From NCBI RefSeq assembly GCF_013415325.1, contig NZ_JACBYE010000018.1:1-64000 (forward strand): a DNA stretch of 64,000 nt. The letters run 5' to 3'. Positions 1-64,000 of this stretch are shown here, piece by piece (within the stretch, counting starts at the first letter, position 1; every line of letters starts with the position of its first letter). The notes under the pieces are model-generated. The model did no database searches, had not been told where the DNA came from, and worked only from the letters and a program-made list of their open reading frames with translations. The translations under genes and the position numbers were made by a program. Source of the DNA: Sanguibacter inulinus (lineage in GTDB: Bacteria > Actinomycetota > Actinomycetes > Actinomycetales > Cellulomonadaceae).

Positions 1-131
1 GGGAGGCACAGGCCAATCCTGCCCCGTCGGCCCGGAGGACGCAGCGCGCGACTCGCCAGCCTCCACATCCCTCACACACCCGCGCCCCGTCCGGGCGGCG
101 CACGTGGTCAGGTGCGCCGGGTGGTCACGCC

Positions 132-171
132 GTCACGCGGTCACGCGGTCACGCGGTCACGCGGTCACGCG
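132..171. repeat. 8-bp tandem repeat, five perfect copies
   Basis: Five exact head-to-tail copies of GTCACGCG, with a degenerate copy just upstream (123-130). It lies 3' of the copper operon. No coding frame is supported here, and nothing else is recognisable between position 1 and 131. The 8-bp period is not a multiple of three, so a copy-number change would not be tolerated inside a gene. Confidence 0.8.
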
Positions 172-260
172 ACACTGGCGGCGTACCGCGCGGGGTCCGC
201 GTCGAAGGCCGGCCCGCAACCTGCGCAGCCCGGGCGGGGGCTCGCCTCCGGGGATCTCAT
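165..260 (-). CDS. 31-residue YHS-like micro-ORF coupled to copA
   Basis: The ATG (260-258) overlaps the copA stop in the arrangement TGATG, which favours translational coupling. The 31-residue product has a CxxC pair (GCAGCG) followed by AFDADPARYA and ends soon after. This resembles the C-terminal half of YHS metal-binding domains, which typically read C-x3-C-x2-AF-x-x-DP-x-x-Y. YHS domains commonly accompany copper and heavy-metal ATPases. It could be a genuine metal-binding micropeptide or the remnant of a longer YHS protein fused to or following CopA. Too short for certainty; the motif is seen, the role is inferred. Confidence 0.4.
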   Translation of the reverse strand: MRSPEASPRPGCAGCGPAFDADPARYAASVA

Positions 261-2518
261 CACGTGGTGACGCTCCGGAACCCGCGCAGGCGCAGGCTGT
301 TGCCCACGACGAAGACGCTCGAGAGCGCCATCGCAGCCCCTGCGAGCATCGGGTTGAGCATGCCGAGCGCCGCGACGGGGATCGCCGCGACGTTGTAGGC
401 GAAGGCCCAGAACAGGTTGGTCTTGATCGTCCGGAGCGTCGCGCGAGACAACCGGATGGCATCGACGGCGCTGCGCAGGTCGCCACGCACCAGCGTGATG
501 TCGGAGGCCTCGATCGCGACGTCCGCTCCGGTGCCCATCGCCAGGCCGAGGTCCGCCTGCGCGAGCGCCGGGGCGTCGTTGACGCCGTCGCCGATCATCG
601 CGACGACCCTCCCCTCGGCCTGCAGGCGGGTGACGACGTCGACCTTGTCCTTCGGGAGGACCTCGGCGATCACCTCGTCGATGCCCACCTCCGCGGCGAT
701 CTGCCGGGCGACGGCCTCGTTGTCCCCGGTGAGGAGCACGGGGGTCAGACCGAGCGCCTTGAGCTGGGCGACGGCCTCGGCGCTCGTCGGCTTGACGGTG
801 TCGGCGACCACGAGGACACCGCGTGCCTGCCCGTCCCAGCCGACAGCGACGACGGTCTTCCCCTCGCCCTCGGCCTGGGTCTTGGCAGCGACCAGCGCAG
901 GGCTGAGCTCCTGGGACCACTCGGCGAGCAAGGACTGGCGACCGACGAGGACGGCACGGCCGTCCACGACACCCTGCACCCCCTTGCCCTCGACGTTGGC
1001 GAAGTCCTCAGGGACCGCGAGCGCCCCGACCTCCTGCCTCGCACCCTGGGCGACAGCCTGCGCGATCGGGTGCTCGGAGGCGTCTTCGAGCGAGCCGGCG
1101 AGCCGCAGCAGCTCGGCGCGGTCTGTCCCGGGCTCGACCACGACGTCGACGAGGGTCATCTTCCCTGTCGTGACAGTCCCGGTCTTGTCCAGGACGACGG
1201 TGTCGATCGCGCGGGTCGACTCGAGCACCTCCGGGCCCTTGATGAGAACGCCCATCTGCGCACCCCGGCCTGTGCCGACCAGGAGCGCCGTCGGCGTCGC
1301 GAGCCCGAGCGCGCAGGGGCAGGCGATGACCAGGACCGCGACCGCAGCCGTGAAGGCCGCGCTCACGGGGAAGCCTGCGCCCAGCCACCCGCCGAGCGCT
1401 GCGGCGGCGATCACGATGACGATCGGCACGAACACACCGGAGATCCTGTCGGCCAGGCGCTGGACCTCGGCCTTGCCGGTCTGGGCGTCCTCGACGAGAC
1501 GGGCCATCTGCGCGAGCTGGGTGTCTGACCCGATGCGGGTCGCGCGGACCACGAGGCGTCCACCGGCGTTGGTCGTCGCGCCGGTGACGGCGTCCCCTGC
1601 CGAGACCTCGACAGGGACCGACTCACCCGTGAGCATCGACTCGTCCACGGCGGACGTCCCGGACACCACGACACCGTCCGTGGCGATCTTCTCGCCCGGC
1701 CGCACCACGAACTCGTCGCCCGCAGCGAGGTCCTCGACCGGGATCTTCGTCTCGACGCCGCCGCGCAGCACCGAGACCTCTTTGGCGCCGAGCTCGAGCA
1801 GCGCGCGCAGGGCCGCCCCCGCCTGCTTCTTGGAACGCTTCTCGAAGTACCGACCGGCGAGGATGAACATCGTGACGCCGGCACCCACCTCGAGGTAGAT
1901 GTTCGCCGCACCGTCGGACGGTGCGAGCGTGAGCTCGAAGGGGTGCGTCATGCCCGGGGTGCCCGCGGTGCCGAAGAACAGCGCGTACAGCGACCACAAG
2001 AACGCGGCGGAGGTACCCACCGAGATGAGCGTGTCCATGGTCGCGGTGCCGTGCCGGAGGTTCGCCCACGCGGCCTTGTGGAACGGCCACGCCGCCCACA
2101 CGATCACCGGGGCGGCGAGGACGAGCGAGGCCCACTGCCAGTAGGTGAACTGCCAGGCCGGGACCATGGCCATCGCGATGACGGGCACCGTCAGCACGAC
2201 AGCACCGATCAGCCGGTGGCGCAGCGAGACCAGCTCAGGGTCTTCGCCGTCTGCGGTCGGACCGTCCGTGCTCCCGCCCACGGGGGCGGGCAGAGCAGCG
2301 CCGTACCCGGTCTTCTCGACCTCGGCTATCAGCATCGCCGGGTCGAACCCGTCCGGGACCATCACCCGGGCCTTCTCGGTCGCGTAGTTCACGGTCGCGA
2401 CGACGCCGTCGAGCTTGTTGAGCTTCTTCTCGATCCGCATGGCGCAGGAGGCGCAGGTCATCCCGCTGATCTCCAGCTCGATGCCGGCGGTCACGCCCGG
2501 AGGGGCAGTCGTGCTCAT
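260..2518 (-). CDS. copA: Copper-exporting P1B-type ATPase CopA
   Basis: A 752-residue heavy-metal P-type ATPase that pumps Cu(I) across the cytoplasmic membrane. Visible in order: an N-terminal HMA domain with GMTCASC (residues 19-25), membrane helices, the actuator TGES near residue 297, the transmembrane CPC metal site near 400, phosphorylation motif DKTGT near 441, the SEHP nucleotide-domain motif, GDGVNDAP near 645, and two C-terminal helices containing the N/Y and M/S metal-coordinating residues. One HMA domain and CPC are typical of CopA. It is the third gene of copZ - secreted partner - copA, so it should follow the CsoR-type operators upstream of copZ. Confidence 0.95.
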
Positions 2519-2563
2519 GTCAGTTCCTTCTCTCGGCTGGTGGGAGTGGGTCCGACCTCTCGG

Positions 2564-3532
2564 TCAGTGCCCCTCCGGGTGCGGTCCGCTCTCGGGTCCC
2601 GCGGGGTCGGCGCCGGGAGCGGCGTCGAGCACGAGCTCGGCGGTGCGGACCTGACCGTCGACCTGGAAGTCCAGGTACAGCAGGTACCGGCCCGCGGTCG
2701 GGGTCTGGGCTGCGAAGGTGATCTCCGGCCCGGCTGTCTGACCGGGCTCCGGGTCGCCGCCCTCGGCGTGGACGTGCAGATAGGCGAGGTCGCCGTCGCG
2801 CAGCGCGACGAGGTGGCCGAAGGCCCCCAGGTACGGCTCGAGGGCGACGACAGGCTCGCCGTCCCTGGTGACGGTGAAGGTGAGCTCGCTGGCCTCCCCC
2901 GCGACCAGCTCGCCGTCGACGGTCACGGTGAAGCCGTCCACCTGGTCGCTCCGGGCCGGCTGCGGGACCACGGGGACCAGGTCCCCGGCGACCTGGACCG
3001 TGCGAGTCAGCGTGAGGGACTCCTCGGCGCCGGCCGGCGTGACGTCGGCGTAGACGCGGTAGCTCCCGGCTGCTGCCCACTCCCAGGGCGTCGACCAGGT
3101 CCCGGTGGTCTCGTCCAGCTCGGGGTGGACGTGGCGGAACTGGCTGCCGTCGGCCCGCACCACGATCAGGTGCAGGTCCTTCTCGTGCGCTGTCGTGTAC
3201 TGCGTGACCGGCGCCCCCGAGGCGTCCCGGACCTGGAAGCTCAGCTCGCCGGTCTCACCGACCTGCATCGGTGCGTCGACCGACGAGAGCTCGTACCCGG
3301 CGGCGCCGAGCGCGAGGCCCGCGAGCCCGCTGTCCGCAGGTCCGGTCGCTGTGGTCTCTGTCGTCACGGCGCTCTCGGCTCCGTGGTCTTGTCCGTGCTC
3401 GTCCATCTCGTCCCCTCTGGTCCAGCTGTCGACGGTGCTCTCGGGCACGACCGCCCCAGCGACGCCGTAGGCGCCACCGAAGGTCAGCGCGATCCCGAGG
3501 CCGTAGAGACTCAGTCGCGCCCAGGTCTTCAT
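2564..3532 (-). CDS. Membrane-anchored or secreted protein of the copper operon
   Basis: 322 residues from the ATG at 3532, which overlaps the copZ stop as ATGA; an open frame runs further upstream but through copZ. One N-terminal hydrophobic segment (about residues 8-30) looks like a signal or anchor, followed by an acidic/His linker (MDEHGQDHG) and two beta-rich repeats. Each repeat carries paired histidines (FRHVHPE and YLHVHAE) and ends in a YRVYAD/YLLYLDF-like strand; the C terminus is PHPEGH. Similar proteins occur beside copA/copZ in actinobacteria. I infer extracytoplasmic copper binding from the histidines and operon position; no enzymatic motif is seen. Confidence 0.75.
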   Translation of the reverse strand: MKTWARLSLYGLGIALTFGGAYGVAGAVVPESTVDSWTRGDEMDEHGQDHGAESAVTTETTATGPADSGLAGLALGAAGYELSSVDAPMQVGETGELSFQVRDASGAPVTQYTTAHEKDLHLIVVRADGSQFRHVHPELDETTGTWSTPWEWAAAGSYRVYADVTPAGAEESLTLTRTVQVAGDLVPVVPQPARSDQVDGFTVTVDGELVAGEASELTFTVTRDGEPVVALEPYLGAFGHLVALRDGDLAYLHVHAEGGDPEPGQTAGPEITFAAQTPTAGRYLLYLDFQVDGQVRTAELVLDAAPGADPAGPESGPHPEGH

Positions 3533-3741
3533 GCGGACCGCACGGCCGAGTAGCCGGCCTCGTCGACGGCCGCCAGGACCTGTGCGTCGTCGAAGGCACC
3601 GGAGCCCGTCACGACGAGCCGGCCTGTCGCGGCGCTCACCTGGATGTCGACGACCCCGGCGACCGCGCCGACCTCCTCGCGGACCGAGAGCTCGCAGTGC
3701 CCGCAGGTCATGCCGCTCACCTGGTACTCCTTTGTGGCCAT
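3529..3741 (-). CDS. copZ: Copper chaperone CopZ (single HMA domain)
   Basis: 70 residues comprising one heavy-metal-associated domain with GMTCGHC near the N terminus, the Cu(I)-binding loop of CopZ/Atx1. It should deliver copper to the CopA N-terminal domain. The start at 3741 is chosen because the frame upstream runs into the operator region and because a GAGAGGA Shine-Dalgarno lies about 9 nt before it. First gene of the operon; the next gene overlaps its stop by 4 nt. Confidence 0.92.
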   Translation of the reverse strand: MATKEYQVSGMTCGHCELSVREEVGAVAGVVDIQVSAATGRLVVTGSGAFDDAQVLAAVDEAGYSAVRSA

Positions 3742-3768
3742 GACGGACCGTCCTCTCATGCGTCTGGA

Positions 3769-3783
3769 TACCCCCACGGGGTA
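3769..3783. promoter_or_regulatory. CsoR-type operator 1
   Basis: Perfect palindrome TACCCC-CAC-GGGGTA centred 35 bp upstream of copZ. This G-tract dyad matches the known actinobacterial CsoR copper-sensor operator form (TACCCC-n3-GGGGTA). It lies between the copZ start and operator 2. Confidence 0.85.
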
Positions 3784-3802
3784 CCTCGTGCCCTGGAACG
3801 TA

Positions 3803-3817
3803 TACCCCGCTGGGGTA
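3803..3817. promoter_or_regulatory. CsoR-type operator 2
   Basis: Perfect palindrome TACCCC-GCT-GGGGTA, extended by one matching pair to ATACCCCGCTGGGGTAT (3802-3818). It is 34 bp from operator 1 centre to centre, so the two lie on roughly similar helical faces. Confidence 0.88.
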
Positions 3818-3871
3818 TTCCACAAGGGCGGGTCGAGAGATGCCACGTTCGCTGCGCTCCAGAGTCTTGTA

Positions 3872-3886
3872 TACCCCTACGGGGTA
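3872..3886. promoter_or_regulatory. CsoR-type operator 3
   Basis: Perfect palindrome TACCCC-TAC-GGGGTA, about midway between copZ and the divergent MFS gene. It probably serves the rightward promoter. Confidence 0.82.
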
Positions 3887-3942
3887 CGTCCGTGGATCCG
3901 AACAAGTTGTTCACCAGCAGGTTCGGCTCGCGCTGACACCCA

Positions 3943-3957
3943 TACCCCCCATGGGTA
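3943..3957. promoter_or_regulatory. CsoR-type operator 4 (imperfect)
   Basis: TACCCC-CCA-TGGGTA with one mismatch in the right arm, 50 bp before the MFS ATG at 4007. With operator 3 it suggests the MFS gene was, or is, part of the copper regulon. Confidence 0.7.
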
Positions 3958-4006
3958 TTTCTTGGCGAGCGCCGGGTCCACCGGCCCATCCTCAGGAGGA
4001 GATCTC

Positions 4007-5438
4007 ATGTCTACCCACCCCCCCGCCGTCGTCCAGGAAGCGGTGGCTCGGCCTCGCGCTCATCGCCACGGCCCAGTTCGTGGTCATCATGGACACGTCG
4101 ATCATCGGAGTCGCCCTCCCGGACATCCAGGCAGACCTCGGCTTCACGCCCGAGTAGTTGTCCTGGGTGTTCAACGCCTACGTCGTCGCCTTCGGGGGCC
4201 TGCTCCTGCTGGGCTGTCGCCTTGCCGACGTCTTCGGCGCCCGCAAGATCTTCGCGCTGGGCTGGGTCGTGCTGATCGTCGGGTCTGTCCTCGCCGGAGC
4301 CGCGAGCAGCATCGGGCTCGAGATCGCCGGCCGGGCGATCCAGGGTGCCGGGTCGGCGATGATCGCCCCGGCCGCACTGACCCTGCTGATGATGCTGTTC
4401 GGCGGCACACGCGACCTGCCGAAGGCCTTCGCCGTCTATGGCGCGGCGGCTCCGGTCGGAGGCAGCGCCGGGGTCTTCCTCGGAGGAGTCCTCACCGAGT
4501 ACGCGAGCTGGCCCTGGGTCTTCTACGTCACCGTGCCGATCGCGGTCCTGGTGCTCGCGTTCACGGCGTCAGCCCTCCCGCGCACCGAGAAGAAGGCCTC
4601 AGGTTCCATCGACGTCGTCGGTGCGCTCACCGTGACCCTCGGTCTGGCGGCGCTCGTCTACGCGGTCGTCAACGCCCCGGAGGTCGGGTGGCTCGCGCTG
4701 CCGACCCTCGCCGCGCTGGCCGCCGGCGTCGTGCTGCTGGTGATCTTCTTCGTGGTCCAGGCGCGGAGCCGCAACCCTCTGCTCCGGCTCGGGCTGCTGC
4801 GTGCGCCTCTGCTCGCTGCCGCGAACGGCGCACAGCTGATGCTCGGCGCCGCGTGGGTCTCGATGTGGTTCTTCCTCAACCTCTACCTGCAGCAGGTCCT
4901 CGGCGCGAGCGCCTTCGCGGCCGGCGCGGCGCTCCTGCCGATGACAGGGCTCGTCGTGCTCGTCATGCTCGCTGTCGCACCTCGGCTCCAGGAACGCTTC
5001 GGCGCGAGGTCGCTCATCGTGACGGGGCTGCTGCTGCTCGCAGCCGGGCTCGTGTGGCTGTCCTTCGTCCGTCCTGACGGCAGCTATGCCGTCGACGTGC
5101 TGCCCGCCTCGCTCCTGGCCGCCCTCGGCATGTCCCTCACCTTCGTGCCGTCCCTCGGCACGGCGATCAACGCCGCGCCACCCGCTGAGACCGGAGTCGC
5201 GTCGGGCCTCGTGAGCACGAGCTACCAGATCGGCTCCGCGCTCGGGCTCGCCGCGCTCACGGCCATCTTCTACGTGGTCGCCGGCACCGACCCCGCACCG
5301 GTCGACCTCACAGCCGGTTACTCGGCCGCCTTCGTCGGAGCGGCGGTCCTCGCACTCGTCGGCGCTGTCGTGACGGCCGTCGCGATGTCGAGGCCCCGCG
5401 TGGGCACTCACGCGACCGACGCGCCGGTCAACGGCTAG
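4007..5438 (+). pseudogene. Disrupted MFS drug/metal efflux transporter (EmrB/QacA-like)
   Basis: AGGAGGA sits 6 nt before the ATG at 4007, but the ATG frame is one base off the transporter frame. A run of seven C (4018-4024) is the likely slip site: with six C the protein reads MSTHPPPSSRKRWLGLALI and continues through helix 1 (FVVIMDTSIIGVALP). A second lesion, TAG at 4155-4157, interrupts ...GFTPE-stop-LSWVFNAYVV where CAG would fit. The rest is intact to 5438 (repaired length 476 residues, DHA2 family). A conserved Gly of the first motif A also reads Cys (LLLLGCRLADVFG). A TTG right after the stop could restart translation, but helix 1 would be missing. Confidence 0.8.
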
Positions 5439-5599
5439 CGGTCGGCGGTCGGCCAGCGGTCGGCATCGACCAGCGGGCGACTGGCGGTCAGCGGCCGGCT
5501 GGCGGTCAGCGGCCGGACAGCAGCGTGTGTCTCCTGCTCGTGCCAGGTCGACGCGACCAGCCTCTCGCAGGAGACCACGACCGGTCTCTCACCGGAGAC

Positions 5600-5641
5600 G
5601 ACGACGCCCGGTGGCCCCTCACGGGACCACCGGGCGTCGTC
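5600..5641. terminator. Bidirectional hairpin between MFS gene and eno
   Basis: Perfect 15-bp stem (5600-5614 with 5627-5641) with a 12-nt loop, placed between two convergent genes. No T tract follows, as is common in high-GC actinobacteria. The preceding 5439-5530 holds short degenerate GCGGTCGG/CTGGCGGTCAGC repeats and no gene. Confidence 0.75.
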
Positions 5642-5673
5642 AGCAGGTCAGCGACCTACCTGTGAGCTGATGC

Positions 5674-6972
<1,299 letters not shown>

Positions 6973-7089
6973 CTACGGGTTTACGACCCAACACTAGTCG
7001 GATCCGGGCGGTCCTGGGGCGGGATGTTCGACCTATGGCGCACACGATCACGCCCGAGCCACCCCCGCGTCACCGCTGCGCCACGTCGG

Positions 7090-7863
7090 TCAGGGGCCCG
7101 CGTGACGCTCCACGTCACGGATCTCAGACTCGAGCGTGCGCAGGGCCGCGCGGAGCGCACCTTCGGCGTCGACGTCTGCCGCCTGGGCTCTGCGGACGAC
7201 GGCGAGCAGCTCCGCGCCGACCTCCTCGGAGGTCAGACCTACCGGGCCGGGCGCCTTTGCCGCCCCGCCGTCCGCTGCCCCGTCGTCCGGCAAGCCCGCA
7301 CGCTGGGCTCGCGAGACGACCTTCTGCGCGCGCGAGAGTGCGCCCTGGTCGAGAGGGATGCCGTCGAGGACCGACGCACGAGCCTTCTCCTGCTGCTTGA
7401 TCTGGTCCCAGCGCGTGGTGAGGTGCGCGGCGTCGACGTACTCGTCGTCGCCGAACACGTGCGGGTGGCGACGGTGCAGCTTGGCGACGAGGTCGGCGGC
7501 GACGTCGTCGAGGGTGAAGGGGTCACCGTGGTCCTCCGCGGCGATCCGCGCGTGGAAGACGACCTGGAAGAGGACGTCGCCGAGCTCTTCGCGCAGCCCG
7601 GCCCTGTCCCCGGTCTCGATGGTCTCGACGAGCTCGTAGGTCTCCTCGAGCAGGTACCTCACGAGCGACTCGTGGGTCTGCTCGGCGTCCCACGGGCACC
7701 CGCCCGGGGAGCGCAGCACGTCCATCGCCTCGACGAGGTCGCGGAGCGGGTCGGCGTCGCGGAGCGCGTCGGCGTCGCGGAGCGCGTCGGCGTCGCGGAG
7801 CGGGTCGCGGACGGTGCCGGAGGGCTCGGTGCCTGACGGCTCGGTGCGGGCAGCAGAGGTCAT
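7090..7863 (-). CDS. mazG: MazG nucleoside triphosphate pyrophosphohydrolase
   Basis: 257 residues. The MazG core starts near residue 45 with LRSPGGCPWDAEQTHESLV and carries the metal-binding EExxE...ExxD pattern (LEETYELVE, LREELGDVLFQVVFHARIA). It hydrolyses non-canonical or excess NTPs to NMP plus PPi. The N terminus has an unusual insertion encoded by 18-bp repeats (six-residue unit LRDADA). Only one MazG domain is present, followed by an alpha-helical tail. It lies between pntB and eno, so the usual mfd-mazG-eno neighbourhood is split by pntAB. Confidence 0.9.
   Translation of the reverse strand: MTSAARTEPSGTEPSGTVRDPLRDADALRDADALRDADPLRDLVEAMDVLRSPGGCPWDAEQTHESLVRYLLEETYELVETIETGDRAGLREELGDVLFQVVFHARIAAEDHGDPFTLDDVAADLVAKLHRRHPHVFGDDEYVDAAHLTTRWDQIKQQEKARASVLDGIPLDQGALSRAQKVVSRAQRAGLPDDGAADGGAAKAPGPVGLTSEEVGAELLAVVRRAQAADVDAEGALRAALRTLESEIRDVERHAGP
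7740..7811 (-). repeat. 18-bp in-frame tandem repeat in mazG
   Basis: About three and a half copies of an 18-bp unit (CGGAGCGCGTCGGCGTCG on the + strand), coding for repeated LRDADA near the MazG N terminus. The unit is a multiple of three, so copy-number change would lengthen the leader without a frameshift. Confidence 0.75.
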
Positions 7864-7892
7864 GCTCCGATTCTGCCGCAGCCTCGACGCAC

Positions 7893-7934
7893 GACGGGCT
7901 CGTCGCCACCACGAGGGTGGACGACGAGCCCGTC
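7893..7934 (-). terminator. Terminator hairpin downstream of pntB
   Basis: 13-bp stem (7893-7905 with 7922-7934), one bulged A, then a further 5-bp stem and 5-nt loop. It lies between the pntB stop and the mazG start and is the second of two tandem hairpins. Confidence 0.75.
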
Positions 7935-7946
7935 AGCGGGGGCTGG

Positions 7947-7972
7947 GGACGGCCTGCGGTCGCAGGCCGTCC
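7947..7972 (-). terminator. First hairpin directly after pntB
   Basis: Perfect 12-bp inverted repeat (7947-7958 with 7961-7972) beginning 8 nt after the pntB stop. With the next hairpin it forms a tandem pair isolating pntAB from mazG-eno. Confidence 0.7.
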
Positions 7973-7979
7973 TCCTCGG

Positions 7980-9398
7980 TCAGACCGAGACCTTCTCCTC
8001 CGCGCCGATCGCGGCGACGATGTCGTCGACGCGCTGCTTTGCGTCGCCGAAGAGCATCGCGGTGTTCTCCTTGAAGAACAGCGGGTTCTGGACCCCGGCG
8101 TACCCGGTGGCCATCGACCGCTTGAACACGACCACCTGCTTGGCCTTCCACACCTCCAGGACGGGCATCCCGGCGATGGGCGAGCCCGGGTCGTCGAGAG
8201 CGGCCGGGTTGACGGTGTCGTTCGCGCCGATGACCAGCACGACGTCGGTCTCGGGGAGGTCGTCGTTGATCTCGTCCATCTCGAGGACGATGTCGTACGG
8301 GACCCTGGCCTCGGCGAGCAGCACGTTCATGTGGCCCGGCAGGCGCCCGGCGACGGGGTGGACACCGAAGCGCACGTCGACGCCCTGGGCCCGCAGCCGC
8401 GAGACGAGGTCCGCGACGGGGTACTGCGCCTTGGCGACGGCCATGCCGTAGCCGGGGGTGATGACCACGGAGCGGGCTTCCGAGAGCATCTCGGCGACCT
8501 CGACGGCGGTGACCTCGCGGTGCTCGCCGTAGTCGGTGTCGTCGGAGCCTGCGGCGGGAGCACCGTCGTCGGAGCCGAAACCGCCCAGGATCACCGAGAC
8601 GAAGGACCGGTTCATCGCCTTGCACATGATGTACGACAAGATCGCACCGGAGGAGCCGACGAGCGCACCGACGATGATCAGCAGGTTGTTGCTCAGCATG
8701 AACCCGGCCGCGGCGGCAGCCCACCCGGAGTACGAGTTGAGCATCGACACGACGACAGGCATGTCGCCGCCTCCGATCGACGCCACGAGGTGCCAGCCGA
8801 TCGCGAGCGCGACGACCATCATGACGAGCAGCGGCCACACCGAGGGGCTGGCGAGGAACCAGACGAGCAGCCCTGCGCACGCGAGAAGCCCGGCGAGGTT
8901 GAGCAGGTTGCGCCCGGGGAGCGTGAGCGGCGAGGACTTGATGCGCGCCGAGAGCTTGAGGTACGCGACGATCGACCCTGTGAAGGTGATGGCCCCGATG
9001 AAGATCCCGAGGAACACCTCCACGAGGTGGAGCGTGTCTGCGTGGGTCTCGGTGAGGTAGGAGTTGACGCCGACCAGCACTGCGGCGAGACCGACGAAGC
9101 TGTGCAGCATCGCGATCATCTCTGGCATCTGCGTCATCTCGACGCGTCGTGCCTGCCAGGTGCCGACGCCCGCACCGACGACGAAGACCATCGCGATGAG
9201 CAGGGCTGTGACCAGGACCGGCCGCTCGCTGCTGTCGAGGCCGAGGGCCACGGTCGCGAGCAGGGCCAGCCCCATGCCGAGCATGCCGAAGATGTTGCCG
9301 CTGCGGGCTGTGCTCTGCTTCGAGAGCCCGGCGAGGCTGAGGATGAAGAGGATCGCGGCGAGGACGTACACGGCCTGCGCGAGGGAGGCGAGCGTCAT
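7980..9398 (-). CDS. pntB: NAD(P) transhydrogenase subunit beta
   Basis: 472 residues: an N-terminal membrane domain with about eight or nine helices, then the NADP(H)-binding domain III. The latter shows [16 protein letters not shown] near residue 315, [30 protein letters not shown] and [16 protein letters not shown], all hallmark PntB segments. With PntA it couples hydride transfer between NAD(H) and NADP(H) to proton movement, usually to make NADPH. The start lies 1 nt after the pntA stop, so translation is coupled. Confidence 0.96.
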
Positions 9399-9399
9399 G

Positions 9400-10959
9400 T
9401 CAGGCGTCCTTCCGGAACATGGTGATCATGCGGTAGGCCACGAGGAACCCGCCGAAGATGTTGATGCTGGCGACTGTCGCGGCGACGAGGGCGAGCGAGG
9501 TGACCCACCAGTCGTCGCTGCCGATCTGCAGCAGCGCGCCGACGAGGATGATCCCCGAGATGGCGTTCGTCTGGGCCATCAGCGGGGTGTGCAGCGAGTG
9601 GCTCACGTTGGAGATGACGTAGTAGCCCACGAAGACGGCGAGCACGAAGACCGTGAAGAACCCGACGAAGGCCGGTGGGGAGAACGCCACGGCCAGCCCG
9701 AGGAGCACTGCTCCGAGCCCGTAGGTCGCCAGGCGGCGCTGGCTCTGGCGCCGGGCGGCCTCGGCGGCCAGCCGAGCCGCCACCACGGGGTCGACGGCGG
9801 GGACCGCTGCGGCGACCGGGGCCGGCGCTGCTGCCGAGACCTGGACGGGCGGCGGGGGCCACAAGACCTCTCCCCCGAGCGTGACGGTCATCCCGCGCTG
9901 CACGACATCGTCCATGTCGAGGACGATCTGGCCGTCCTTGCCGGGCGTGAGCAGCTTCATGAGGTTGACGATGTTCGTGCCGAGGAGCTGCGAGGTGTGC
10001 TTGGGCAGCCGGCTCGCGAGGTCGGTCCAGCCGATGATCGTCACGCCGTCGTCGGTGACCACGACGCTCCCGGGGACCGTGAGCTCGCAGTTCCCGCCGC
10101 CTGAGGCGGCGAGGTCGACGACGACGCTGCCTGGACGCATGGCCGCGACCATCTCGGCCGTGATGGTCCGCGGAGCAGAGCCCCGCACGAGGGCCGTCGT
10201 GATGACGATGTCGGCCCAGGCGCTCTCCTGGGCGTACATGACGGCGGTCAGCCGCTCCTGCTCGTCGGTCATCGCCTGGGCGTAGCCGTCCGAGGACACC
10301 TCTTGCTGGGCGGCCTGCGCCTGGACGAACTCTGCGCCCATCGACTCGATCTGCTCACCGGCCTCGGGCCGCACGTCGAACGCTCGGACCTGCGCGCCGA
10401 GGCTGACCGCGGCGCCGATCGCCGCGAGCCCGGCGACGCCGCCGCCGATGACGAAGACCTTGGCCGGAGCGGTCTTGCCCGCTGCCGTGACCTGCCCGGC
10501 GAACATGCCGCCGTAGGCCTCGGCGGCCTCGATGACCGCGCGGTAGCCCGCGACGTTGGACATGGTGCTGAGGACGTCGAGCGCCTGGGCGCGGGAGATC
10601 CGCGGGACAGCGTCGAGGGCGAGGGCGTTGACGCCCTGCTGCCAGAAGGCCTGGACGAGGTCCGGGCGTGCGGCCGGCGCCATCATCGAGACGATCGTCG
10701 CCCCCGAGCGCAGCCGCGCGATGTCGTCGTCGGCCGGCGGGTTGACACAGGTGACGATGTCGCTGGCCCACACCTCGTCGTGGCCGACGACCGACGCCCC
10801 GGCGGCGACGTAGCTCGCGTCGTCGAAGCTGGCCTCTGAGCCCGCTCCGCTCTCGACAGCGACGTCGTAGCCGAGCGCGACGAGCTGCGCGACCGTGGTG
10901 GGGGTCGCCGCGACGAGCCTCTCCCCCGGACGTGTCTCGCGGGGTGCTCCGATCTTCAT
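9400..10959 (-). CDS. pntA: NAD(P) transhydrogenase subunit alpha
   Basis: 519 residues from the ATG at 10959, preceded by GAGGAGA at 5 nt; the open frame continues upstream but the protein begins [17 protein letters not shown] as in PntA. The NAD(H)-binding domain I (about 1-380, with [20 protein letters not shown]) is fused to a four-helix membrane domain, the E. coli-type PntA architecture rather than the split PntAA/PntAB form. An Ala/Pro-rich linker joins the parts. It is co-transcribed with pntB and has a possible LacI/cre-like site about 105 bp upstream. Confidence 0.95.
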
Positions 10960-11062
10960 CGATTCTCCTCGTTCACTGGTCCGTGGACAGGCCGGTCGGC
11001 CGGAACCGGGTGCTGGGACTGCGTGCGCCCCGGCTGATGGAGCCTGGTCTACCACACACGGC

Positions 11063-11076
11063 GGTAAGCGTTTTCC
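11063..11076. promoter_or_regulatory. Possible LacI-family (cre-like) operator upstream of pntA
   Basis: On the minus strand GGAAAACGCTTACC matches 12 of 14 positions of the classical cre/LacI-type consensus TGAAARCGYTTNCA, with the central CG. It lies in the 327-bp gap between mfd and pntA (10960-11286), which otherwise contains the mfd terminator and no gene. The regulator is unknown; a LacI-family protein is encoded at 20495-21574, but its own intergenic palindromes differ. Confidence 0.4.
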
Positions 11077-11236
11077 AAGCGGCAGTCGACACTCCGTCAC
11101 CGGTCTGGTCTGGAGGTGGTGGGGAGGCGTCGTGCGCCGACCCACCGTCCATGGTGACGCACGACTGACCGCGGACGCAGGGACCTAAGCCCTTGCTGAC
11201 CTGCGTCGCCGGCCGGTCGCGTCGTCGCTGCGGGTA

Positions 11237-11278
11237 CTGGGCACCCGGCCTGCCGTGGGCTCCCGGCCGGCTGCCCAG
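11237..11278 (-). terminator. Terminator hairpin downstream of mfd
   Basis: Stem of CTGGGCA (11237-11243) with TGCCCAG (11272-11278) continued by CCGGCC/GGCCGG with single-base bulges, starting 9 nt beyond the mfd stop. Confidence 0.6.
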
Positions 11279-11286
11279 CGCGCCCG

Positions 11287-14925
<3,639 letters not shown>

Positions 14926-15017
14926 ATGTCCTTCACCAGTGCCGACGATCGGCCGGCCAGACGCCGGTCGTGCGCCCGCGCTGCGCCCGGCACAGCTGGT
15001 CGGGGCAACGCGAACAG

Positions 15018-15041
15018 GCCCGAATCATGAATGATCCGGGC
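15018..15041 (-). terminator. Hairpin between the 15.1-kb gene and mfd
   Basis: 11-bp stem with one A/C mismatch and a 2-nt loop (15018-15028 with 15031-15041). Its position 85 nt after the upstream minus-strand gene fits a terminator; no T tract follows. Confidence 0.5.
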
Positions 15042-15125
15042 TACGTGGTTCTAGCGTACGACGCACCACCGACATCGCGCGGGGAGGCCCCCGCCAGGAC
15101 CGAGGAGGCCCCACGGGCACCAGGG

Positions 15126-15833
15126 TCAGCGCTGGTCGTCGGGGATCGGGATCGGCTGCGGGCCGGGCCGCGGCGTCCGGTCCGGCGGGGTGAGAGGGCC
15201 GGGCTCACCACCGGGGCCTGTGGGCACCGGGAGCGGGAGCGGGTCGACCGTCGGTCCCGGGGCTGGTGCGACCGGGGTGCTGGTCGGCGGTGGCTGCTGC
15301 TGGAGCAACCACTCCTCGTGCGAGTCAGCGACGATCCCGGCAGCATGCTGCAGGCTCGCCGTCGTCGCGCGGAGCCTGGTCGTCGCCGTCTGCACGTCGC
15401 TGAGCCTCGTGCGGTCCACGTCGGCGTCGAGGGCGCTCTGCGCCACCGCGAGCGCGTCGACCAGCCCAGTGCGCGACGCGGGGTCGGCGACCTTGCCGTC
15501 CGTCGCCCTGAGGAGCTCGTCGGCGGAGAGGACAGCCGTCTCGAGGGTCGAGCGCGAGGAGTCGAGGTCGGCGAGCGCCGCGTCGAGGTCGGCGTCGGGG
15601 GTCGACGTGGCACTCGGCTCAGCCGTCGGTGAGCTGGTGCCTGGGTCGTCGGTCACCGTGCCTCCTGGGACAGGCTCGCGCTGGCTGGCGAGCAGCACGA
15701 GCACGACGACCGCTCCGACCACGAGCAGCACGGACAGGAGCGCGAGGAGGATCTGCCTCTGGCGGCGGGCGGACAGCGCGTCCGGTGCGCCGTCGTCGGG
15801 CAGATGGTCGAGCGGCGAGCGGTCCTGCGGCAT
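15126..15833 (-). CDS. Single-pass membrane protein with extracytoplasmic helical domain, unknown function
   Basis: 235 residues from the second ATG, chosen because AGGGG lies 5 nt before it; an in-frame ATG at 15854 would add seven residues. One strongly hydrophobic helix (about residues 26-50) follows a basic RRQRQ stop-transfer motif, so the C-terminal part is probably outside. A Ser/Thr/Pro linker leads into an Asp/Leu/Ala-rich stretch (about 75-165) likely to form helices or a coiled coil, and a Pro-rich tail ends IPIPDDQR. No recognised domain or catalytic motif. It lies upstream of mfd on the same strand. Confidence 0.7.
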   Translation of the reverse strand: MPQDRSPLDHLPDDGAPDALSARRQRQILLALLSVLLVVGAVVVLVLLASQREPVPGGTVTDDPGTSSPTAEPSATSTPDADLDAALADLDSSRSTLETAVLSADELLRATDGKVADPASRTGLVDALAVAQSALDADVDRTRLSDVQTATTRLRATTASLQHAAGIVADSHEEWLLQQQPPPTSTPVAPAPGPTVDPLPLPVPTGPGGEPGPLTPPDRTPRPGPQPIPIPDDQR

Positions 15834-15937
15834 CACGGCCCCTGTCAGTGGCATCGGTGCGGCTCGTTCGAGGGGTGAAATCTACAGGCTCGGAGAGCCT
15901 GCTGTCAGACCACTCGTCCGCGGCTCTGGTGAACCTG

Positions 15938-16756
15938 TCACGCCCGGGCTGTGGACGGAGGCGATGCCGGCGCCGGCCCCGCCGTCGTCGCCAGCTCTGC
16001 CTCCGCGAGCGCAGCCCGCACGGGTGCGAGCCCGTCCTCGTCGTACCTGTCGCCGACGTCGTCGAGCATGTACCGGCACGCCCAGGCCGTGGCCCGGGCT
16101 GGCACCAGGTCGAGCTGCGCGCTCTCGGTCCACCCCTCGAGGAAGGCTCGCCAGGTCGGGTCCCCGAGCAGCGGGACGGCGTGGGGGTCGAGGTGGAAGA
16201 TGCTCGCCGTACGCGCCCGGTCGAGGGCGGCAGGCCCGGCCGCGGCGTTGGTCCAGTCGATGACGGCGGTGACCTCGTCGTCGTCGCCGAGCACGATGTT
16301 GAGAGGGTGCAGGTCGAGGTGCAGCAGCACGTCCTCCTCGCTCCTGGCGTGGTCGTCGTCCCCTCGAACCCTGGCGAGCCCCGCAGGCGGCCGGACGGTG
16401 CTGATCGCGACCTGGGCTCTGCCGCATGCTGCCCCACGCCTGCGCGCCCTGTCGAGGCTCATCCCGTCGAGCGCAGCCGCGTCGGTCCCCGGCGCACGGC
16501 GGATCAGTGCCGCTGCACCGTCGCCCGAGGGGCTGTCGTACCGGTCCACGAGCTCGGGCACCGGGACCACGGCTGCTGCGGCCGAGGACGCGAGGTGCTC
16601 GTGGTCGAGCACCTGCGGCCAGCTGAGACGCAGCACGACGTCGTCGACTCCGAGCACCCGCCCGGTCGCCCCTCCGAGCGGCACGAGCCGCTCCGGGTCC
16701 AGCCCGAAGCTGCGCGACGCGTCGCGCACCAGCCGGGCGACGTCCTGCTCGTCCAT
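15938..16756 (-). CDS. Aminoglycoside phosphotransferase (APH)-fold kinase
   Basis: 272 residues with the APH/choline-kinase catalytic loop HLDLHPLNIVL and the downstream metal-binding segment VIDWTNAAAGPAALD. These supply the catalytic Asp, the Asn and the DFG-equivalent Asp. The N-terminal lobe is short and has only a weak nucleotide-binding strand pattern (GGATGRVLGVDDVVLRL). The family phosphorylates small molecules, but substrate cannot be told from sequence and resistance should not be assumed. It is divergent from the lipoprotein at 16932. Confidence 0.8.
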   Translation of the reverse strand: MDEQDVARLVRDASRSFGLDPERLVPLGGATGRVLGVDDVVLRLSWPQVLDHEHLASSAAAAVVPVPELVDRYDSPSGDGAAALIRRAPGTDAAALDGMSLDRARRRGAACGRAQVAISTVRPPAGLARVRGDDDHARSEEDVLLHLDLHPLNIVLGDDDEVTAVIDWTNAAAGPAALDRARTASIFHLDPHAVPLLGDPTWRAFLEGWTESAQLDLVPARATAWACRYMLDDVGDRYDEDGLAPVRAALAEAELATTAGPAPASPPSTARA

Positions 16757-16931
16757 GACCTTCCCCTCCCTGCGACAGACCGGTGTCGCGCAGACCGATC
16801 ATCACCCATGGTGACTTCTCCCCCAGCCTCCCACGAGAATTCAGCCCCTTGACCTGCGCTCACGCGGCTACGATCGGCGTGCCTGCAGCCCTCCGGTCGC
16901 AGAGCCCCTCACGAGAGAAGGCACTCCCACC

Positions 16932-17465
16932 ATGTCGCCGTCCCTGTCCCGCCCCTCCGGCCTCCCCCTCCGCGGCCTGTCCGTCGTGGCACTGTCGGCC
17001 GTCGCTGCCCTCGCCCTGTCGAGCTGCTCCGTCTTCGACAGCTCGGGTTCCTCGAACGAGCCCCCGCGCGACGAGACGAACGGCCAGATCACCGAGACGG
17101 CCGACGCCGACGTCTTCTCGATCAAGGTCGGCGACTGCCTCGACTACGTGGCCCTCGGGTCGGGCGAGATCAACTCGGTCCCCGTGGTCCCGTGCGGCGA
17201 GCCGCACGACGGCGAGGTCTACGCGGAGATGTCGCTGCCCGACGGCGACTACCCCGGCGACGACGCCATCAGCCAGCAGGCAGACACCTACTGCTACGAC
17301 CAGTTCGCGACCTTCGTCGGCATCCCCTGGGACGACTCGTCGCTCGACTACTCCCCGCTGACCCCGACGGCTGACAGCTGGGAAGGCTTCGACGACCGTC
17401 TGATCCAGTGCGTCGTCGCCTCGCAGGACGACGTCACCGAGTCCTTCAAGGGCTCGCAGCTCTGA
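16932..17465 (+). CDS. Lipoprotein with septum-formation-family domain
   Basis: 177 residues with a classic lipoprotein signal: basic start, hydrophobic core, lipobox LALSSC with the acylated Cys near residue 32. The mature part is acidic and has the pattern VGDCLDY...VPCGEPHDGEVYAEM...CYDQFATFVG with four cysteines probably forming disulfides. This resembles the actinobacterial septum-formation (Septum_form, DUF4190-linked) secreted domain. The role is unproven. It ends just before a very strong terminator and is convergent with murB. Confidence 0.75.
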   Translation: MSPSLSRPSGLPLRGLSVVALSAVAALALSSCSVFDSSGSSNEPPRDETNGQITETADADVFSIKVGDCLDYVALGSGEINSVPVVPCGEPHDGEVYAEMSLPDGDYPGDDAISQQADTYCYDQFATFVGIPWDDSSLDYSPLTPTADSWEGFDDRLIQCVVASQDDVTESFKGSQL

Positions 17466-17477
17466 GCTGCTCGGACG

Positions 17478-17525
17478 ACAGGCCACGGGCCGCCCTACCT
17501 CTAGGTAGGGCGGCCCGTGGCCTGT
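17478..17525. terminator. Strong bidirectional terminator
   Basis: A perfect 22-bp inverted repeat (17478-17499 with 17504-17525) with a 4-nt TCTA loop, exactly between the convergent lipoprotein gene and murB. It is the longest perfect stem I saw in the window. Confidence 0.9.
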
Positions 17526-17571
17526 GAGCAGGCTGTCGTCTGTGAGCAGACCTCAGAGGGTCAGCTGGGCC

Positions 17572-18759
17572 TCAGAGCGACACCCCGACGAGCACGGGCT
17601 CAGGCACGAGCTCGATACCGAAGGCGGCGTCGACACCGCCCCGGACCTCTCGCGCGAGCCGCACGATGTCGTTCGCGGTCGCGTGGCCACGGTTGGTGAG
17701 GGCGAGCGTGTGCCGGGTCGAGACCCTCGCGGCGCTGTCCGGCCCGTCGACGCCGTATCCCTTGCCGAAGCCGGCACGCTCGATGAGCCACGCGGCCGAG
17801 ACCTTGACGACGCTCGGGTCGATGGTGCCGAGGGCAGGGCCTGTCGTCGTGGTCGGGGTCGCCGTCCGCACGGGGAACACCGGGACGCCCTCGGGCAGGT
17901 CCGCGACGAGGTCCGCGGGGATGATCGGGTTGGTGAAGAAGGAGCCGGCGCTCCACCGGTCGTAGTCCGGCTGGTCACCTGTGTCGAGCAGCATCCCCTT
18001 GCTGCCGCGCAGCTCGAGGACGGCGTCGCGCACAGCGCTCGTCTCGGCGCGGGCGCCCTCCTCGACCCCGAGCCGGCGGGCGAGCTCGGGGTACACGATG
18101 GGCGTCGAGAGCGTCCCGATGCGCAGCTGGAAGCTCACGTCGAGGACGACGTAGCGCGGGCTCGGGTACCACGGCGCCCGCGGGTCGACGTCGCCAGGCT
18201 CGCCTGCGCGCGAGTGCGGCATCTGCGTCGAGCGCTTGAGCATCGACGTGCGGTAGCCGAAGTCCAGGTCGACGAGGGACAGTGTGCGCACACGACCGCG
18301 CCCGCGGTCCCAGACCCTGACGTTGGCGACAGAGCCGGAGATCTCCTGGCCGTAGGCGCCGATGTTCTGGACGGGGGCTGCGCCGACGGTCCCCGGGATG
18401 CCCGAGAGAGACTCGACGCCGACCCAGCCACGGTCGATGACCTCGGCGACTAGCTCGTCCATGCTGTGCCCTGCCGGCGCCGTGAGGTTCGCACCACCGC
18501 AGGAGTCGGCGCTCTCGACCCGCAGCCCGGAGCGCTGGTCCTGGATCACGACCCCGGAGAAGCCCTCGTCGGCGACGAGCAGGTTGGAGCCGCCGCCGAG
18601 GATCAGCACGGGCTCACCCGCGTCGTCGGCCGCCCGGACGGCGTCGATCAGCTCGGCCTCGGTGGTCGTGCGGACCAGGGTGTCCATGTCCCCGCCGACG
18701 CGCAGCGTCGTGAGGTCGGCGAAGGTGGGCTCGGCCAGTGTTCTCAGGTCCTCGGTCAC
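17572..18759 (-). CDS. murB: UDP-N-acetylmuramate dehydrogenase MurB
   Basis: 395 residues, type I MurB. FAD-binding N-terminal part with TTLRVGG, ILGGGSNLLVADEGF and GVESLSGIPGTVGAAPVQNIGAYGQEI; catalytic region with GYRTSMLK and the proton-donor serine in SAGSFFTNP; C-terminal ALTNRGHATANDI. It reduces UDP-GlcNAc-enolpyruvate to UDP-MurNAc with NADPH for peptidoglycan synthesis. The start is GTG at 18759 with no clear Shine-Dalgarno. In many actinobacteria murB sits next to hadAB-rpmG; here a LacI/MFS pair and a repeat array separate them. Confidence 0.95.
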   Translation of the reverse strand: MTEDLRTLAEPTFADLTTLRVGGDMDTLVRTTTEAELIDAVRAADDAGEPVLILGGGSNLLVADEGFSGVVIQDQRSGLRVESADSCGGANLTAPAGHSMDELVAEVIDRGWVGVESLSGIPGTVGAAPVQNIGAYGQEISGSVANVRVWDRGRGRVRTLSLVDLDFGYRTSMLKRSTQMPHSRAGEPGDVDPRAPWYPSPRYVVLDVSFQLRIGTLSTPIVYPELARRLGVEEGARAETSAVRDAVLELRGSKGMLLDTGDQPDYDRWSAGSFFTNPIIPADLVADLPEGVPVFPVRTATPTTTTGPALGTIDPSVVKVSAAWLIERAGFGKGYGVDGPDSAARVSTRHTLALTNRGHATANDIVRLAREVRGGVDAAFGIELVPEPVLVGVSL

Positions 18760-18860
18760 CCCGCCAGTTTAAGACTCCGAGCCCTGTCTGCGCTGCGCTG
18801 GGCAGGTGAGGATCTAGCGCAGGCGAGCTGACAGGAGCCAGACCGGCGGGGCAGCACGCC

Positions 18861-20435
18861 TCAGCCGCGCGAGCGGGCCTCGGCCCGGGCGACGTCGTCG
18901 TCCTCGTCCATGAGCACCTCGACGGCGAAGGCGTCGGCGACCATGTTCTCGGCCACCGCCATCTCCATGCCGAGGGTCGTGGTCTCGGTCCGACGCTCGT
19001 CGTCGGTCGGCGCCGAACCGTCGACCCGCGAGCTGTCACCCTGGGCACCCGTGGTGTCCTCGGGGACCAGGCGGGCGACGTGCTTGGACAGCAGGATCGA
19101 GAGCACCACGAACACGGTGATGCCGGTGAGCGTCTGACGCGCACCGATCGACTCGGCCAGCAGGCCGACCACCGGGGGCGCGACGAGCGAGGACATCGAG
19201 GCGAAGGCCGAGACCACCGAGACACGAGCCGCGGCCTTGAGCGGGTCGTCCGAGGCGGCCGCGATGCCGACAGGCACAGCCAGAGCCGCGCCGAAGCCCC
19301 AGAGGACGACGCCGACGGCGGAGACCGCGAGGGTCGGGCCGAAGCCGAAGAGCAGGAGGCCGACCATCGAGACCACGCCCGAGGCCCGCAGCACGAGCAC
19401 GCGCCCGTAGCGGTCGATGAGCCGCGTGCCGAAGATCCGCACGACGGTCATGGCGGTGACGAAGGCACCGAAGACCAGCGCACCGGTGCTCTCCGAGGCA
19501 GCGAAGCCGTCGACGACGCTGATCGCCAGCCAGTTGTTGGCCGAGCCCTCGGACAGCGATGCGGCGAGGATGACCACGCCGATGAAGAGGGTGCGCGGCT
19601 CGCGCCAGGCACCCAGGGCGGACGCCAGGCTGGCACGCCGGGCGCGGACCACGGCACGGGCACCTGTCGTCCCTGGAGCAGCCTGGACCACACCGCCGCG
19701 GATCTCGGCCTTCTGCACCCGACGCACCCGGGCTGTCGACGCACGCTCCCAGCGGACCTCGCCCGCGAGGTGCGTGTCGTGGATGATGTAGCGCACCGAG
19801 ACCAGGCGCCAGACGAGCGTCAGCGTCGTCATCACGAGGAACTGCACCACGACGGGGACCTCGAGAGCCGAGGACCCGGCGCCGATGAGCGACCCGAGGA
19901 CGGCGCCGATCGAGAAGGCTGCGTGGAACTGGGGCACGATCGCCCGACCCATCCGCCGTTCGACGCTCGCCGTCTCGACGTTCTGCACCACGTTGAGCAG
20001 CGCGATGCTCATACCGTTGAGGAAGATGCCCACGACCAGCACCCAGGTGTGCCCGACCGCGGGGCCGATGCCCTCGAGGGCCAGCGCGAGGAAGCTCGAC
20101 GAGGCCGCGAAGACGTAGACCGGCGTCCCGCCGAAGCGCAGCACGATCGATCCCGCGAAGGTCACCATGACGAGGGAGCCGACGGCTCCGGCCAGCATCA
20201 CGGCGCCGAGGTCGGCTGTGGTCAGCCCGAGCATCTCCCGGATGGTCGGCAGGCGCGCCAACCAGCTCGAGGTGTTGACCCCGAGGATGAGGAAGAGCCC
20301 GAGGAGGGCGATGCGCGCGTGGTGGAGGGCGCGGTCGGGTGAGGTCGAGGCCTTGATCGTTCTGTTCCTTCGCTGTCGAATCGATTCGAACGCCTGCCAC
20401 GGTACTGATCGAATCGTTCCGAGGCTTGCTGACAA
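18861..20435 (-). CDS. MFS transporter (YbjJ-like)
   Basis: A 12-helix major facilitator whose first helix region reads LGVNTSSWLARLPTIREMLGL, similar to the YbjJ/fucose-permease branch, with an acidic cytoplasmic C-terminal tail of about 60 residues. Coordinates give the longest frame, which begins at TTG 20435 and would place two operator-like palindromes inside the gene. No ATG, GTG or TTG occurs in frame between there and the first helix. The only position with a good Shine-Dalgarno (AAGGAA, 7 nt) is an ATC at 20357, giving about 498 residues. Substrate unknown; divergent from, and probably regulated by, the LacI protein. Confidence 0.82.
   Translation of the reverse strand: MSASLGTIRSVPWQAFESIRQRRNRTIKASTSPDRALHHARIALLGLFLILGVNTSSWLARLPTIREMLGLTTADLGAVMLAGAVGSLVMVTFAGSIVLRFGGTPVYVFAASSSFLALALEGIGPAVGHTWVLVVGIFLNGMSIALLNVVQNVETASVERRMGRAIVPQFHAAFSIGAVLGSLIGAGSSALEVPVVVQFLVMTTLTLVWRLVSVRYIIHDTHLAGEVRWERASTARVRRVQKAEIRGGVVQAAPGTTGARAVVRARRASLASALGAWREPRTLFIGVVILAASLSEGSANNWLAISVVDGFAASESTGALVFGAFVTAMTVVRIFGTRLIDRYGRVLVLRASGVVSMVGLLLFGFGPTLAVSAVGVVLWGFGAALAVPVGIAAASDDPLKAAARVSVVSAFASMSSLVAPPVVGLLAESIGARQTLTGITVFVVLSILLSKHVARLVPEDTTGAQGDSSRVDGSAPTDDERRTETTTLGMEMAVAENMVADAFAVEVLMDEDDDVARAEARSRG
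20376..20389. promoter_or_regulatory. LacI-type palindrome in the MFS/lacI intergenic region
   Basis: Perfect 14-bp palindrome TCGAATCGATTCGA. A second, imperfect copy TCGAATCGTTCCGA lies at 20409-20422. LacI-family operators usually have a central CG, and a divergent lacI gene is adjacent, so these are the best candidates for its binding sites. Confidence 0.65.
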
Positions 20436-20442
20436 TTGTCAG
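20429..20442. promoter_or_regulatory. Second palindrome class (CTGACAATTGTCAG)
   Basis: Perfect 14-bp palindrome, unrelated in sequence to the LacI-type sites, located between the divergent MFS and lacI genes and overlapping the TTG at 20435. AATT-centred, so it may bind a different regulator or be part of the promoter. Confidence 0.5.
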
Positions 20443-20494
20443 GTACGCTGGCGGCGTCCGTCAATCAGATGCGCCCAGGGGAAGCGAGGATCAC

Positions 20495-21574
20495 ATGTCG
20501 GTTCACCGTCCGACGCTCGCGAGCGTCGCCGAGGTGGCCGGTGTCTCGATCTCGACAGCCTCTCTCGCCTTCGCCGCCTCCGGGCCGATCGCCGAGAAGA
20601 CCCGCGCCCGCGTCATGGCCGCAGCCGAAGAGCTCGGCTACCGCGGCCCGAACCCGCTGGGGCGCCAGCTGCGCTCCGGCCGCTCGGGCATCGTCGGCGT
20701 GGTCATCGGCGACAAGCTGCGCCGGTCGTTCCGGGACCCTGTCTCCGTCCAGGTCCTCGACGGCCTGGCCAGCACCCTCGGCTCCCTCGGCCTGGGGGTC
20801 CTGCTCATCCCCGGGACGAGCGACGAAGAAGGCCTGCAGACCGTCGACCCGCTCATCGAGACCGCCGCGATGGACGTCGCGATCCTCATCTGGGGTGTCC
20901 ATGCGAACGACAAGAGCGTCGAGGCGCTCGAGCGCCGCGGCGTGCCGATGGTCGTCGGGGAGGGGCGCCCGCTCGAAGGTGCCCCGCTCGTGGGGATCGA
21001 CGACCGCGGCGGAACCGCCGAGCTCACGCGGTACCTGACGGATCTCGGCCACGAACGCATCGCCGTCGTCAGCCTGCCCTTCTCGGCCGACAGGCGCTCG
21101 GGCGAGGCCACCTCCCTCGACGACATCGAGTGGACCCCGACGCGCAACCGTCTCGCGGGGATGCACGACGCCGGGGTCGACCCCGTGCTCGTGTGGGAGA
21201 CCGAGGCGTCGCTCGTCGAGCACGGCCACGCCGCCGCGATGGAGGTGCTCTCCCCCGAGCGCTGGCCTGACGTCTCGCAGCGACCGACGGCCCTCGTCGC
21301 CCAGTCAGACCTGCTCGCGGCCGGGGCGATCCTCGGCGCCCGCGAGCTCGGCCTGCGGGTGCCGGAGGACGTGTCGATCGCCGGCTTCGACGGCCTCGAC
21401 CTCCCGTGGCTCGGGGCCGACGTGCTGACGACCGTCCGTCAGCCCCTCGCCGACAAGGGTGCCGCCCTCGGTCACGCCGTCGAGGGGATCCTCGCGGGCG
21501 ACGAACCTACGGTGACGATCCTCGGCGTCGAGCTCGTCGTCGGCACGACCACAGCTCCCCCAGCACAGAGCTGA
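20495..21574 (+). CDS. LacI-family transcriptional regulator
   Basis: 359 residues from the ATG at 20495 with GCGAGGA 6 nt upstream. N-terminal LacI helix-turn-helix LASVAEVAGVSISTASLAFA (about 8-27) and hinge helix segment NPLGRQLRSGRSGIVGVVIG, followed by a periplasmic-binding-protein-like effector domain ending IAGFDGLDLPWL...TTVRQPLADKG. Canonical length is about 340. Divergent from the MFS gene with LacI-type palindromes between them, so autoregulation plus control of the transporter is likely; the inducer is probably its substrate. Confidence 0.93.
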   Translation: MSVHRPTLASVAEVAGVSISTASLAFAASGPIAEKTRARVMAAAEELGYRGPNPLGRQLRSGRSGIVGVVIGDKLRRSFRDPVSVQVLDGLASTLGSLGLGVLLIPGTSDEEGLQTVDPLIETAAMDVAILIWGVHANDKSVEALERRGVPMVVGEGRPLEGAPLVGIDDRGGTAELTRYLTDLGHERIAVVSLPFSADRRSGEATSLDDIEWTPTRNRLAGMHDAGVDPVLVWETEASLVEHGHAAAMEVLSPERWPDVSQRPTALVAQSDLLAAGAILGARELGLRVPEDVSIAGFDGLDLPWLGADVLTTVRQPLADKGAALGHAVEGILAGDEPTVTILGVELVVGTTTAPPAQS

Positions 21575-21594
21575 TCAGTCCCGCGTCTCCCAGA

Positions 21595-21772
21595 GTCACG
21601 AGGTCTCCACCGAGTCGCGAGGTCGTACCCGTAGGCACGAGGTCTCACCCGTGGGCACGAAGTCTCACCCGTGGGCACGAGGTCGCCCCGGAGTCGCGAG
21701 GTCGTACCCGTAGGCACGAAGTCGCATCCCCAGTCACGAGGTCGTACTCGGTGGCACGAGGTCGTCCGGACA
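21595..21772 (+). repeat. Iteron-like array, left half (nine units of 18-21 bp)
   Basis: Nine head-to-tail units with core CGAGGTCGTACCCGTGG, starting at 21595, 21614, 21635, 21655, 21675, 21693, 21714, 21733 and 21754. Units 2 and 6 are identical over 21 bp. The period of about 20 bp is two helical turns and is not a multiple of three, so it is not coding. It lies between convergent lacI and hadB; the whole 430-bp gap has no gene. Confidence 0.9.
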
Positions 21773-21823
21773 CGCCAAAATCCTGAGGATCCGTGGGCGA
21801 TACCGCGTGTCCGTACGACCTCG
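21757..21823. repeat. Central hairpin where the repeat array changes orientation
   Basis: A 19-bp inverted repeat (21757-21775 with 21805-21823, 18 of 19 paired) whose arms are themselves array units, enclosing a small ATCCT-G-AGGAT hairpin (21780-21790). This is the mirror axis of the array. Confidence 0.8.
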
Positions 21824-21990
21824 ACGAAGAACGTGCGACCTCGTGGGTGTCAGTGCGACGTCGACGAAGGACGTGCGACCTCGTGCGCGAGCATGCGGGG
21901 TTGGACGTGAGCGCGCTACCTCATGCGTGAGCGCGCTACCTCGTGCGTGAGCGCGCTACCTGGCGCGCGAGCGCGCTCCCCCGTCAGAGG
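21813..21990 (-). repeat. Iteron-like array, right half (nine units, 20-bp period, opposite orientation)
   Basis: Units start at 21813, 21833, 21853, 21873, 21893, 21913, 21933, 21953 and 21973: an exact 20-bp period. Early units contain GTGCGACCTCGTG, the reverse complement of the left-half core; later units drift to GCGCTACCTCGTGCGTGAGC. The array stops about 15 bp before the hadB 3' end. Confidence 0.9.
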
Positions 21991-22005
21991 AAGACCTCAC
22001 CGGGC

Positions 22006-22440
22006 TCAGAGGGCGACGACGGCCTGAGACTTGCCGAGGACGCGGGCACCCTCGAAGGTGACCGTGAGGTCGACGCGGGCCGTGCGAGCCTCGAGGTCGA
22101 TGGCACCGATGACGGCCGACACCTCGACCACGGCCTCTCCCGGGTTCGGCACGGGGACAGGTCGCGTGAATCGCGTCTGGTAGTCGACGACCCGACCCGG
22201 GTCGCCCGCCCAGTCTTCGACGAGAGCTACAGCCGCACCCATCGTGAACATGCCGTGGGCGATCACACCGGGGAGACCGACGCCCTGGGCGAAGGTGTCG
22301 TTCCAGTGGATGGGGTTGAAGTCTCCGCTGGCACCGGCGTAGCGGACGAGCCTGGAACGGTCGACGGTGACAGTCCTGGTGCCGACGACGGACCCGACCG
22401 TGAGGGTCGTGATGTCAGGGACGGGGCTGAGCGTGGTCAC
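22006..22440 (-). CDS. hadB: MaoC-like (R)-hydroxyacyl dehydratase subunit HadB
   Basis: 144 residues with the hydratase-2 signature YAGASGDFNPIHWNDTFA, which holds the catalytic Asp and His, and GLPGVIAHGMFTMG. It pairs with HadA, which has a degenerate site, to form a heterodimeric (3R)-hydroxyacyl-ACP dehydratase of fatty acid elongation. The start is GTG overlapping the hadA stop as GTGA. Mycolate producers need HadAB, but the gene pair with rpmG is widespread in actinobacteria, so mycolates should not be inferred. Confidence 0.9.
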   Translation of the reverse strand: MTTLSPVPDITTLTVGSVVGTRTVTVDRSRLVRYAGASGDFNPIHWNDTFAQGVGLPGVIAHGMFTMGAAVALVEDWAGDPGRVVDYQTRFTRPVPVPNPGEAVVEVSAVIGAIDLEARTARVDLTVTFEGARVLGKSQAVVAL

Positions 22441-22943
22441 AGACCCTCACCTCGGACGGCGAGCGTGGAGCTCACGCTCGAGACGAGCTCGGCACCCTCG
22501 GTGCTGGGCGCTGCCTGGCTGGTCGCGGCGTCCGCGTCGGCGGGCAGGGCGTAGATGTCGCAGCGTGTGCTCACCATGGCGAGACCGGCGCGCTCGGTGA
22601 TCGACACGACGTGCAGGACCGTCACGAGCTCGTCGCCGGCGACGATCGGACGGTGGTGCACGAACCTCTCGTCGGCATGGACCACGCGAGAGAAGTCGAC
22701 CCCCGCCTCGGGGTCCTCGATGTACTGCGCCTCAGCGCGCTGTGCCACGAGGACCGCGAAGGTCGGGGGTGCGACGATGTCCGGATACCCCAAACCCCGC
22801 GCTGTGACCACATCGTGGTGCGCGGGGTGGGACGAACCTACTGCAGCAGCGAACTCACGGATCTTCTCTCGGCCAACCGAGTACGGGGCATTGGCCGGAT
22901 ACTCGCGCCCGACGTAGTCGAGGTTGACCGAGGAGGATGTCAT
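22437..22943 (-). CDS. hadA: FAS1-like dehydratase subunit HadA
   Basis: 168 residues from the ATG at 22943; the frame upstream runs through rpmG and is discarded. N-terminal MaoC/FAS1-like hot-dog domain with VGREYPANAPYSVGREKIREFAAAVG, GYPDIVAPPTFAVLV and VVHADERFVHHRPIVAGDEL. It lacks the full catalytic Asp/His hydratase motif, as expected for the non-catalytic or substrate-binding partner of HadB. It lies 23 nt after rpmG and overlaps hadB by 4 nt. Confidence 0.9.
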   Translation of the reverse strand: MTSSSVNLDYVGREYPANAPYSVGREKIREFAAAVGSSHPAHHDVVTARGLGYPDIVAPPTFAVLVAQRAEAQYIEDPEAGVDFSRVVHADERFVHHRPIVAGDELVTVLHVVSITERAGLAMVSTRCDIYALPADADAATSQAAPSTEGAELVSSVSSTLAVRGEGL

Positions 22944-22966
22944 CGCTGCGCTGGTGACCGAGAAGG

Positions 22967-23137
22967 TCAGCGGGTCTCGCGGTGCGGGTTGTGCTTGCTG
23001 CAGCGCGGGCAGAACTTCGCGAGCTCGAGACGGTCGGGGTTGTTCCGACGGTTCTTCTTCGTGATGTAGTTCCGCTCCTTGCACTCGACACAAGCGAGCG
23101 TGATCTTGGGGCGAACGTCTGAACTCTTGCTAGCCAC
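22967..23137 (-). CDS. rpmG: 50S ribosomal protein L33
   Basis: 56 residues, too short to stand out in an ORF scan. Starts at GTG with AGGTGG 7 nt upstream and reads [20 protein letters not shown], continuing through [22 protein letters not shown] to HRETR. Four cysteines (16, 19, 43, 46) make the zinc-binding C+ form. A 23S rRNA-binding protein near the tRNA E-site. Between tRNA-Met and hadA in the conserved tRNA-rpmG-hadAB block. Confidence 0.95.
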
Positions 23138-23222
23138 GGTCGTGCCACCTCTCGCGCCGCCGGGGGCGCTACGAACTTCGGATGACGCACACCGCCGGCC
23201 GGCGCGCGCGTGTTGCCAGTGC

Positions 23223-23299
23223 TGGTAGCGGGGGCGGGGCTCGAACCCGCGACCTCACGATTATGAGCCGTGCGCTCTGACCAACTGAGCTACCCCGCC
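23223..23299 (-). tRNA. tRNA-Met (CAT)
   Basis: 77 nt including an encoded CCA. Cloverleaf checked by eye: acceptor GGCGGGG/CCCCGCT (G1-U72 wobble), D arm AGCTC...GAGC, anticodon stem CACGG/TCGTG around loop CTCATAA (anticodon CAT), T arm GCGGG-TTCGAGC-CCCGC. The first pair and the D arm fit an elongator tRNA-Met (or Ile2 precursor) rather than an initiator. Confidence 0.93.
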
Positions 23300-23363
23300 G
23301 CATCGATGTCCAACGTCTGACGCAGGAGACATAGTCCCACGCCTGACGCCGACACACCAACAG

Positions 23364-23435
23364 AGCCCCCGATGGGAATCGGACCCATGACCTCAGTCTT
23401 ACCAAGACTGCGCTCTACCACTGAGCTACGGGGGC
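23364..23435 (-). tRNA. tRNA-Thr (GGT)
   Basis: 72 nt with no encoded CCA. Acceptor GCCCCCG/CGGGGGC, anticodon stem CAGTC/GACTG with loop TTGGTAA (anticodon GGT), T arm ATGGG-TCCGATT-CCCAT. Upstream of tRNA-Met and rpmG in the same direction. Confidence 0.94.
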
Positions 23436-23445
23436 AGCGCGGAAA

Positions 23446-23475
23446 ACATTACATGCTCAGGGGCTGGTAGACGAA
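23446..23475 (-). promoter_or_regulatory. Promoter of the tRNA-Thr/tRNA-Met/rpmG unit
   Basis: On the minus strand a -35-like TTCGTC (23475-23470) and a -10-like TAATGT (23451-23446) are separated by 18 bp, with the tRNA 5' end 10 nt beyond. It is one of the few A/T-rich spots in the region. Confidence 0.5.
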
Positions 23476-23800
23476 ATCGGCTCCGTGTGGTTCCGATCAC
23501 GGCCCTGACGCTCCGCGAACGACAACGATACAGCAGCCCAGGAGTGCTTCTGCACACCGCTGCCGACAGCCCGTCGCACCCCCCGGAGAGCACCGCCAGA
23601 CGGCGGGTTCGCGCGGGATCGGGCGCGGCCAGCTCGCGCCGGACCCACAGGACCGGCAGGGTGCGCCGGGGTCCGCGCGCAAGACCGGTGGGCGACGACA
23701 GTGCACGCACGCCGGACCCGCGCGTGACGGCGCAGGCACGCACGACCGGTCAGAGGAGAGCAGAGCAGGCTGCACCCCGACGCCAGACCCGGGAAGCACC
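23476..23800. other. Gene-free stretch between tRNA-Thr and tRNA-Tyr
   Basis: About 325 bp with several short six-frame ORFs of biased shadow composition and no start with a Shine-Dalgarno, no homology I recognise and no repeat. I see nothing functional apart from the flanking tRNA promoter and terminator. Confidence 0.5.
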
Positions 23801-23830
23801 GAAGGCGCCACCCTGACGGGTGACGCCTTC
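23801..23830 (-). terminator. Terminator downstream of tRNA-Tyr
   Basis: 7-bp stem GAAGGCG/CGCCTTC, one C/A mismatch, then CACCC/GGGTG and a TGAC loop. It begins 6 nt past the tRNA-Tyr 3' end. Confidence 0.75.
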
Positions 23831-23835
23831 TCGTG

Positions 23836-23917
23836 TGGCAACTGAGGGATTCGAACCCACGTAGTCTGTGACGGCTGATTTACAGTCAGCTCCCTTTGGC
23901 CGCTCGGGCAAGTTGCC
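23836..23917 (-). tRNA. tRNA-Tyr (GTA)
   Basis: 82-nt class II tRNA without encoded CCA. Acceptor GGCAACT/AGTTGCC, anticodon stem GCTGA/TCAGC with loop CTGTAAA (anticodon GTA), and a long variable arm. The T stem GTGGG/CCCTC contains a U-U mismatch at its second pair. Transcribed alone with its own terminator. Confidence 0.93.
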
Positions 23918-24093
23918 GTGATGACTTCTGCGGGTAGATCGTGCTGGTCAGCACCCGGACGAGCCGGATGCAGCCACCTACGCTGCAGGAGCACCCCAAC
24001 AATACAAGAGGGTCCGGCCAGGACGAAATCCGTGGCGCGAAGGTGTCGCAGGACACCCTGACCTGGCAGGCACCAGCGGCGTACGGTGGCGGC

Positions 24094-25101
24094 GTGACGA
24101 CATCTCCAGCCTCGCCCACTCCCGCCACCCCGGGGAGTCCCGACGGACCGGGTAGCACCGCCACCGACGCCTCGGCCAGCACCACCTCGACAGACGCAGC
24201 CCGCGGATCAGCGCGCTGGGGCCTCACGCTCGGCATCGCCAGCTACGCCATGTGGGGCACGCTCCCCCTCTACTTCCCGCTGCTCCAGCCAGCCGGGGCG
24301 CTCGAGATCATCGCGCACAGGATCGTCTGGAGCCTGCTGTTCTGCCTCGTGCTCCTCCTTGCCACCCGGCAGATGCGCGGCTACCTGGCGGTCATGCGCT
24401 CGGGCCGCATGCTCGCCGTCCTCTCGGCCGCCGCAGTGCTGGTCGCGGCCAACTGGACCATCTACGTCTTCGCCGTGACGTCGGACCACGTGGTCGACGC
24501 TGCCCTCGGGTACTTCATCAACCCGCTCGTCACGGTCTTGCTCGCGGTGCTCGTGCTCAAAGAACGGCTGCGCCCTGCCCAGTGGGTGGCGCTCGGCTTC
24601 GGCGGTGCCGCGGTGGTGGTCATCACCGCAGGGCTGGGGACAGTGCCCTGGGTGGCTCTCGGTGTCGCCTTCTCCTTCGGCTTCTACGGGCTGCTGAAGA
24701 ACCGTGCCGGCCGGACCGTCCCGGCGATCCCCGGTCTCGCGGTCGAGACGACGGTCCTGGCCCCCGTCGCCGTCCTCTACCTCCTCTGGCTGGGCGCACA
24801 GGGCACGAGCACCTTCGTCCAGGAGGGCACGGGACACGCGCTGCTGCTCGTGTCCTCAGGCATCGTCACCGCGCTCCCCCTGCTGTGCTTCGGCGCGGCC
24901 GCCCGCCTGCTGCCGCTGAGCGTGGTCGGGATGCTCCAGTACCTGGCGCCGATCATGCAGCTCGCGCTCGGGGTGCTCGTGTTCCACGAGGAGATGCCCG
25001 TGGTGCGCTGGGTCGGGTTCTCCCTCGTGTGGTGCGCCCTGGTGCTGCTCACGGTCGACGCACTCAGGTCTCTGCGGGTCGCCCGCGTCGCGCAGCGCTG
25101 A
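24094..25101 (+). CDS. rarD: EamA/RarD-family permease
   Basis: 335 residues starting at GTG 24094. A -10-like TACGGT lies 6 nt upstream and CTGACC 18 bp before that, suggesting a leaderless transcript; the longer frame upstream crosses this promoter. After a 45-residue Ser/Thr/Ala cytoplasmic head come about ten helices, with RarD hallmarks YAMWGTLPLYFPLL, AHRIVWS, AANWTIYVFAV, ALGYFINPLVTVLLAVLVLKERL and LQYLAPIMQLALGVLVFHE. Members export or import small metabolites; the substrate is unknown here. Confidence 0.92.
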   Translation: MTTSPASPTPATPGSPDGPGSTATDASASTTSTDAARGSARWGLTLGIASYAMWGTLPLYFPLLQPAGALEIIAHRIVWSLLFCLVLLLATRQMRGYLAVMRSGRMLAVLSAAAVLVAANWTIYVFAVTSDHVVDAALGYFINPLVTVLLAVLVLKERLRPAQWVALGFGGAAVVVITAGLGTVPWVALGVAFSFGFYGLLKNRAGRTVPAIPGLAVETTVLAPVAVLYLLWLGAQGTSTFVQEGTGHALLLVSSGIVTALPLLCFGAAARLLPLSVVGMLQYLAPIMQLALGVLVFHEEMPVVRWVGFSLVWCALVLLTVDALRSLRVARVAQR

Positions 25102-25291
25102 TCTCGCCACCCCGCTCACCGTCTCACCCCGCCTGCCGCTGCTGCCGTCACGCTCCGTTCGCTGTCCCCTCAGGCCCCGCTGAGCACGTCCTGCCGGGTG
25201 CCCACGAGCGTCGTCCACACCCCCTCACGCGCCCTGCGCGCATCAGATACCGTTGCCTGAACCCCTATCCCGTCTCACGAGGAGTCTCACC

Positions 25292-25789
25292 GTGGCCGAT
25301 TCATCGATGGACATCGTCAGCAAGGTCGACCGCCAAGAGGTCGACAACGCCCTCAACCAGGCGGTCAAGGAGGTCGCGCAGCGCTACGACTTCAAGAACA
25401 TCGGCGCGTCGATCGCCTGGAGCGGCACCGAGAAGATCGTCATGATCGCGAACTCCGAGGAGCGCGTCCTCGCGATCCTCGACGTGCTGCAGTCCAAGCT
25501 CATCAAGCGTGGTGTCTCGCTCAAGCACCTCGACACCGGCGAGAACGAGCCGCAGCTGTCCGGCAAGGAGTACCGCCTCGAGGCGACCCTCAAGGAGGGC
25601 CTCGCGGGCGAGAACGCCAAGAAGGTCACCAAGCTGATCCGCGACGAGGGCCCCAAGGGCGTCAAGACGCAGATCACCGGCGACGAGGTCCGCGCCACGA
25701 GCAAGTCGCGCGACGACCTGCAGGAGGTCCAGGCGCTCCTCAAGAACGCCGACCTCGACTTTGCCGTGCAGTTCACCAACTACCGCTGA
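25292..25789 (+). CDS. yajQ: YajQ-family nucleotide-binding protein
   Basis: 165 residues from GTG 25292 with GAGGAG 7 nt upstream. [35 protein letters not shown] and [20 protein letters not shown] followed by LQEVQALLK are diagnostic of the two-ferredoxin-fold YajQ family (about 163 residues). Family members bind c-di-GMP or RNA and act as regulators in some bacteria; whether this one does is unknown. The HAD gene follows after 2 nt, so they are co-transcribed. Confidence 0.95.
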
Positions 25790-25791
25790 CC

Positions 25792-26676
25792 GTGCCGCTG
25801 CCCCGCGTCGTCGCGACAGACCTCGACGGCACGCTGCTGCACTCCGACGGCTCGTTGTCGGAGCGGTCACGTGTCGCGCTGCGCGCCGTCGAGGACGCCG
25901 GCGTCCACGTGCTCTTCGTGACGGCGCGCCCGCCGCGCTGGCTCACCGGCCTGGCCGACGCGATCGGCGGGCACGGGCACGTGATCTGCCTCGGCGGCGC
26001 GGGGGTCTTCGAGGTCGCGACGTCGCGGGTCAGCGAGGTGCACGCCTTCGGCGAGACGGCGGTCCGCGAGGTCGTCGCCGACCTGCGCCGCGCGGTCCCG
26101 GGCATCGCCTTCGGCCTCGAGGGGCCTGACGGACCGTCCTTCGACCCACGGTTCTACGCCGAGGACGACCATGTCGTCGCGGAGGCGCCCCGGGTCCCTG
26201 TCGAGGACCTGCTCGACCAGCCTGTCGGCAAGCTGCTCGCACGGCACCGCGAGATGCCCGACGAGACCTTCTTCGACGCCGTCCGGGAGACCGTCGGCGA
26301 ACGCGCGATGCTCGCCTTCTCGGGGGCCGCAGGTCTCGCCGAGATGACGGCTCCGGGCGTCACCAAGGCGACGGCGCTCGAGCACTGGTGCTCGAGCCGC
26401 GGCATCGACGCAGCCGACGTGTGGGCCTTCGGCGACATGCCGAACGACCTGCCGATGCTTCGCTGGGCCGGTCGCTCGATCGCCGTCGCGAACGCGCACC
26501 CCGACGTGCTCGCCGCCGCGACCCACAGCACGACCTCGAACGACGACGACGGCGTGGCCCGAGCCCTCGAGGCCCTGGTCCCCGACGTTGTCGAACCTGA
26601 GGTCGTCTCTGAGGACCTCACCGAGGAGCTCTCGGGGAGCGTCGAGCAGGACGCAGCCCCCGAGGCCGTCTCCTGA
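25792..26676 (+). CDS. HAD-superfamily Cof-type phosphatase
   Basis: 294 residues from GTG 25792. HAD motif I DLDGTLL near residue 10, motif II VTAR, motif III lysine in APGVTKATALE, and motif IV FGDMPNDLPML, with a C2B-type cap between II and III: the Cof/YidA class that dephosphorylates sugar phosphates or similar metabolites. An acidic C-terminal tail of about 35 residues is atypical. Substrate not deducible. Confidence 0.9.
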   Translation: MPLPRVVATDLDGTLLHSDGSLSERSRVALRAVEDAGVHVLFVTARPPRWLTGLADAIGGHGHVICLGGAGVFEVATSRVSEVHAFGETAVREVVADLRRAVPGIAFGLEGPDGPSFDPRFYAEDDHVVAEAPRVPVEDLLDQPVGKLLARHREMPDETFFDAVRETVGERAMLAFSGAAGLAEMTAPGVTKATALEHWCSSRGIDAADVWAFGDMPNDLPMLRWAGRSIAVANAHPDVLAAATHSTTSNDDDGVARALEALVPDVVEPEVVSEDLTEELSGSVEQDAAPEAVS

Positions 26677-26722
26677 CCTGGGTCCACGCCGGATCCTGAC
26701 CCGGTCCGTCGATCGACGCGGC

Positions 26723-26747
26723 GGTGCACTCCCTCTCGGGAGGCACC
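26723..26747. terminator. Bidirectional hairpin between HAD gene and chemoreceptor
   Basis: GGTGC-A-CTCCC stem pairs with GGGAGGCACC around a TCTC loop (one bulged A), centrally placed between convergent genes. Confidence 0.7.
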
Positions 26748-26778
26748 ACCACGCGGGCTGGACGCGTGACCGCGCTGC

Positions 26779-28380
26779 TCAGAAGGTGAAGCGCCGCACC
26801 TCGGTGCGCAGCGCCGACGCCATCGCGGCGAGGTCGTTGACCGCCGCCTGCGTCTGCGCGGCGGCCTCGGTCGTGAGCGTGGCGGCACCCGAGACACCCG
26901 TGATCGTCGCGGCGATCTCGCCGCTGCCGTCGGCCGCGACCTGGACCGAGCGGCTCATCTCGGCCGTCGTGGCGGTCTGCTCCTCGACCGCAGACGCGAT
27001 CGAGAGCTGGAACTCGTTGATCTCGGAGATGATCGTCGAGATCTCGCTGATCGCCTCGACGGCCCCGCTCGTGTCGGACTGGATGGACTCGACCCGGCGC
27101 GCGATGTCCTGCGTCGCGCGGGCGGTCTCCTGCGAGAGCTCCTTGACCTCGTTCGCGACGACCGCGAAGCCCTTGCCCGCCTCACCGGCGCGCGCAGCCT
27201 CGATGGTCGCGTTGAGAGCGAGCAGGTTGGTCTGCTCGGCGATGCTCGTGATGACCTTGACGACGTCCCCGATCTCCCGCGACGAGATGCCCAGACGGCT
27301 GACCCGCTCGGTGGTCTGCTCGGCCGAGGCGACTGCCTGCGCGGCGACGCGCGCTGCGTCGTTGGCGGACTGCGAGATCTCCCGGATCGCGGCGCCCATC
27401 TCGCCAGCGCCGTCGGCCACACGGCCCACGTTCTGCGACACCTCGTCGGCCGAGGCTGCGACCACGCCCGACTGGGCCGAGGTCTCCTCGGCGGCCGAGG
27501 CGATCTGCGCCGCCGTCGCGGAGAGCTCTTCGGAGGCCGCGGCGACACCGTCGGCCGAGCCGACGACCGAGGACATGACCGACCGGACGTCGAGGATCGC
27601 AGCGTCGAGGGCCTGCGCCATGCGTCCGATCTCGTCGCCCGAGGTGACACCCGTCGTCGCGAGCAGGTCGCCCTGCGCGAGGCGGTCTGTGGCCTTCTGC
27701 ACGCGGCGGACGTCGCGCAGGATCGCGCGGGTGACGAAGAAGGCCAGGAGCCCCGAGGCGAGGATCCCGACGGTGAGCGTCACGGCGACGAGGATCATCG
27801 CGGCGCGCGCGTTGGCCGCCCCCTCGGCGGCGCGGCTCTCGCCCTGGGCTGCCTGAGCCGTGGTCTCGGCTGTGAAGGGCTCGACGAAGGCCGTGATCAT
27901 CGGCCGGATGGTCTCCTGGAAGTTCGTCGCGAACCCGGCGTCGTCTCCGGCGTCGGCGAGCGAGAAGAGCTCACCCTCCGAGGCCTCGTAGAAGGCGTCG
28001 AGCTTGCTGCGGAAGGAGTCCATGCTCGCGCTGTCGATCTCGAAGGGCGCGTAGTCCTCGATGAGCGCGTCGATCTCGCCGCGGCGCTCGGTGAGCTCGG
28101 TGCGCAGGACCTCGCGGGTCTCCTCGTCGGCCATGCCGTACTGGGTGATGCGGGCTCGGTCGCCCTGGAACGCACGCTGGATCTCGCCGAGCACCACCAT
28201 CGGGGCGACGTTCTCCGTGTAGAGCTGCGCCTGGCCGTCACGCAGCGACGCGATGCGCTGGACCGCGAGCAGTCCGGTGACGAGCGCGGCGACGGCCATG
28301 AGGGCGATCGCGGCACCGATCTTCAGACCGAGAGGTCGGTTCGACAGGGAGTGCCACGGGCGGCGGGGGGTGGACGGCAT
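26779..28380 (-). CDS. Methyl-accepting chemotaxis protein
   Basis: 533 residues from ATG 28380, with GAGGAG 6 nt upstream; the longer frame has no ribosome site. Helix 1 (about 18-40), an extracytoplasmic four-helix-bundle sensor with YTENVAPMVVLGEIQRAFQGDRARI, helix 2 (about 200-225), HAMP, and a long coiled coil. The conserved signalling tip reads RAGEAGKGFAVVANEVKELSQET. Such receptors feed CheA through CheW; no che genes lie in the window, so this is an orphan receptor gene. Ligand unknown. Confidence 0.93.
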   Translation of the reverse strand: MPSTPRRPWHSLSNRPLGLKIGAAIALMAVAALVTGLLAVQRIASLRDGQAQLYTENVAPMVVLGEIQRAFQGDRARITQYGMADEETREVLRTELTERRGEIDALIEDYAPFEIDSASMDSFRSKLDAFYEASEGELFSLADAGDDAGFATNFQETIRPMITAFVEPFTAETTAQAAQGESRAAEGAANARAAMILVAVTLTVGILASGLLAFFVTRAILRDVRRVQKATDRLAQGDLLATTGVTSGDEIGRMAQALDAAILDVRSVMSSVVGSADGVAAASEELSATAAQIASAAEETSAQSGVVAASADEVSQNVGRVADGAGEMGAAIREISQSANDAARVAAQAVASAEQTTERVSRLGISSREIGDVVKVITSIAEQTNLLALNATIEAARAGEAGKGFAVVANEVKELSQETARATQDIARRVESIQSDTSGAVEAISEISTIISEINEFQLSIASAVEEQTATTAEMSRSVQVAADGSGEIAATITGVSGAATLTTEAAAQTQAAVNDLAAMASALRTEVRRFTF

Positions 28381-28459
28381 GAGCGTGCTCCTCGATGAAC
28401 ATGGGCGCACCCTGGCGGGTGCTCCACACTCATCGGCCACGCACGTCACGCTGTGACAT

Positions 28460-28484
28460 GTCCCCCGGGTGATATCCGGGGGAC
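28460..28484 (-). terminator. Terminator downstream of htpX
   Basis: Perfect 9-bp stem GTCCCCCGG/CCGGGGGAC with a 7-nt GTGATAT loop, 37 nt beyond the htpX stop. Confidence 0.75.
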
Positions 28485-28520
28485 GGTGTGACACGGCGTC
28501 GGCCGCGCTACCCCGACCTG

Positions 28521-29423
28521 TCAGTACCGGGTGATCGGCCCGTCCTGCGTCCCCCGGCGGCCTGCAGGTCCGCCGGCCATGCGCTCGAGCCGCTGGATGC
28601 GCTCAGGCATCGGCGGGTGGGTCGCGAAGAGCCTGCGGGCCCCACCCCCGCGGAAGGGGTTCGCGATCATCATGTGCGAGACGTCGACGAGACGCTGGTC
28701 CTGCGGCAGCGGCGCACGCTGGGTCCCGGACTCGAGCTTGCGCAGCGCGGAGGCCAGGGCGAGCGGGTCACCGGTGAGCTTGGCACCGTCTTCGTCGGCG
28801 TCGTACTCGCGGGTCCGCGAGATCGCGAGCTGCACGACCGTCGCGGCGAGCGGGGCGAGGAAGGCCATCGCGAGCATGGCGAGCGGGTTGCCTCCGCGGT
28901 CGCGGTTCCCACCGAAGAACATCAAGAACTGCGCGATCCCGGTGATGACACCGGCGAAGGCCGAGGCGACCGACGAGGTGAGGATGTCGCGGTTGTAGAC
29001 GTGCATGAGCTCGTGACCGAGCACCCCGCGGAGCTCGCGCTCGTCGAGCAGCGTGAGGATCCCCTCGGTGCAGCAGACCGCGGCGTTCTGCGGGTTGCGG
29101 CCCGTCGCGAAGGCGTTCGGCGCGGCTGTCGGCGACACGTACAGGCGAGGCATCGGCTGGCGGGCGGCTGTCGAGAGCTCCCGCACGATCCTGTACATCG
29201 CGGGCTGCTCGATCTCGCTCACGGGGCGCGCGTGCATCGCGCGGATCGCCAGCTTGTCGGAGTTCCAGTACCCGTAGGCGGTCGTCACGACACCGATGCC
29301 GCAGAACAGCACGAGCATCGTGCCGCTGCCCTGCCCCACGAGAGCCCACAGCCCGAGCAGCACGGCCCACATGAGACCGAACAGCACGGCCGTCTTGAGT
29401 CCGTTGTAGTGCCTGTGCCCCAT
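28521..29423 (-). CDS. htpX: Membrane zinc metalloprotease HtpX
   Basis: 300 residues from ATG 29423 with AGAGGTGGG upstream. Two N-terminal helices, then the M48 zinc site HELMH (137-141), a second helix pair, and the third ligand glutamate in [14 protein letters not shown]-terminal [16 protein letters not shown] is typical. It degrades damaged membrane proteins, and in many bacteria is induced by envelope stress. Monocistronic, bounded by hairpins. Confidence 0.95.
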
Positions 29424-29604
29424 CGTGCCCACCTCTGGTCTGAGTCTTGCGTCGTCTATCTGCCACAACGCACGAGCCCCCGTGGGCGTTCCCGTCTCCA
29501 GGAAGCTCACAGGGACTCGTCAGCGGCCGGTCAGCCGGGACCGTGCCGTCGGACCGGGGCCATACCGACGCCGGACAGGCCGGGGTCGGTACGGCCGGCG
29601 TCGT

Positions 29605-30978
29605 TCAGCGCCCGAGGGTGATGTCCAGCATCTCCTCGCGCGAGACGACCTTGATGCGCTCGCGCCCGACGGCCTCGCCGAGGGCACGCTCGTGCGCGTC
29701 GAGGAGCTCCCAGCCCGACCACTGCACGACCTCGACCCCGCGGTCCGCGAGGAACCCGGTGATCGCGTCGGGCGAGGGCTGGGGCGCTGAGGCGAAGCCG
29801 TCCTGGACGCTGTCCTCGACGAGGTGACGGATGGTCTCCGAGGCGTCGGACTTGGTGTGGCCGATGAGACCGACGGGGCCGCGCTTGATCCAGCCTGTGC
29901 AGTACACGCCCTCGAGGTGCTCGCCGTCGAGGTCGAGGACCCGGCCCTCGGCGTTGGGCACGACACCCTTGACGTCGTCGAAGGGCAGCTCGGCGAGCGG
30001 AGAGCCGAAGTAGCCGACCGCGCGGTACACGGCCTGGACGGGCCAGTCGTGCGTCTCGCCGGTGCGGCTGACGGTGCCGTCGCCGTTGAGGCGGGTGCGC
30101 TCGGTGCGCAGCGCGTCGACCTTGCCGTCGCCGTCGGTGTCGAGGATCTCGGCCGGAGCGTGCAGGAAGTGCAGGTGCAGGCGGCGCGAGGCGGAGAAGG
30201 TCGACGGGTCCTTGAGGGTCCAGTCGGTGAGGGTCTTGACGACCTGCTTCGTCTGGTTGGACGAGCCGATCGCGGCCATCGAGCCCTCGTCGAACTCGAA
30301 GTCCTCGGGGTAGACGATCACGTCGACGTCGGGGACGTGCCCGAGCTCGCGGAGCTCGAGCGGGGAGAACTTCGCCTGCGCGGGGCCGCGGCGGGCGAAG
30401 ACGTGCACGTCGGTGACGGGCGAGGCCTTGAGACCCTCGTAGACGTTCGCGGGGATCTCGGTGACGAGCAGGTCGTCCGCGTGCTTGGCCAAGACCCGGG
30501 CGACGTCGAGGGCGACGTTGCCGGCCCCGATGACCGCGACCTGCTGCGCCTCGAGCGGCCAGGTGGTCGGGACGTGCGGGTGGCCGTCGTACCAGGACAC
30601 GAAGTCGGCCGCGCCGTAGGAGCCGTCGAGCTCGGTCCCCGGGATGTCCAGGGGGGCGTCGGTGATCGCACCCGTCGAGAAGATCACCGCGTCGTAGAAC
30701 TCGCGGAGCTCGTCGAGCTTGATGTCGATGCCGTAGTCGACGTTCGACAGCAGGCGGATGTCCCCGCGCTCGAGCACCCTGTGCAGGGCGGTGATGATCT
30801 GCTTGATCCGCGGGTGGTCGGGCGCGACGCCGTAGCGCACGAGACCGAAGGGCGCGGGCAGCCGCTCGAAGAGGTCGATGGAGACGTCGAGCTCCGTCTT
30901 GGAGAGGATGTCGGCGGCGTAGATGCCGGCCGGTCCGGCCCCGACGATCGCGACGCGCAGCTGACGGTCAGTGCTCAC
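29605..30978 (-). CDS. fprA: Ferredoxin/flavodoxin-NADP+ reductase, adrenodoxin-reductase type
   Basis: 457 residues from GTG 30978. FAD-binding VAIVGAGPAGIYAADIL at the N terminus, FERLPAPFGLVRYGVAPDH, NADP-binding VIGAGNVALDVARVL near residue 165, and C-terminal GWIKRGPVGLIGHTKSDA: the FprA/adrenodoxin reductase family of mycobacteria. It transfers electrons between NADPH and ferredoxin. A DtxR/IdeR-like box overlaps a -10-like TAGACT about 65 bp upstream, suggesting iron control. Confidence 0.94.
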   Translation of the reverse strand: MSTDRQLRVAIVGAGPAGIYAADILSKTELDVSIDLFERLPAPFGLVRYGVAPDHPRIKQIITALHRVLERGDIRLLSNVDYGIDIKLDELREFYDAVIFSTGAITDAPLDIPGTELDGSYGAADFVSWYDGHPHVPTTWPLEAQQVAVIGAGNVALDVARVLAKHADDLLVTEIPANVYEGLKASPVTDVHVFARRGPAQAKFSPLELRELGHVPDVDVIVYPEDFEFDEGSMAAIGSSNQTKQVVKTLTDWTLKDPSTFSASRRLHLHFLHAPAEILDTDGDGKVDALRTERTRLNGDGTVSRTGETHDWPVQAVYRAVGYFGSPLAELPFDDVKGVVPNAEGRVLDLDGEHLEGVYCTGWIKRGPVGLIGHTKSDASETIRHLVEDSVQDGFASAPQPSPDAITGFLADRGVEVVQWSGWELLDAHERALGEAVGRERIKVVSREEMLDITLGR

Positions 30979-31040
30979 GGAGATGCATGCCTTCCGGTAG
31001 GTGTCCCGAGCGCGGCTCGGCAGAGTGGTGCTCCTGGTAC

Positions 31041-31059
31041 TTAGTCTAGGCTTACCCGC
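31041..31059. promoter_or_regulatory. DtxR/IdeR-like iron box upstream of fprA
   Basis: TTAGTCTAGGCTTACCCGC matches 13 of 19 positions of the actinobacterial DtxR/IdeR consensus TTAGGTTAGGCTAACCTAA, including the TAGGCT centre. On the minus strand TAGACT (31048-31043) is a good -10, so the regulator would occlude the promoter. Confidence 0.5.
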
Positions 31060-31104
31060 GCCGCTCAGGGACGACGGAGGGCCCTGGACAGGCGCACCAG
31101 GGGC

Positions 31105-31584
31105 TCAGCCCGCGAGGCGCAGGCTGTCCTGGATCTCACGGACCTGGCCGAAGAACGCCTCGGTCTGCGGGCCTGTGCACGTGCCCGTGACCTGCACGAC
31201 GTCGAAGACCGGGCCGTTCTCGAGCACGCACATGCGCAGGGCCTGGACGAGCGTGCCGCCCTTGCCGTCGGAGAAGTACCCCTCGACCCGCATGCCGGGC
31301 GCCCCGAGGATCTCCACCGAGTCCTCACGCAGGGTCTGGGTGAACCTGGGCAGGGCCTTGAGGCTCTTGTTGACGGCGGCACGCGAGTCGGCGACGGTGT
31401 GGCCGACCCCGAACCTCTGTACCGTGACCAGCACGTTCGGCCGGAACTGCCCCGAGGGGACCTCCGCGGCGAGGGCCAGCGGCAGCCCGACACCGGCGAG
31501 GGCGACCCAGCCGTCGGGCTGGTCGATCTCGAGCGCCGGGTACGCCGGGAAGGCCTCGGACGGGAAGGCGAGCGTGCCGGGCAT
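31105..31584 (-). CDS. Small PsbP/DcrB-like protein of the phosphosignalling operon
   Basis: 159 residues. The ATG (31584) overlaps the previous stop in TGATG. No signal peptide. It has alternating strands and helices with PDGWVALA, PNVLVTVQRF, EDSVEILGAPGMRVEGYFSDG and a final helix TEAFFGQVREIQDSLRL. This layout recalls the PsbP/MOG1/DcrB alpha-beta fold found in LpqN-like actinobacterial proteins, but the match is by pattern only. Last gene of the five-gene kinase/phosphatase operon; function unknown. Confidence 0.65.
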   Translation of the reverse strand: MPGTLAFPSEAFPAYPALEIDQPDGWVALAGVGLPLALAAEVPSGQFRPNVLVTVQRFGVGHTVADSRAAVNKSLKALPRFTQTLREDSVEILGAPGMRVEGYFSDGKGGTLVQALRMCVLENGPVFDVVQVTGTCTGPQTEAFFGQVREIQDSLRLAG

Positions 31585-32279
31585 CAGTCTTCGGAGTCCA
31601 CGTCGAGCAGAGGGAGGTCGGCCGAGGTCACCAGGCGGGAGGTCACCGCGTACTCGACGAGCCGGGCACGACGGTTGGTCGCGAGCTGTTTGGGTCCACC
31701 GCGCAGACCCTTGACACCCATGCGGTCCAGCTTGTCGCACACGTTGTCGAGCTTGCGGTTGAACCGTGTGGTCGCCCAGCCCAGGCGCTTGGCGGCCTCT
31801 GCGGTCGACGGGATCTCGCTCAGACCGGCGCCGTCGCGCTTGAGCATGGGCTCGCAGAGCGCGACGATCAGCTGCTTCTGGCTCGTGGTGAAGGAGATCA
31901 CGCCGATGGTCGTCTCGCCGATGAGGGGGTCGTCCGTGAGGACCTCCTGGTAGGGCGAGCCCTCGAGGTGGGCCAGCAGCTCGTAGGTAGTCGGCCCTGC
32001 GGTGAAGACGATCGTGGTCGTCTTGAAGACGATGGGCAGCCTGTTGCCGGGCGAGAGCCACGACTGCACGCCGCCGCTCGCGTCGCAGATGGTCGCCGAG
32101 ATGAGCGACCCGACGTTCGAGAGCCACCAGATGCCGTCCACGTGCGTGATGCGCAAGAACCTGCGGTGCAGGTAGGGGTTGTCGTCGACGGAGAGGTCGG
32201 CCTCGCGCCCGATGTCGAAGGGCTCGTCGAGGGACGGCTTGAACCACTCGCCGCAGTAGTCGATCGCCAGCTCGGTCAT
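31584..32279 (-). CDS. FHA-winged-helix phospho-dependent regulator
   Basis: 231 residues from the ATG at 32279. The N-terminal half is an FHA domain: FDIGREADLSVDDNPYLHRRF has the phosphothreonine-binding Arg and the HRR in place of the usual SRRH, followed by IWWLSNVGS. From about residue 130 a helical region, ISFTTSQKQLIVALCEP...IPSTAEAAKRLGWATTRFNRKLDNVCDKL, looks like a winged helix with a recognition helix. This is FHA first and DNA-binding last, the reverse of EmbR. It should bind a phosphorylated partner, plausibly the neighbouring kinase, and act on DNA. Confidence 0.75.
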   Translation of the reverse strand: MTELAIDYCGEWFKPSLDEPFDIGREADLSVDDNPYLHRRFLRITHVDGIWWLSNVGSLISATICDASGGVQSWLSPGNRLPIVFKTTTIVFTAGPTTYELLAHLEGSPYQEVLTDDPLIGETTIGVISFTTSQKQLIVALCEPMLKRDGAGLSEIPSTAEAAKRLGWATTRFNRKLDNVCDKLDRMGVKGLRGGPKQLATNRRARLVEYAVTSRLVTSADLPLLDVDSED

Positions 32280-32388
32280 CGCAGAAGTCCACACTCTCTC
32301 TCGTGCCCCGTCAGGGCGTCGTGCTCGCCGCCGGGCTCGGTGCCGACGACGCGTGTGCTCGCCCGCTCGACTCTAGCGGGAAGCGCTG

Positions 32389-34101
32389 TCAGTCGAGGCA
32401 TGCCCGCGCCGGGGAGCCGGACAACCGGCCGTCCCGGACGATCGCGACCTCGAGGCAGGGGTTGGAGACCCCGAAGGAGTTGACGCTCGCGCTGAGCACG
32501 CTCGTCTGGCGGTACTCCTCGGTCGACGCCGAGCCGATCGTCGTCACCGGGCGGTAGGCGTAGGTGTCGGAGGACCCGGGCTCGGGGTTCTCCCACGAGA
32601 ACACCACCTGGCTCGAGCCCTCGCTGCCCGTCGCGGTCAGCTCGACCGGGGCGGGCACCGTCGAGGCCTCGAGCAGGTCGGGGCGGCTCATCCGCTCGAC
32701 GACCACCCCGCCCGCGACGAGGAGCGCGAGCACCGCGGCGACCGACGTGATCGCCGTCGGCGACCTCCAGCGCGAGGGTCGCCTCGGCGGCTGCTGCTGC
32801 ACGGGCGCGAGCGTGCCGATGCTCAGGCCGGCCGGCTGGCCAGGTCCGCCGGGCGAGCCCGCCTGGGCCTGCGCGACGGCCGGGTCGACCGGACCGACGA
32901 CCCCGTACCCCGTGGTCACGGGCTGCGCGGCGGGCACCGCGTCGGGGTAGGCGACGGCCGGCACGTAGGGCGAGCCGCCGACGCGCCCGTAGCTGCTGCC
33001 CGTGAAGGAGTCGCTGCGGTGGCCCGAGACGGAGTCGACCATGACGCCGTCGCCCGTCGTGCCGGGCTGCAGACCCGAGCGCCAGGAGTCCTCGGAGTGG
33101 CCCACCCCGTAGCCCGGGTGGAACCTGTCGCTCGCGAGCCGGATGCGGGTGCCGCCGTCGCCGGTCTCGTCCTGGCCGTCGGTCGGGTCCCTGTCACCGG
33201 ACAGGTGCGAGATGGTGGTGCTCGTCGAGTCGTCGATGATGTCGATCGACGTGGACGTGAGGTTCAGTCCCGACTGGACCCGCTGGAGGGCGCGCCCGAG
33301 GTCGAGCATCGAGGGGTACCGCATGTCGGGTGACTTGGCCATCGCCGCACCGAGCACCTGCTCGAGCTCGGCCGGGACGTCACCGCGGCCGATCGGCGGG
33401 AGCGGCTCGTGCGTGATGCGCTGGACGAGCGCTCGCTGGGTGTTGTTGCCCCCGGGGACCTCGAAGGGCGAGCGCCCTGCGAGCAGCGTGTAGATGGTCG
33501 CCCCGAGCGACCACACGTCGCTGCGCACACCGCTGCGAGGCTCGGCCGTGAGGTTCTCGGGCGGGGACCACGGGACCGACATGCCGTCGGCCCCGGCCTC
33601 GCTCTGCTCGATGGTCGCCGAGATCCCGAAGTCCGTGAGCGCCGGGTGCCCGTAGTCGGTCACCAAGATGTTCGCGGGCTTGATGTCGCGGTGCACGATC
33701 CCGTTGCGGTGCGCGGTCTCGACGGCCCCGGCGATCTGGATGCCCACGCGCAGGGTCTCCGCCACGCCGAGAGGCTCGCGCTTGTACCTCGCGGACATGG
33801 TCGAGCGGGAGCAGTACTCCATGGCGAGGAACAGCCGGCCGTCGTCGGTCACGTCGGTGTCGAAGATCGTGACGATCGAGGGGTGGCTCGACAAGATCGC
33901 CATCAGGTCGGCCTCGGCCGTGAAGGCCGCCCGGGTCGCCTCGTCGGCGCGCTGCGGGAGCAGGACCTTGATCGCGACCTTCCGACGGGGGCGCAGCTCC
34001 TGGTAGAGGAAGACGTCGGCGAACCCGCCCGAGCCGATCACGCTCAGGTACTCGTAGCCGGCGATCTCCGGCGGCGCCGAGGGCGGCCTGCGTGCTCTCA
34101 T
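32389..34101 (-). CDS. Transmembrane Ser/Thr protein kinase with extracytoplasmic Fn3-like domain
   Basis: 570 residues. Complete Hanks-type kinase: P-loop GSGGFADV (23-30), Lys45, catalytic HRDIKPAN with Asp139, DFG at 157-159, and PWSPPE in the activation segment. A Gly/Gln/Pro-rich juxtamembrane linker (about 290-440), one helix (about 450-470), and an external domain with VPAPVELTATGSEGSSQVVFSW, a fibronectin-III-like strand pattern and two cysteines (CLEV, ARACLD). It lacks PASTA repeats, so it is not PknB. The ATG overlaps the FHA-gene stop as ATGA, coupling reader and writer. Confidence 0.93.
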   Translation of the reverse strand: MRARRPPSAPPEIAGYEYLSVIGSGGFADVFLYQELRPRRKVAIKVLLPQRADEATRAAFTAEADLMAILSSHPSIVTIFDTDVTDDGRLFLAMEYCSRSTMSARYKREPLGVAETLRVGIQIAGAVETAHRNGIVHRDIKPANILVTDYGHPALTDFGISATIEQSEAGADGMSVPWSPPENLTAEPRSGVRSDVWSLGATIYTLLAGRSPFEVPGGNNTQRALVQRITHEPLPPIGRGDVPAELEQVLGAAMAKSPDMRYPSMLDLGRALQRVQSGLNLTSTSIDIIDDSTSTTISHLSGDRDPTDGQDETGDGGTRIRLASDRFHPGYGVGHSEDSWRSGLQPGTTGDGVMVDSVSGHRSDSFTGSSYGRVGGSPYVPAVAYPDAVPAAQPVTTGYGVVGPVDPAVAQAQAGSPGGPGQPAGLSIGTLAPVQQQPPRRPSRWRSPTAITSVAAVLALLVAGGVVVERMSRPDLLEASTVPAPVELTATGSEGSSQVVFSWENPEPGSSDTYAYRPVTTIGSASTEEYRQTSVLSASVNSFGVSNPCLEVAIVRDGRLSGSPARACLD

Positions 34102-36296
34102 GCAAGACCCTCGAAGGTCAGTCGGACCCCGTCGCCGAGGTCGGCGACGTCACCGCTCATGACGAGGGTCGGCTCCTGCGGGTGCAGGCGGCGCGGCGGC
34201 TGGCCCGGGCGCAGCAGGGTGGTCCCGTTGACGGTCGTGAGGTCGACGAGGAGGACGTTCCAGCCCTCGAGGCGCACCTCGAGGTGCGAGCGGGAGATGT
34301 CCTGGCTCGGGCTCGGCACAGTGACCAGGCGGGGAGCCTGGGCCTGGGCCGTGACCACGTGGGCCTGCGGGTACCGGCCGAGCACAAGAGGCTGCTCGAG
34401 CTCGACGACGTCGCCCGTCGAGAGCACGACCCGGCCCAGCGACGGCCTGGGCACCACCTCGGCCTGCGGGTTGAGACCGCCGCCGCACACGGCGCAGGTC
34501 GAGCGGACGGGGGTGTTGGCGTGGCCGTAGGCACAGCTGCGGGCCAGGATGGTCGGCACCTGGGAGGGAGCCGCAGCCGGGGCGACCTCGTCTGCGGCAA
34601 GCGGGGTACCGGGCAGCTGGACGGTCCACTGCGGGCCTGAGCCCTGCGGGTACAGCGGCGCTGCCGGTGCCGGCGGTGCTGCCGGGCTCGGCGCAGACCA
34701 GCCGGCCTGCTCGGGCGCCCGGTCCGAGGTGGGCACGGGGCCGGTCCCTGCGGGGAGCGCCTCCCCCGGGGGCATCTGCGGAGCCGCCTGGTACACCGGG
34801 TACGGCGCGTGGCCTGCGGGTGCCGGCTGGTCCGGGTGCTGGTCCGCGACCGACGGCGCAGGCCACGACGCGGCGGCGGGCAGCGGAGCGGCCGGCGCCG
34901 GCTCCGGCGGGGGCGGCGGGACCGGGGGCAGCCCTGTGCTCGGAGCGGGCACTGAGGGCGTCACCGCGCTCCCGCCCGCGCTCTCGTCGCGCCCGGCCGC
35001 GTCGTGAGCGGCCTCGTCGGGAGCAGCCTTCTTGAACCGTGCCTCGTCGAAGCCTCCGGTCTCGGTCTCGGCCGAACCGGTCTCGTCGACCTGGGCTGCA
35101 CCGACCGCGCCGTCTCCGCGCTCGCCCTCGTCGAGCCCGGGTTCGACGGGCTCGGCGTGGTCGGGGCCGGTCTCGGCGACTGCTGCGGCGCGCGCAGCGA
35201 GCACGCCGCGCACTCCTTCGAGGGAGAACACGGTGTCTTCGAGGTCGTCGTCCGACTCGGCCTCGTCGGTCGAGACAGCCGCGCCTGCTGAGACGGCCTC
35301 GTCGTCGGTCTGCGCGCCCGTGGCCACCAGGGCGGGTGCCGCAGAGTCCTGGACGTCGTCGGCCTGCGGTGCAGCCTCGTGCGCGGGGGTCCCCTCGACC
35401 TGCTGGATCTCGTCGGCGAGGCCTTCCGGGGGCGCGTCCTCGGCCGCGGGCTCGTCGGTCACGGGGTCGCCGGTCACGGGGTCGTCACCGGTCACGGGGT
35501 CGTCACCGGCCGGGTCGTCGCCCGCGAGCTCGTCGGTCGGCGCCTCGGGGAACTCCCCGAGGGTGCGGGCGAAGTCCGGCTCAGCGGGGTGGACGGGGAC
35601 CATCGCCGGGTCGAGGCCGGAGACCTGCTCCTCGCGCTCGGCGTCGGCAGCCCGTGCGTCCTCGCGCAGCTCGCCACCCTCGCGCACCTCGTCGTCCGCG
35701 CCGCTGTCCCCGACGGCGGCGACGGCTGCGACAGCCGCGAGCCCGTCTTCGTCGATCGTGTCGTCGGCGGTCCCGACAGACGCGACGTCCGTCGCCGACG
35801 CCCCCGCTGTCGCACCGGCCTCGTGCGGGCGCTGCCAGCTCACCGAGCGGGCCGTGACGACGCCCGTGGTGAGGGCGAGGGTCAGCGCCGCCTCGAGACC
35901 GGTCTCTCCGACGGCGAGCTCGTAGCGGTCGACGTCGGTGAAGCGCTTGTCGGCCCACGTGGTCATGCCGAAGGCCTCGATGGTCTCGCTGCCGACCTCA
36001 CCGGCCAGGTGGACCGAGACCCGGCCACGGGCCACGACGTGCAGGACCCCGGTCTCCTCGCCCTCAGGACCGGACTCGTGGACGACCACGCCGAAGTCCG
36101 GGAGCTCGCGCAGCGACGGGTCCAGGACTGTCGTGAGGCTGTCGAGCACGTCGGCCATGCCGTCAGGGCGCCCGAGGGTCTCGAGCGCGGACCAGATGGC
36201 CGAGACCGCTGCCGGCTCGACGGCGTCGTCGAGCAGGACGACCACGCCGGGCCTGACGAGGGCGAAGGCCGTTCCGGGCGCGTAGCTGATCGACAT
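34098..36296 (-). CDS. Zinc-ribbon FHA-domain protein with long acidic linker
   Basis: 732 residues from the ATG at 36296. An N-terminal domain of about 170 residues (FALVRPGVVVLLDDAV...LHVVARGRVSVHL) is not recognised. A very acidic, Ala/Pro-rich disordered region follows, with a DDPVTG tandem repeat near 35460-35520. Near residue 590 there is a zinc ribbon (CAYGHANTPVRSTCAVCGG), then a C-terminal FHA domain (LGRYPQAH, DISRSHLEV, TTVNGT). A likely substrate and scaffold of the kinase downstream; the unfolded middle offers many phosphorylation sites. It overlaps the kinase by 4 nt. Confidence 0.85.
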   Translation of the reverse strand: MSISYAPGTAFALVRPGVVVLLDDAVEPAAVSAIWSALETLGRPDGMADVLDSLTTVLDPSLRELPDFGVVVHESGPEGEETGVLHVVARGRVSVHLAGEVGSETIEAFGMTTWADKRFTDVDRYELAVGETGLEAALTLALTTGVVTARSVSWQRPHEAGATAGASATDVASVGTADDTIDEDGLAAVAAVAAVGDSGADDEVREGGELREDARAADAEREEQVSGLDPAMVPVHPAEPDFARTLGEFPEAPTDELAGDDPAGDDPVTGDDPVTGDPVTDEPAAEDAPPEGLADEIQQVEGTPAHEAAPQADDVQDSAAPALVATGAQTDDEAVSAGAAVSTDEAESDDDLEDTVFSLEGVRGVLAARAAAVAETGPDHAEPVEPGLDEGERGDGAVGAAQVDETGSAETETGGFDEARFKKAAPDEAAHDAAGRDESAGGSAVTPSVPAPSTGLPPVPPPPPEPAPAAPLPAAASWPAPSVADQHPDQPAPAGHAPYPVYQAAPQMPPGEALPAGTGPVPTSDRAPEQAGWSAPSPAAPPAPAAPLYPQGSGPQWTVQLPGTPLAADEVAPAAAPSQVPTILARSCAYGHANTPVRSTCAVCGGGLNPQAEVVPRPSLGRVVLSTGDVVELEQPLVLGRYPQAHVVTAQAQAPRLVTVPSPSQDISRSHLEVRLEGWNVLLVDLTTVNGTTLLRPGQPPRRLHPQEPTLVMSGDVADLGDGVRLTFEGLA

Positions 36297-36393
36297 CTCT
36301 TGTTCATCCTCACACCGGGGTCGGCAGCGCCGCGTGCTCGCGCTGCCGTGGACTTGGTTCTGCCTGGACGGTACTGCGTGGTCGCCCGCTCTG

Positions 36394-37194
36394 CTACGCG
36401 GAGACGGACCGTCCCGTCCAGCTTCCATGCGGGGGCGGCGCGGGGACCTGGTTTGCGGGGGTCGGGGCGACGTCCACCACGACCACCGTGACGTTGTCCC
36501 GGCCACCGGCGAGCAGGGCCGCGTTGACGAGCTGGTCGGCGGCGAGCTGGGGGTGCGGCTGCTGGCGGAGCACCTCGGAGATCTGGGCGACCGAGACGTC
36601 CTCGGTGAGTCCGTCGGAGCAGATGAGCAGTCGCTCCCCGGGCACGATCGGCAGGCTCCAGCAGTCGGGCTCGGGCTCGACGGTCCCGCCGAGCGCCCGG
36701 GTGATCACGTGCCTGCGGGCGAAGGTCCGCGCCTCTTCGGGCGAGACCTCGCCGGCGGCGACGAGCTCCTGGACGAGGGAGTGGTCGACGGTGATCTGCT
36801 GGAGCTCGGAGTTCAGGAAGCGGTAGGTGCGGGAGTCTCCGACGTTCGCGACGAGCCAGGTGGGCACCCCGTCGCGCTGGACGACCACGGCCCCGGTCAT
36901 CGTGGTGCCGGCGTGCCGTCCGGGCTGGGTCGCGATCTGGGTGACTGCCCGGTGCGCCTCGCGGATCGTGGCGTGCAGCTCGTCGAGGGTCACGTTGTCG
37001 GACTCTGCGAGGGCGCAGAGGACCTCGACGGCCGCGGCACTCGCCCGGGCGCCGCCCTCGTGACCACCCATGCCGTCGGCGACGAAGTAGACCCCGCGCT
37101 CGGCGTGGAAGGCGTCTTCGTTGGCGGCCCGGCGCCGGCCAGGGTGCGTGGTCGCACCCCATCGCAGGGCGCTGACGGCGTGCCGCTGATCCAC
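36394..37194 (-). CDS. PP2C-family Ser/Thr protein phosphatase
   Basis: 266 residues from GTG 37194 with AGGTGACGG upstream. PPM motifs: RRRAANEDAF, metal-binding DGMGGHEGG (40-48), GTTMTGAVVV, VANVGDSRTYRF, DHSLVQELV, LICSDGLTE and the final GGRDNVTVVVVD. All metal-ligand Asp residues are present. First gene of the operon PP2C - FHA - kinase - FHA/wHTH - PsbP-like, so it probably reverses the kinase in the same circuit. A PASTA kinase/cell-division cluster is not adjacent. Confidence 0.93.
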   Translation of the reverse strand: MDQRHAVSALRWGATTHPGRRRAANEDAFHAERGVYFVADGMGGHEGGARASAAAVEVLCALAESDNVTLDELHATIREAHRAVTQIATQPGRHAGTTMTGAVVVQRDGVPTWLVANVGDSRTYRFLNSELQQITVDHSLVQELVAAGEVSPEEARTFARRHVITRALGGTVEPEPDCWSLPIVPGERLLICSDGLTEDVSVAQISEVLRQQPHPQLAADQLVNAALLAGGRDNVTVVVVDVAPTPANQVPAPPPHGSWTGRSVSA

Positions 37195-37517
37195 TGCCCG
37201 TCACCTGCCTGTCGGTCTGTCGGTCTGTCGTGCACCGACGTCTCGCGGTCCGTGCTGGGCCGCGTCTGTCGGCGTCCTGGGGGCGCCGCTCCGCCCGTTC
37301 GGGCAGGACTGACGCTAGTCGCCCGTCCGAGGTGCTGCGATGGGGACTACTCCCCCGCAGTCACGGGCTTCTCCGGCGTGCGCGGACTGACGTGTCGTGC
37401 GAGTCAGAGTCACCGTCGCCGAGCAGGACGCGAGGGGTCGCGTCGAGCGTCTCGACGTCCGCCCGGCGCACCCGGGGCGACGAGCCGTCGCCCCGTGCTG
37501 CCCAGCCTGTCGGGGGG
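37195..37517. other. Gene-free stretch between the phosphatase and polyprenyl synthase genes
   Basis: 323 bp. It holds a short CTGTCGGT direct repeat (about 37210-37225) near the PP2C start, a -10-like TAGCGT on the minus strand (37317-37312) and no convincing ORF. It probably holds the promoter of the phosphosignalling operon. Confidence 0.45.
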
Positions 37518-38531
37518 TCAGGCTGTCCGGTCGACCAGGGACTCCGCGAAGGCCACGAGGGCGTCCTTCACAGGACCGTCCGGGAGGGGGACGAGCTCGG
37601 CGACCGCGTCCTGCGCCCAGGCGACAGCCTGCGCGCGGGTCTCCTCGACGACGGGGTGAGCACGCAGGGCCGCGACAGCCCCGGCGAGCGCCTCGTCGGA
37701 GCTGAGGTCGGAGTCGAGGAGGGCGAGGATCGCGAGGTCGTCGGGCGACGGCTGGGAGCTCGCGGCGACGTGGCTGCGCAGCAGGAGGACGGGCATGGTC
37801 GGGACGCCCTCGCGCAGGTCGGTCCCCGGGGTCTTGCCGGTGAGCGCACCGTCGGAGGTGAGGTCGATGACGTCGTCGGCCAGCTGGAAGGCGACGCCGA
37901 CCTTCTCGCCGAAGTTCGCGACGATCTCGACGATCTCCGGGCGGCACCCTGCGTACCTGGCGCCGAAGCGCGCGGAGGTCGCGATGAGCGAGGCGGTCTT
38001 GTCCGAGAGCACCTGGAGGTAGTGCTGGACGGCGTCTTCGTCGGGCCTGGGGCCGACGGTCTCGTGCAGCTGGCCGAGGCACAGCCTCTCGAAGGTCTCG
38101 GCCTGCCAGCGGACGGCCTCGGGGCCGAGCCCGGCGACGGTCACCGAGGCCCGCGCGAAGAGGAGGTCGCCGGTGAGGATCGCGACAGAGTTGCCCCACA
38201 CCTCGTGCGCGGCGGGTGCGCCGCGGCGCAGGGGCGCGGAGTCCATGACGTCGTCGTGGTACAGGGTCGCCAGGTGGGTGAGCTCGACGACGACGGCTGC
38301 GTCGATGACCTCGGGCCTGGCGGACTCGCCGAGCTCGGCGGTGAGCAGCGCGAGCAGGGGGCGCAGGCGCTTGCCCCCGGCGTCCACGAGGTGGCGGGAG
38401 GTCGTGTTCGCGAGCTCGTCCGCGTGCGTCACGGAGTCGCGCAGACGCTCCTCGACGTAGGCGAGCCGTGCGGCCAGCCTCTCGGCAAGGTCAGGGTCCG
38501 GCACAGGCAGCCCGATCGAAGCAGTAGTCAC
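37518..38531 (-). CDS. Polyprenyl diphosphate synthase (menaquinone side chain)
   Basis: 337 residues from GTG 38531. A -10-like TAGGTT lies 7 nt before it, the layout of a leaderless actinobacterial mRNA; the longer frame would start inside this promoter. Both aspartate-rich motifs are present: DDVMD after LTHLATLYH and DDVID after GVAFQLA, with GGKRLRP and the GDLLFARA helix. It condenses isopentenyl diphosphate with an allylic primer into a long all-trans chain. Adjacent to nuo and men genes, it most likely makes the menaquinone tail. Chain length cannot be read off reliably. Confidence 0.92.
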   Translation of the reverse strand: MTTASIGLPVPDPDLAERLAARLAYVEERLRDSVTHADELANTTSRHLVDAGGKRLRPLLALLTAELGESARPEVIDAAVVVELTHLATLYHDDVMDSAPLRRGAPAAHEVWGNSVAILTGDLLFARASVTVAGLGPEAVRWQAETFERLCLGQLHETVGPRPDEDAVQHYLQVLSDKTASLIATSARFGARYAGCRPEIVEIVANFGEKVGVAFQLADDVIDLTSDGALTGKTPGTDLREGVPTMPVLLLRSHVAASSQPSPDDLAILALLDSDLSSDEALAGAVAALRAHPVVEETRAQAVAWAQDAVAELVPLPDGPVKDALVAFAESLVDRTA

Positions 38532-38648
38532 GAGGTAGAACCTATCGTCTGTCGTGCCCCGAGCGTGCACTGACACCCGGCGGCAGAGGTCACACCGCTG
38601 CTGCGGCGACGATCTCGGTCACCCGAGGCCGCCACCACTGACCAGGCC

Positions 38649-40457
38649 TCAGCCGATGCCTGTGGCCCACCCGATGAGCTCGAGCAGCGGCGCCGGGAAG
38701 ACGCCGAGCACGACCACGAGCGCAGCGCACACCGCGACGGCCACGGCTGTGGGGCCCAGGCCCGTGACGACGGTGACCTGGGGCGCACCGTCCGCGAGCA
38801 GCACAGACGTCTGCGCCGGGCTGCTGGTCAGGCCCTCCGAGTCGCCCTCGACCCGAGCGCCCGGGCTGGCAGGTCCGTCCGGGACCAGGCCGGCAGGTCC
38901 GTCCTGGAGTGTCCCGGCAGGGTCCATGAAGAACATGATGACGATGATCCGGATGTAGAAGAACACCGCCACGGCAGAGGCGAGCACACCGACGACGGCG
39001 AGCACCTCGCCCGTCCCGAGCTGCGGGTTGCCCTCGACAGCCGCCGAGAAGGCACCGAACTTCGCGATGAAGCCCGCGGTCAGCGGGATCCCGGCGAAGG
39101 ACAGCAGGAACACCGAGAAGCACGCGGCGAGCCAGGGGCTGCGCTTGCCGAGCCCTGCCCACTGGCCCAGGTGCGTGGCCTCCCCGAGGACCTCTCCCCC
39201 GCTGCCCCGTTCGCGGACGAGGGAGACGACCCCGAAGGCGCCGACCGTGGCGACGCCGTAGGCGACGAGGTAGAAGATCACGGCCTTGATGCCCTGCGGG
39301 TTGAAGCCGAGGATCGCGACGAGCACGAAGCCCGCGTGCGCGATCGAGGAGTACCCGAGCATGCGCTTCATGTCGGTCTGGGTGGCACCGACGACCACGC
39401 CGACGGCCATCGTGGCGATCGCGACGACCCACATCGCCGTCTTGAAGGACAGCAGCATGTCGAGCGTGCCGCCGAGCCCGCCGAACCAGAGGATCCGCAC
39501 GAGCGCCCCGAAGGCGGCGATCTTGGTGCACGCCGCCATGAACCCGGTGACCGGGGTCGGGGCGCCCTGGTAGACGTCGGGCACCCATGCCTGGAAGGGC
39601 ACCGCACCGACCTTGAACAGCAGACCGCAGACGACCATGAGGAACCCGACGAGCCACAGCAGCTCCCAGCCGTCGGGCGAACCGCCCTGCACGACCGCGG
39701 TCGACGCCGTGGCCAGGTCGGCGAAGCGCACCGAGCCCGAGTAGCCGTACAGCAGGGCCGATCCGAAGAGGAAGATCGCCGAGGCGAACGCACCGAGCAC
39801 GAAGTACTTGAACGACGCCTCCTGCGACAGCAGCCTGCGGCGACGGGCCATGCCCGACATCACGTAGAGCGGCAGGGAGAGCACCTCGAGGGCGATGAAC
39901 ATGGTGAGCAGGTCGGCCGCTGCGGGGAAGATCAGCATCCCGCCGATCGCGAAGAGCAGCAGCGGGAACACCTCGGTCTGCTCGAGGCCACGACGACGCG
40001 CGAGCTCCTCGTAGTCCGAGCCCGGGATCGCCGCGACGCTCGGCGCGAAGGCGTCCTGCCCGCTCGCGCTGCGGTCGACGACCACGAGCACGGCGAGGAA
40101 GGCCACGACGAGGATCGTGCCCTGGAACATCAGCGCGATGCCCTCGATCACGAGCGACCCGCCGAGGACGACGACGGCGCCAGGCTTGTCGGGTCCGAGC
40201 CACTCGACGCACTGCCAGACGACCACGAGCAGCGCGGCGACGAGCGCCACGAGGATCAGCGGCACCTGGACCGCGCGCCGGAGCCGCGCGGGGACGAAGG
40301 CCTCGACGAGGACCGCGAGCACACCGGCCCCGAAGACGACGAGCAACGGCGCGACGGCGGTCCACTGCACCTCGGGCGGCGTGAAGCTCCCGGCGGCGAC
40401 GACGGCGGTCGCGGTCGAGCCTGCGGCTGCGCTGGCGGCTGCGGTGGTGAGGATCAT
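38649..40457 (-). CDS. nuoN: NADH-quinone oxidoreductase subunit N
   Basis: 602 residues, longer than E. coli NuoN (485). Antiporter-like membrane subunit with about 14 helices, MSGMARRRRLLSQEASFKYFVLGAFASAIFLFG containing the key lysine, and GVVVGATQTDMKRMLGYSSIAHAGF. A hydrophilic, repetitive Gly/Pro/Asp loop (TLQDGPAGLVPDGPASPG, about residues 510-550) is inserted before the last helix. One of three proton-pumping arm modules. Last gene of the nuo operon; overlaps nuoM by 4 nt. Confidence 0.95.
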   Translation of the reverse strand: MILTTAAASAAAGSTATAVVAAGSFTPPEVQWTAVAPLLVVFGAGVLAVLVEAFVPARLRRAVQVPLILVALVAALLVVVWQCVEWLGPDKPGAVVVLGGSLVIEGIALMFQGTILVVAFLAVLVVVDRSASGQDAFAPSVAAIPGSDYEELARRRGLEQTEVFPLLLFAIGGMLIFPAAADLLTMFIALEVLSLPLYVMSGMARRRRLLSQEASFKYFVLGAFASAIFLFGSALLYGYSGSVRFADLATASTAVVQGGSPDGWELLWLVGFLMVVCGLLFKVGAVPFQAWVPDVYQGAPTPVTGFMAACTKIAAFGALVRILWFGGLGGTLDMLLSFKTAMWVVAIATMAVGVVVGATQTDMKRMLGYSSIAHAGFVLVAILGFNPQGIKAVIFYLVAYGVATVGAFGVVSLVRERGSGGEVLGEATHLGQWAGLGKRSPWLAACFSVFLLSFAGIPLTAGFIAKFGAFSAAVEGNPQLGTGEVLAVVGVLASAVAVFFYIRIIVIMFFMDPAGTLQDGPAGLVPDGPASPGARVEGDSEGLTSSPAQTSVLLADGAPQVTVVTGLGPTAVAVAVCAALVVVLGVFPAPLLELIGWATGIG

Positions 40458-42127
40458 GAGTCGCTCCCCTCGGTCTGTGCGTCGGAGAGCGGGACGACGT
40501 CGGCGACGCCGACCTGCTCGAGGGTGACTGCTGCGGGGTCGCGGACCAGGTCGAGCGCAGGCCCGGGCACGAAGCCGAGCACGAGGAGCGCGACGACCAG
40601 CGGGGCGACCACCCAGCGCTCGCGCGCCGAGAGGTCACGCGTCCCGGCGAGCTCGGGCCGCGCGGGGCCTGTGAAGATCCGCTGATAGGTCAGCAGCACG
40701 TAGAGCGCCGCGAGCACGACCACGAAGGCCGAGACGATCGCGGCGACGGGGTACCTGCCGAAGGACCCGACGAGCACCATGATCTCGGAGACGAAGGTCG
40801 ACAGTCCTGGGAGCGACAGCGCGGAGAGCCCGGCGAGCAGGAAGACCCCCGCCAGGACCGGGGTGACCTTGGCCAGGCCGCCGAGCTCGCTGATCCGGCG
40901 CGAGCGGCCTGTCACGGTCCGCCGGACGACGAAGCCGCCGACGAGGAACAGCAGCCCTGTCGAGATCCCGTGGTTGAGCATGTAGAACGAGGCACCCGAG
41001 ACGCTGAGCTGGGTGAAGGCGAAGATGCCCAGGACGATCACGCCGAAGTGCGACACCGAGGTGTAGGCGACCAGGCGCATGAGGTCGTCCTGCCCGAGGG
41101 CGAGCAGCGCGCCGTAGAGGATGGACACGACAGCCAGCACGATCACCACCGGCGCCGCCCACCGGCTCGCGTCGGGGAACAGCGGGAGGCAGAGCGTGAG
41201 CATCCCGAAGGTGCCGACCTTGTCGAGCACACCGACCAGCAGGACGGAGGTGCCCGCGGGTGCGTGCTCGGCGGCGTCGGGCAGCCAGGATTGCACGGGG
41301 AACATCGGGGCCTTGATCGCGAAGGCGAGGAAGAACCCGAGGAACAGCAGGCGCTCGGTCGTCTGGTCGAGGCCGAGCCCTGTGAGGTTGTCCGTGAGGA
41401 AGCCCTGCTCGCCCCCGGGTCCCTGGACGTAGAGCACGATCACCGCGGCGAGCATGACGAGCCCGCCGGCGAGGGAGAAGATGAGGAACTTGATCGCCGC
41501 GTACCGGCGGCGGGCGCCGTCGCCGAAGCCGCCGATCATGAAGTACACCGGGACCAGCATGGCCTCGAAGACGACGTAGAAGAGGAAGACGTCGCGCGCG
41601 CTGAAGACGAGCACCATGAAGGTCTGCAGCACGAGGACCAGCGCGAGGTAGTGGCGCAGACGCCCCTCGCCGGCCTCGCGGAGGACGACGTCGGTCGGGC
41701 TCTCGGGACCGGCAGCACCGGGAACGCCGGACGCGCCGGAGGCGCTGCCGACGCTGCCCTTCGCGCGCCGGGTGCTGGCGGCACCGCTGACGCCCTGCTC
41801 GCGCCAGGCGGCGCCGATGACGAGCGGCACGAGGGCCACGCTCAGCACGACGAGCAGGAGTCCGACCCCGTCGACGGCCACGGCATAGCTCGCGCCGATC
41901 TGCGGGATCCACGCGTGGGTCTCGGCGAGCTGGTGGACGGCGGCCCTGGAGGTGTCGAAGGCCGCGACGGCGGCGACGACGAGCAGCACCTCGACGAGCG
42001 AGAAGGCGAGCGCGACGGGCCGAGCGAGCCTGCGCGAGCCACGGGGCAGCGCCCACAGCACGAGCGCGCCGACGAGCGGCACGACGGCCAGCAGGGTGAG
42101 CCACGGGATGTTCGGGTCGATGGTCAT
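40454..42127 (-). CDS. nuoM: NADH-quinone oxidoreductase subunit M
   Basis: 557 residues from the ATG at 42127. NuoM signatures FYVVFEAMLVPVYFMIGGFG with the essential membrane glutamate, KAPMFPVQSWLPDAAEHAPAGTSVLLVGVLDKVGTFGM and LVAYTSVSHFGVIVLG. An extra hydrophilic segment of about 45 residues (SGAASTRRAKGSVGSASGAS) sits in the loop before this region. Proton-translocating arm of complex I. Confidence 0.96.
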   Translation of the reverse strand: MTIDPNIPWLTLLAVVPLVGALVLWALPRGSRRLARPVALAFSLVEVLLVVAAVAAFDTSRAAVHQLAETHAWIPQIGASYAVAVDGVGLLLVVLSVALVPLVIGAAWREQGVSGAASTRRAKGSVGSASGASGVPGAAGPESPTDVVLREAGEGRLRHYLALVLVLQTFMVLVFSARDVFLFYVVFEAMLVPVYFMIGGFGDGARRRYAAIKFLIFSLAGGLVMLAAVIVLYVQGPGGEQGFLTDNLTGLGLDQTTERLLFLGFFLAFAIKAPMFPVQSWLPDAAEHAPAGTSVLLVGVLDKVGTFGMLTLCLPLFPDASRWAAPVVIVLAVVSILYGALLALGQDDLMRLVAYTSVSHFGVIVLGIFAFTQLSVSGASFYMLNHGISTGLLFLVGGFVVRRTVTGRSRRISELGGLAKVTPVLAGVFLLAGLSALSLPGLSTFVSEIMVLVGSFGRYPVAAIVSAFVVVLAALYVLLTYQRIFTGPARPELAGTRDLSARERWVVAPLVVALLVLGFVPGPALDLVRDPAAVTLEQVGVADVVPLSDAQTEGSDS

Positions 42128-42140
42128 CTGTCCGCCCCTC

Positions 42141-44066
42141 TCAGTTCCACACGAGCAGGACGACGACGACGAGGACACCGAACCCTGCGAGCATCATGGC
42201 CGCATAGGACCGGACGTAGCCGTTCTGGATCTTCTTCACGGCCTCGCCGAGCAGACCCAGGGCACCTGCGGCTCCCATGAACCCGCCGTCGACGACCTTC
42301 TTGTCGGCGTAGACGAGGGACCGCGTGAGGTACTGCCCGGGGCGCATGACGAGGTTCTCGTTGACGACGTCCTGGTACAGGTCGGCGCGCGCGGCACGGG
42401 TCAGGACGCTGCCCGCGGGCGGCTCGACGGGGACCGTCGAGGCACCGTACTGGCGCCAGGCGAGGACGGCCCCGCCGAGCACGAGCAGCAGCGTGAGGAC
42501 CATGATCACCGGGACGGGCAGCACGGGCTCGTGGTGCTCGACGTGTCCGGTGACGGGCTCGAGCCAGGACGCGAACGCTCCCCCGACCATGAGCAGACCA
42601 CCGAGGGCTGCGGACCCGACGGCGAGGACCACCATCGGCACGGTCATGAGGGCGGGCGACTCGTGCGGGTGCCGTACCGGCAGCCCCGAGCCGTCGTCGC
42701 TCTCGACCCAGCGGCGCTGGCCGTGGAAGGTCATGAAGAACAGCCGTGACATGTAGAAGGCCGTGATCCCTGCACCGACGAGCGCGACAAGACCGAAGAC
42801 CCAGGGCTGCCAGCCGTGGCCGCCGTCGGCCGCGAAGGCGCTCTCGATGATCTTGTCCTTGCTCCAGAACCCAGAGAAGGGCGGGATGCCGAGGATCGCG
42901 AGCCAGCCGAGCCCGAAGGTCACCCAGGTGACCTTCATGACCGCGGAGAGCCCGCCGAACCTGCGCATGTTCACGTCGTCGGACATGCCGTGCATCACCG
43001 AGCCTGCTCCGAGGAACATGCCGGCCTTGAAGAACCCGTGGGTCAGCAGGTGGAAGATCGCGAAGGCGTAACCGATCGGGCCGAGGCCCGCGGCGAGCAT
43101 CATGTAGCCGATCTGGGACATGGTCGAGGCGGCGAGGGTCTTCTTGATGTCGTCCTTGGCACAGCCGACGACAGCACCGAACACCAGGGTGACGGCGCCG
43201 ACGACGGCGGTGACGAGCAGGGCGTCCGGGGCCAGCGTGAAGACCGGGCCGGATCTGACGACGAGGTAGACACCCGCGGTGACCATGGTGGCGGCGTGGA
43301 TGAGCGCGGAGACGGGCGTCGGGCCCGCCATCGCGTCCCCGAGCCAGGACTGCAGGGGAAACTGGGCGCTCTTGCCGCAGGCCGCGACGAGCAGCATGAG
43401 GGCGATCGCGGTGAGGCGGCCCGTGTCGGTGGTCTCGGCCCCGGCGAAGACCGAGGCGAAGTCGACGGCCCCGAAGGAGCTGAACATCAGCATGAGCGCG
43501 ACGATCATCCCGACGTCGGCGACGCGGTTGACGATGAAGGCCTTCTTCGCGGCCGTCGCGTTGGCGGGCACGTGGTTCCAGAACCCGATGAGCAGGTAGG
43601 ACGCGAGCCCCACACCCTCCCAGCCGACGAAGAGCAGCAGGTAGGAGTCCGCGAGCACGAGCAGCAGCATCGCCGCGACGAAGAGGTTGAGGTACGCGAA
43701 GAACCTGCGCCTGTCCGCGTCGTGCTCCATGTACGCGACCGAGTACAGGTGGATGAGGGTGCCCACGAAGCTCACGAGCAGCACGAAGGTCAGCGACAGC
43801 GGGTCGACCCGCAGGCCGACGTCGACCACGAGCGAGCCGGCGTCGAACCAGCGCCCGACGTGCACGTCGACGACGCGGTCGGCGGCGTCCCAGCCGAGCA
43901 GGGTGAGCAGGTACACGGCGCCGAGCACGAAGGTCGCCGCCGAGGCGAGCACACCGAGCCAGTGCCCCCACGCGTCGGCGCGGCGGCCCGCGAGCAGCAA
44001 GATCCCGGCACCGACGAGCGGCACGACGACCAGCAACCAGGCAGAGTCGATCACAGAGGTGTCCAC
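42141..44066 (-). CDS. nuoL: NADH-quinone oxidoreductase subunit L
   Basis: 641 residues from GTG 44066, with GGGGAG 9 nt upstream. NuoL hallmarks: [71 protein letters not shown] and [15 protein letters not shown], then the long C-terminal amphipathic helix region that clamps the membrane arm. Distal proton-pumping module. Confidence 0.96.
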
Positions 44067-44082
44067 AGGTGTCCGCTCCCCG

Positions 44083-44382
44083 TCAGTTCTTCAGCAGGTT
44101 GACGTCGTCGACCGACGCAGACCTGCGGGTTCTAAAGATGGACACGATGATGGCGAGCCCGACGACCACCTCGGCGGCGGCGACGACCATCACGAAGAAG
44201 GCGATGACCTGGCCGCTGAGGTCTCCGTGCATGCGCGCGAAGGTGACGAAGGCGAGGTTGGAGGCGTTGAGCATGAGCTCGATGCCCATGAACACGATGA
44301 TCGCGTTGCGGCGCAGCAGCACCGTCGCGGCGCCGATCGAGAAGAGCAGGGCCGAGAGCACGAGGTAGTTGGACATGTCCAT
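44083..44382 (-). CDS. nuoK: NADH-quinone oxidoreductase subunit K
   Basis: 99 residues, the usual length. Three helices with [15 protein letters not shown] carrying the conserved membrane glutamate and [17 protein letters not shown] carrying the second. Start at ATG 44382 with GAGGAGGAG upstream; the frame runs on through nuoJ and is discarded. It lies 1 nt after the nuoJ stop. Confidence 0.96.
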
Positions 44383-44383
44383 G

Positions 44384-45259
44384 TCAGCTCTCCTCCTCGG
44401 TGGTCCGCGGCGGGGTGGGGTCGTCCGCACCCGGGGCGACAGGGTCTGCCGTCGGCTCGCCGGGCCGGTCCGTGCGGTCCACGTCGTGCGACGGGCCCGA
44501 GCCGACACCTCGTGGTCCCTGGCCGGACAGGTGCGCGATCTGCGCGTCGAGCGGCGCCTGCCGCTCCTGCCCGCGCACCCGCAGCACCCGCGAGACCGAG
44601 GCCTCGATGGGGCGGCCCTGCGGGTCGAGGGCCGGGACGTCCATCGCGTTGCGCTGGGCATAGACCCCCGGGGCGGGCAGCGGGACGAGCGACTCTCCGC
44701 TCGCGACCCGTGCGTCGGCGCGCTCCTTCTGACCCACGCGCGGGGTGAGCCGCTGCTTGTGGGTGAGCGTGAGGGCGGCGAGGGCGGCCGTGATGAGCAG
44801 GACGCCGACGACCTCGAGGTTGAACACGAAGTCGCCGAAGAGCACCCGGGCGATCGCGACGGGGTTGGTGTCGGCGTTCGCGGCCTCGAGACCGATCCCT
44901 GCGGGGAAGGACACCCGCAGGATCACACCCACGAGCACGGCGCCGAGCCCGATGCCGAGCAGCCAGCCCACGAGCCGCTGGCCACGGATGGTCTCGACGA
45001 GGGAGTCCGAGGCGTCCACGCCGACGAGCATGATGACGAAGAGGAAGAGCATCATCACGGCGCCCGTGTAGACGACGATCTGCACGATGCCGAGGAACGG
45101 CGCCTCGAGGGCGACGTACATGACGGCCAGGCAGACCATGACGAAGACGACGCAGAGCGTGGCGTGCACGGCCTTGCGGGCGAAGAGCAGCCCGAGCGCG
45201 GCGATCACCATGAGCGGCGCGAGGCACCAGAAGAGGACGGCCTCCGCCCCGCTCGTCAC
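44384..45259 (-). CDS. nuoJ: NADH-quinone oxidoreductase subunit J with hydrophilic C-terminal tail
   Basis: 291 residues from GTG 45259, which overlaps the nuoI stop as GTGA. Five helices in the first 170 residues, with [29 protein letters not shown] typical of NuoJ. E. coli NuoJ is 184 residues; the extra C-terminal 115 are polar, rich in Arg/Pro/Asp ([20 protein letters not shown]), and would face the cytoplasm. Confidence 0.95.
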
Positions 45260-46035
45260 GAGCGGCCCGTCCCGGTCGGAGCGGGTGCAGTCGCGGCTGG
45301 ACCCGGGGCGCCCCGCCCGGCGGCGGCGCGCGCCGTCTCGAGCGTCGGGTCGTCGGGCCTGTGCTCGGCGACCCAGGCGACCTGCTCGGGCGTCGGTCCG
45401 GTGACCTCGCCGCGGTAGTACTGGGTGTCCTCGGTCCCGGGGACCATCGGGTGCGGTGCGGCGAGCATGCCGTCGCGCAGCGGGGCCAAGAGGTCCTCCT
45501 TCTCGAAGATCAGCCCGGCACGTGTCGGGCCCGTCAGCTCGTACTCGTTGGTCATGGTGAGCGCGCGGGTCGGGCAGGCCTCGATGCACAGGCCGCAGAA
45601 GATGCAGCGCAGATAGTTGATCTGGTAGACGCTCCCGTACCGCTCACCGGGTGACCTGTGGCCCCCGTCGGGGAGGTCGGCGTTGCTTGCGCCCTCGACG
45701 TAGATGGCGTCCGCGGGGCAGGCCCAGGCGCAGAGCTCGCAACCGATGCACTTCTCGAGGCCGTCGGCATAGCGGTTGAGCTGGTGCCGGCCGTGGTAGC
45801 GGGGCTTGGTGGGCACCTTCTCGAAGGGGTACTGCTCCGTGACTGTGGGCCGGAACATCGAGGAGAAGGTCACGCCGAATCCCGCGACGGGCGCGATGAG
45901 CTCGCGGACCCCCGACGCGGCCGGGCGCAGCTGCTGGTACCCGGCTGCGCCGTCGGTCGAGCCTGTTGCAGGTCCGCCGGTCGTCTCGCGGCCGCCGTCA
46001 CCGCTGTGCGTGCCGTGCGTGCCGTGGTCACTCAT
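45256..46035 (-). CDS. nuoI: NADH-quinone oxidoreductase subunit I
   Basis: 259 residues from ATG 46035. Two 4Fe-4S motifs, [12 protein letters not shown] and [12 protein letters not shown], which carry clusters N6a and N6b of the electron chain to quinone. The core is about 165 residues; a Gly/Thr/His-rich N-terminal head (about 40 residues) and an Ala/Pro tail (about 50 residues) are extra. It overlaps nuoH by 8 nt and nuoJ by 4 nt. Confidence 0.96.
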
Positions 46036-47404
46036 CGTCGGTCTCCTTCGCGTGGGCCGTCGAGCTGTCGGACGCTGCTGGGACGCCTGGGTCGCCTGGA
46101 CCTGCGGAGATCGCCGCCGTGGCTCGCTGGCGCCGTGCTGCACGCGGCGAGGGCGGGAGCGACTGACCGGGCAGCGGGGGGACGGGATATCCGCCCGCGA
46201 AGGCGTCGAAGGGCTCGCCGGCCGCAGCACCGCCGGCGCCCGTAACTCCCGGCTCCTGCGCCGACGCAGGCTGCTTCTCGGGCCAGAACCTCAGCACCAG
46301 CATCGCCAGCAGGGCGACCGCGAAGACCACGACCCCGACGGTCTGGAGGTCGACACCGCTGAACTCGCGGACGCCGCGCACCACAGAGACGCACACGATC
46401 CAGGCGAGCGCCGCCGGGATGAGCACCTTCCAGCCGAAGCGCATGAACTGGTCGTAGCGCAGGCGCAGGACCGTCCCGCGGATCCACACGAAGAGGAACA
46501 TGAAGCCCCACATCTTCACGAGGAACCAGAGGATCGGCCACCAGCCCTCGTTGAACATGCCGTCGTTGATCGCGGAGATCGGGAAGGGGGCGCGCCACCC
46601 GCCGAGGAACAGCGTCGTGGCGACTGCGGAGACGTTGATCATGTTGATGTACTCGGCGAGGAAGAACCACGCGAACTTCATCGAGGAGTACTCGGTCATG
46701 TACCCGGAGACGAGCTCGCCCTCGGCCTCGGGGAGGTCGAAGGGAAGACGGTTGGTCTCGCCGACCATCGAGATCACGTAGATGAGGAAGGCCGGGAACA
46801 GCGGCAGGATCAGCCAGTACTCGGTCTGGTAGTCGACGATGTCACCCGTCGACATCGAGCCGACCATGATGAACACGCTCACGAGGGACAGCCCCATCGC
46901 GAGCTCGTAGCTGATGACCTGCGCCGTCGAGCGGACCGAGCCGAGCAGCGGGTAGGTGGAGCCCGAGGACCAGCCGCCGAGCACGATCCCGTACACGCCG
47001 ACCGACGCGCAGGCGAGGATGTACAGGACCGCGACGGGGAAGTCTGTCAGCTGCGCGGGTGTCGAGATGTTCGTGAAGGGGATGGTCACCTGCGGTCCGA
47101 GCGGGATGACCGCGAAGGTCAGCAGCGCGCAGAACACCGAGATCATCGGCGCGACGAGGTAGACGATCTTGTCGGCCGCCTTGACGGTGATGTCTTCCTT
47201 GAGCAGCAGCTTCATCGCGTCGGCGAGGGACTGCAGGAGCCCGAAGGGCCCGTGCACGTTGGGCCCTGGCCGCACCTGCATGCGGGCGACCACCTTGCGC
47301 TCGAACCAGATCGCGATGAGCACGCTCGTCAGCAAGAACACGAGGATGAGGACGGCCTTGACGAGGTAGGTCCAGAAGGTGTCGTTCGAGAAGTCGACCA
47401 TCAC
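46028..47404 (-). CDS. nuoH: NADH-quinone oxidoreductase subunit H
   Basis: 458 residues (an ATG one codon later, at 47401, fits equally well and overlaps the nuoG stop). Quinone-site motifs [29 protein letters not shown] and [28 protein letters not shown] are intact. E. coli NuoH is 325 residues; here a cytoplasmic tail of about 70-80 Ala/Pro/Gly-rich residues follows the last helix. It forms the junction of peripheral and membrane arms. Confidence 0.96.
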
Positions 47405-50051
47405 GCACCGTGCCCTTCGACGGAGGTCGGTGCGGCGCCGGCGGCGCGCACCTGGACGACGGCGCCGGGCGAGACGCCGAGGGTGCTGTGCACCTGCGAC
47501 CCCGGGGAGTTGAGCGGCACCCAGACGACGTGGTCCGGCATGTCCGTCACGACGAGCGGGAGCGTGATCGCGCCTGTCGACGTGGACACCTCGACCGACG
47601 AGGGCAGGTCACCGCCGACAGGGGCCGCACCCCTGCCTGCGCCGGTCACGAGCGCCGCCGCGGTCGCGGCCGACATCCGGGCGACAGGCCGCTTGGCCGT
47701 CCCGGCGAGGAAGAGCTCGCCGTCCTGGGCCCGCCCGCAGTCGAGCAGCATCCGCCACCCGGCGAGCACAGCCTGACCAGGCTGGAGCCCCGCAGGCTCG
47801 GTCACGGGCTCGGCAGGAGCCTCGACCCGCGCACCGTCCCAGCCGGCGAGCTGCTCGATCTCGGCGCGCACGGCGTCGAGCGAACCCAGACCGAGCGAGA
47901 CACCCATGACGTCGGCGACGGCGTCGAGCACCCTGTGGTCGGACAGCGCAGAGGAGTCGAGCGCTGCGGGGAAGGGACGGATGCGCCCTTCCCAGCTCCA
48001 GTACGCGCCGGCCTTCTCGGCCGGCGGGGCGACGGGGAAGACCACGTCCGCGTGCTCGGTCACGTCGCTCGCCCGCACCTCGAGCGAGACGACGAAGTCC
48101 GCCACCTCGAGGGCACCGCGCGCCGCGACAGGGTCGGGCAGGTCGGCGAGCTCGAGACCGCCGACGACCACACCGCGCAGCCGCCCCTCCGCGAGCGCCG
48201 AGACGATCCCGGCCGTGTCGAGGCCCGGGGTCTGCGGGAGGGTGTCGACCGACCACGCGGCCGCGAGGTCGACCCGCGCCGCGGCGTCGGAGACCGGGCG
48301 ACCGCCCGGCAGCAGGGTGGGCAGGGTGCCGGTCTCGACCCCGCCGCGCTCACCAGCACGCCGCGGGACCCAGGCGACCCGTGCTCCTGTGTGCTCGGCG
48401 AGCCTCAGCACGGCGGAGAAGCCTCCGGGGACGCCGGCGAGGCGCTCCCCGACGAGGATCACGCCCCGGCCGCCGTCCGCGAGCGCGTCACGGACGTGGG
48501 CGAGGTCGTCGTCGGTCCCGACGTCGTCGAGCACCTCGGGCTCGGTCCCCGGCGCGGCGGGGAGCAGCTCTCCGCCGCGGTCGCCGATCCGCAGCAGACC
48601 ACGCGAGGCGAAGGGCGCGATGCTGAACGCCCGCAGACCGCGAGTCTTGGCGGCCTTGCGCAGCCTGAGGAACACGACCCCGGCTTCTTCCTCGGGCTCG
48701 AGCCCGACGAGCAGCACGGCCGAGGCCGACTCGAGAGCGTCGAAGGTGACACCCAGACCAGAACCGGCGACGGCGTGCCCGAGGAAGGCGAGCTCTTCGT
48801 CGGAGTGCACCCGGGCACGGTGGTCGACGTCGTTGGTGCCGAGCACCACCCGGGCGAACTTCGCGTAGGCGTAGGCGTCTTCGATCGTCAGCCGACCGCC
48901 GGGCAGCACACCGACACCGCCGGCCGAGCGCCTGTCTGCTGTGCACGCGGCCCGCAGACCGGCGGCGGCCGCGTCGAAGGCCTCCATCCAGCTGGCGGGG
49001 CGCAGCTCGCCCCGGAAGCCGTCGGCCCCGCGCTCGCGGATCATCGGTGTGTTGATCCGGTCGGGCGCGGTCTGCCACGTGAAGGCGAAACGGTCCTTGT
49101 CGGTGATCCACTCTTCGTTGACCGCAGGGTCCTCCCCCGCCAGCCGGCGCATCACGGTGCCGCGGCGGTGGTCGACGCGGATCGCCGACCCCGAGGAGTC
49201 GTGCTCGGCGACGGACGGCGTCGAGACGAGGTCGAAGGGACGGGACCGGAACCTGTAGGCGGCCCCGGTCAGGGCACCGACCGGGCAGATCTGCACGGTG
49301 TTGCCGGAGAAGTACGACGCGAAGGGCTGACCTGACTCGTCGGGCTCGGCGCCGCCCGTGGGCCTGTCGCCCGGGCCGACGGGGTCCGCGAAGCCGAGCA
49401 CGTCGGTGTCGAAGCGGCCGATCTGCTGCTGCGCGCCACGCTTCTGCAGGTCGATGAAGGCGTCCCCGGCGATCTGCTTGGAGAACCTCGTGCAGCGCTG
49501 GCACAGGACGCAGCGCTCGCGGTCGAGGAGGATCTCGGTCGAGATCGAGATCGGCTTGGGGAAGGTCCGCTTGACGTCGACGAAGCGGCTGCTCGGCCGA
49601 CCGTTGCTCATGGCCTGGTTCTGCAGGGGGCACTCGCCGCCCTTGTCGCAGACCGGGCAGTCGAGGGGGTGGTTGATGAGCAGCATCTCCATGACCCCCT
49701 TCTGCGCCTTGTCGGCGACAGCCGAGGTGTGCTGGGTCTTGACGACCATGCCGGGTGTCGCCTCGAGGGTGCAGGAGGCCTGCGGCTTGGGCATCGGACG
49801 GACGTTGCCCTCGCGGTCGGGCATCGCGACGTCGACGAGGCACTGGCGGCACGCACCGGCGGGCTCGAGCAGCGGGTGGTCGCAGAACCTCGGGATCTGC
49901 ACCCCGACCTGCTCGGCTGCGCGGATGACGAGGGTGCCCTTGGGCACGGAGACCTCGACGCCGTCGAGGGTGAAGCTGATGTGGTCGGGCCGTGCGGGGG
50001 GCTCGGCCTGTGCGCCCTTGTCGACAGCGCCTTTGTTGTCGGTGACGGTCA

Positions 50052-50052
<1 letters not shown>
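47401..50052 (-). CDS. nuoG: NADH-quinone oxidoreductase subunit G
   Basis: 883 residues from the ATG at 50052, which overlaps the nuoF stop as TGATG. N-terminal ferredoxin domain ([20 protein letters not shown] and SC for the 2Fe-2S), then [14 protein letters not shown] and [11 protein letters not shown] for 4Fe-4S clusters, then a molybdopterin-oxidoreductase-like domain without catalytic function. It conducts electrons from NuoEF toward NuoI. Confidence 0.96.
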
Positions 50053-51397
<1,345 letters not shown>

Positions 51398-51401
<4 letters not shown>

Positions 51402-52351
51402 CGCTCCCCCTCGGTGGTCGTCGACGTGGTGTCGGCGGCCGCAGGCTCGGTCTTCTCGTCGGCGGCCGGTGCCGGCTCGTCGGTCGACGTGGTGGTGGCC
51501 GGCGAGGTGTCGGCCGGTGTCTCCTCGGTGCGCTCGGCGCTCGACTGCTCGGCGCCTGTCGACGGGGTCGCGTCGGCGGCCCCGCCGCCCTGGGCTGGAG
51601 CGTCCTCGTCGGGGGTCTGGTCTTCGGCACCGGTCCCACCCGGGCCGTCGGCGCCTGCAGTCCAGCCGTGCTCGCGCGCCAGCCGGGTCCCCCGGGTGGT
51701 GGGCTCGCCGGCTCCGACGCCCTCGTCGGCGCGGCCGTCCGTGAACCCCGCGAGGACGCGGGACATCTGCTTGAAGGAGCACACCGAGGACGCACCGCGG
51801 GTCGGTGCGACGTCCTTGCCCAGACGGAGGTCGTCGACGACGCCGCGGGCGCTCACCGGGGTCTGCTGGTCGAAGAACTCCCAGTTGACCATCATCACCG
51901 GCGCGTAGTCGCAAGCCGCGTTGCACTCGATGCGTTCGAGGGTCACCGCGCCGTCGTCGGTCGTCTCGTCGTGGCCGATCCCCAGGTGCTCGGACAGCTC
52001 GTCGAAGATCTCGTCGCCGCCCATGATCGCGCAGAGCGTGTTGGTGCAGACCCCGACCGTGTACTCACCGTTGGGGCGGCGCTTGTACTGCGTGTAGAAC
52101 GTCGCGACAGCCGACACCTCGGCCGGGGTGAGGTCGAGGACCCCCGCGCAGAACGTGATGCCCGAGCGCGAGACGTAGCCGTCCTCGGACTGGACGAGGT
52201 GCAGCATCGGCAGGAGCGCGGAGCGGGCCTGCGGATACCGGGCGACGATCTGGTGGGCGTCGGCGGTCAGCCGGGCGAGGGTGACCTCGTCGTAGCCGGT
52301 CCCCGTGGGGCCGACAGGTCGCTGCCCGGCGGGCTGGGTCTCGAGGCTCAT
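51398..52351 (-). CDS. nuoE: NADH-quinone oxidoreductase subunit E with acidic tail
   Basis: 317 residues from the ATG at 52351. Thioredoxin-like 2Fe-2S domain with VCTNTLC and [15 protein letters not shown] ligands in the first 190 residues. E. coli NuoE is 166 residues; the final roughly 110 are disordered, dominated by Glu, Asp, Thr, Ala and Pro ([19 protein letters not shown]). It partners NuoF at the NADH site. Confidence 0.96.
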
Positions 52352-53703
52352 CGGTCCACACCTCCCAGGACTGGGTCGAGCGAGGCGACCGCGACGACGA
52401 CGTCGGCGACCTGGCCGCCCTCGCACATCAGGGCGACAGCCTGCAGGTTGTTGAAGGACGGGTCGCGGAAGTGCGCCCTGTAGGGACGGGTGCCGCCGTC
52501 CGAGACCAGGTGCACGCCGAGCTCGCCTCGGGGGTGCTCGACGGTCTGGAACACCTGCCCGGCCGGGACCCTGAAGCCCTCGGTCACGAGCTTGAAGTGG
52601 TGGATGAGAGCCTCCATCGACTGCCCCATGATCTCCCTGATGTGCTCGAAGGAGTTGCCCGCACCGTCGGTCCCGACCGCCAGCTGCGCGGGCCACGCGA
52701 TCTTCTTGTCGGCGACCATCACGGGTTCACCCACGGAGCGCTCGAGCCGCTCGATGCACTGCGCGGCGATCTTGAGCGACTGGTAGCACTCTTCGATGCG
52801 CAGCACGACGCGGGAGTAGCAGTCGGCGTCGGTCGAGGTCGGCACGTCGAAGTCGTAGGTCTCGTAGCCGCAGTACGGCGCGGACTTGCGGACGTCGTAG
52901 GGCAGGCCCGCCGAGCGGAGCACCGGACCTGTCACCCCGAGCGCCATGCAGCCCGCGAGGTTGAGGTGCCCTGTGCCGACGAGCCTGGACTTGAAGATCG
53001 GGTTGGCGAGCATGAGGTCGCCCAGCTGCGCGAGGTACTTGCGGACCTCGGTGTCCATGTGCCAGAAGTCCTCGGACAGTCCCGCCGGGACGTCCTGCGC
53101 GACACCTCCTGGGCGGATGAACGCGTGGTTCATGCGCAGCCCCGTGATCGACTCGAAGATCCGCAAGATCTCCTCGCGGGCCGTGAAGGAGATGGTCATG
53201 ACCGTCGTCGCGCCCATCTCGTTGCCGCCGGTCCCCAGGCACACCAGGTGGCTCGCGACCCTGTTGAGCTCCATGAGCAGCACCCGGATCACCTGCGCGC
53301 GATCGGGGACGTCGTCCTCGATGCCCAGCAGCCGCTCGATCCCGAGGCAGTACGCGGCCTCCTGGAAGAACGGGGCCAGGTAGTCCATCCGCGTGCAGAA
53401 GGCGACACCCTGGGTCCAGGTGCGGAACTCCATGTTCTTCTCGATGCCCGTGTGCAGGTAGCCGACCCCGCAGCGCGCCTCGGTCACGGTCTCGCCGTCG
53501 ATCTCGAGCATGAGGCGCAGGACCCCGTGGGTCGAGGGGTGCTGGGGACCCATGTTGACGACGATGCGCTCTTCGCCCAGCTCGGCGATCTCGGCCGCGA
53601 TCTCGTCCCAGTCCCCGCCCGAGGACTCGAAGGACGGGACCGACGTGTCGTCGACAGGCGGGCGTGCGGCGTGCGGCGTCCCTGATCTGCTCTGCGTGCT
53701 CAC
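52348..53703 (-). CDS. nuoD: NADH-quinone oxidoreductase subunit D
   Basis: 451 residues from GTG 53703, overlapping the nuoC stop as GTGA. 49-kDa-type subunit: [61 protein letters not shown], and the C-terminal [27 protein letters not shown]. It forms the quinone-binding cavity with NuoB. NuoC and NuoD are separate genes, unlike the E. coli fusion. Confidence 0.97.
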
Positions 53704-54494
53704 GAGTAGGACCTCCTCTGGTCCGGCGGGGGCACCGTCGCACCCTTGTACTCCACGGGGATGCCACCGAGCGGATAGTCCTTGCGCTGCGGGTGGCCCG
53801 GCCAGTCGTCAGGCATGGCGATCCGGGCCAGGGCCGGATGACCGTCGAAGACGATCCCGAAGAAGTCCCAGGTCTCGCGCTCGTGCCAGTCGTTCGTCGG
53901 GTAGACGGTCGTGGTCGTCGGGATGTGCGGGTGGGAGTCGGGGACGGTGACCTCGAGGCGCAAGGACCGGCCGTGGGTGATCGACGTCAGGTGGTACACC
54001 GCGTGGAGCTCTCGCCCGACGTCACCGGGGTAGTGCACGCCCGAGACACCCAGGCTCAGCTCGAAGCGGAGGTCCTGGTCGTCGCGCAGCGCCTGGCACA
54101 CCGCGACGATGTGCTCCGGCCGCACGTGGATGGTCAGCTCGGTCCGCGCACCCGAACCGGCGGGCGGGTCGACCACCACACCCTCCACAGCAGCGTCGAA
54201 GGCTGTCCCACCCTCGGCCAGCACCTCGGCGAGGACGTCGACCACCTCGTCGTACCAGCCGCCGTAGGGCCTCGGCGTCGCGAGCGGCCGGGTGACCGGG
54301 CGGACAAGACCGCCGAAGCCTGAGGTGTCCCCCGAGCCGTGAGCGCCGAACATGCCTGTGCGGACCTCGACCACCTCGAGCTCTTCACGCCCCTCGGGAG
54401 CGGCCGGGGCCGCGAGCACGTCGCCGCCGGCTGTCACGTCGGTCCGCGGCTCGGCCGCCGACCCTCCCGTCGTGCCGGGGTCTTTCTCCGTCAT
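53700..54494 (-). CDS. nuoC: NADH-quinone oxidoreductase subunit C
   Basis: 264 residues. The conserved 30-kDa domain occupies the C-terminal 140, with [43 protein letters not shown] and [16 protein letters not shown] Gly/Ala/Glu-rich N-terminal region of about 45 residues is less conserved. Peripheral arm, bridging NuoB and NuoD. Confidence 0.96.
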
Positions 54495-55042
54495 CGCAGC
54501 AGCCCCTTCATCGCGGAGGTCGGGGTCGCCTCGAGCGCGGCGGCCTCGGCGGCGCGGGCTGCCTCCCGGCGGTTGACGCCGAGCGGCTGGTCCTGGATCT
54601 GCTGGTGCAGCGCGAGGATCGAGTTGATGAGCATCTCGGGGCGGGGCGGGCACCCGGGCAGGTAGATGTCCACGGGAACGATGTGGTCGACACCCTGGAC
54701 GATCGCGTAGTTGTTGAACATGCCGCCGCTCGACGCGCACACACCCATCGACAGCACCCACTTGGGCTCGGGCATCTGGTCGTAGACCTGACGGACCACC
54801 GGAGCCATCTTCTGGCTCACGCGTCCCGCGACGATCATGAGGTCCGCCTGGCGCGGCGACGCGCGGAACACCTCCATGCCGAAGCGCGAGAGGTCGAAGC
54901 GGCTCGCGCCCGCCGCCATCATCTCGATCGCGCAGCACGCGAGCCCGAAGGTCACCGGCCACAGCGAACCCTTGCGGAAGTACCCCGCAAGGTCTTCGAC
55001 GGTGGTCAGGAGGAATCCTGAGGGAGCTTCTTCGATCCCCAT
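54491..55042 (-). CDS. nuoB: NADH-quinone oxidoreductase subunit B
   Basis: 183 residues. The terminal N2 cluster ligands are visible: the tandem ACC of [11 protein letters not shown], the Cys of [15 protein letters not shown], and [28 protein letters not shown] is diagnostic. It hands electrons to quinone. A 111-bp spacer, the largest inside the operon, separates it from nuoA; no hairpin or promoter is convincing there. Confidence 0.97.
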
Positions 55043-55153
55043 GTCGTCAGTACCTCTCGTCGCGTGGCGTGGCCGAGGTCGGACAGGCTCGCAGCGCGGT
55101 CGAGACGCGCGACGGTCCTCCTCGGGAGGTGCAGGTGCGCAGGTGCAGAGTCA

Positions 55154-55516
55154 TCAGTCCCACTCGAATCCGCCGCGGCGCCACTCGTAGACGAAGGGCA
55201 CGGTGATGAGGGCGAGGAAAGAGAGCATCGCGACGAGCCCGAACATCGCGAGCGTCGAGAAGTCGACGGCCCACGGGTAGAGGAACACGACCTCGATGTC
55301 GAAGATGATGAAGGTCATCGCGACCAGGTAGTACTTCACCGGGAAGCGCCCCCCGCCCGTCGCGTGCGGTGTCGGCTCGATCCCGCACTCGTAGGCGTCG
55401 AGCTTGGCGCGGTTGTAGCGCTTGGGACCGATGACAGCGCTCGCGGCGACGCCGCCGAGAGCGAGGACCATCGCGATCCCCATGAGGACCAGCAGCGGGA
55501 CGTAGGGGTTGTTCAT
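55154..55516 (-). CDS. nuoA: NADH-quinone oxidoreductase subunit A
   Basis: 120 residues from the ATG at 55516, overlapping menJ as ATGA. Three helices, with the conserved Cys-containing loop AYECGIEPTPHATGGGRFPVKYYLVAMTFIIFDIEVVFLYPWA. First complex I gene, translated in register with menJ. Confidence 0.96.
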   Translation of the reverse strand: MNNPYVPLLVLMGIAMVLALGGVAASAVIGPKRYNRAKLDAYECGIEPTPHATGGGRFPVKYYLVAMTFIIFDIEVVFLYPWAVDFSTLAMFGLVAMLSFLALITVPFVYEWRRGGFEWD

Positions 55517-56808
55517 GCGTTCGGCACCACCCTCGCGAGCCCGGCGATCACGCGGTCGACGATGTCGCCGCCGTGAGGCTCGTAGCAGTCGGACAGGAGC
55601 TTGACGACGATCTTCATGACGAGCGGCCTGGGCAGCCCGTAGGTGGTGCACAGGCGCATGACGCGCGGGTGCTCGATCACCCGGACGAAGATCCGCCCGA
55701 GCGTGTAGTAGCCGCCGAGGTCGCGGCTCATGGTGTCGGCGTAGGTCGACAGGGCCCGCTCGCGCGAGTCGTCCGTGGTCCGTGCGGCGGCCTGGGCGAT
55801 CACGTCGGCGGCGACGCGGCCGGCCTGCATGGCGTAGGCGATGCCCTCACCGTTGAAGGGGCTCACCATGCCGCCCGAGTCACCGACGAGCATGAGTCCG
55901 CGGGTGTAGAGCGGCTTGCGGTTGAAGGCCATCGGCAGGGCGGCCCCGCGGACCGGGCCGATCTGGTTCTCGGGGGTGAAGCCCCACTCTTCGGGGGTGT
56001 TCTCCATCCACTGCGCGAAGAGCTTCTTGTAGTCGATCTTCGTGGCGGCGGCCGTCGAGGAGACCGACCCGAGGCCGACGTTGACCGTGCCGTCGCCGAG
56101 GGCGAAGATCCAGCCGTACCCGGGCAGCAGGTTGGACTTCCCCGGGGCGCCGTCCCACAGCTCGAGCTGGGACTCCATCCACGGGTCGTCGTGGCGGGGG
56201 CTGGTGAAGTAGGTGCGGACCGCGACACCCATCGGCCGGTTCATGGCCTTCTCGATGCCGAGCGACGTCGCCATGCGGGCCGAGACACCGTCGGCGGCGA
56301 TGACGACAGGTGCGCGGTAGGTGGTCTCGTCGCCGGCGCGACGTCCGTCGGCGTCGACGGGCCTGGCGGTGACACCGACCACCCGACCGGTCCGCTCGTC
56401 GACGACGGGTCCGGTGACGTTGGTGCGCTCCATGAGCTTGGCGCCGGTCGCCCGGGCGTGCTCGGCGAGGGTCTGGTCGAGGTTCATCCGCGAGCGCGCG
56501 AGCCCGTACGACGGGTACGAGCGGAGCTCGGGCCAGGGGAACTCGAAGGACCGTCCGCCCGCGACGGCGCGCAGGCCGATGTTGCGGATCCAGCCGTCTT
56601 CCTCGCGGGTGGGCACACCCATCCGGACGAGCTCGCTCACCGCTCGCGGGGTCAGTCCGTCGCCGCAGATCTTGTCGCGAGGGAAGCCTGACTTCTCCAT
56701 GAGGATGACGTCGAGGCCAGCGGCGGCACAGTAGTGCGCAGCGGCAGACCCGGCCGGGCCCGCGCCGACGACGATGACGTCTGCGTCATCGTTGCCCGTG
56801 AGTCTCAT
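55513..56808 (-). CDS. menJ: Menaquinone isoprenoid reductase MenJ (geranylgeranyl-reductase family)
   Basis: 431 residues. FAD-dependent reductase with VIVVGAGPAGSAAAHYCAAAGLDVILMEK, SGFPRDKICGDGLTPRAV, and LMLVGDSGGMVSPFNGEGIAYAMQAGRVAAD. In mycobacteria MenJ saturates the beta-isoprene unit of menaquinone. It is the first gene after a Rex box and overlaps nuoA by 4 nt, so quinone tailoring is transcribed with the enzyme that reduces quinone. The identity rests on family plus context; other geranylgeranyl reductases look similar. Confidence 0.85.
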   Translation of the reverse strand: MRLTGNDDADVIVVGAGPAGSAAAHYCAAAGLDVILMEKSGFPRDKICGDGLTPRAVSELVRMGVPTREEDGWIRNIGLRAVAGGRSFEFPWPELRSYPSYGLARSRMNLDQTLAEHARATGAKLMERTNVTGPVVDERTGRVVGVTARPVDADGRRAGDETTYRAPVVIAADGVSARMATSLGIEKAMNRPMGVAVRTYFTSPRHDDPWMESQLELWDGAPGKSNLLPGYGWIFALGDGTVNVGLGSVSSTAAATKIDYKKLFAQWMENTPEEWGFTPENQIGPVRGAALPMAFNRKPLYTRGLMLVGDSGGMVSPFNGEGIAYAMQAGRVAADVIAQAAARTTDDSRERALSTYADTMSRDLGGYYTLGRIFVRVIEHPRVMRLCTTYGLPRPLVMKIVVKLLSDCYEPHGGDIVDRVIAGLARVVPNA

Positions 56809-56950
56809 GCCGTGCCACCTGTCCGACGCGAGCTGCCTGTGAGGTCTGGGCCGGGGGTCACGCCGTGACAGAGGTCACCGTCGAGCCCCGTACCTGCCGT
56901 GCTGGTCCTGCGGGTCGTGCTGCTGATCCTGGCCGTCTCGCGACGACCGC

Positions 56951-56968
56951 TTGTGAACTTCTTCACAA
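56951..56968. promoter_or_regulatory. Rex operator upstream of menJ-nuoA-N
   Basis: TTGTGAACTTCTTCACAA is an exact match to the Rex consensus TTGTGAA-n4-TTCACAA, and the dyad extends by GC on each side (56949-56970). It lies just downstream of a -10-like TAGAGT on the minus strand (56985-56980), a repressing position. Rex senses NADH/NAD+ and is known to control nuo in streptomycetes. Confidence 0.88.
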
Positions 56969-57030
56969 GCGACGAGGCCACTCTATCCACGGTTCCCTCA
57001 CATTGTCTGCTTAGGCGACCCTTGCCTGGG

Positions 57031-57049
57031 CGCAGGTCAGCGACCTGCG
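57031..57049. other. Small perfect hairpin in the menG-menJ gap
   Basis: CGCAGGTC-AGC-GACCTGCG, 8 bp with a 3-nt loop, between the menG terminator and the menJ promoter. It may back up termination. The rest of 56809-57218 holds the roughly 140-nt menJ leader and a twice-repeated CAGACCCGGGCCG; no gene is seen. Confidence 0.5.
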
Positions 57050-57156
57050 GGAGCGCACGGCCAGAGCGCGCCGAACGACGCCGCAGCGTCCGGTGCCGCC
57101 GCCCCGCACGGCGGCGCAGACCCGGGCCGCAGACCCGGGCCGCAGCGCCAGGGGCG

Positions 57157-57201
57157 CACCCGGGCACCGCGTCGGCCGGGCAGCCGGCCGACGCCCGGGT
57201 G
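57157..57201 (-). terminator. Terminator downstream of menG
   Basis: Two stacked stems: CACCCGGGC/GCCCGGGTG (57157-57165 with 57193-57201) and GTCGGCCGG/CCGGCCGAC (57171-57179 with 57184-57192), with a 5-nt bulge and a GCAG loop, 18 nt after the menG stop. It isolates menG from the menJ-nuo operon. Confidence 0.8.
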
Positions 57202-57218
57202 ACGACCCAGGAGACGAC

Positions 57219-57914
57219 TCAGGCCGGGCGTGTCGCCCTGTGCAGCGCGACGATCCCGCCGGTGAGGTTGCGGTAGCCGACAGAGCCCCACCCGGCATCG
57301 AGCAGGAGACGGCCGAGGCCCTCCTGGTCGGGCCAGGCGCGGATCGACTCGGCGAGGTACTCGTAGGACCCGGAGTCCTTGGTCACGGCCCCGGCGACCT
57401 TCGGCAAGGCACGCATGAGGTACTCGGAGTAGACGGTGCGGAACGGCTTCCACGTCGGCTGGGAGAACTCGCACACCACCAGGCGCCCGCCCGGGCGCAC
57501 CACGCGCAGCATCTCGCGGAGCCCGCCCACGGTGTCCACCACGTTGCGCAGCCCGAAGGAGATGGTCACGGCGTCGAAAGACGCGTCGGCGAAGGGCAGA
57601 CGGGTCGCGTCGCCGGCTGTGAAGGGGAGGTCGGGCCTGCGGGACTTGCCGACGCTGAGCATGCCGAAGGAGAAGTCGCACGGGACCACGCGCGCGCCGG
57701 CCGCGGCGAAGGGCTCGCTCGACGTGCCGGTCCCCGCGGCGAGGTCGAGGACCGTCTCCCCGGGCTGGGCGTCGACGGCCTGGAGGGTGGCGCGACGCCA
57801 CGACCTCGTCTGCCCGGCCGAGACCAGGTCGTTGACCAGGTCGTAGTGCTGGGCGATCCCGTCGAACATCGACGCGACCTCGGTGGGCTTCTTGTCCAGG
57901 CTCGCACGTGACAT
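57219..57914 (-). CDS. menG: Demethylmenaquinone methyltransferase MenG (UbiE family)
   Basis: 231 residues. SAM-binding [59 protein letters not shown] and the MenG/UbiE signature region with [14 protein letters not shown] and [20 protein letters not shown]. It methylates demethylmenaquinone, the last ring step. Divergent from menF with 60 bp between the start codons. Confidence 0.95.
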
Positions 57915-57974
57915 GAGGCCATGCTCTCACCCGAGGCACGCACGCGGCACCTCGCGGTCGTACGCTTGGAGGCG

Positions 57975-59450
57975 ATGAATCCCCTGTCGTCCGCGGACGT
58001 TGCCCCCGAACCGTCGTCCCCCCAGCTCGTGGTCCGCACCACGCTGCTCGGCACCGTCCTCGACGAGCACCCCGCAGCGCTGCTCAGGCTGCTCCCCCGC
58101 ACCGCCCCCCTGGCCTGGGTCCGCCGCGGCGACGGTCTGGTCGCCTGGGGCGAGGTGGCCCGCGTCGAGACGCGCGGCCCCACCCGGTTCGCGGACGCCG
58201 AGGCCGCCTGGGCGGCGTTGCGCTCGCGCGCCGTCGTTCGCGACGACGTCGACCTGCCCGGCACGGGCCCCGTGGCCTTCGGGTCCTTCGCCTTCGACGA
58301 GGGGTCGGAGCAGCGCAGCGTGCTCGTCGTCCCGCGGGTGGTCGTCGGACGACGCGGACGGACCGCGTGGATCACGACCATCACGACCTCGCAGACCTCG
58401 GCCGGCTCGGCGCCGACCCTCGCCCCTGTCCCCACGCTCGCCCACGTGCTCGAGGACGTCGAGCCGGTGACAGCACCCGGCGCCGTGACGTACAGCCAGG
58501 GAGCCGTCGCGGACGAGGCGTGGACCGACGCCGTCGAGCAGGCTGTCCAGCAGATCCGCGACGGCCGCCTCGACAAGGTGGTCATGGCGCGCGACGTCCA
58601 GGCACGGACCGAGCAGCCTATCGACCCGCGCTGGCTGCTGACCCGCCTGGCGACCGCGTACACGGGCTGCTGGACCTTCAGCGTCGACGGCATGGTCGGC
58701 GCGACCCCCGAGCTGCTGGTCCGCAGCGAGAAGGGCCTGGTCACCTCGCGGGTGCTCGCCGGCACCATCCGCCGGACCGGCGGAGAGGAGGCCGACCTCG
58801 CCAGGGCCGCGAAGCTCGCGCACTCCTCCAAGGACCTCGAAGAGCACGAGTACGCCGTCGCGTCGGTCGCCGAGGCGCTCGCCCCGTTCTGCCAGTCGCT
58901 CAACGTCCCCGAGACGCCCTTCGTGCTGCACCTGCCGAACGTGCTGCACCTCGCGAGCGACGTCACCGGCGTGCTGTGCACGCGGGGGACGGGCAGCCTG
59001 GCCGCCCAGGCGGGCTCTGCAAGCTCGACCGGGACCACGGGGCTGGCAGGCCCCTCAGGTCTGGTCGGACCGGGCAGCACGTCCACGTCCGCAGTCAGCC
59101 CGACCGTCACCCCGCCGTCGAGCCTGACCCTGGCCGCTGCGCTGCACCCGACCGCCGCCGTGTGCGGTACCCCGACGCCCGACGCGAACGACCTCATCCG
59201 TGCCCTCGAGGGCATGGACCGCGCGCGCTACGCAGGTCCCGTCGGCTGGGTTGGTGGCGACGGCGACGGCGAGTGGGGCATCGCGCTGCGCTCTGCCTCG
59301 CTCGACCCCGAGGACCCCCGCTCGGCCCGGCTCTTCGCAGGATGCGGCGTGGTCGCCGCCTCCGACCCCGTCGCCGAGCTGGCCGAGACCGAGGCGAAGC
59401 TCGAGCCGATGCGGCTGGCCCTCGGCGCGGAGACCGTCGGCTCGGACTAG
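57975..59450 (+). CDS. menF: Isochorismate synthase MenF
   Basis: 491 residues from ATG 57975; GGAGG lies only 2 nt upstream, and TACGCT 8 nt before the ATG is a -10-like hexamer, so translation may be leaderless. Chorismate-binding C-terminal domain: RDGRLDKVVMARDV, GATPELLVRSEKGLVTSRVLAGT, LAAALHPTAAVCGTP and YAGPVGWVGGDGDGEWGIALRSA, LFAGCGVVAASDPVAELAETEAKL. Between residues about 337 and 380 a Gly/Ser/Thr-rich insert (SSTGTTGLAGPSGLVG) interrupts the fold. It starts menaquinone synthesis from chorismate. Confidence 0.93.
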   Translation: MNPLSSADVAPEPSSPQLVVRTTLLGTVLDEHPAALLRLLPRTAPLAWVRRGDGLVAWGEVARVETRGPTRFADAEAAWAALRSRAVVRDDVDLPGTGPVAFGSFAFDEGSEQRSVLVVPRVVVGRRGRTAWITTITTSQTSAGSAPTLAPVPTLAHVLEDVEPVTAPGAVTYSQGAVADEAWTDAVEQAVQQIRDGRLDKVVMARDVQARTEQPIDPRWLLTRLATAYTGCWTFSVDGMVGATPELLVRSEKGLVTSRVLAGTIRRTGGEEADLARAAKLAHSSKDLEEHEYAVASVAEALAPFCQSLNVPETPFVLHLPNVLHLASDVTGVLCTRGTGSLAAQAGSASSTGTTGLAGPSGLVGPGSTSTSAVSPTVTPPSSLTLAAALHPTAAVCGTPTPDANDLIRALEGMDRARYAGPVGWVGGDGDGEWGIALRSASLDPEDPRSARLFAGCGVVAASDPVAELAETEAKLEPMRLALGAETVGSD

Positions 59451-59612
59451 TCGTCCCGCACGCTCGGGCCTCGCCAGGCAGGCCCTGAGCGCAGGCACGT
59501 CCTGAGCACCAGGCACGTCGAACGCGCCGAGCACGTCCCGTGCGCCAGGAGCTCCGTACGCGCCGGGCACCTCACGACCTCCGGACCTGCGCCCCGGACC
59601 GTGCACGCAGAA

Positions 59613-59642
59613 GCGGCGCCACGCAGGGGAACGTGGCGCCGC
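59613..59642. terminator. Hairpin between menF and htrA
   Basis: Perfect 11-bp stem GCGGCGCCACG/CGTGGCGCCGC with an 8-nt loop, between convergent genes. The remainder of 59451-59697 has degenerate GCACGT/GCGCCGGGCAC repeats and no gene. Confidence 0.75.
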
Positions 59643-59697
59643 CGGGTCCTCACCCGGCGCGAGGGGGGCGCGCCGGGGAGGAGTGTGTGTCCTGTCC

Positions 59698-61308
59698 TCA
59701 GCCGTTCTGGCCGGGGAACAGGTCGCCCAGGTCCGGGATGTTGCCCGGGGACTCCGAGCCGGGGAGCGTGCCCTGACCAGGGAGCGTACTCCCGCTGTCG
59801 CCGCTGCCGTCCGAGCCCTGGTCGTTGCTGGTCGCGTCTTCGGTCTTCGTCGCCAGCGTCACCGGGACGTCGATCGACTTGCCGTCGCGGATCACCGTGA
59901 GGGTGACCTCGGTGCCGGAGGCGAGACCGCGGACGAAGCCTGTGAGCGACTCCGCGCCCGTGACGGCCTTGCCGTCGATCGCGACGACCACGTCGTCGGC
60001 CTGCAGCCCGGCCTCAGAAGCCGGAGAGCCGTCCGAGACCGTGCCCACGACAGCGCCCTGACGGGTGGTGCCGTCGGCCGTGCCGGTGCCGTCGCCGAGC
60101 GTGACGCCGAGGAAGGCATGCTCTGCGGTCCCGGAGTCGATCAGCTGCCCGCCGATGTTCTTCGCGAGGGTCGAGGGGATCGCGAAGCCGAGGCCGATCG
60201 AGCCGGACTGGCTCGACGAGCTCGACTGGGACAGCGACGCGATCGACGAGGTGATGCCGATGACCTCACCACGGGAGTTGAAGAGCGGTCCACCGCTGTT
60301 GCCCGGGTTGATCGCGGCGTCGATCTGGATCGCGTTGGTGACCACGGGTGCCTGGCTGCTCGCCGAGGTCGCCGTGCTCACGGGGCGGTCGATCGCGGAG
60401 ACGATGCCCGTGGTCGCGGTGTTCGACAGGCCGAGCGGGTTGCCCACGGCCATCACGGCGTCGCCGACGGTCACCTCGGCCGAGTCGGCGAAGACGGCCG
60501 ACTGGAGGTCTGAGGGCGGGTCGACGATCTGCACGACCGCGAGGTCTGTCGCAGGGTCGAGACCGGTGATCTTGGCCTCGTACACCCGGCCGTCGGCGAG
60601 CGTCACCTGGACGGTGTCGTCGTTCGCGCCGCCGACGACGTGGTCGTTGGTGAGGATGTGGCCCTGGTCGTCGATGATGACGCCCGAGCCCTCGCCCTGG
60701 CCCTCGGCCGTCGTCACCTTGATCGCGACCACGGAGGGCGCGACGGCTGCGCTGACGGCCTTCCAGTCGGGCGAGCCGTCGGTCGACTCGGCGACCGGGA
60801 CGGCCACCGAGCTGTCGTTCTTCTGGCCGACGCTGCTGATGCTCGTCGGGGCTGTGCCCGCGGCGTCGTCCGAGCCGAGCTGGCCCGTCAGCGCGGCGGT
60901 GCCGGCGCTGGCGAGCACGGCGGCCAGGACCGCCGTCGTGGCGATCGGCAGCACGAGGCGTCGCTTGGCCGGGGCTGTCGCGACGGCTGTGCCACCGCCC
61001 TGCGGGGGCTGCTGGCCGAAGGCCGCGCCGTAGCCGTGCTGCTGCTGCTGCTGCTGGGGAGCGTGCTGAGCACCTGCGAAGCCGTGCTGGCCCGAGCCCT
61101 GGTGCGTGCTGAAGGTGTCGTGCTGAGGCTGGTGCTCAGACCGGGCGGCGTGCGCCTGCGGCACGGCCTCGGTCCGGGGCGCCTCGGGGACGGGCGGCAT
61201 CGGCCGGGTCTGCTGCACCGGCTCGATGCGCTCGGTGGGCTGGTGGCCCTGCCGACGGTCAGCGCCGTCCGCGGGGGTTCCGTCTGCTGGTGTGTGCTGA
61301 GTCGTCAT
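59698..61308 (-). CDS. htrA: HtrA-family membrane-anchored serine protease
   Basis: 536 residues. A Gln/His/Pro-rich cytoplasmic head of about 115 residues (including six Gln from a CTG/CAG run), one helix (about 120-142), then a trypsin-like domain with His223 (NDHVV), Asp255 (ATDLAVV) and Ser338 (GNSGGPL), and one PDZ domain (VVGTVSDGSPASEAGLQADDVVVAIDG). A Gly/Ser/Pro tail ends the protein. It degrades misfolded envelope proteins. It sits between menD and menF without obvious functional link. Confidence 0.95.
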   Translation of the reverse strand: MTTQHTPADGTPADGADRRQGHQPTERIEPVQQTRPMPPVPEAPRTEAVPQAHAARSEHQPQHDTFSTHQGSGQHGFAGAQHAPQQQQQQHGYGAAFGQQPPQGGGTAVATAPAKRRLVLPIATTAVLAAVLASAGTAALTGQLGSDDAAGTAPTSISSVGQKNDSSVAVPVAESTDGSPDWKAVSAAVAPSVVAIKVTTAEGQGEGSGVIIDDQGHILTNDHVVGGANDDTVQVTLADGRVYEAKITGLDPATDLAVVQIVDPPSDLQSAVFADSAEVTVGDAVMAVGNPLGLSNTATTGIVSAIDRPVSTATSASSQAPVVTNAIQIDAAINPGNSGGPLFNSRGEVIGITSSIASLSQSSSSSQSGSIGLGFAIPSTLAKNIGGQLIDSGTAEHAFLGVTLGDGTGTADGTTRQGAVVGTVSDGSPASEAGLQADDVVVAIDGKAVTGAESLTGFVRGLASGTEVTLTVIRDGKSIDVPVTLATKTEDATSNDQGSDGSGDSGSTLPGQGTLPGSESPGNIPDLGDLFPGQNG

Positions 61309-61432
61309 GGGGGTTCCCTCTCTCCGGGTCTTTCTGCTGACCCCTACTCAACCCCCTCGATCTGTGGCGACCCTTGAACTTTCCTGGGAACTTGCTGCGA
61401 ATGATGTCCGGTACGTGAGGTGCGGCGGAGCC

Positions 61433-63373
61433 TCAGCCGCCGAGCGCTGCCGTCACCCTGTCTGCGAGCGCCCGACCCTGCGGACCACGGTCCTGACGGT
61501 CGACCACCACCTCCACGACGCTGATCCCCGGGCGGGGCGCGGCGAGCACCTCACGCAGGGCTCCGACGCTGCTGACGGCCTCGTGGTGCACCCCGTACCC
61601 GGCGCAGAGCGCACCGAGGTCGGCGCCGTGCGGGGTCGCGAAGACCCTCTCGAAGATGTCCGCGTGCTCGGGACGCCCGTGCTCGAGGGTCGCGAAGATC
61701 GCTCCCCCGTCGTCGTTCACGACCACGACCTGCGCCTGGACGGCGGGTTCGTCGGGCCCGCGGAGCAGACCGCCGACGTCGTGCAAGAACGTGAGGTCGC
61801 CGAGCAGGGCTCGGACCGTCGTCGGGCCGGTGGCCTGCGCGGCGAGCGCGACGCCGACGACGGTCGAGACCGTGCCGTCGATCCCGGCGAGACCACGGTT
61901 CGACACGACGACGGGCGCGTCGTGCCAGGAGGCGACGAGCTCGAGGTCGCGGGCCGGGCTGCTCGACCCGACGACGAGCACGTCGTCAGGCTGGCTGGCC
62001 CGCGCGACCTCGGCCGCCACGGCGAGCGAGGTGGGACGTGCGCCGGTGCCTGCGTCTGGGCCGGTCCCCCCGCCACCAGCCACGGTCGTCTCGACGACGG
62101 TGCGGGCTGCGGTCGAGGCGGTCTGCCACCTCTCGAGCCACGAGCGCCCGGCCGCAGGGACCGCGCCAGGTCCGTCGGGCTCGCCAGGTCCGTCGGGCTC
62201 GTCGAGCCGGTCAGCCCCGCCAGCCTGGTCGAGCCAGGCAGAGGGGACCGCGGCGAGCACGACCGACGCAGAGCGCGCGGCATCAGGCCACTGCTCGGCA
62301 CCGGGCGCCACGACCACGACCCTCGCCCCCGAGCCGAGGAGCATCTGGACGGGACGGGACACCGTCGGTCGGCCGAGCACCACCACCTGGCGGACCTGTG
62401 CCGTCAACGGCGAGCCGCCGAGCACGAGGCGGTGCGCGGCGACGAGGTTCGGCCCGGCCGCAGCGCCCGAGGACACCTCGGCGAGCAGGGGCCAGCCGCG
62501 GGCCTCGGCGAGGGCACGTGCGACGTCCCCGGCGCTGTCACCGGCGACGACCACCGTCGCCGGCTCGTCGGCGAGCGCGAGGATCTCCGCAGGGGCGTCG
62601 GTCGCCGTCTCCCGGGGGACCACGCGGGCGAGCACCAGGGGCGACGACCCGGCACCGCCGTCGACGGCCAGCCCCCGTGAGAGCAGCTCGACGTCAGCGG
62701 CCGTCGGGACGAGCGGGTCCCTGTAGGACAGGTTCACCTGGACCGGCCCTGGGGACGCCGTCCGGCTGCCCGTGGCCGCAGCGACAGCCCGACCGAGCTG
62801 CGCACGCAGGTCGCCGAGCTCACCCGGACGACCCGTCGGCGCAGGCACGTCGAGGGCGAGCCGGGTCGCCGAGCCGAAGATCCCGACCTGGTCGCCCGTC
62901 TGGTTGGCACCCGTGCCCCGCAGCTCGTGCGGGCGGTCTGCGGTCAGCAGGAGCAGCGGGACCCCTGCGTGGTGCGCCTCGAGCACGGCCGGGTGCAGGT
63001 TGGCCACGGCAGTCCCGGAGGTCGTCACCACGGCGACAGGTGCGGTCGGCGAGGGGGCAGCCGGCGAGGGGATGTCAGACGAGGAGCCTGCCGTCACCCC
63101 ACGCGCGGACCGCCCGGCCACGAGACCAGCACCCTTGGCCAGACCGAGCGCGAGGAAGCCCGCGTCGCGCTCGTCGACACGCACGTGCAGACGCAGACCC
63201 GGGTGGCAGCCCGAGCGCACGGCGTGCGCGAGGGCGTAGGCGAGGGGTGCGCTGCGCGACCCCGGTGCGAGGACGACCTCACGGACCCCCAGACCGACCA
63301 GGGTCTCGACGAGGGTGTGCGCAGCGACCACCGAGGGAGCCGATGCTGCAGGCCCGGACGGTGCGGCGCTCAC
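61433..63373 (-). CDS. menD: 2-succinyl-5-enolpyruvyl-6-hydroxy-3-cyclohexene-1-carboxylate synthase MenD
   Basis: 646 residues from GTG 63373, overlapping menC as GTGA. Thiamine-diphosphate enzyme: LVGLGVREVVLAPGSRSAPLAYAL, TTSGTAVANLHPAVLEAHHAGVPLLLLTADRPHELRGTGANQT, and the ThDP/Mg site GDLTFLHDVGGLLRG...VVVNDDGGAIF. A GEPDGPG repeat from an 18-bp duplication (near 62160-62200) sits in a linker. It joins isochorismate and 2-oxoglutarate, downstream of MenF. Confidence 0.95.
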   Translation of the reverse strand: MSAAPSGPAASAPSVVAAHTLVETLVGLGVREVVLAPGSRSAPLAYALAHAVRSGCHPGLRLHVRVDERDAGFLALGLAKGAGLVAGRSARGVTAGSSSDIPSPAAPSPTAPVAVVTTSGTAVANLHPAVLEAHHAGVPLLLLTADRPHELRGTGANQTGDQVGIFGSATRLALDVPAPTGRPGELGDLRAQLGRAVAAATGSRTASPGPVQVNLSYRDPLVPTAADVELLSRGLAVDGGAGSSPLVLARVVPRETATDAPAEILALADEPATVVVAGDSAGDVARALAEARGWPLLAEVSSGAAAGPNLVAAHRLVLGGSPLTAQVRQVVVLGRPTVSRPVQMLLGSGARVVVVAPGAEQWPDAARSASVVLAAVPSAWLDQAGGADRLDEPDGPGEPDGPGAVPAAGRSWLERWQTASTAARTVVETTVAGGGGTGPDAGTGARPTSLAVAAEVARASQPDDVLVVGSSSPARDLELVASWHDAPVVVSNRGLAGIDGTVSTVVGVALAAQATGPTTVRALLGDLTFLHDVGGLLRGPDEPAVQAQVVVVNDDGGAIFATLEHGRPEHADIFERVFATPHGADLGALCAGYGVHHEAVSSVGALREVLAAPRPGISVVEVVVDRQDRGPQGRALADRVTAALGG

Positions 63374-64000
63374 GCCGCTCCCCCGCCGTCGCGGGCGGTC
63401 TTGGCGGTGCTCGCGACGAGCGCCTCGACGCGGGTCACCCGCTCGGCCCAGCGCCGGGCGACCTCGGGCGCCAGCCTGGCGGCGTCGGTCGCCTCGAGGG
63501 ACGCCGGGCTCGGGACAGGACGCCCGACGGCGATCGCGCCGTCGACAGGGAGCAACGGCTCGTCGACGGTGTCCTGCACGAGCAGCTGGGAGGTGGCCAG
63601 CCCGCAGGCGTGGTCGAGGCGCGGCAGCGCGGCCGCGAGGGCCACCCCGGCAGCCAGACCGACCGAGCTCTCGAGGGCTGACGAGACGACGACGGGCAGC
63701 CCGACCTGCTCGGCCAGCTCGAGGCAGGCACGGACCCCGCCGAGGGGCTGGACCTTGAGCACGATGATGTCGGCAGCGTCCTGCCGGACGACCTCGAAGG
63801 GATCCTCGGCCCGGCGGACAGACTCGTCGGCGGCGACGGGCACCGAGGTGCGTCGGCGCACGGCTGCGAGACCGGCGACGTCGGCGCACGGCTGCTCCAC
63901 GTACTCGAGCCCGCCCGCGGCGCGGTCGAGGTGGACCAGCCTGGAGACGGCCTCGTCGACCTCCCACGCCCCGTTGGCGTCGATGCGGATCCTGCCGCCG
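63370..64000 (-). CDS. menC: o-Succinylbenzoate synthase MenC (5' end outside the window)
   Basis: Partial: the frame stays open to the right edge. Enolase-superfamily barrel with RIRIDANGAW (first metal Asp), LEYVEQP (Glu), and VPVAADESV (second Asp/Glu), then the catalytic lysine in DIIVLKVQPLGG and SSALESSVGLAAGVALAAAL. It dehydrates the MenD/MenH product to o-succinylbenzoate. The stop overlaps the menD start by 4 nt. Confidence 0.93.
   Translation of the reverse strand, partial: GGRIRIDANGAWEVDEAVSRLVHLDRAAGGLEYVEQPCADVAGLAAVRRRTSVPVAADESVRRAEDPFEVVRQDAADIIVLKVQPLGGVRACLELAEQVGLPVVVSSALESSVGLAAGVALAAALPRLDHACGLATSQLLVQDTVDEPLLPVDGAIAVGRPVPSPASLEATDAARLAPEVARRWAERVTRVEALVASTAKTARDGGGAA

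Follow-up and report, generated by a model that had tools for sequence, protein, structure and literature searches.

A Ser/Thr phosphosignalling operon of Sanguibacter inulinus as the putative control part of a type VII secretion gene cluster

What is controlled by the five-gene Ser/Thr phosphosignalling operon of Sanguibacter inulinus? The operon is located in the window, the stretch of 64,000 nucleotides of contig NZ_JACBYE010000018.1 that was analysed as a whole. The initial annotation described five same-strand genes, several of them overlapping. All five genes are encoded on the minus strand in the order given there, and overlaps are found at two of the four junctions only, between the genes of the big FHA protein and the kinase (4 nt) and between the FHA-HTH and LpqN-like genes (1 nt); at the two remaining junctions the genes are spaced by about 97 and 109 nt. 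The first gene (36394–37194) encodes a PP2C-type Ser/Thr phosphatase similar to Stp1/PrpC (Pfam PP2C_2, 1e-12; NCBIfam Stp1, 8e-59), and the motifs DGMGG, SDGL and RDN can all be read from its translation. It is followed by the gene of the big FHA protein, a putative scaffold (34098–36296; Pfam FHA, 3.8e-5), and by the gene of a transmembrane Ser/Thr kinase, STK (32389–34101; Pkinase, 6e-41), with VAIK, HRDIKPAN and DFG all present in the translation. The Pfam and NCBIfam matches support the identities proposed for these three products. The external domain of the kinase, about 90 residues long, had been called Fn3-like, a designation for which the Pfam search returned no match. PASTA repeats had been described as absent, and the Stk1/PASTA model NF033483 indeed covers residues 16–302 only, which is the kinase half, far under its cut-off. 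The PASTA/PknB and T6SS classes were both rejected for the operon. A defence system was also rejected, since the PADLOC matches of the kinase (PD-T4-6, MAD6 etc.) span essentially the kinase domain only. The fourth gene (31584–32279) encodes a putative transcription factor, here called the FHA-HTH protein, recognized by the FHA fold of its model and by conservation. The last gene (31105–31584) encodes a protein without a signal peptide, for which no function had been offered. Its match to PF10738 (1.5e-4) scores 21.7 bits against a gathering cut-off of 22.4, a homologue from locus L082 reaches 40.8 bits (2e-10), and the product can marginally be assigned as LpqN/DcrB-like (PsbP/Mog1-like). Two minus-strand genes outside the system serve as synteny anchors: the polyprenyl synthetase gene upstream (37518–38576), identified by domain search, and the FAD/NAD(P)-dependent reductase-like gene downstream (29605–30978), identified by domain search and synteny.

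The genome collection contains at least 552 relatives of the FHA-HTH protein, and the neighbourhood counts refer to the best 80 loci, some of which are cut by contig ends. With Sanguibacter sequences the window protein shares 90–95% identity, in agreement with its assignment to this genus. The order PP2C, FHA, STK, FHA-HTH is found in 68 of these 80 loci, and the STK gene adjoins the FHA-HTH gene in 72 of 80. This bears out the view that eraser, scaffold, writer and putative DNA-binding protein form a conserved module. An EssC-type FtsK ATPase gene is located directly 3′ of the FHA-HTH gene on the same strand in 65/80 loci, and the cluster contains an EssC/TsxC ATPase gene in 72/80. EssC is followed by a WXG100 gene in 35/80 loci, and WXG100 by an LpqN-like gene in 24/80, so that the last gene of the operon has its counterparts beside WXG100 genes. 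Domain search of the relatives' ATPase revealed FtsK_SpoIIIE domains and an N-terminal FHA domain; its best model is EssC TIGR03928 (6e-160), yet the match lies under the cut-off of the model. The relatives' WXG100 genes give weak Pfam WXG100 scores (4e-4 to 2e-3). A lack of conservation outside this genome had been named beforehand as a refutation, and this refutation did not come true: the FHA-HTH gene was detected in 68 of 121 genomes of the family, with 62–99% identity for near-full-length matches. Judged by gene order, the gene set of the operon is far from a chance grouping.

The complete cluster is found in Cellulosimicrobium, where the nuo genes are followed by genes for polyprenyl synthetase, a giant Ig/cadherin protein, MoxR, DUF58, TgpA and an RDD/FHA protein, and then by PP2C, FHA, STK, FHA-HTH, EssC, WXG100, LpqN-like and reductase genes. 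These outer anchors are shared by the window, in which they enclose PP2C, FHA, STK, FHA-HTH and LpqN-like genes only. Other arrangements were also observed. In the Microbacterium loci L084, L085 and L104 the FHA-HTH gene lies downstream of FtsK-type ATPase and WXG100 genes, with no kinase or phosphatase gene within the 20-kb locus, and L084 additionally contains repeated effector-like gene arrays. Three records titled Sphaerisporangium cinnabarinum (L052), Sporosarcina beigongshangi (L078) and Acidobacteria MAG (L100) carry Micrococcales versions of the cluster and are probably mislabelled or contaminated genomes.

The EssC/TsxC ATPase gene is absent from the site in the examined Sanguibacter and Jonesia loci, and WXG100 is absent from the window site. 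No close EssC copy was found elsewhere in the genus, where only weaker EccC/FtsK relatives are present. Sanguibacter and Jonesia group together as one clade of the FHA-HTH tree (support 99/98), nested in a set (95/95) in which EssC is carried by each of the remaining 23 rows; the kinase tree agrees (97/97). Since this clade is nested among EssC carriers, the secretion core was lost there, and the trees indicate that the EssC-less state in Sanguibacter is a secondary loss and not a primary absence. The window locus itself, from which the ATPase and WXG100 genes are absent, is not a secretion system, but would function like the control unit of such a system. The kinase gene is also gone from the S. 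suarezii locus (L042), the kinase and phosphatase genes are gone from the Jonesia quinghaiensis locus (L045), and the FHA-HTH gene is intact in both. The FHA-HTH and LpqN-like genes are retained throughout this stepwise erosion of the module. Stepwise losses of this kind, of EssC and WXG100 and then of the kinase or of the kinase and PP2C, would also be left by an operon drifting without function since the secretion core was lost, and the N-terminal domain of the big FHA protein does diverge rapidly, with identities of about 40% between members of the genus. Such a decaying remnant is nevertheless very unlikely: the FHA-HTH gene is present as a single copy in each of the six genomes of the genus, 90–99% identical and without stops, the catalytic motifs of the enzymes are intact, and a palindrome upstream of the operon has been kept. 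Across the compared loci, FHA-HTH is the most persistent gene of the module.

The product of this gene had been described as an FHA-winged-helix protein. The AlphaFold2 model contains a confident FHA fold, which upholds the first part of the description; the helical C-terminus is of low confidence, and a winged helix is not established. Sequence searches against Pfam, NCBIfam and solved structures gave no family match (0 NCBIfam families at E<=1), and no HTH family match above cut-off was obtained for the close FHA-HTH family; a distant homologue gave a weak HTH_36 score (0.009). The protein looks like an unannotated regulator with putative DNA-binding activity. Among 89 distinct sequences, the Gly-Arg of the FHA pocket is invariant (GR in 89/89), the usual Ser is replaced by His in 89/89, and Asn-Gly is absent. 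As two canonical phosphothreonine contacts are missing, the protein probably reads phosphothreonine other than in the usual way, if at all, and the term phospho-reader transcription factor is probably inappropriate. A motif G-x-T-T-[IV]-G is located in the variable, low-pLDDT linker between the FHA domain and the helical C-terminus, with T124 conserved in all 89 distinct rows and T123 in 83 of them. In the window protein it reads GETTIG (residues 121–126; 31902–31919, minus strand), with Thr123 and Thr124 as candidate phosphoacceptors. With its noncanonical pocket and near-invariant linker motif, the FHA-HTH protein resembles a substrate rather than a reader. The motif is similar to the ETT sites of GarA/OdhI and represents the best candidate for a phosphosite.

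It is unlikely that the five genes alone constitute a self-contained Ser/Thr phosphosignalling pathway, unrelated to secretion, in which the FHA domain of the FHA-HTH protein reads phosphothreonine made by the kinase. The noncanonical pocket speaks against it, as do the adjacency of EssC in most related loci, the nested position of the loss in the tree and the persistence of FHA-HTH in the two relatives from which the kinase or phosphatase has disappeared. The module does stand alone in Sanguibacter, modules without EssC occur in other orders too, and distant FHA-HTH homologues of large-genome actinobacteria have only a kinase as their direct partner, all of which would fit such a pathway. The wording "self-contained" and "no secretion genes" of the initial annotation is misleading and finds no support: elsewhere the module is embedded in a type-VII-secretion/giant-surface-protein cluster, and the state in Sanguibacter was reached by secondary loss.

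The big FHA protein consists of an N-terminal domain (residues 1–160), an acidic, Pro-rich linker, a zinc ribbon and a canonical FHA domain. For its first 170 residues, previously left without assignment, a degenerate PP2C fold is predicted. The model of the N-terminal domain has a pLDDT of 90, and its top Foldseek matches are nearly all PP2C. The matches listed by VIA-align are PP2C-like folds with Z of 8.5–11.2; the best rows have Z of 10–11 over 133–147 residues, and RsbX is matched with Z of 11.2 over 142 residues (rmsd 3.5). Pfam and PDB sequence searches with the alignment of the domain gave no PP2C match; the fold comparison alone gave PP2C. No Asp is found in the invariant or 90% columns of 39 homologues. 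Because no aspartate is conserved, the domain is predicted to be a PP2C-fold pseudophosphatase lacking the conserved metal-binding aspartates. The pocket of the FHA domain is canonical, with GR, SRSH and NGT conserved in the alignment, and by these residues the big FHA protein is the canonical phosphothreonine reader of the module. In its linker the motif [DE]T[TMIV][IVMLA] is over-represented in relatives (63 against 9.5 in shuffled sequences); the strict motif is absent from the linker of the window protein.

Alignment of the region upstream of the PP2C gene from four Sanguibacter genomes revealed a single block of strong conservation, which is the palindrome (T)GGGGASTNSTCCCC(A). In the window it forms the candidate operator TGGGGAN4TCCCCA with one outer mismatch (37341–37356, unstranded), located between the polyprenyl synthetase and PP2C genes. 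When sites with at most one mismatch were collected from the 80 loci (1.57 Mb), 34 of 61 were found within 3–61 bases after the EssC stop codon, and WXG100 comes next after many of them. Exact TGGGGAN4TCCCCA is present in 64 of 68 FHA-HTH-positive and 9 of 53 FHA-HTH-negative genomes of the family (121 genomes; Fisher 2.5e-19), and in 11 of 16 versus 0 of 9 genomes of the same order outside the family (p=0.001), both p-values overstating the association because the genomes share ancestry and are not phylogenetically independent. The mean number of exact palindromes per genome is 2.9 with FHA-HTH and 0.17 without. Within one genus the palindrome is found in 6 of 6 genomes with the gene and in 0 of 3 without it; both this contrast and the second sample agree in direction with the family-wide association. 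Four FHA-HTH-positive genomes have no exact palindrome, and most Arthrobacter loci have none after EssC. The genome of S. inulinus contains three exact palindromes versus two for the control, which is weak taken alone. Four sites are present in Jonesia, with no kinase, phosphatase or EssC gene at its locus, and six in S. suarezii, with no kinase gene there. The retention of palindromes in these two genomes favours FHA-HTH as the binder, and we infer that it may bind the palindrome. The highest count seen, 12 exact sites, was observed in genome G351, which lies outside the family but within the same order.

The palindrome could alternatively be the site of another regulator, or an RNA hairpin or attenuator, that merely co-occurs with the cluster, and the FHA-HTH protein would then be a secretion assembly factor that does not bind DNA, like the FHA domains of EssC. 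The sequence can fold as a strong RNA hairpin, the element sits right after the preceding stop codon, and the lack of an above-cut-off HTH family match for the close FHA-HTH family agrees with this explanation. However, the stem bases are near-identical between genera and do not co-vary, a T-tract is absent behind them, palindromes precede scattered genes, and they are retained in genomes in which FHA-HTH is almost all that is left of the module. Together with the HTH_36 score of the distant homologue, this makes the alternative improbable.

A direct role of the FHA-HTH protein at the palindrome would imply a regulon, and scattered genes of WXG100 type are among those preceded by the sites. 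In Cellulosimicrobium a palindrome lies 81 bp before a WXG100 gene, and palindromes are also found before giant-protein genes. Others are located 97 and 105 bp before genes of proteins with N-terminal WXG100 domains, and one precedes a protein pair with T7SS signals. In the nearest relative, the Sanguibacter genome G003, two tandem palindromes lie about 60–100 bp before three WXG100-like genes, beside an RDD/FHA-EccC locus. In S. inulinus itself none is found beside the ESX locus; one exact palindrome lies 127 bp before a secreted subtilase gene, one precedes a lipoprotein gene, the apparent homologues of which in G003 and G004 carry sites, and the remaining ones show no evident theme. The lipoprotein family (...GDAVAG...DTVSLRHDYDSTPQEVNDYW...; L239, L283, L284) apparently has the palindrome upstream in three Sanguibacter genomes.

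We consider it fairly probable that the operon constitutes the regulatory core of a type-VII-secretion/giant-surface-protein cluster, in which an FHA-HTH protein set by kinase and phosphatase regulates a regulon via the palindrome. According to this proposal, the genes for the EssC-like ATPase, WXG100 and MoxR-DUF58-transglutaminase-giant-protein were lost from the window site, and the control operon stayed. The membrane kinase would sense an envelope cue and phosphorylate threonines of two linkers, that of the FHA-HTH protein (GxTTIG) and the acidic one of the big FHA protein. The PP2C enzyme would undo the phosphorylation and reset the system. The big FHA protein would bind the phosphorylated partner through its canonical FHA domain, with the pseudophosphatase domain as a scaffold docking the kinase, the phosphatase or a substrate. 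Phosphorylation followed by docking would change the binding of FHA-HTH at TGGGGAN4TCCCCA, through which the protein would regulate its own operon and dispersed WXG100, surface and lipoprotein genes. The LpqN/DcrB-like protein may conceivably be a substrate chaperone, by analogy with DcrB/EagR. More tentatively, and with somewhat less than even confidence, the FHA-HTH proteins may represent an undescribed family of phospho-switch transcription factors, widespread in Micrococcales, that runs a dispersed type-VII/surface regulon via the palindrome; in Sanguibacter and Jonesia the regulator and its operators would have outlived their own secretion ATPase and been recruited to other genes, among them an unrelated ESX locus of a close relative. 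Kinases, phosphatases and FHA proteins have already been noticed beside several type VII systems. For a path leading there from phosphorylation to gene expression, the module offers a candidate DNA-binding end in soil bacteria that can be cultivated, and its precise target site, its phosphosite and its pseudophosphatase scaffold are all predicted. The palindrome could also be used as a genome-wide sequence tag for candidate type VII substrates in Actinomycetota.

Several known systems resemble the module. In the threonine-phosphorylation pathway of T6SS (PpkA-Fha-PppA), a kinase, a PP2C phosphatase and an FHA protein control a secretion machine. This triad is Gram-negative and is not known to include a transcription factor, and the window operon lacks T6SS genes. 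The T6SS likeness is mentioned in the accessible text on T7SSd/T7SSe (Garrett, Higginson & Palmer 2024, PMC11217815), which also suggests phospho-control of these systems. Like T7SSd/T7SSe as described in that text, the relatives' cluster contains an EssC-like ATPase with an N-terminal FHA domain, WXG100, a membrane Ser/Thr kinase, a PPM phosphatase and a separate FHA protein, whereas the window copy lacks the ATPase and WXG100. The FHA-HTH regulator, the pseudophosphatase-FHA protein and the operator are absent from the accessible T7SSd/T7SSe account, and its main text contains no mention of Micrococc-, Arthrobacter or Cellulo-. We found no publication on the palindrome or on type VII secretion of Sanguibacter. 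EspM of the mycobacterial ESX-1 system, a DNA-binding regulator of the adjoining type VII system, combines an N-terminal FHA domain with a C-terminal helix-turn-helix (PMC7002343). The architecture of FHA-HTH is analogous, with no homology detectable by the NCBIfam EspM model NF052403, which was in the searched library and gave no match. By the candidate operator in the relatives' EssC-WXG100 gap and beside the WXG100-like operon of G003, the function of FHA-HTH may be EspM-like. In the PFNA operon of Bifidobacterium, the genes of a kinase, an Fn3 surface protein, an AAA ATPase, DUF58, a transglutaminase, a PrpC phosphatase and an FHA protein are clustered (PMC8430577). Its description contains no FHA-HTH gene, and the gene order differs from the window module; the giant-MoxR-DUF58-TgpA half is gone from the window site.

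The PFNA set of kinase, fn3, AAA, DUF58 and transglutaminase genes, not present at the window site, is met elsewhere in the genome of S. inulinus. Contig C11 (about 3740–20000) carries the PFNA-like order FHA-PP2C-FHA-STK-giant-MoxR-DUF58-TgpA without FHA-HTH. The giant protein is a 2052-aa Ig/cadherin/Fn3 protein, and each of the six genomes of the genus contains the conserved kinase of this locus. A recent origin of this kinase by duplication of the window kinase was rejected, as it belongs to another clade of the kinase tree. Contig C20 encodes a different, EccC-type type VII system. Two identical 102-aa ESAT6-like genes (8972–9280 and 15442–15750; locus L009) flank a gene set beside this EccC/EccD-type T7SS and represent a recent duplication.

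Follow-up and report, generated by a model that had tools for sequence, protein, structure and literature searches.

The question raised by this locus is whether the inverted repeat in front of menJ and the complex I genes of Sanguibacter inulinus is a true operator for the NADH-sensitive repressor Rex, and, if it is, what else might act on the same promoter. In the window, by which we mean the whole stretch of 64,000 nucleotides that was analysed, positions 56951-56968 read TTGTGAACTTCTTCACAA, without a single mismatch to TTGTGAANNNNTTCACAA. The repeat, TTGTGAA-cttc-TTCACAA (TTGTGAAGAAGTTCACAA when the minus strand is read from 56968 to 56951), showed 0 of 14 mismatches in the inverted-repeat test against the Rex operator TTGTGAA-N4-TTCACAA. 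The earlier note on this DNA had placed an exact Rex dyad, extended to 22 bp by GC ends, on the promoter of menJ-nuoA-N. The exact dyad stands, over the predicted start of transcription, and so does its extension; the length needs correction, as the perfect palindrome spans 24 bp (56948-56971), 3 bp beyond the box on each side. At 71% G+C, base composition would be expected to yield about 4e-6 perfect 14/14 sites per window and 3e-4 per genome. A match to the looser form TTGTGA-N6-TCACAA with up to two mismatches is unremarkable, being present in 30 of 100 shuffles of the window. The same note had proposed a search for more boxes, and this brought up no second one: the menJ-nuo box is the only TTGTGAA-N4-TTCACAA site with at most one mismatch in the genome. 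The reversed pattern, run as a control at that threshold, gave 0 sites in each of 39 genomes, against a true site in 22 of the 39. With up to three mismatches allowed, the genome has 13 Rex-like sites versus 6 for the reversed control, and it is conceivable that further weak but true Rex sites are among the 13.

The box stands 142 bp upstream of menJ (55513-56808, minus strand), the lead gene, which encodes a menaquinone/geranylgeranyl reductase of the MenJ type. The best model for its product is NF045655 (MenJ) at 252 bits, under the 700-bit cut-off and hence short of a curated MenJ assignment; TIGR02032 (GG-red-SF) matched at 241 bits, over its cut-off of 158.8. The product is best filed in the geranylgeranyl-reductase superfamily, MenJ-like by its best model and its menG-nuo context. 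S. keddieii is reported to contain the partly saturated quinone MK-9(H4) (PMC3035225), and a MenJ-type enzyme is therefore plausible despite the score under the MenJ cut-off. The nearest named relatives of menJ are from Sanguibacter, at 90% and 88% identity, and two genomes of the genus have promoters identical with those of these relatives. The start of nuoA (55154-55516, minus strand) overlaps the menJ stop codon (ATGA), and nuoB to nuoN (38649-55042, minus strand) follow after a spacing of 111 bp, each subunit scoring over an NCBIfam cut-off. All 14 nuo genes lie on the minus strand after menJ, the last ending at 38649, and because of this orientation and spacing we infer a single menJ-nuoA-N transcript. 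A gene of the polyprenyl diphosphate synthase family (37518-38576, minus strand; family match below equivalog cut-offs) comes after nuoN with a gap of 72 bp. Upstream of menJ lies menG (57219-57914, minus strand), encoding demethylmenaquinone methyltransferase (NF001241, 379 bits, cut-off 327), from which menF diverges. Over 37518-63999 the nuo operon is found amid menaquinone genes, namely menC and menD (both recognized by eye), menF, menG, menJ and the polyprenyl synthase gene.

The proposal of the earlier note depended on a rex gene being present in the genome, and one is encoded there (G000:C53), its product scoring 320 bits against NF003992 (cut-off 226) and matching a solved Rex structure at 2.8e-42. 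A dyad of the form TTGTGA-N6-TCACAA fits the CRP consensus as well as that of Rex, and owing to this overlap the co-occurrence of the box with rex was tested across genomes. Among the 25 genomes in which menJ adjoins nuoA, the window's own included, the box was present in all 20 that have rex and in none of the five that do not (Fisher 1.9e-5, a value that ignores phylogeny); the five (G006, G026, G032, G035 and G036) belong to five different families. Sites with at most one mismatch were found in 22 of the 28 genomes with a rex match over the Pfam cut-off and in 0 of the 11 without. A box with up to three mismatches preceded menJ at 98 of 110 family loci, a count that mixes two collections and includes some species twice. 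The class-wide set comprised 80 regions from 79 genomes, hand-chosen for contig room before any box scoring: 60 rex-positive genomes with nuoA, drawn from a larger number, and 19 rex-negative genomes. G105 and G155 are omitted from it, G085, with a sole PF06971 match below the cut-off, is counted as rex-negative, the rex-negative region of G059 is cut at 876 bases and the G041 region ends inside menJ. In this set a box with up to two mismatches preceded menJ or nuoA in 54 of 60 rex-positive regions (one not assessable) and in 2 of 20 rex-negative regions (Fisher 2e-11 on 59 + 20 regions, phylogeny again being ignored). The latter two regions come from genomes that are 76% and 73% complete, and genome incompleteness is the only explanation offered here for their boxes. 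The box was not found at nuo in five assessable rex-positive class genomes (G117, G067, G154, G060 and G094), nor before menJ in three rex-positive relatives in which menJ lies apart from nuoA (G029, G030 and G031). With these exceptions, the box co-occurred with rex across the genomes.

The earlier note had regarded menJ at the head of a nuo operon as the unusual part of this locus. Wider sampling did not bear this out, as the layout is frequent among actinomycetes: menJ directly precedes nuoA in 25 of 30 menJ-bearing genomes, at 78 of 80 GTDB loci (the contig ends in the other two) and in 46 of 80 class-wide regions, the last from 22 families. A ubiE-ggr-nuo cluster has been described in Actinomyces oris (PMC5478893); as here, menG/ubiE, a geranylgeranyl reductase gene (menJ) and nuo are joined in one cluster, the difference being that the word 'Rex' has 0 matches in the main text of that paper. 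When rex-positive class regions have menJ before nuoA, 39 of 43 carry the box before menJ, and when that adjacency is lacking, 15 of 17 carry it before nuoA. In the family designated f34 the box lies directly before nuoA, with menJ about 1.85 kb away in two of five genomes and not found in the sequence retrieved for the remaining three. This position agrees with the site published for Streptomyces avermitilis (PMC5355995), and by its operator the family would appear to be Streptomyces-like.

Two other explanations of the dyad were considered. It could be a site for a cAMP receptor of the CRP/GlxR type (TGTGA-N6-TCACA), as the two consensus sequences share most of their positions. CRP-like sites probably do exist in this genome, because TTGTGA-N6-TCACAA with up to two mismatches occurs 22 times, the reversed control giving 5; among the 22 are another perfect copy, beside lgt, and weaker copies before the sugar genes rhaI and a UgpC-type ABC ATPase gene. 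The genome also has 13 matches to CRP-type HTH domains. However, although all 39 genomes have CRP-type genes, the five that lack the box among the 25 with menJ next to nuoA are precisely the five that lack rex. In addition, the window shows no mismatch in the inner AA..TT that is specific to Rex sites, and at other loci this motif accompanies Rex-type targets. The box accompanies rex and not CRP, and a CRP site at this position is very improbable. Another possibility is that Rex controls menJ alone and that nuo is transcribed from a promoter of its own, and the boxes placed directly before nuoA in family f34 do indicate that menJ need not be coupled to nuo. Three results speak against that possibility: the ATGA overlap of menJ with nuoA in the window, the lack of another Rex site with at most one mismatch in the genome, and the box before nuoA itself in 15 of the 17 rex-positive regions in which the genes are not adjacent. 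We regard control of menJ alone as unlikely.

The box overlaps a predicted promoter. On the minus strand, the order before menJ is AGG-CA-AGG-GTCG-CCTAAG, CAGACA, an 18-bp spacer, TAGAGT, 11 bp and then the Rex box. TAGAGT (56980-56985), which ends 11 bp before the box, is the predicted -10, as TANNNT recurs at a narrow distance across the family; it is present within 26 nt upstream of the box in 54 of 56 class promoters against 1 of 56 in a control window. In the family promoters, the stretch examined for a -10 was limited to 12-25 nt before the Rex box. CAGACA (57004-57009; family consensus YASACA) is the predicted -35 by column conservation, and a scan of the predicted promoter, -35 included, with a generic sigma-70 consensus found nothing. 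With the usual spacing, +1 would fall near 56973 and the Rex box would then extend from +6 to +23. A transcript start far from the box had been named by the earlier note as the observation that would count against it, and as far as sequence tells the two are close together. A Rex box over the predicted transcription start is in the position of a repressor site, and it is very probably a functional Rex operator over the start of menJ-nuoA-N, at which Rex would bind and repress. When NADH/NAD+ is low, Rex would occupy the start and initiation would be blocked; NADH would release Rex, so that complex I and the enzyme saturating the menaquinone tail would be made when NADH is available to oxidise. 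Rex of S. avermitilis is reported to bind and repress nuoA1-N1, and its site at cydA1 covers -3 to +25 (PMC5355995). The two systems share the operator consensus and the nuo target, and the arrangement described for cydA1, a NADH-sensitive repressor with its operator over the transcription start, is the one predicted here. The S. avermitilis nuo operator lies 147 nt before nuoA and has two mismatches, whereas the present one is perfect and stands before menJ (PMC5355995).

The other sites with at most one mismatch in the relatives read as a Rex-type target list. Of 26 such sites away from menJ, 21 fall in the twenty regions examined; the remaining five are in G028 (one), G029 (two), G031 and G038. 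Seven of the regions have the site before cydA (matched to PF01654 coordinates), three before adhE, one before nrdD, two before an ATP-synthase-associated gene, two beside menB and one before an NADH-dehydrogenase-like gene, and L178, L192, L194 and L196 carry no target assignment. Two of these names were given by eye: adhE for L190, and NADH dehydrogenase for L185, which matched general oxidoreductase models only and below cut-off. The boxes adjoining menB lie near position 2001 of L188 and L191 (genomes G014 and G023), and from these the reach of Rex may include menaquinone synthesis itself. In each of six Sanguibacter genomes searched, the menJ-nuo site was the sole one with at most one mismatch. 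No Rex box was found in the cydA promoters (best 5-6 mismatches) or the rex promoters (best 5-7 mismatches) of these six genomes. Judged by such matches, the nuo site is the last strong Rex site seen in Sanguibacter, which would make this an odd, shrunken regulon. The S. avermitilis regulon, by comparison, is given as nuoA1-N1, cydA1B1CD, rex-hem and atp, the present case differing in that rex and cydA are without a box (PMC5355995). Weak Rex-like sites before rhaI and the UgpC-type ABC gene and beside lgt were judged from their neighbours not to be Rex sites.

Besides this sole strong Rex site in six genomes of the genus, what is new relative to the earlier note is a second conserved element at the -35. 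It has the form AGG-NN-AGG-N4-CCTAA (57011-57027, minus strand), abuts the predicted -35 and consists of a half-site core, AGGGTCGCCT, at 57013-57022 and an extra AGG at 57025-57027; its conservation in the family and comparison with a published site (PMC8464063) mark it as IdeR/DtxR-like. Promoters of the family and its neighbours were aligned on the Rex box, 92 distinct ones being left of the 110 loci once repeats and two loci from outside the family (L039 and L040) had been dropped. AGG-N4-CCT abuts the -35 in 74 of the 92, whereas shuffling their letters yields 3.6 on average and at most 9. The distance from the element to the -10 is 36 or 37 bp in all 74 recorded pairs. AGG occurs again 5 bp upstream (AGG-N9-CCT) in 41 of the 92, other spacings tried having given 0 to 18, and this is the tandem-repeat spacing of IdeR/DtxR boxes. 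The AGG and CCT columns were fixed by the search itself; the best columns flanking them are a G three before AGG, a T after CCT, a G before CCT and an A before AGG. The family form is therefore AAGG-N4-CCTT and not the exact IdeR half site TTAGG-N4-CCTAA, to which the element in the window conforms at 8 of 10 positions. A complete 19-bp IdeR box was rejected for the promoter in the window (12/19), as was a class-wide distribution of the element, AGG-N4-CCT being present in 3 of 56 class promoters. Of eight loci without a Rex box, six keep the element at exactly 36 bp, two of the six sharing one promoter, and it was not found in the other two (L041 and L042). Among these eight, the promoter stretch of L116 equals that of L030, and rex status covers the loci other than L115, L116 and L124. 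The half-site match is 10/10 in two Georgenia, 9/10 in G036 and 8/10 in the rest, and in 2000 shuffles of each locus the pattern arises 1 to 3 times. A DtxR/IdeR protein is encoded in the genome (L311; 309.7 bits with NF053665, cut-off 290; 1.8e-73 against the IdeR structure 1fx7), and all 39 genomes have PF02742. Only one 19-bp IdeR-type box with three or fewer mismatches occurs in the genome (16/19; L307, 1501-1519), and it lies before a lipoprotein-like gene. The product reads like a siderophore-binding protein, and an NCBIfam search with it at 1e-15 gave no model match.

On balance we favour the interpretation that the element abutting the -35 is an iron box to which IdeR/DtxR would bind as one dimer, and from its position next to the -35 (about -44) we lean slightly towards activation rather than repression. 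A less probable but still quite possible explanation is that a different activator binds there, or that the element belongs to the promoter proper. This has on its side the family consensus, AAGG-N4-CCTT, the rank of TTAGG among the 1024 half sites at spacing 4 (67th), and the finding that 6 of 2999 permutations of the consensus (three of them distinct) equal or beat the IdeR 19-mer. The modest agreement of the window with IdeR sites (8/10 for the half site, 12/19 for the 19-mer) and the restriction of the element to 3 of 56 class promoters point the same way. It would, however, leave aside the tandem-repeat spacing of IdeR in 41 of 92 promoters, the closer matches at the same 36-bp position in loci that have no Rex box (10/10 in the two Georgenia, 9/10 in G036), and a genome that encodes IdeR/DtxR and has a near-canonical iron box before a putative siderophore-binding protein. 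It also sits less well with the finding that IdeR binds a nuo half site as one dimer in Saccharopolyspora erythraea, with its function there given as unknown, in a paper that also cites iron induction of nuo in Mycobacterium tuberculosis (PMC8464063). The S. erythraea site has the same AGG-N4-CCT geometry at a complex I promoter; the present candidate differs from it in having mostly AAGG..CCTT flanks and a constant distance to the -10, in being conserved across the family, and in standing next to a Rex operator (PMC8464063).

Complex I carries many iron-sulphur clusters and is a main sink for NADH. If the element is an iron box, Rex (sensing NADH) and IdeR (sensing iron) would together make expression dependent on NADH and on iron sufficiency. 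We put at about even the chance that the complex I promoter of the Cellulomonadaceae and their neighbours is a two-input switch of this kind, in which Rex acts over the start and IdeR/DtxR binds as one dimer at the -35. That reading includes joint control of complex I and quinone saturation, with an iron input that would be independent of Rex and survive in lineages that lost rex. A conserved promoter reading NADH and probably iron would, if true, explain how actinomycetes adjust complex I, together with its quinone's state, to supply, and the nuo half site, so far reported from one species in the literature covered, would become a conserved regulatory rule. The novelty of the Rex box itself is modest, and published comparative genomics of Rex regulons may list actinobacterial nuo sites; that of the paired-site promoter would be higher if binding were shown. 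A search of the open-licence literature by titles and word counts found no publication joining Rex and IdeR at nuo, and one paper on M. tuberculosis contains both words (PMC6593118). The paired promoter makes testable an open question about IdeR, as a review notes that half sites in other species and the role of IdeR there remain to be examined (PMC10317159). A minor observation is that the leader separating menJ from the Rex box (56809-56950) exceeds that of G003, the closest relative, by about 64 bp, the box lying 160 bp before the start in the window and 96 bp before it in that genome.
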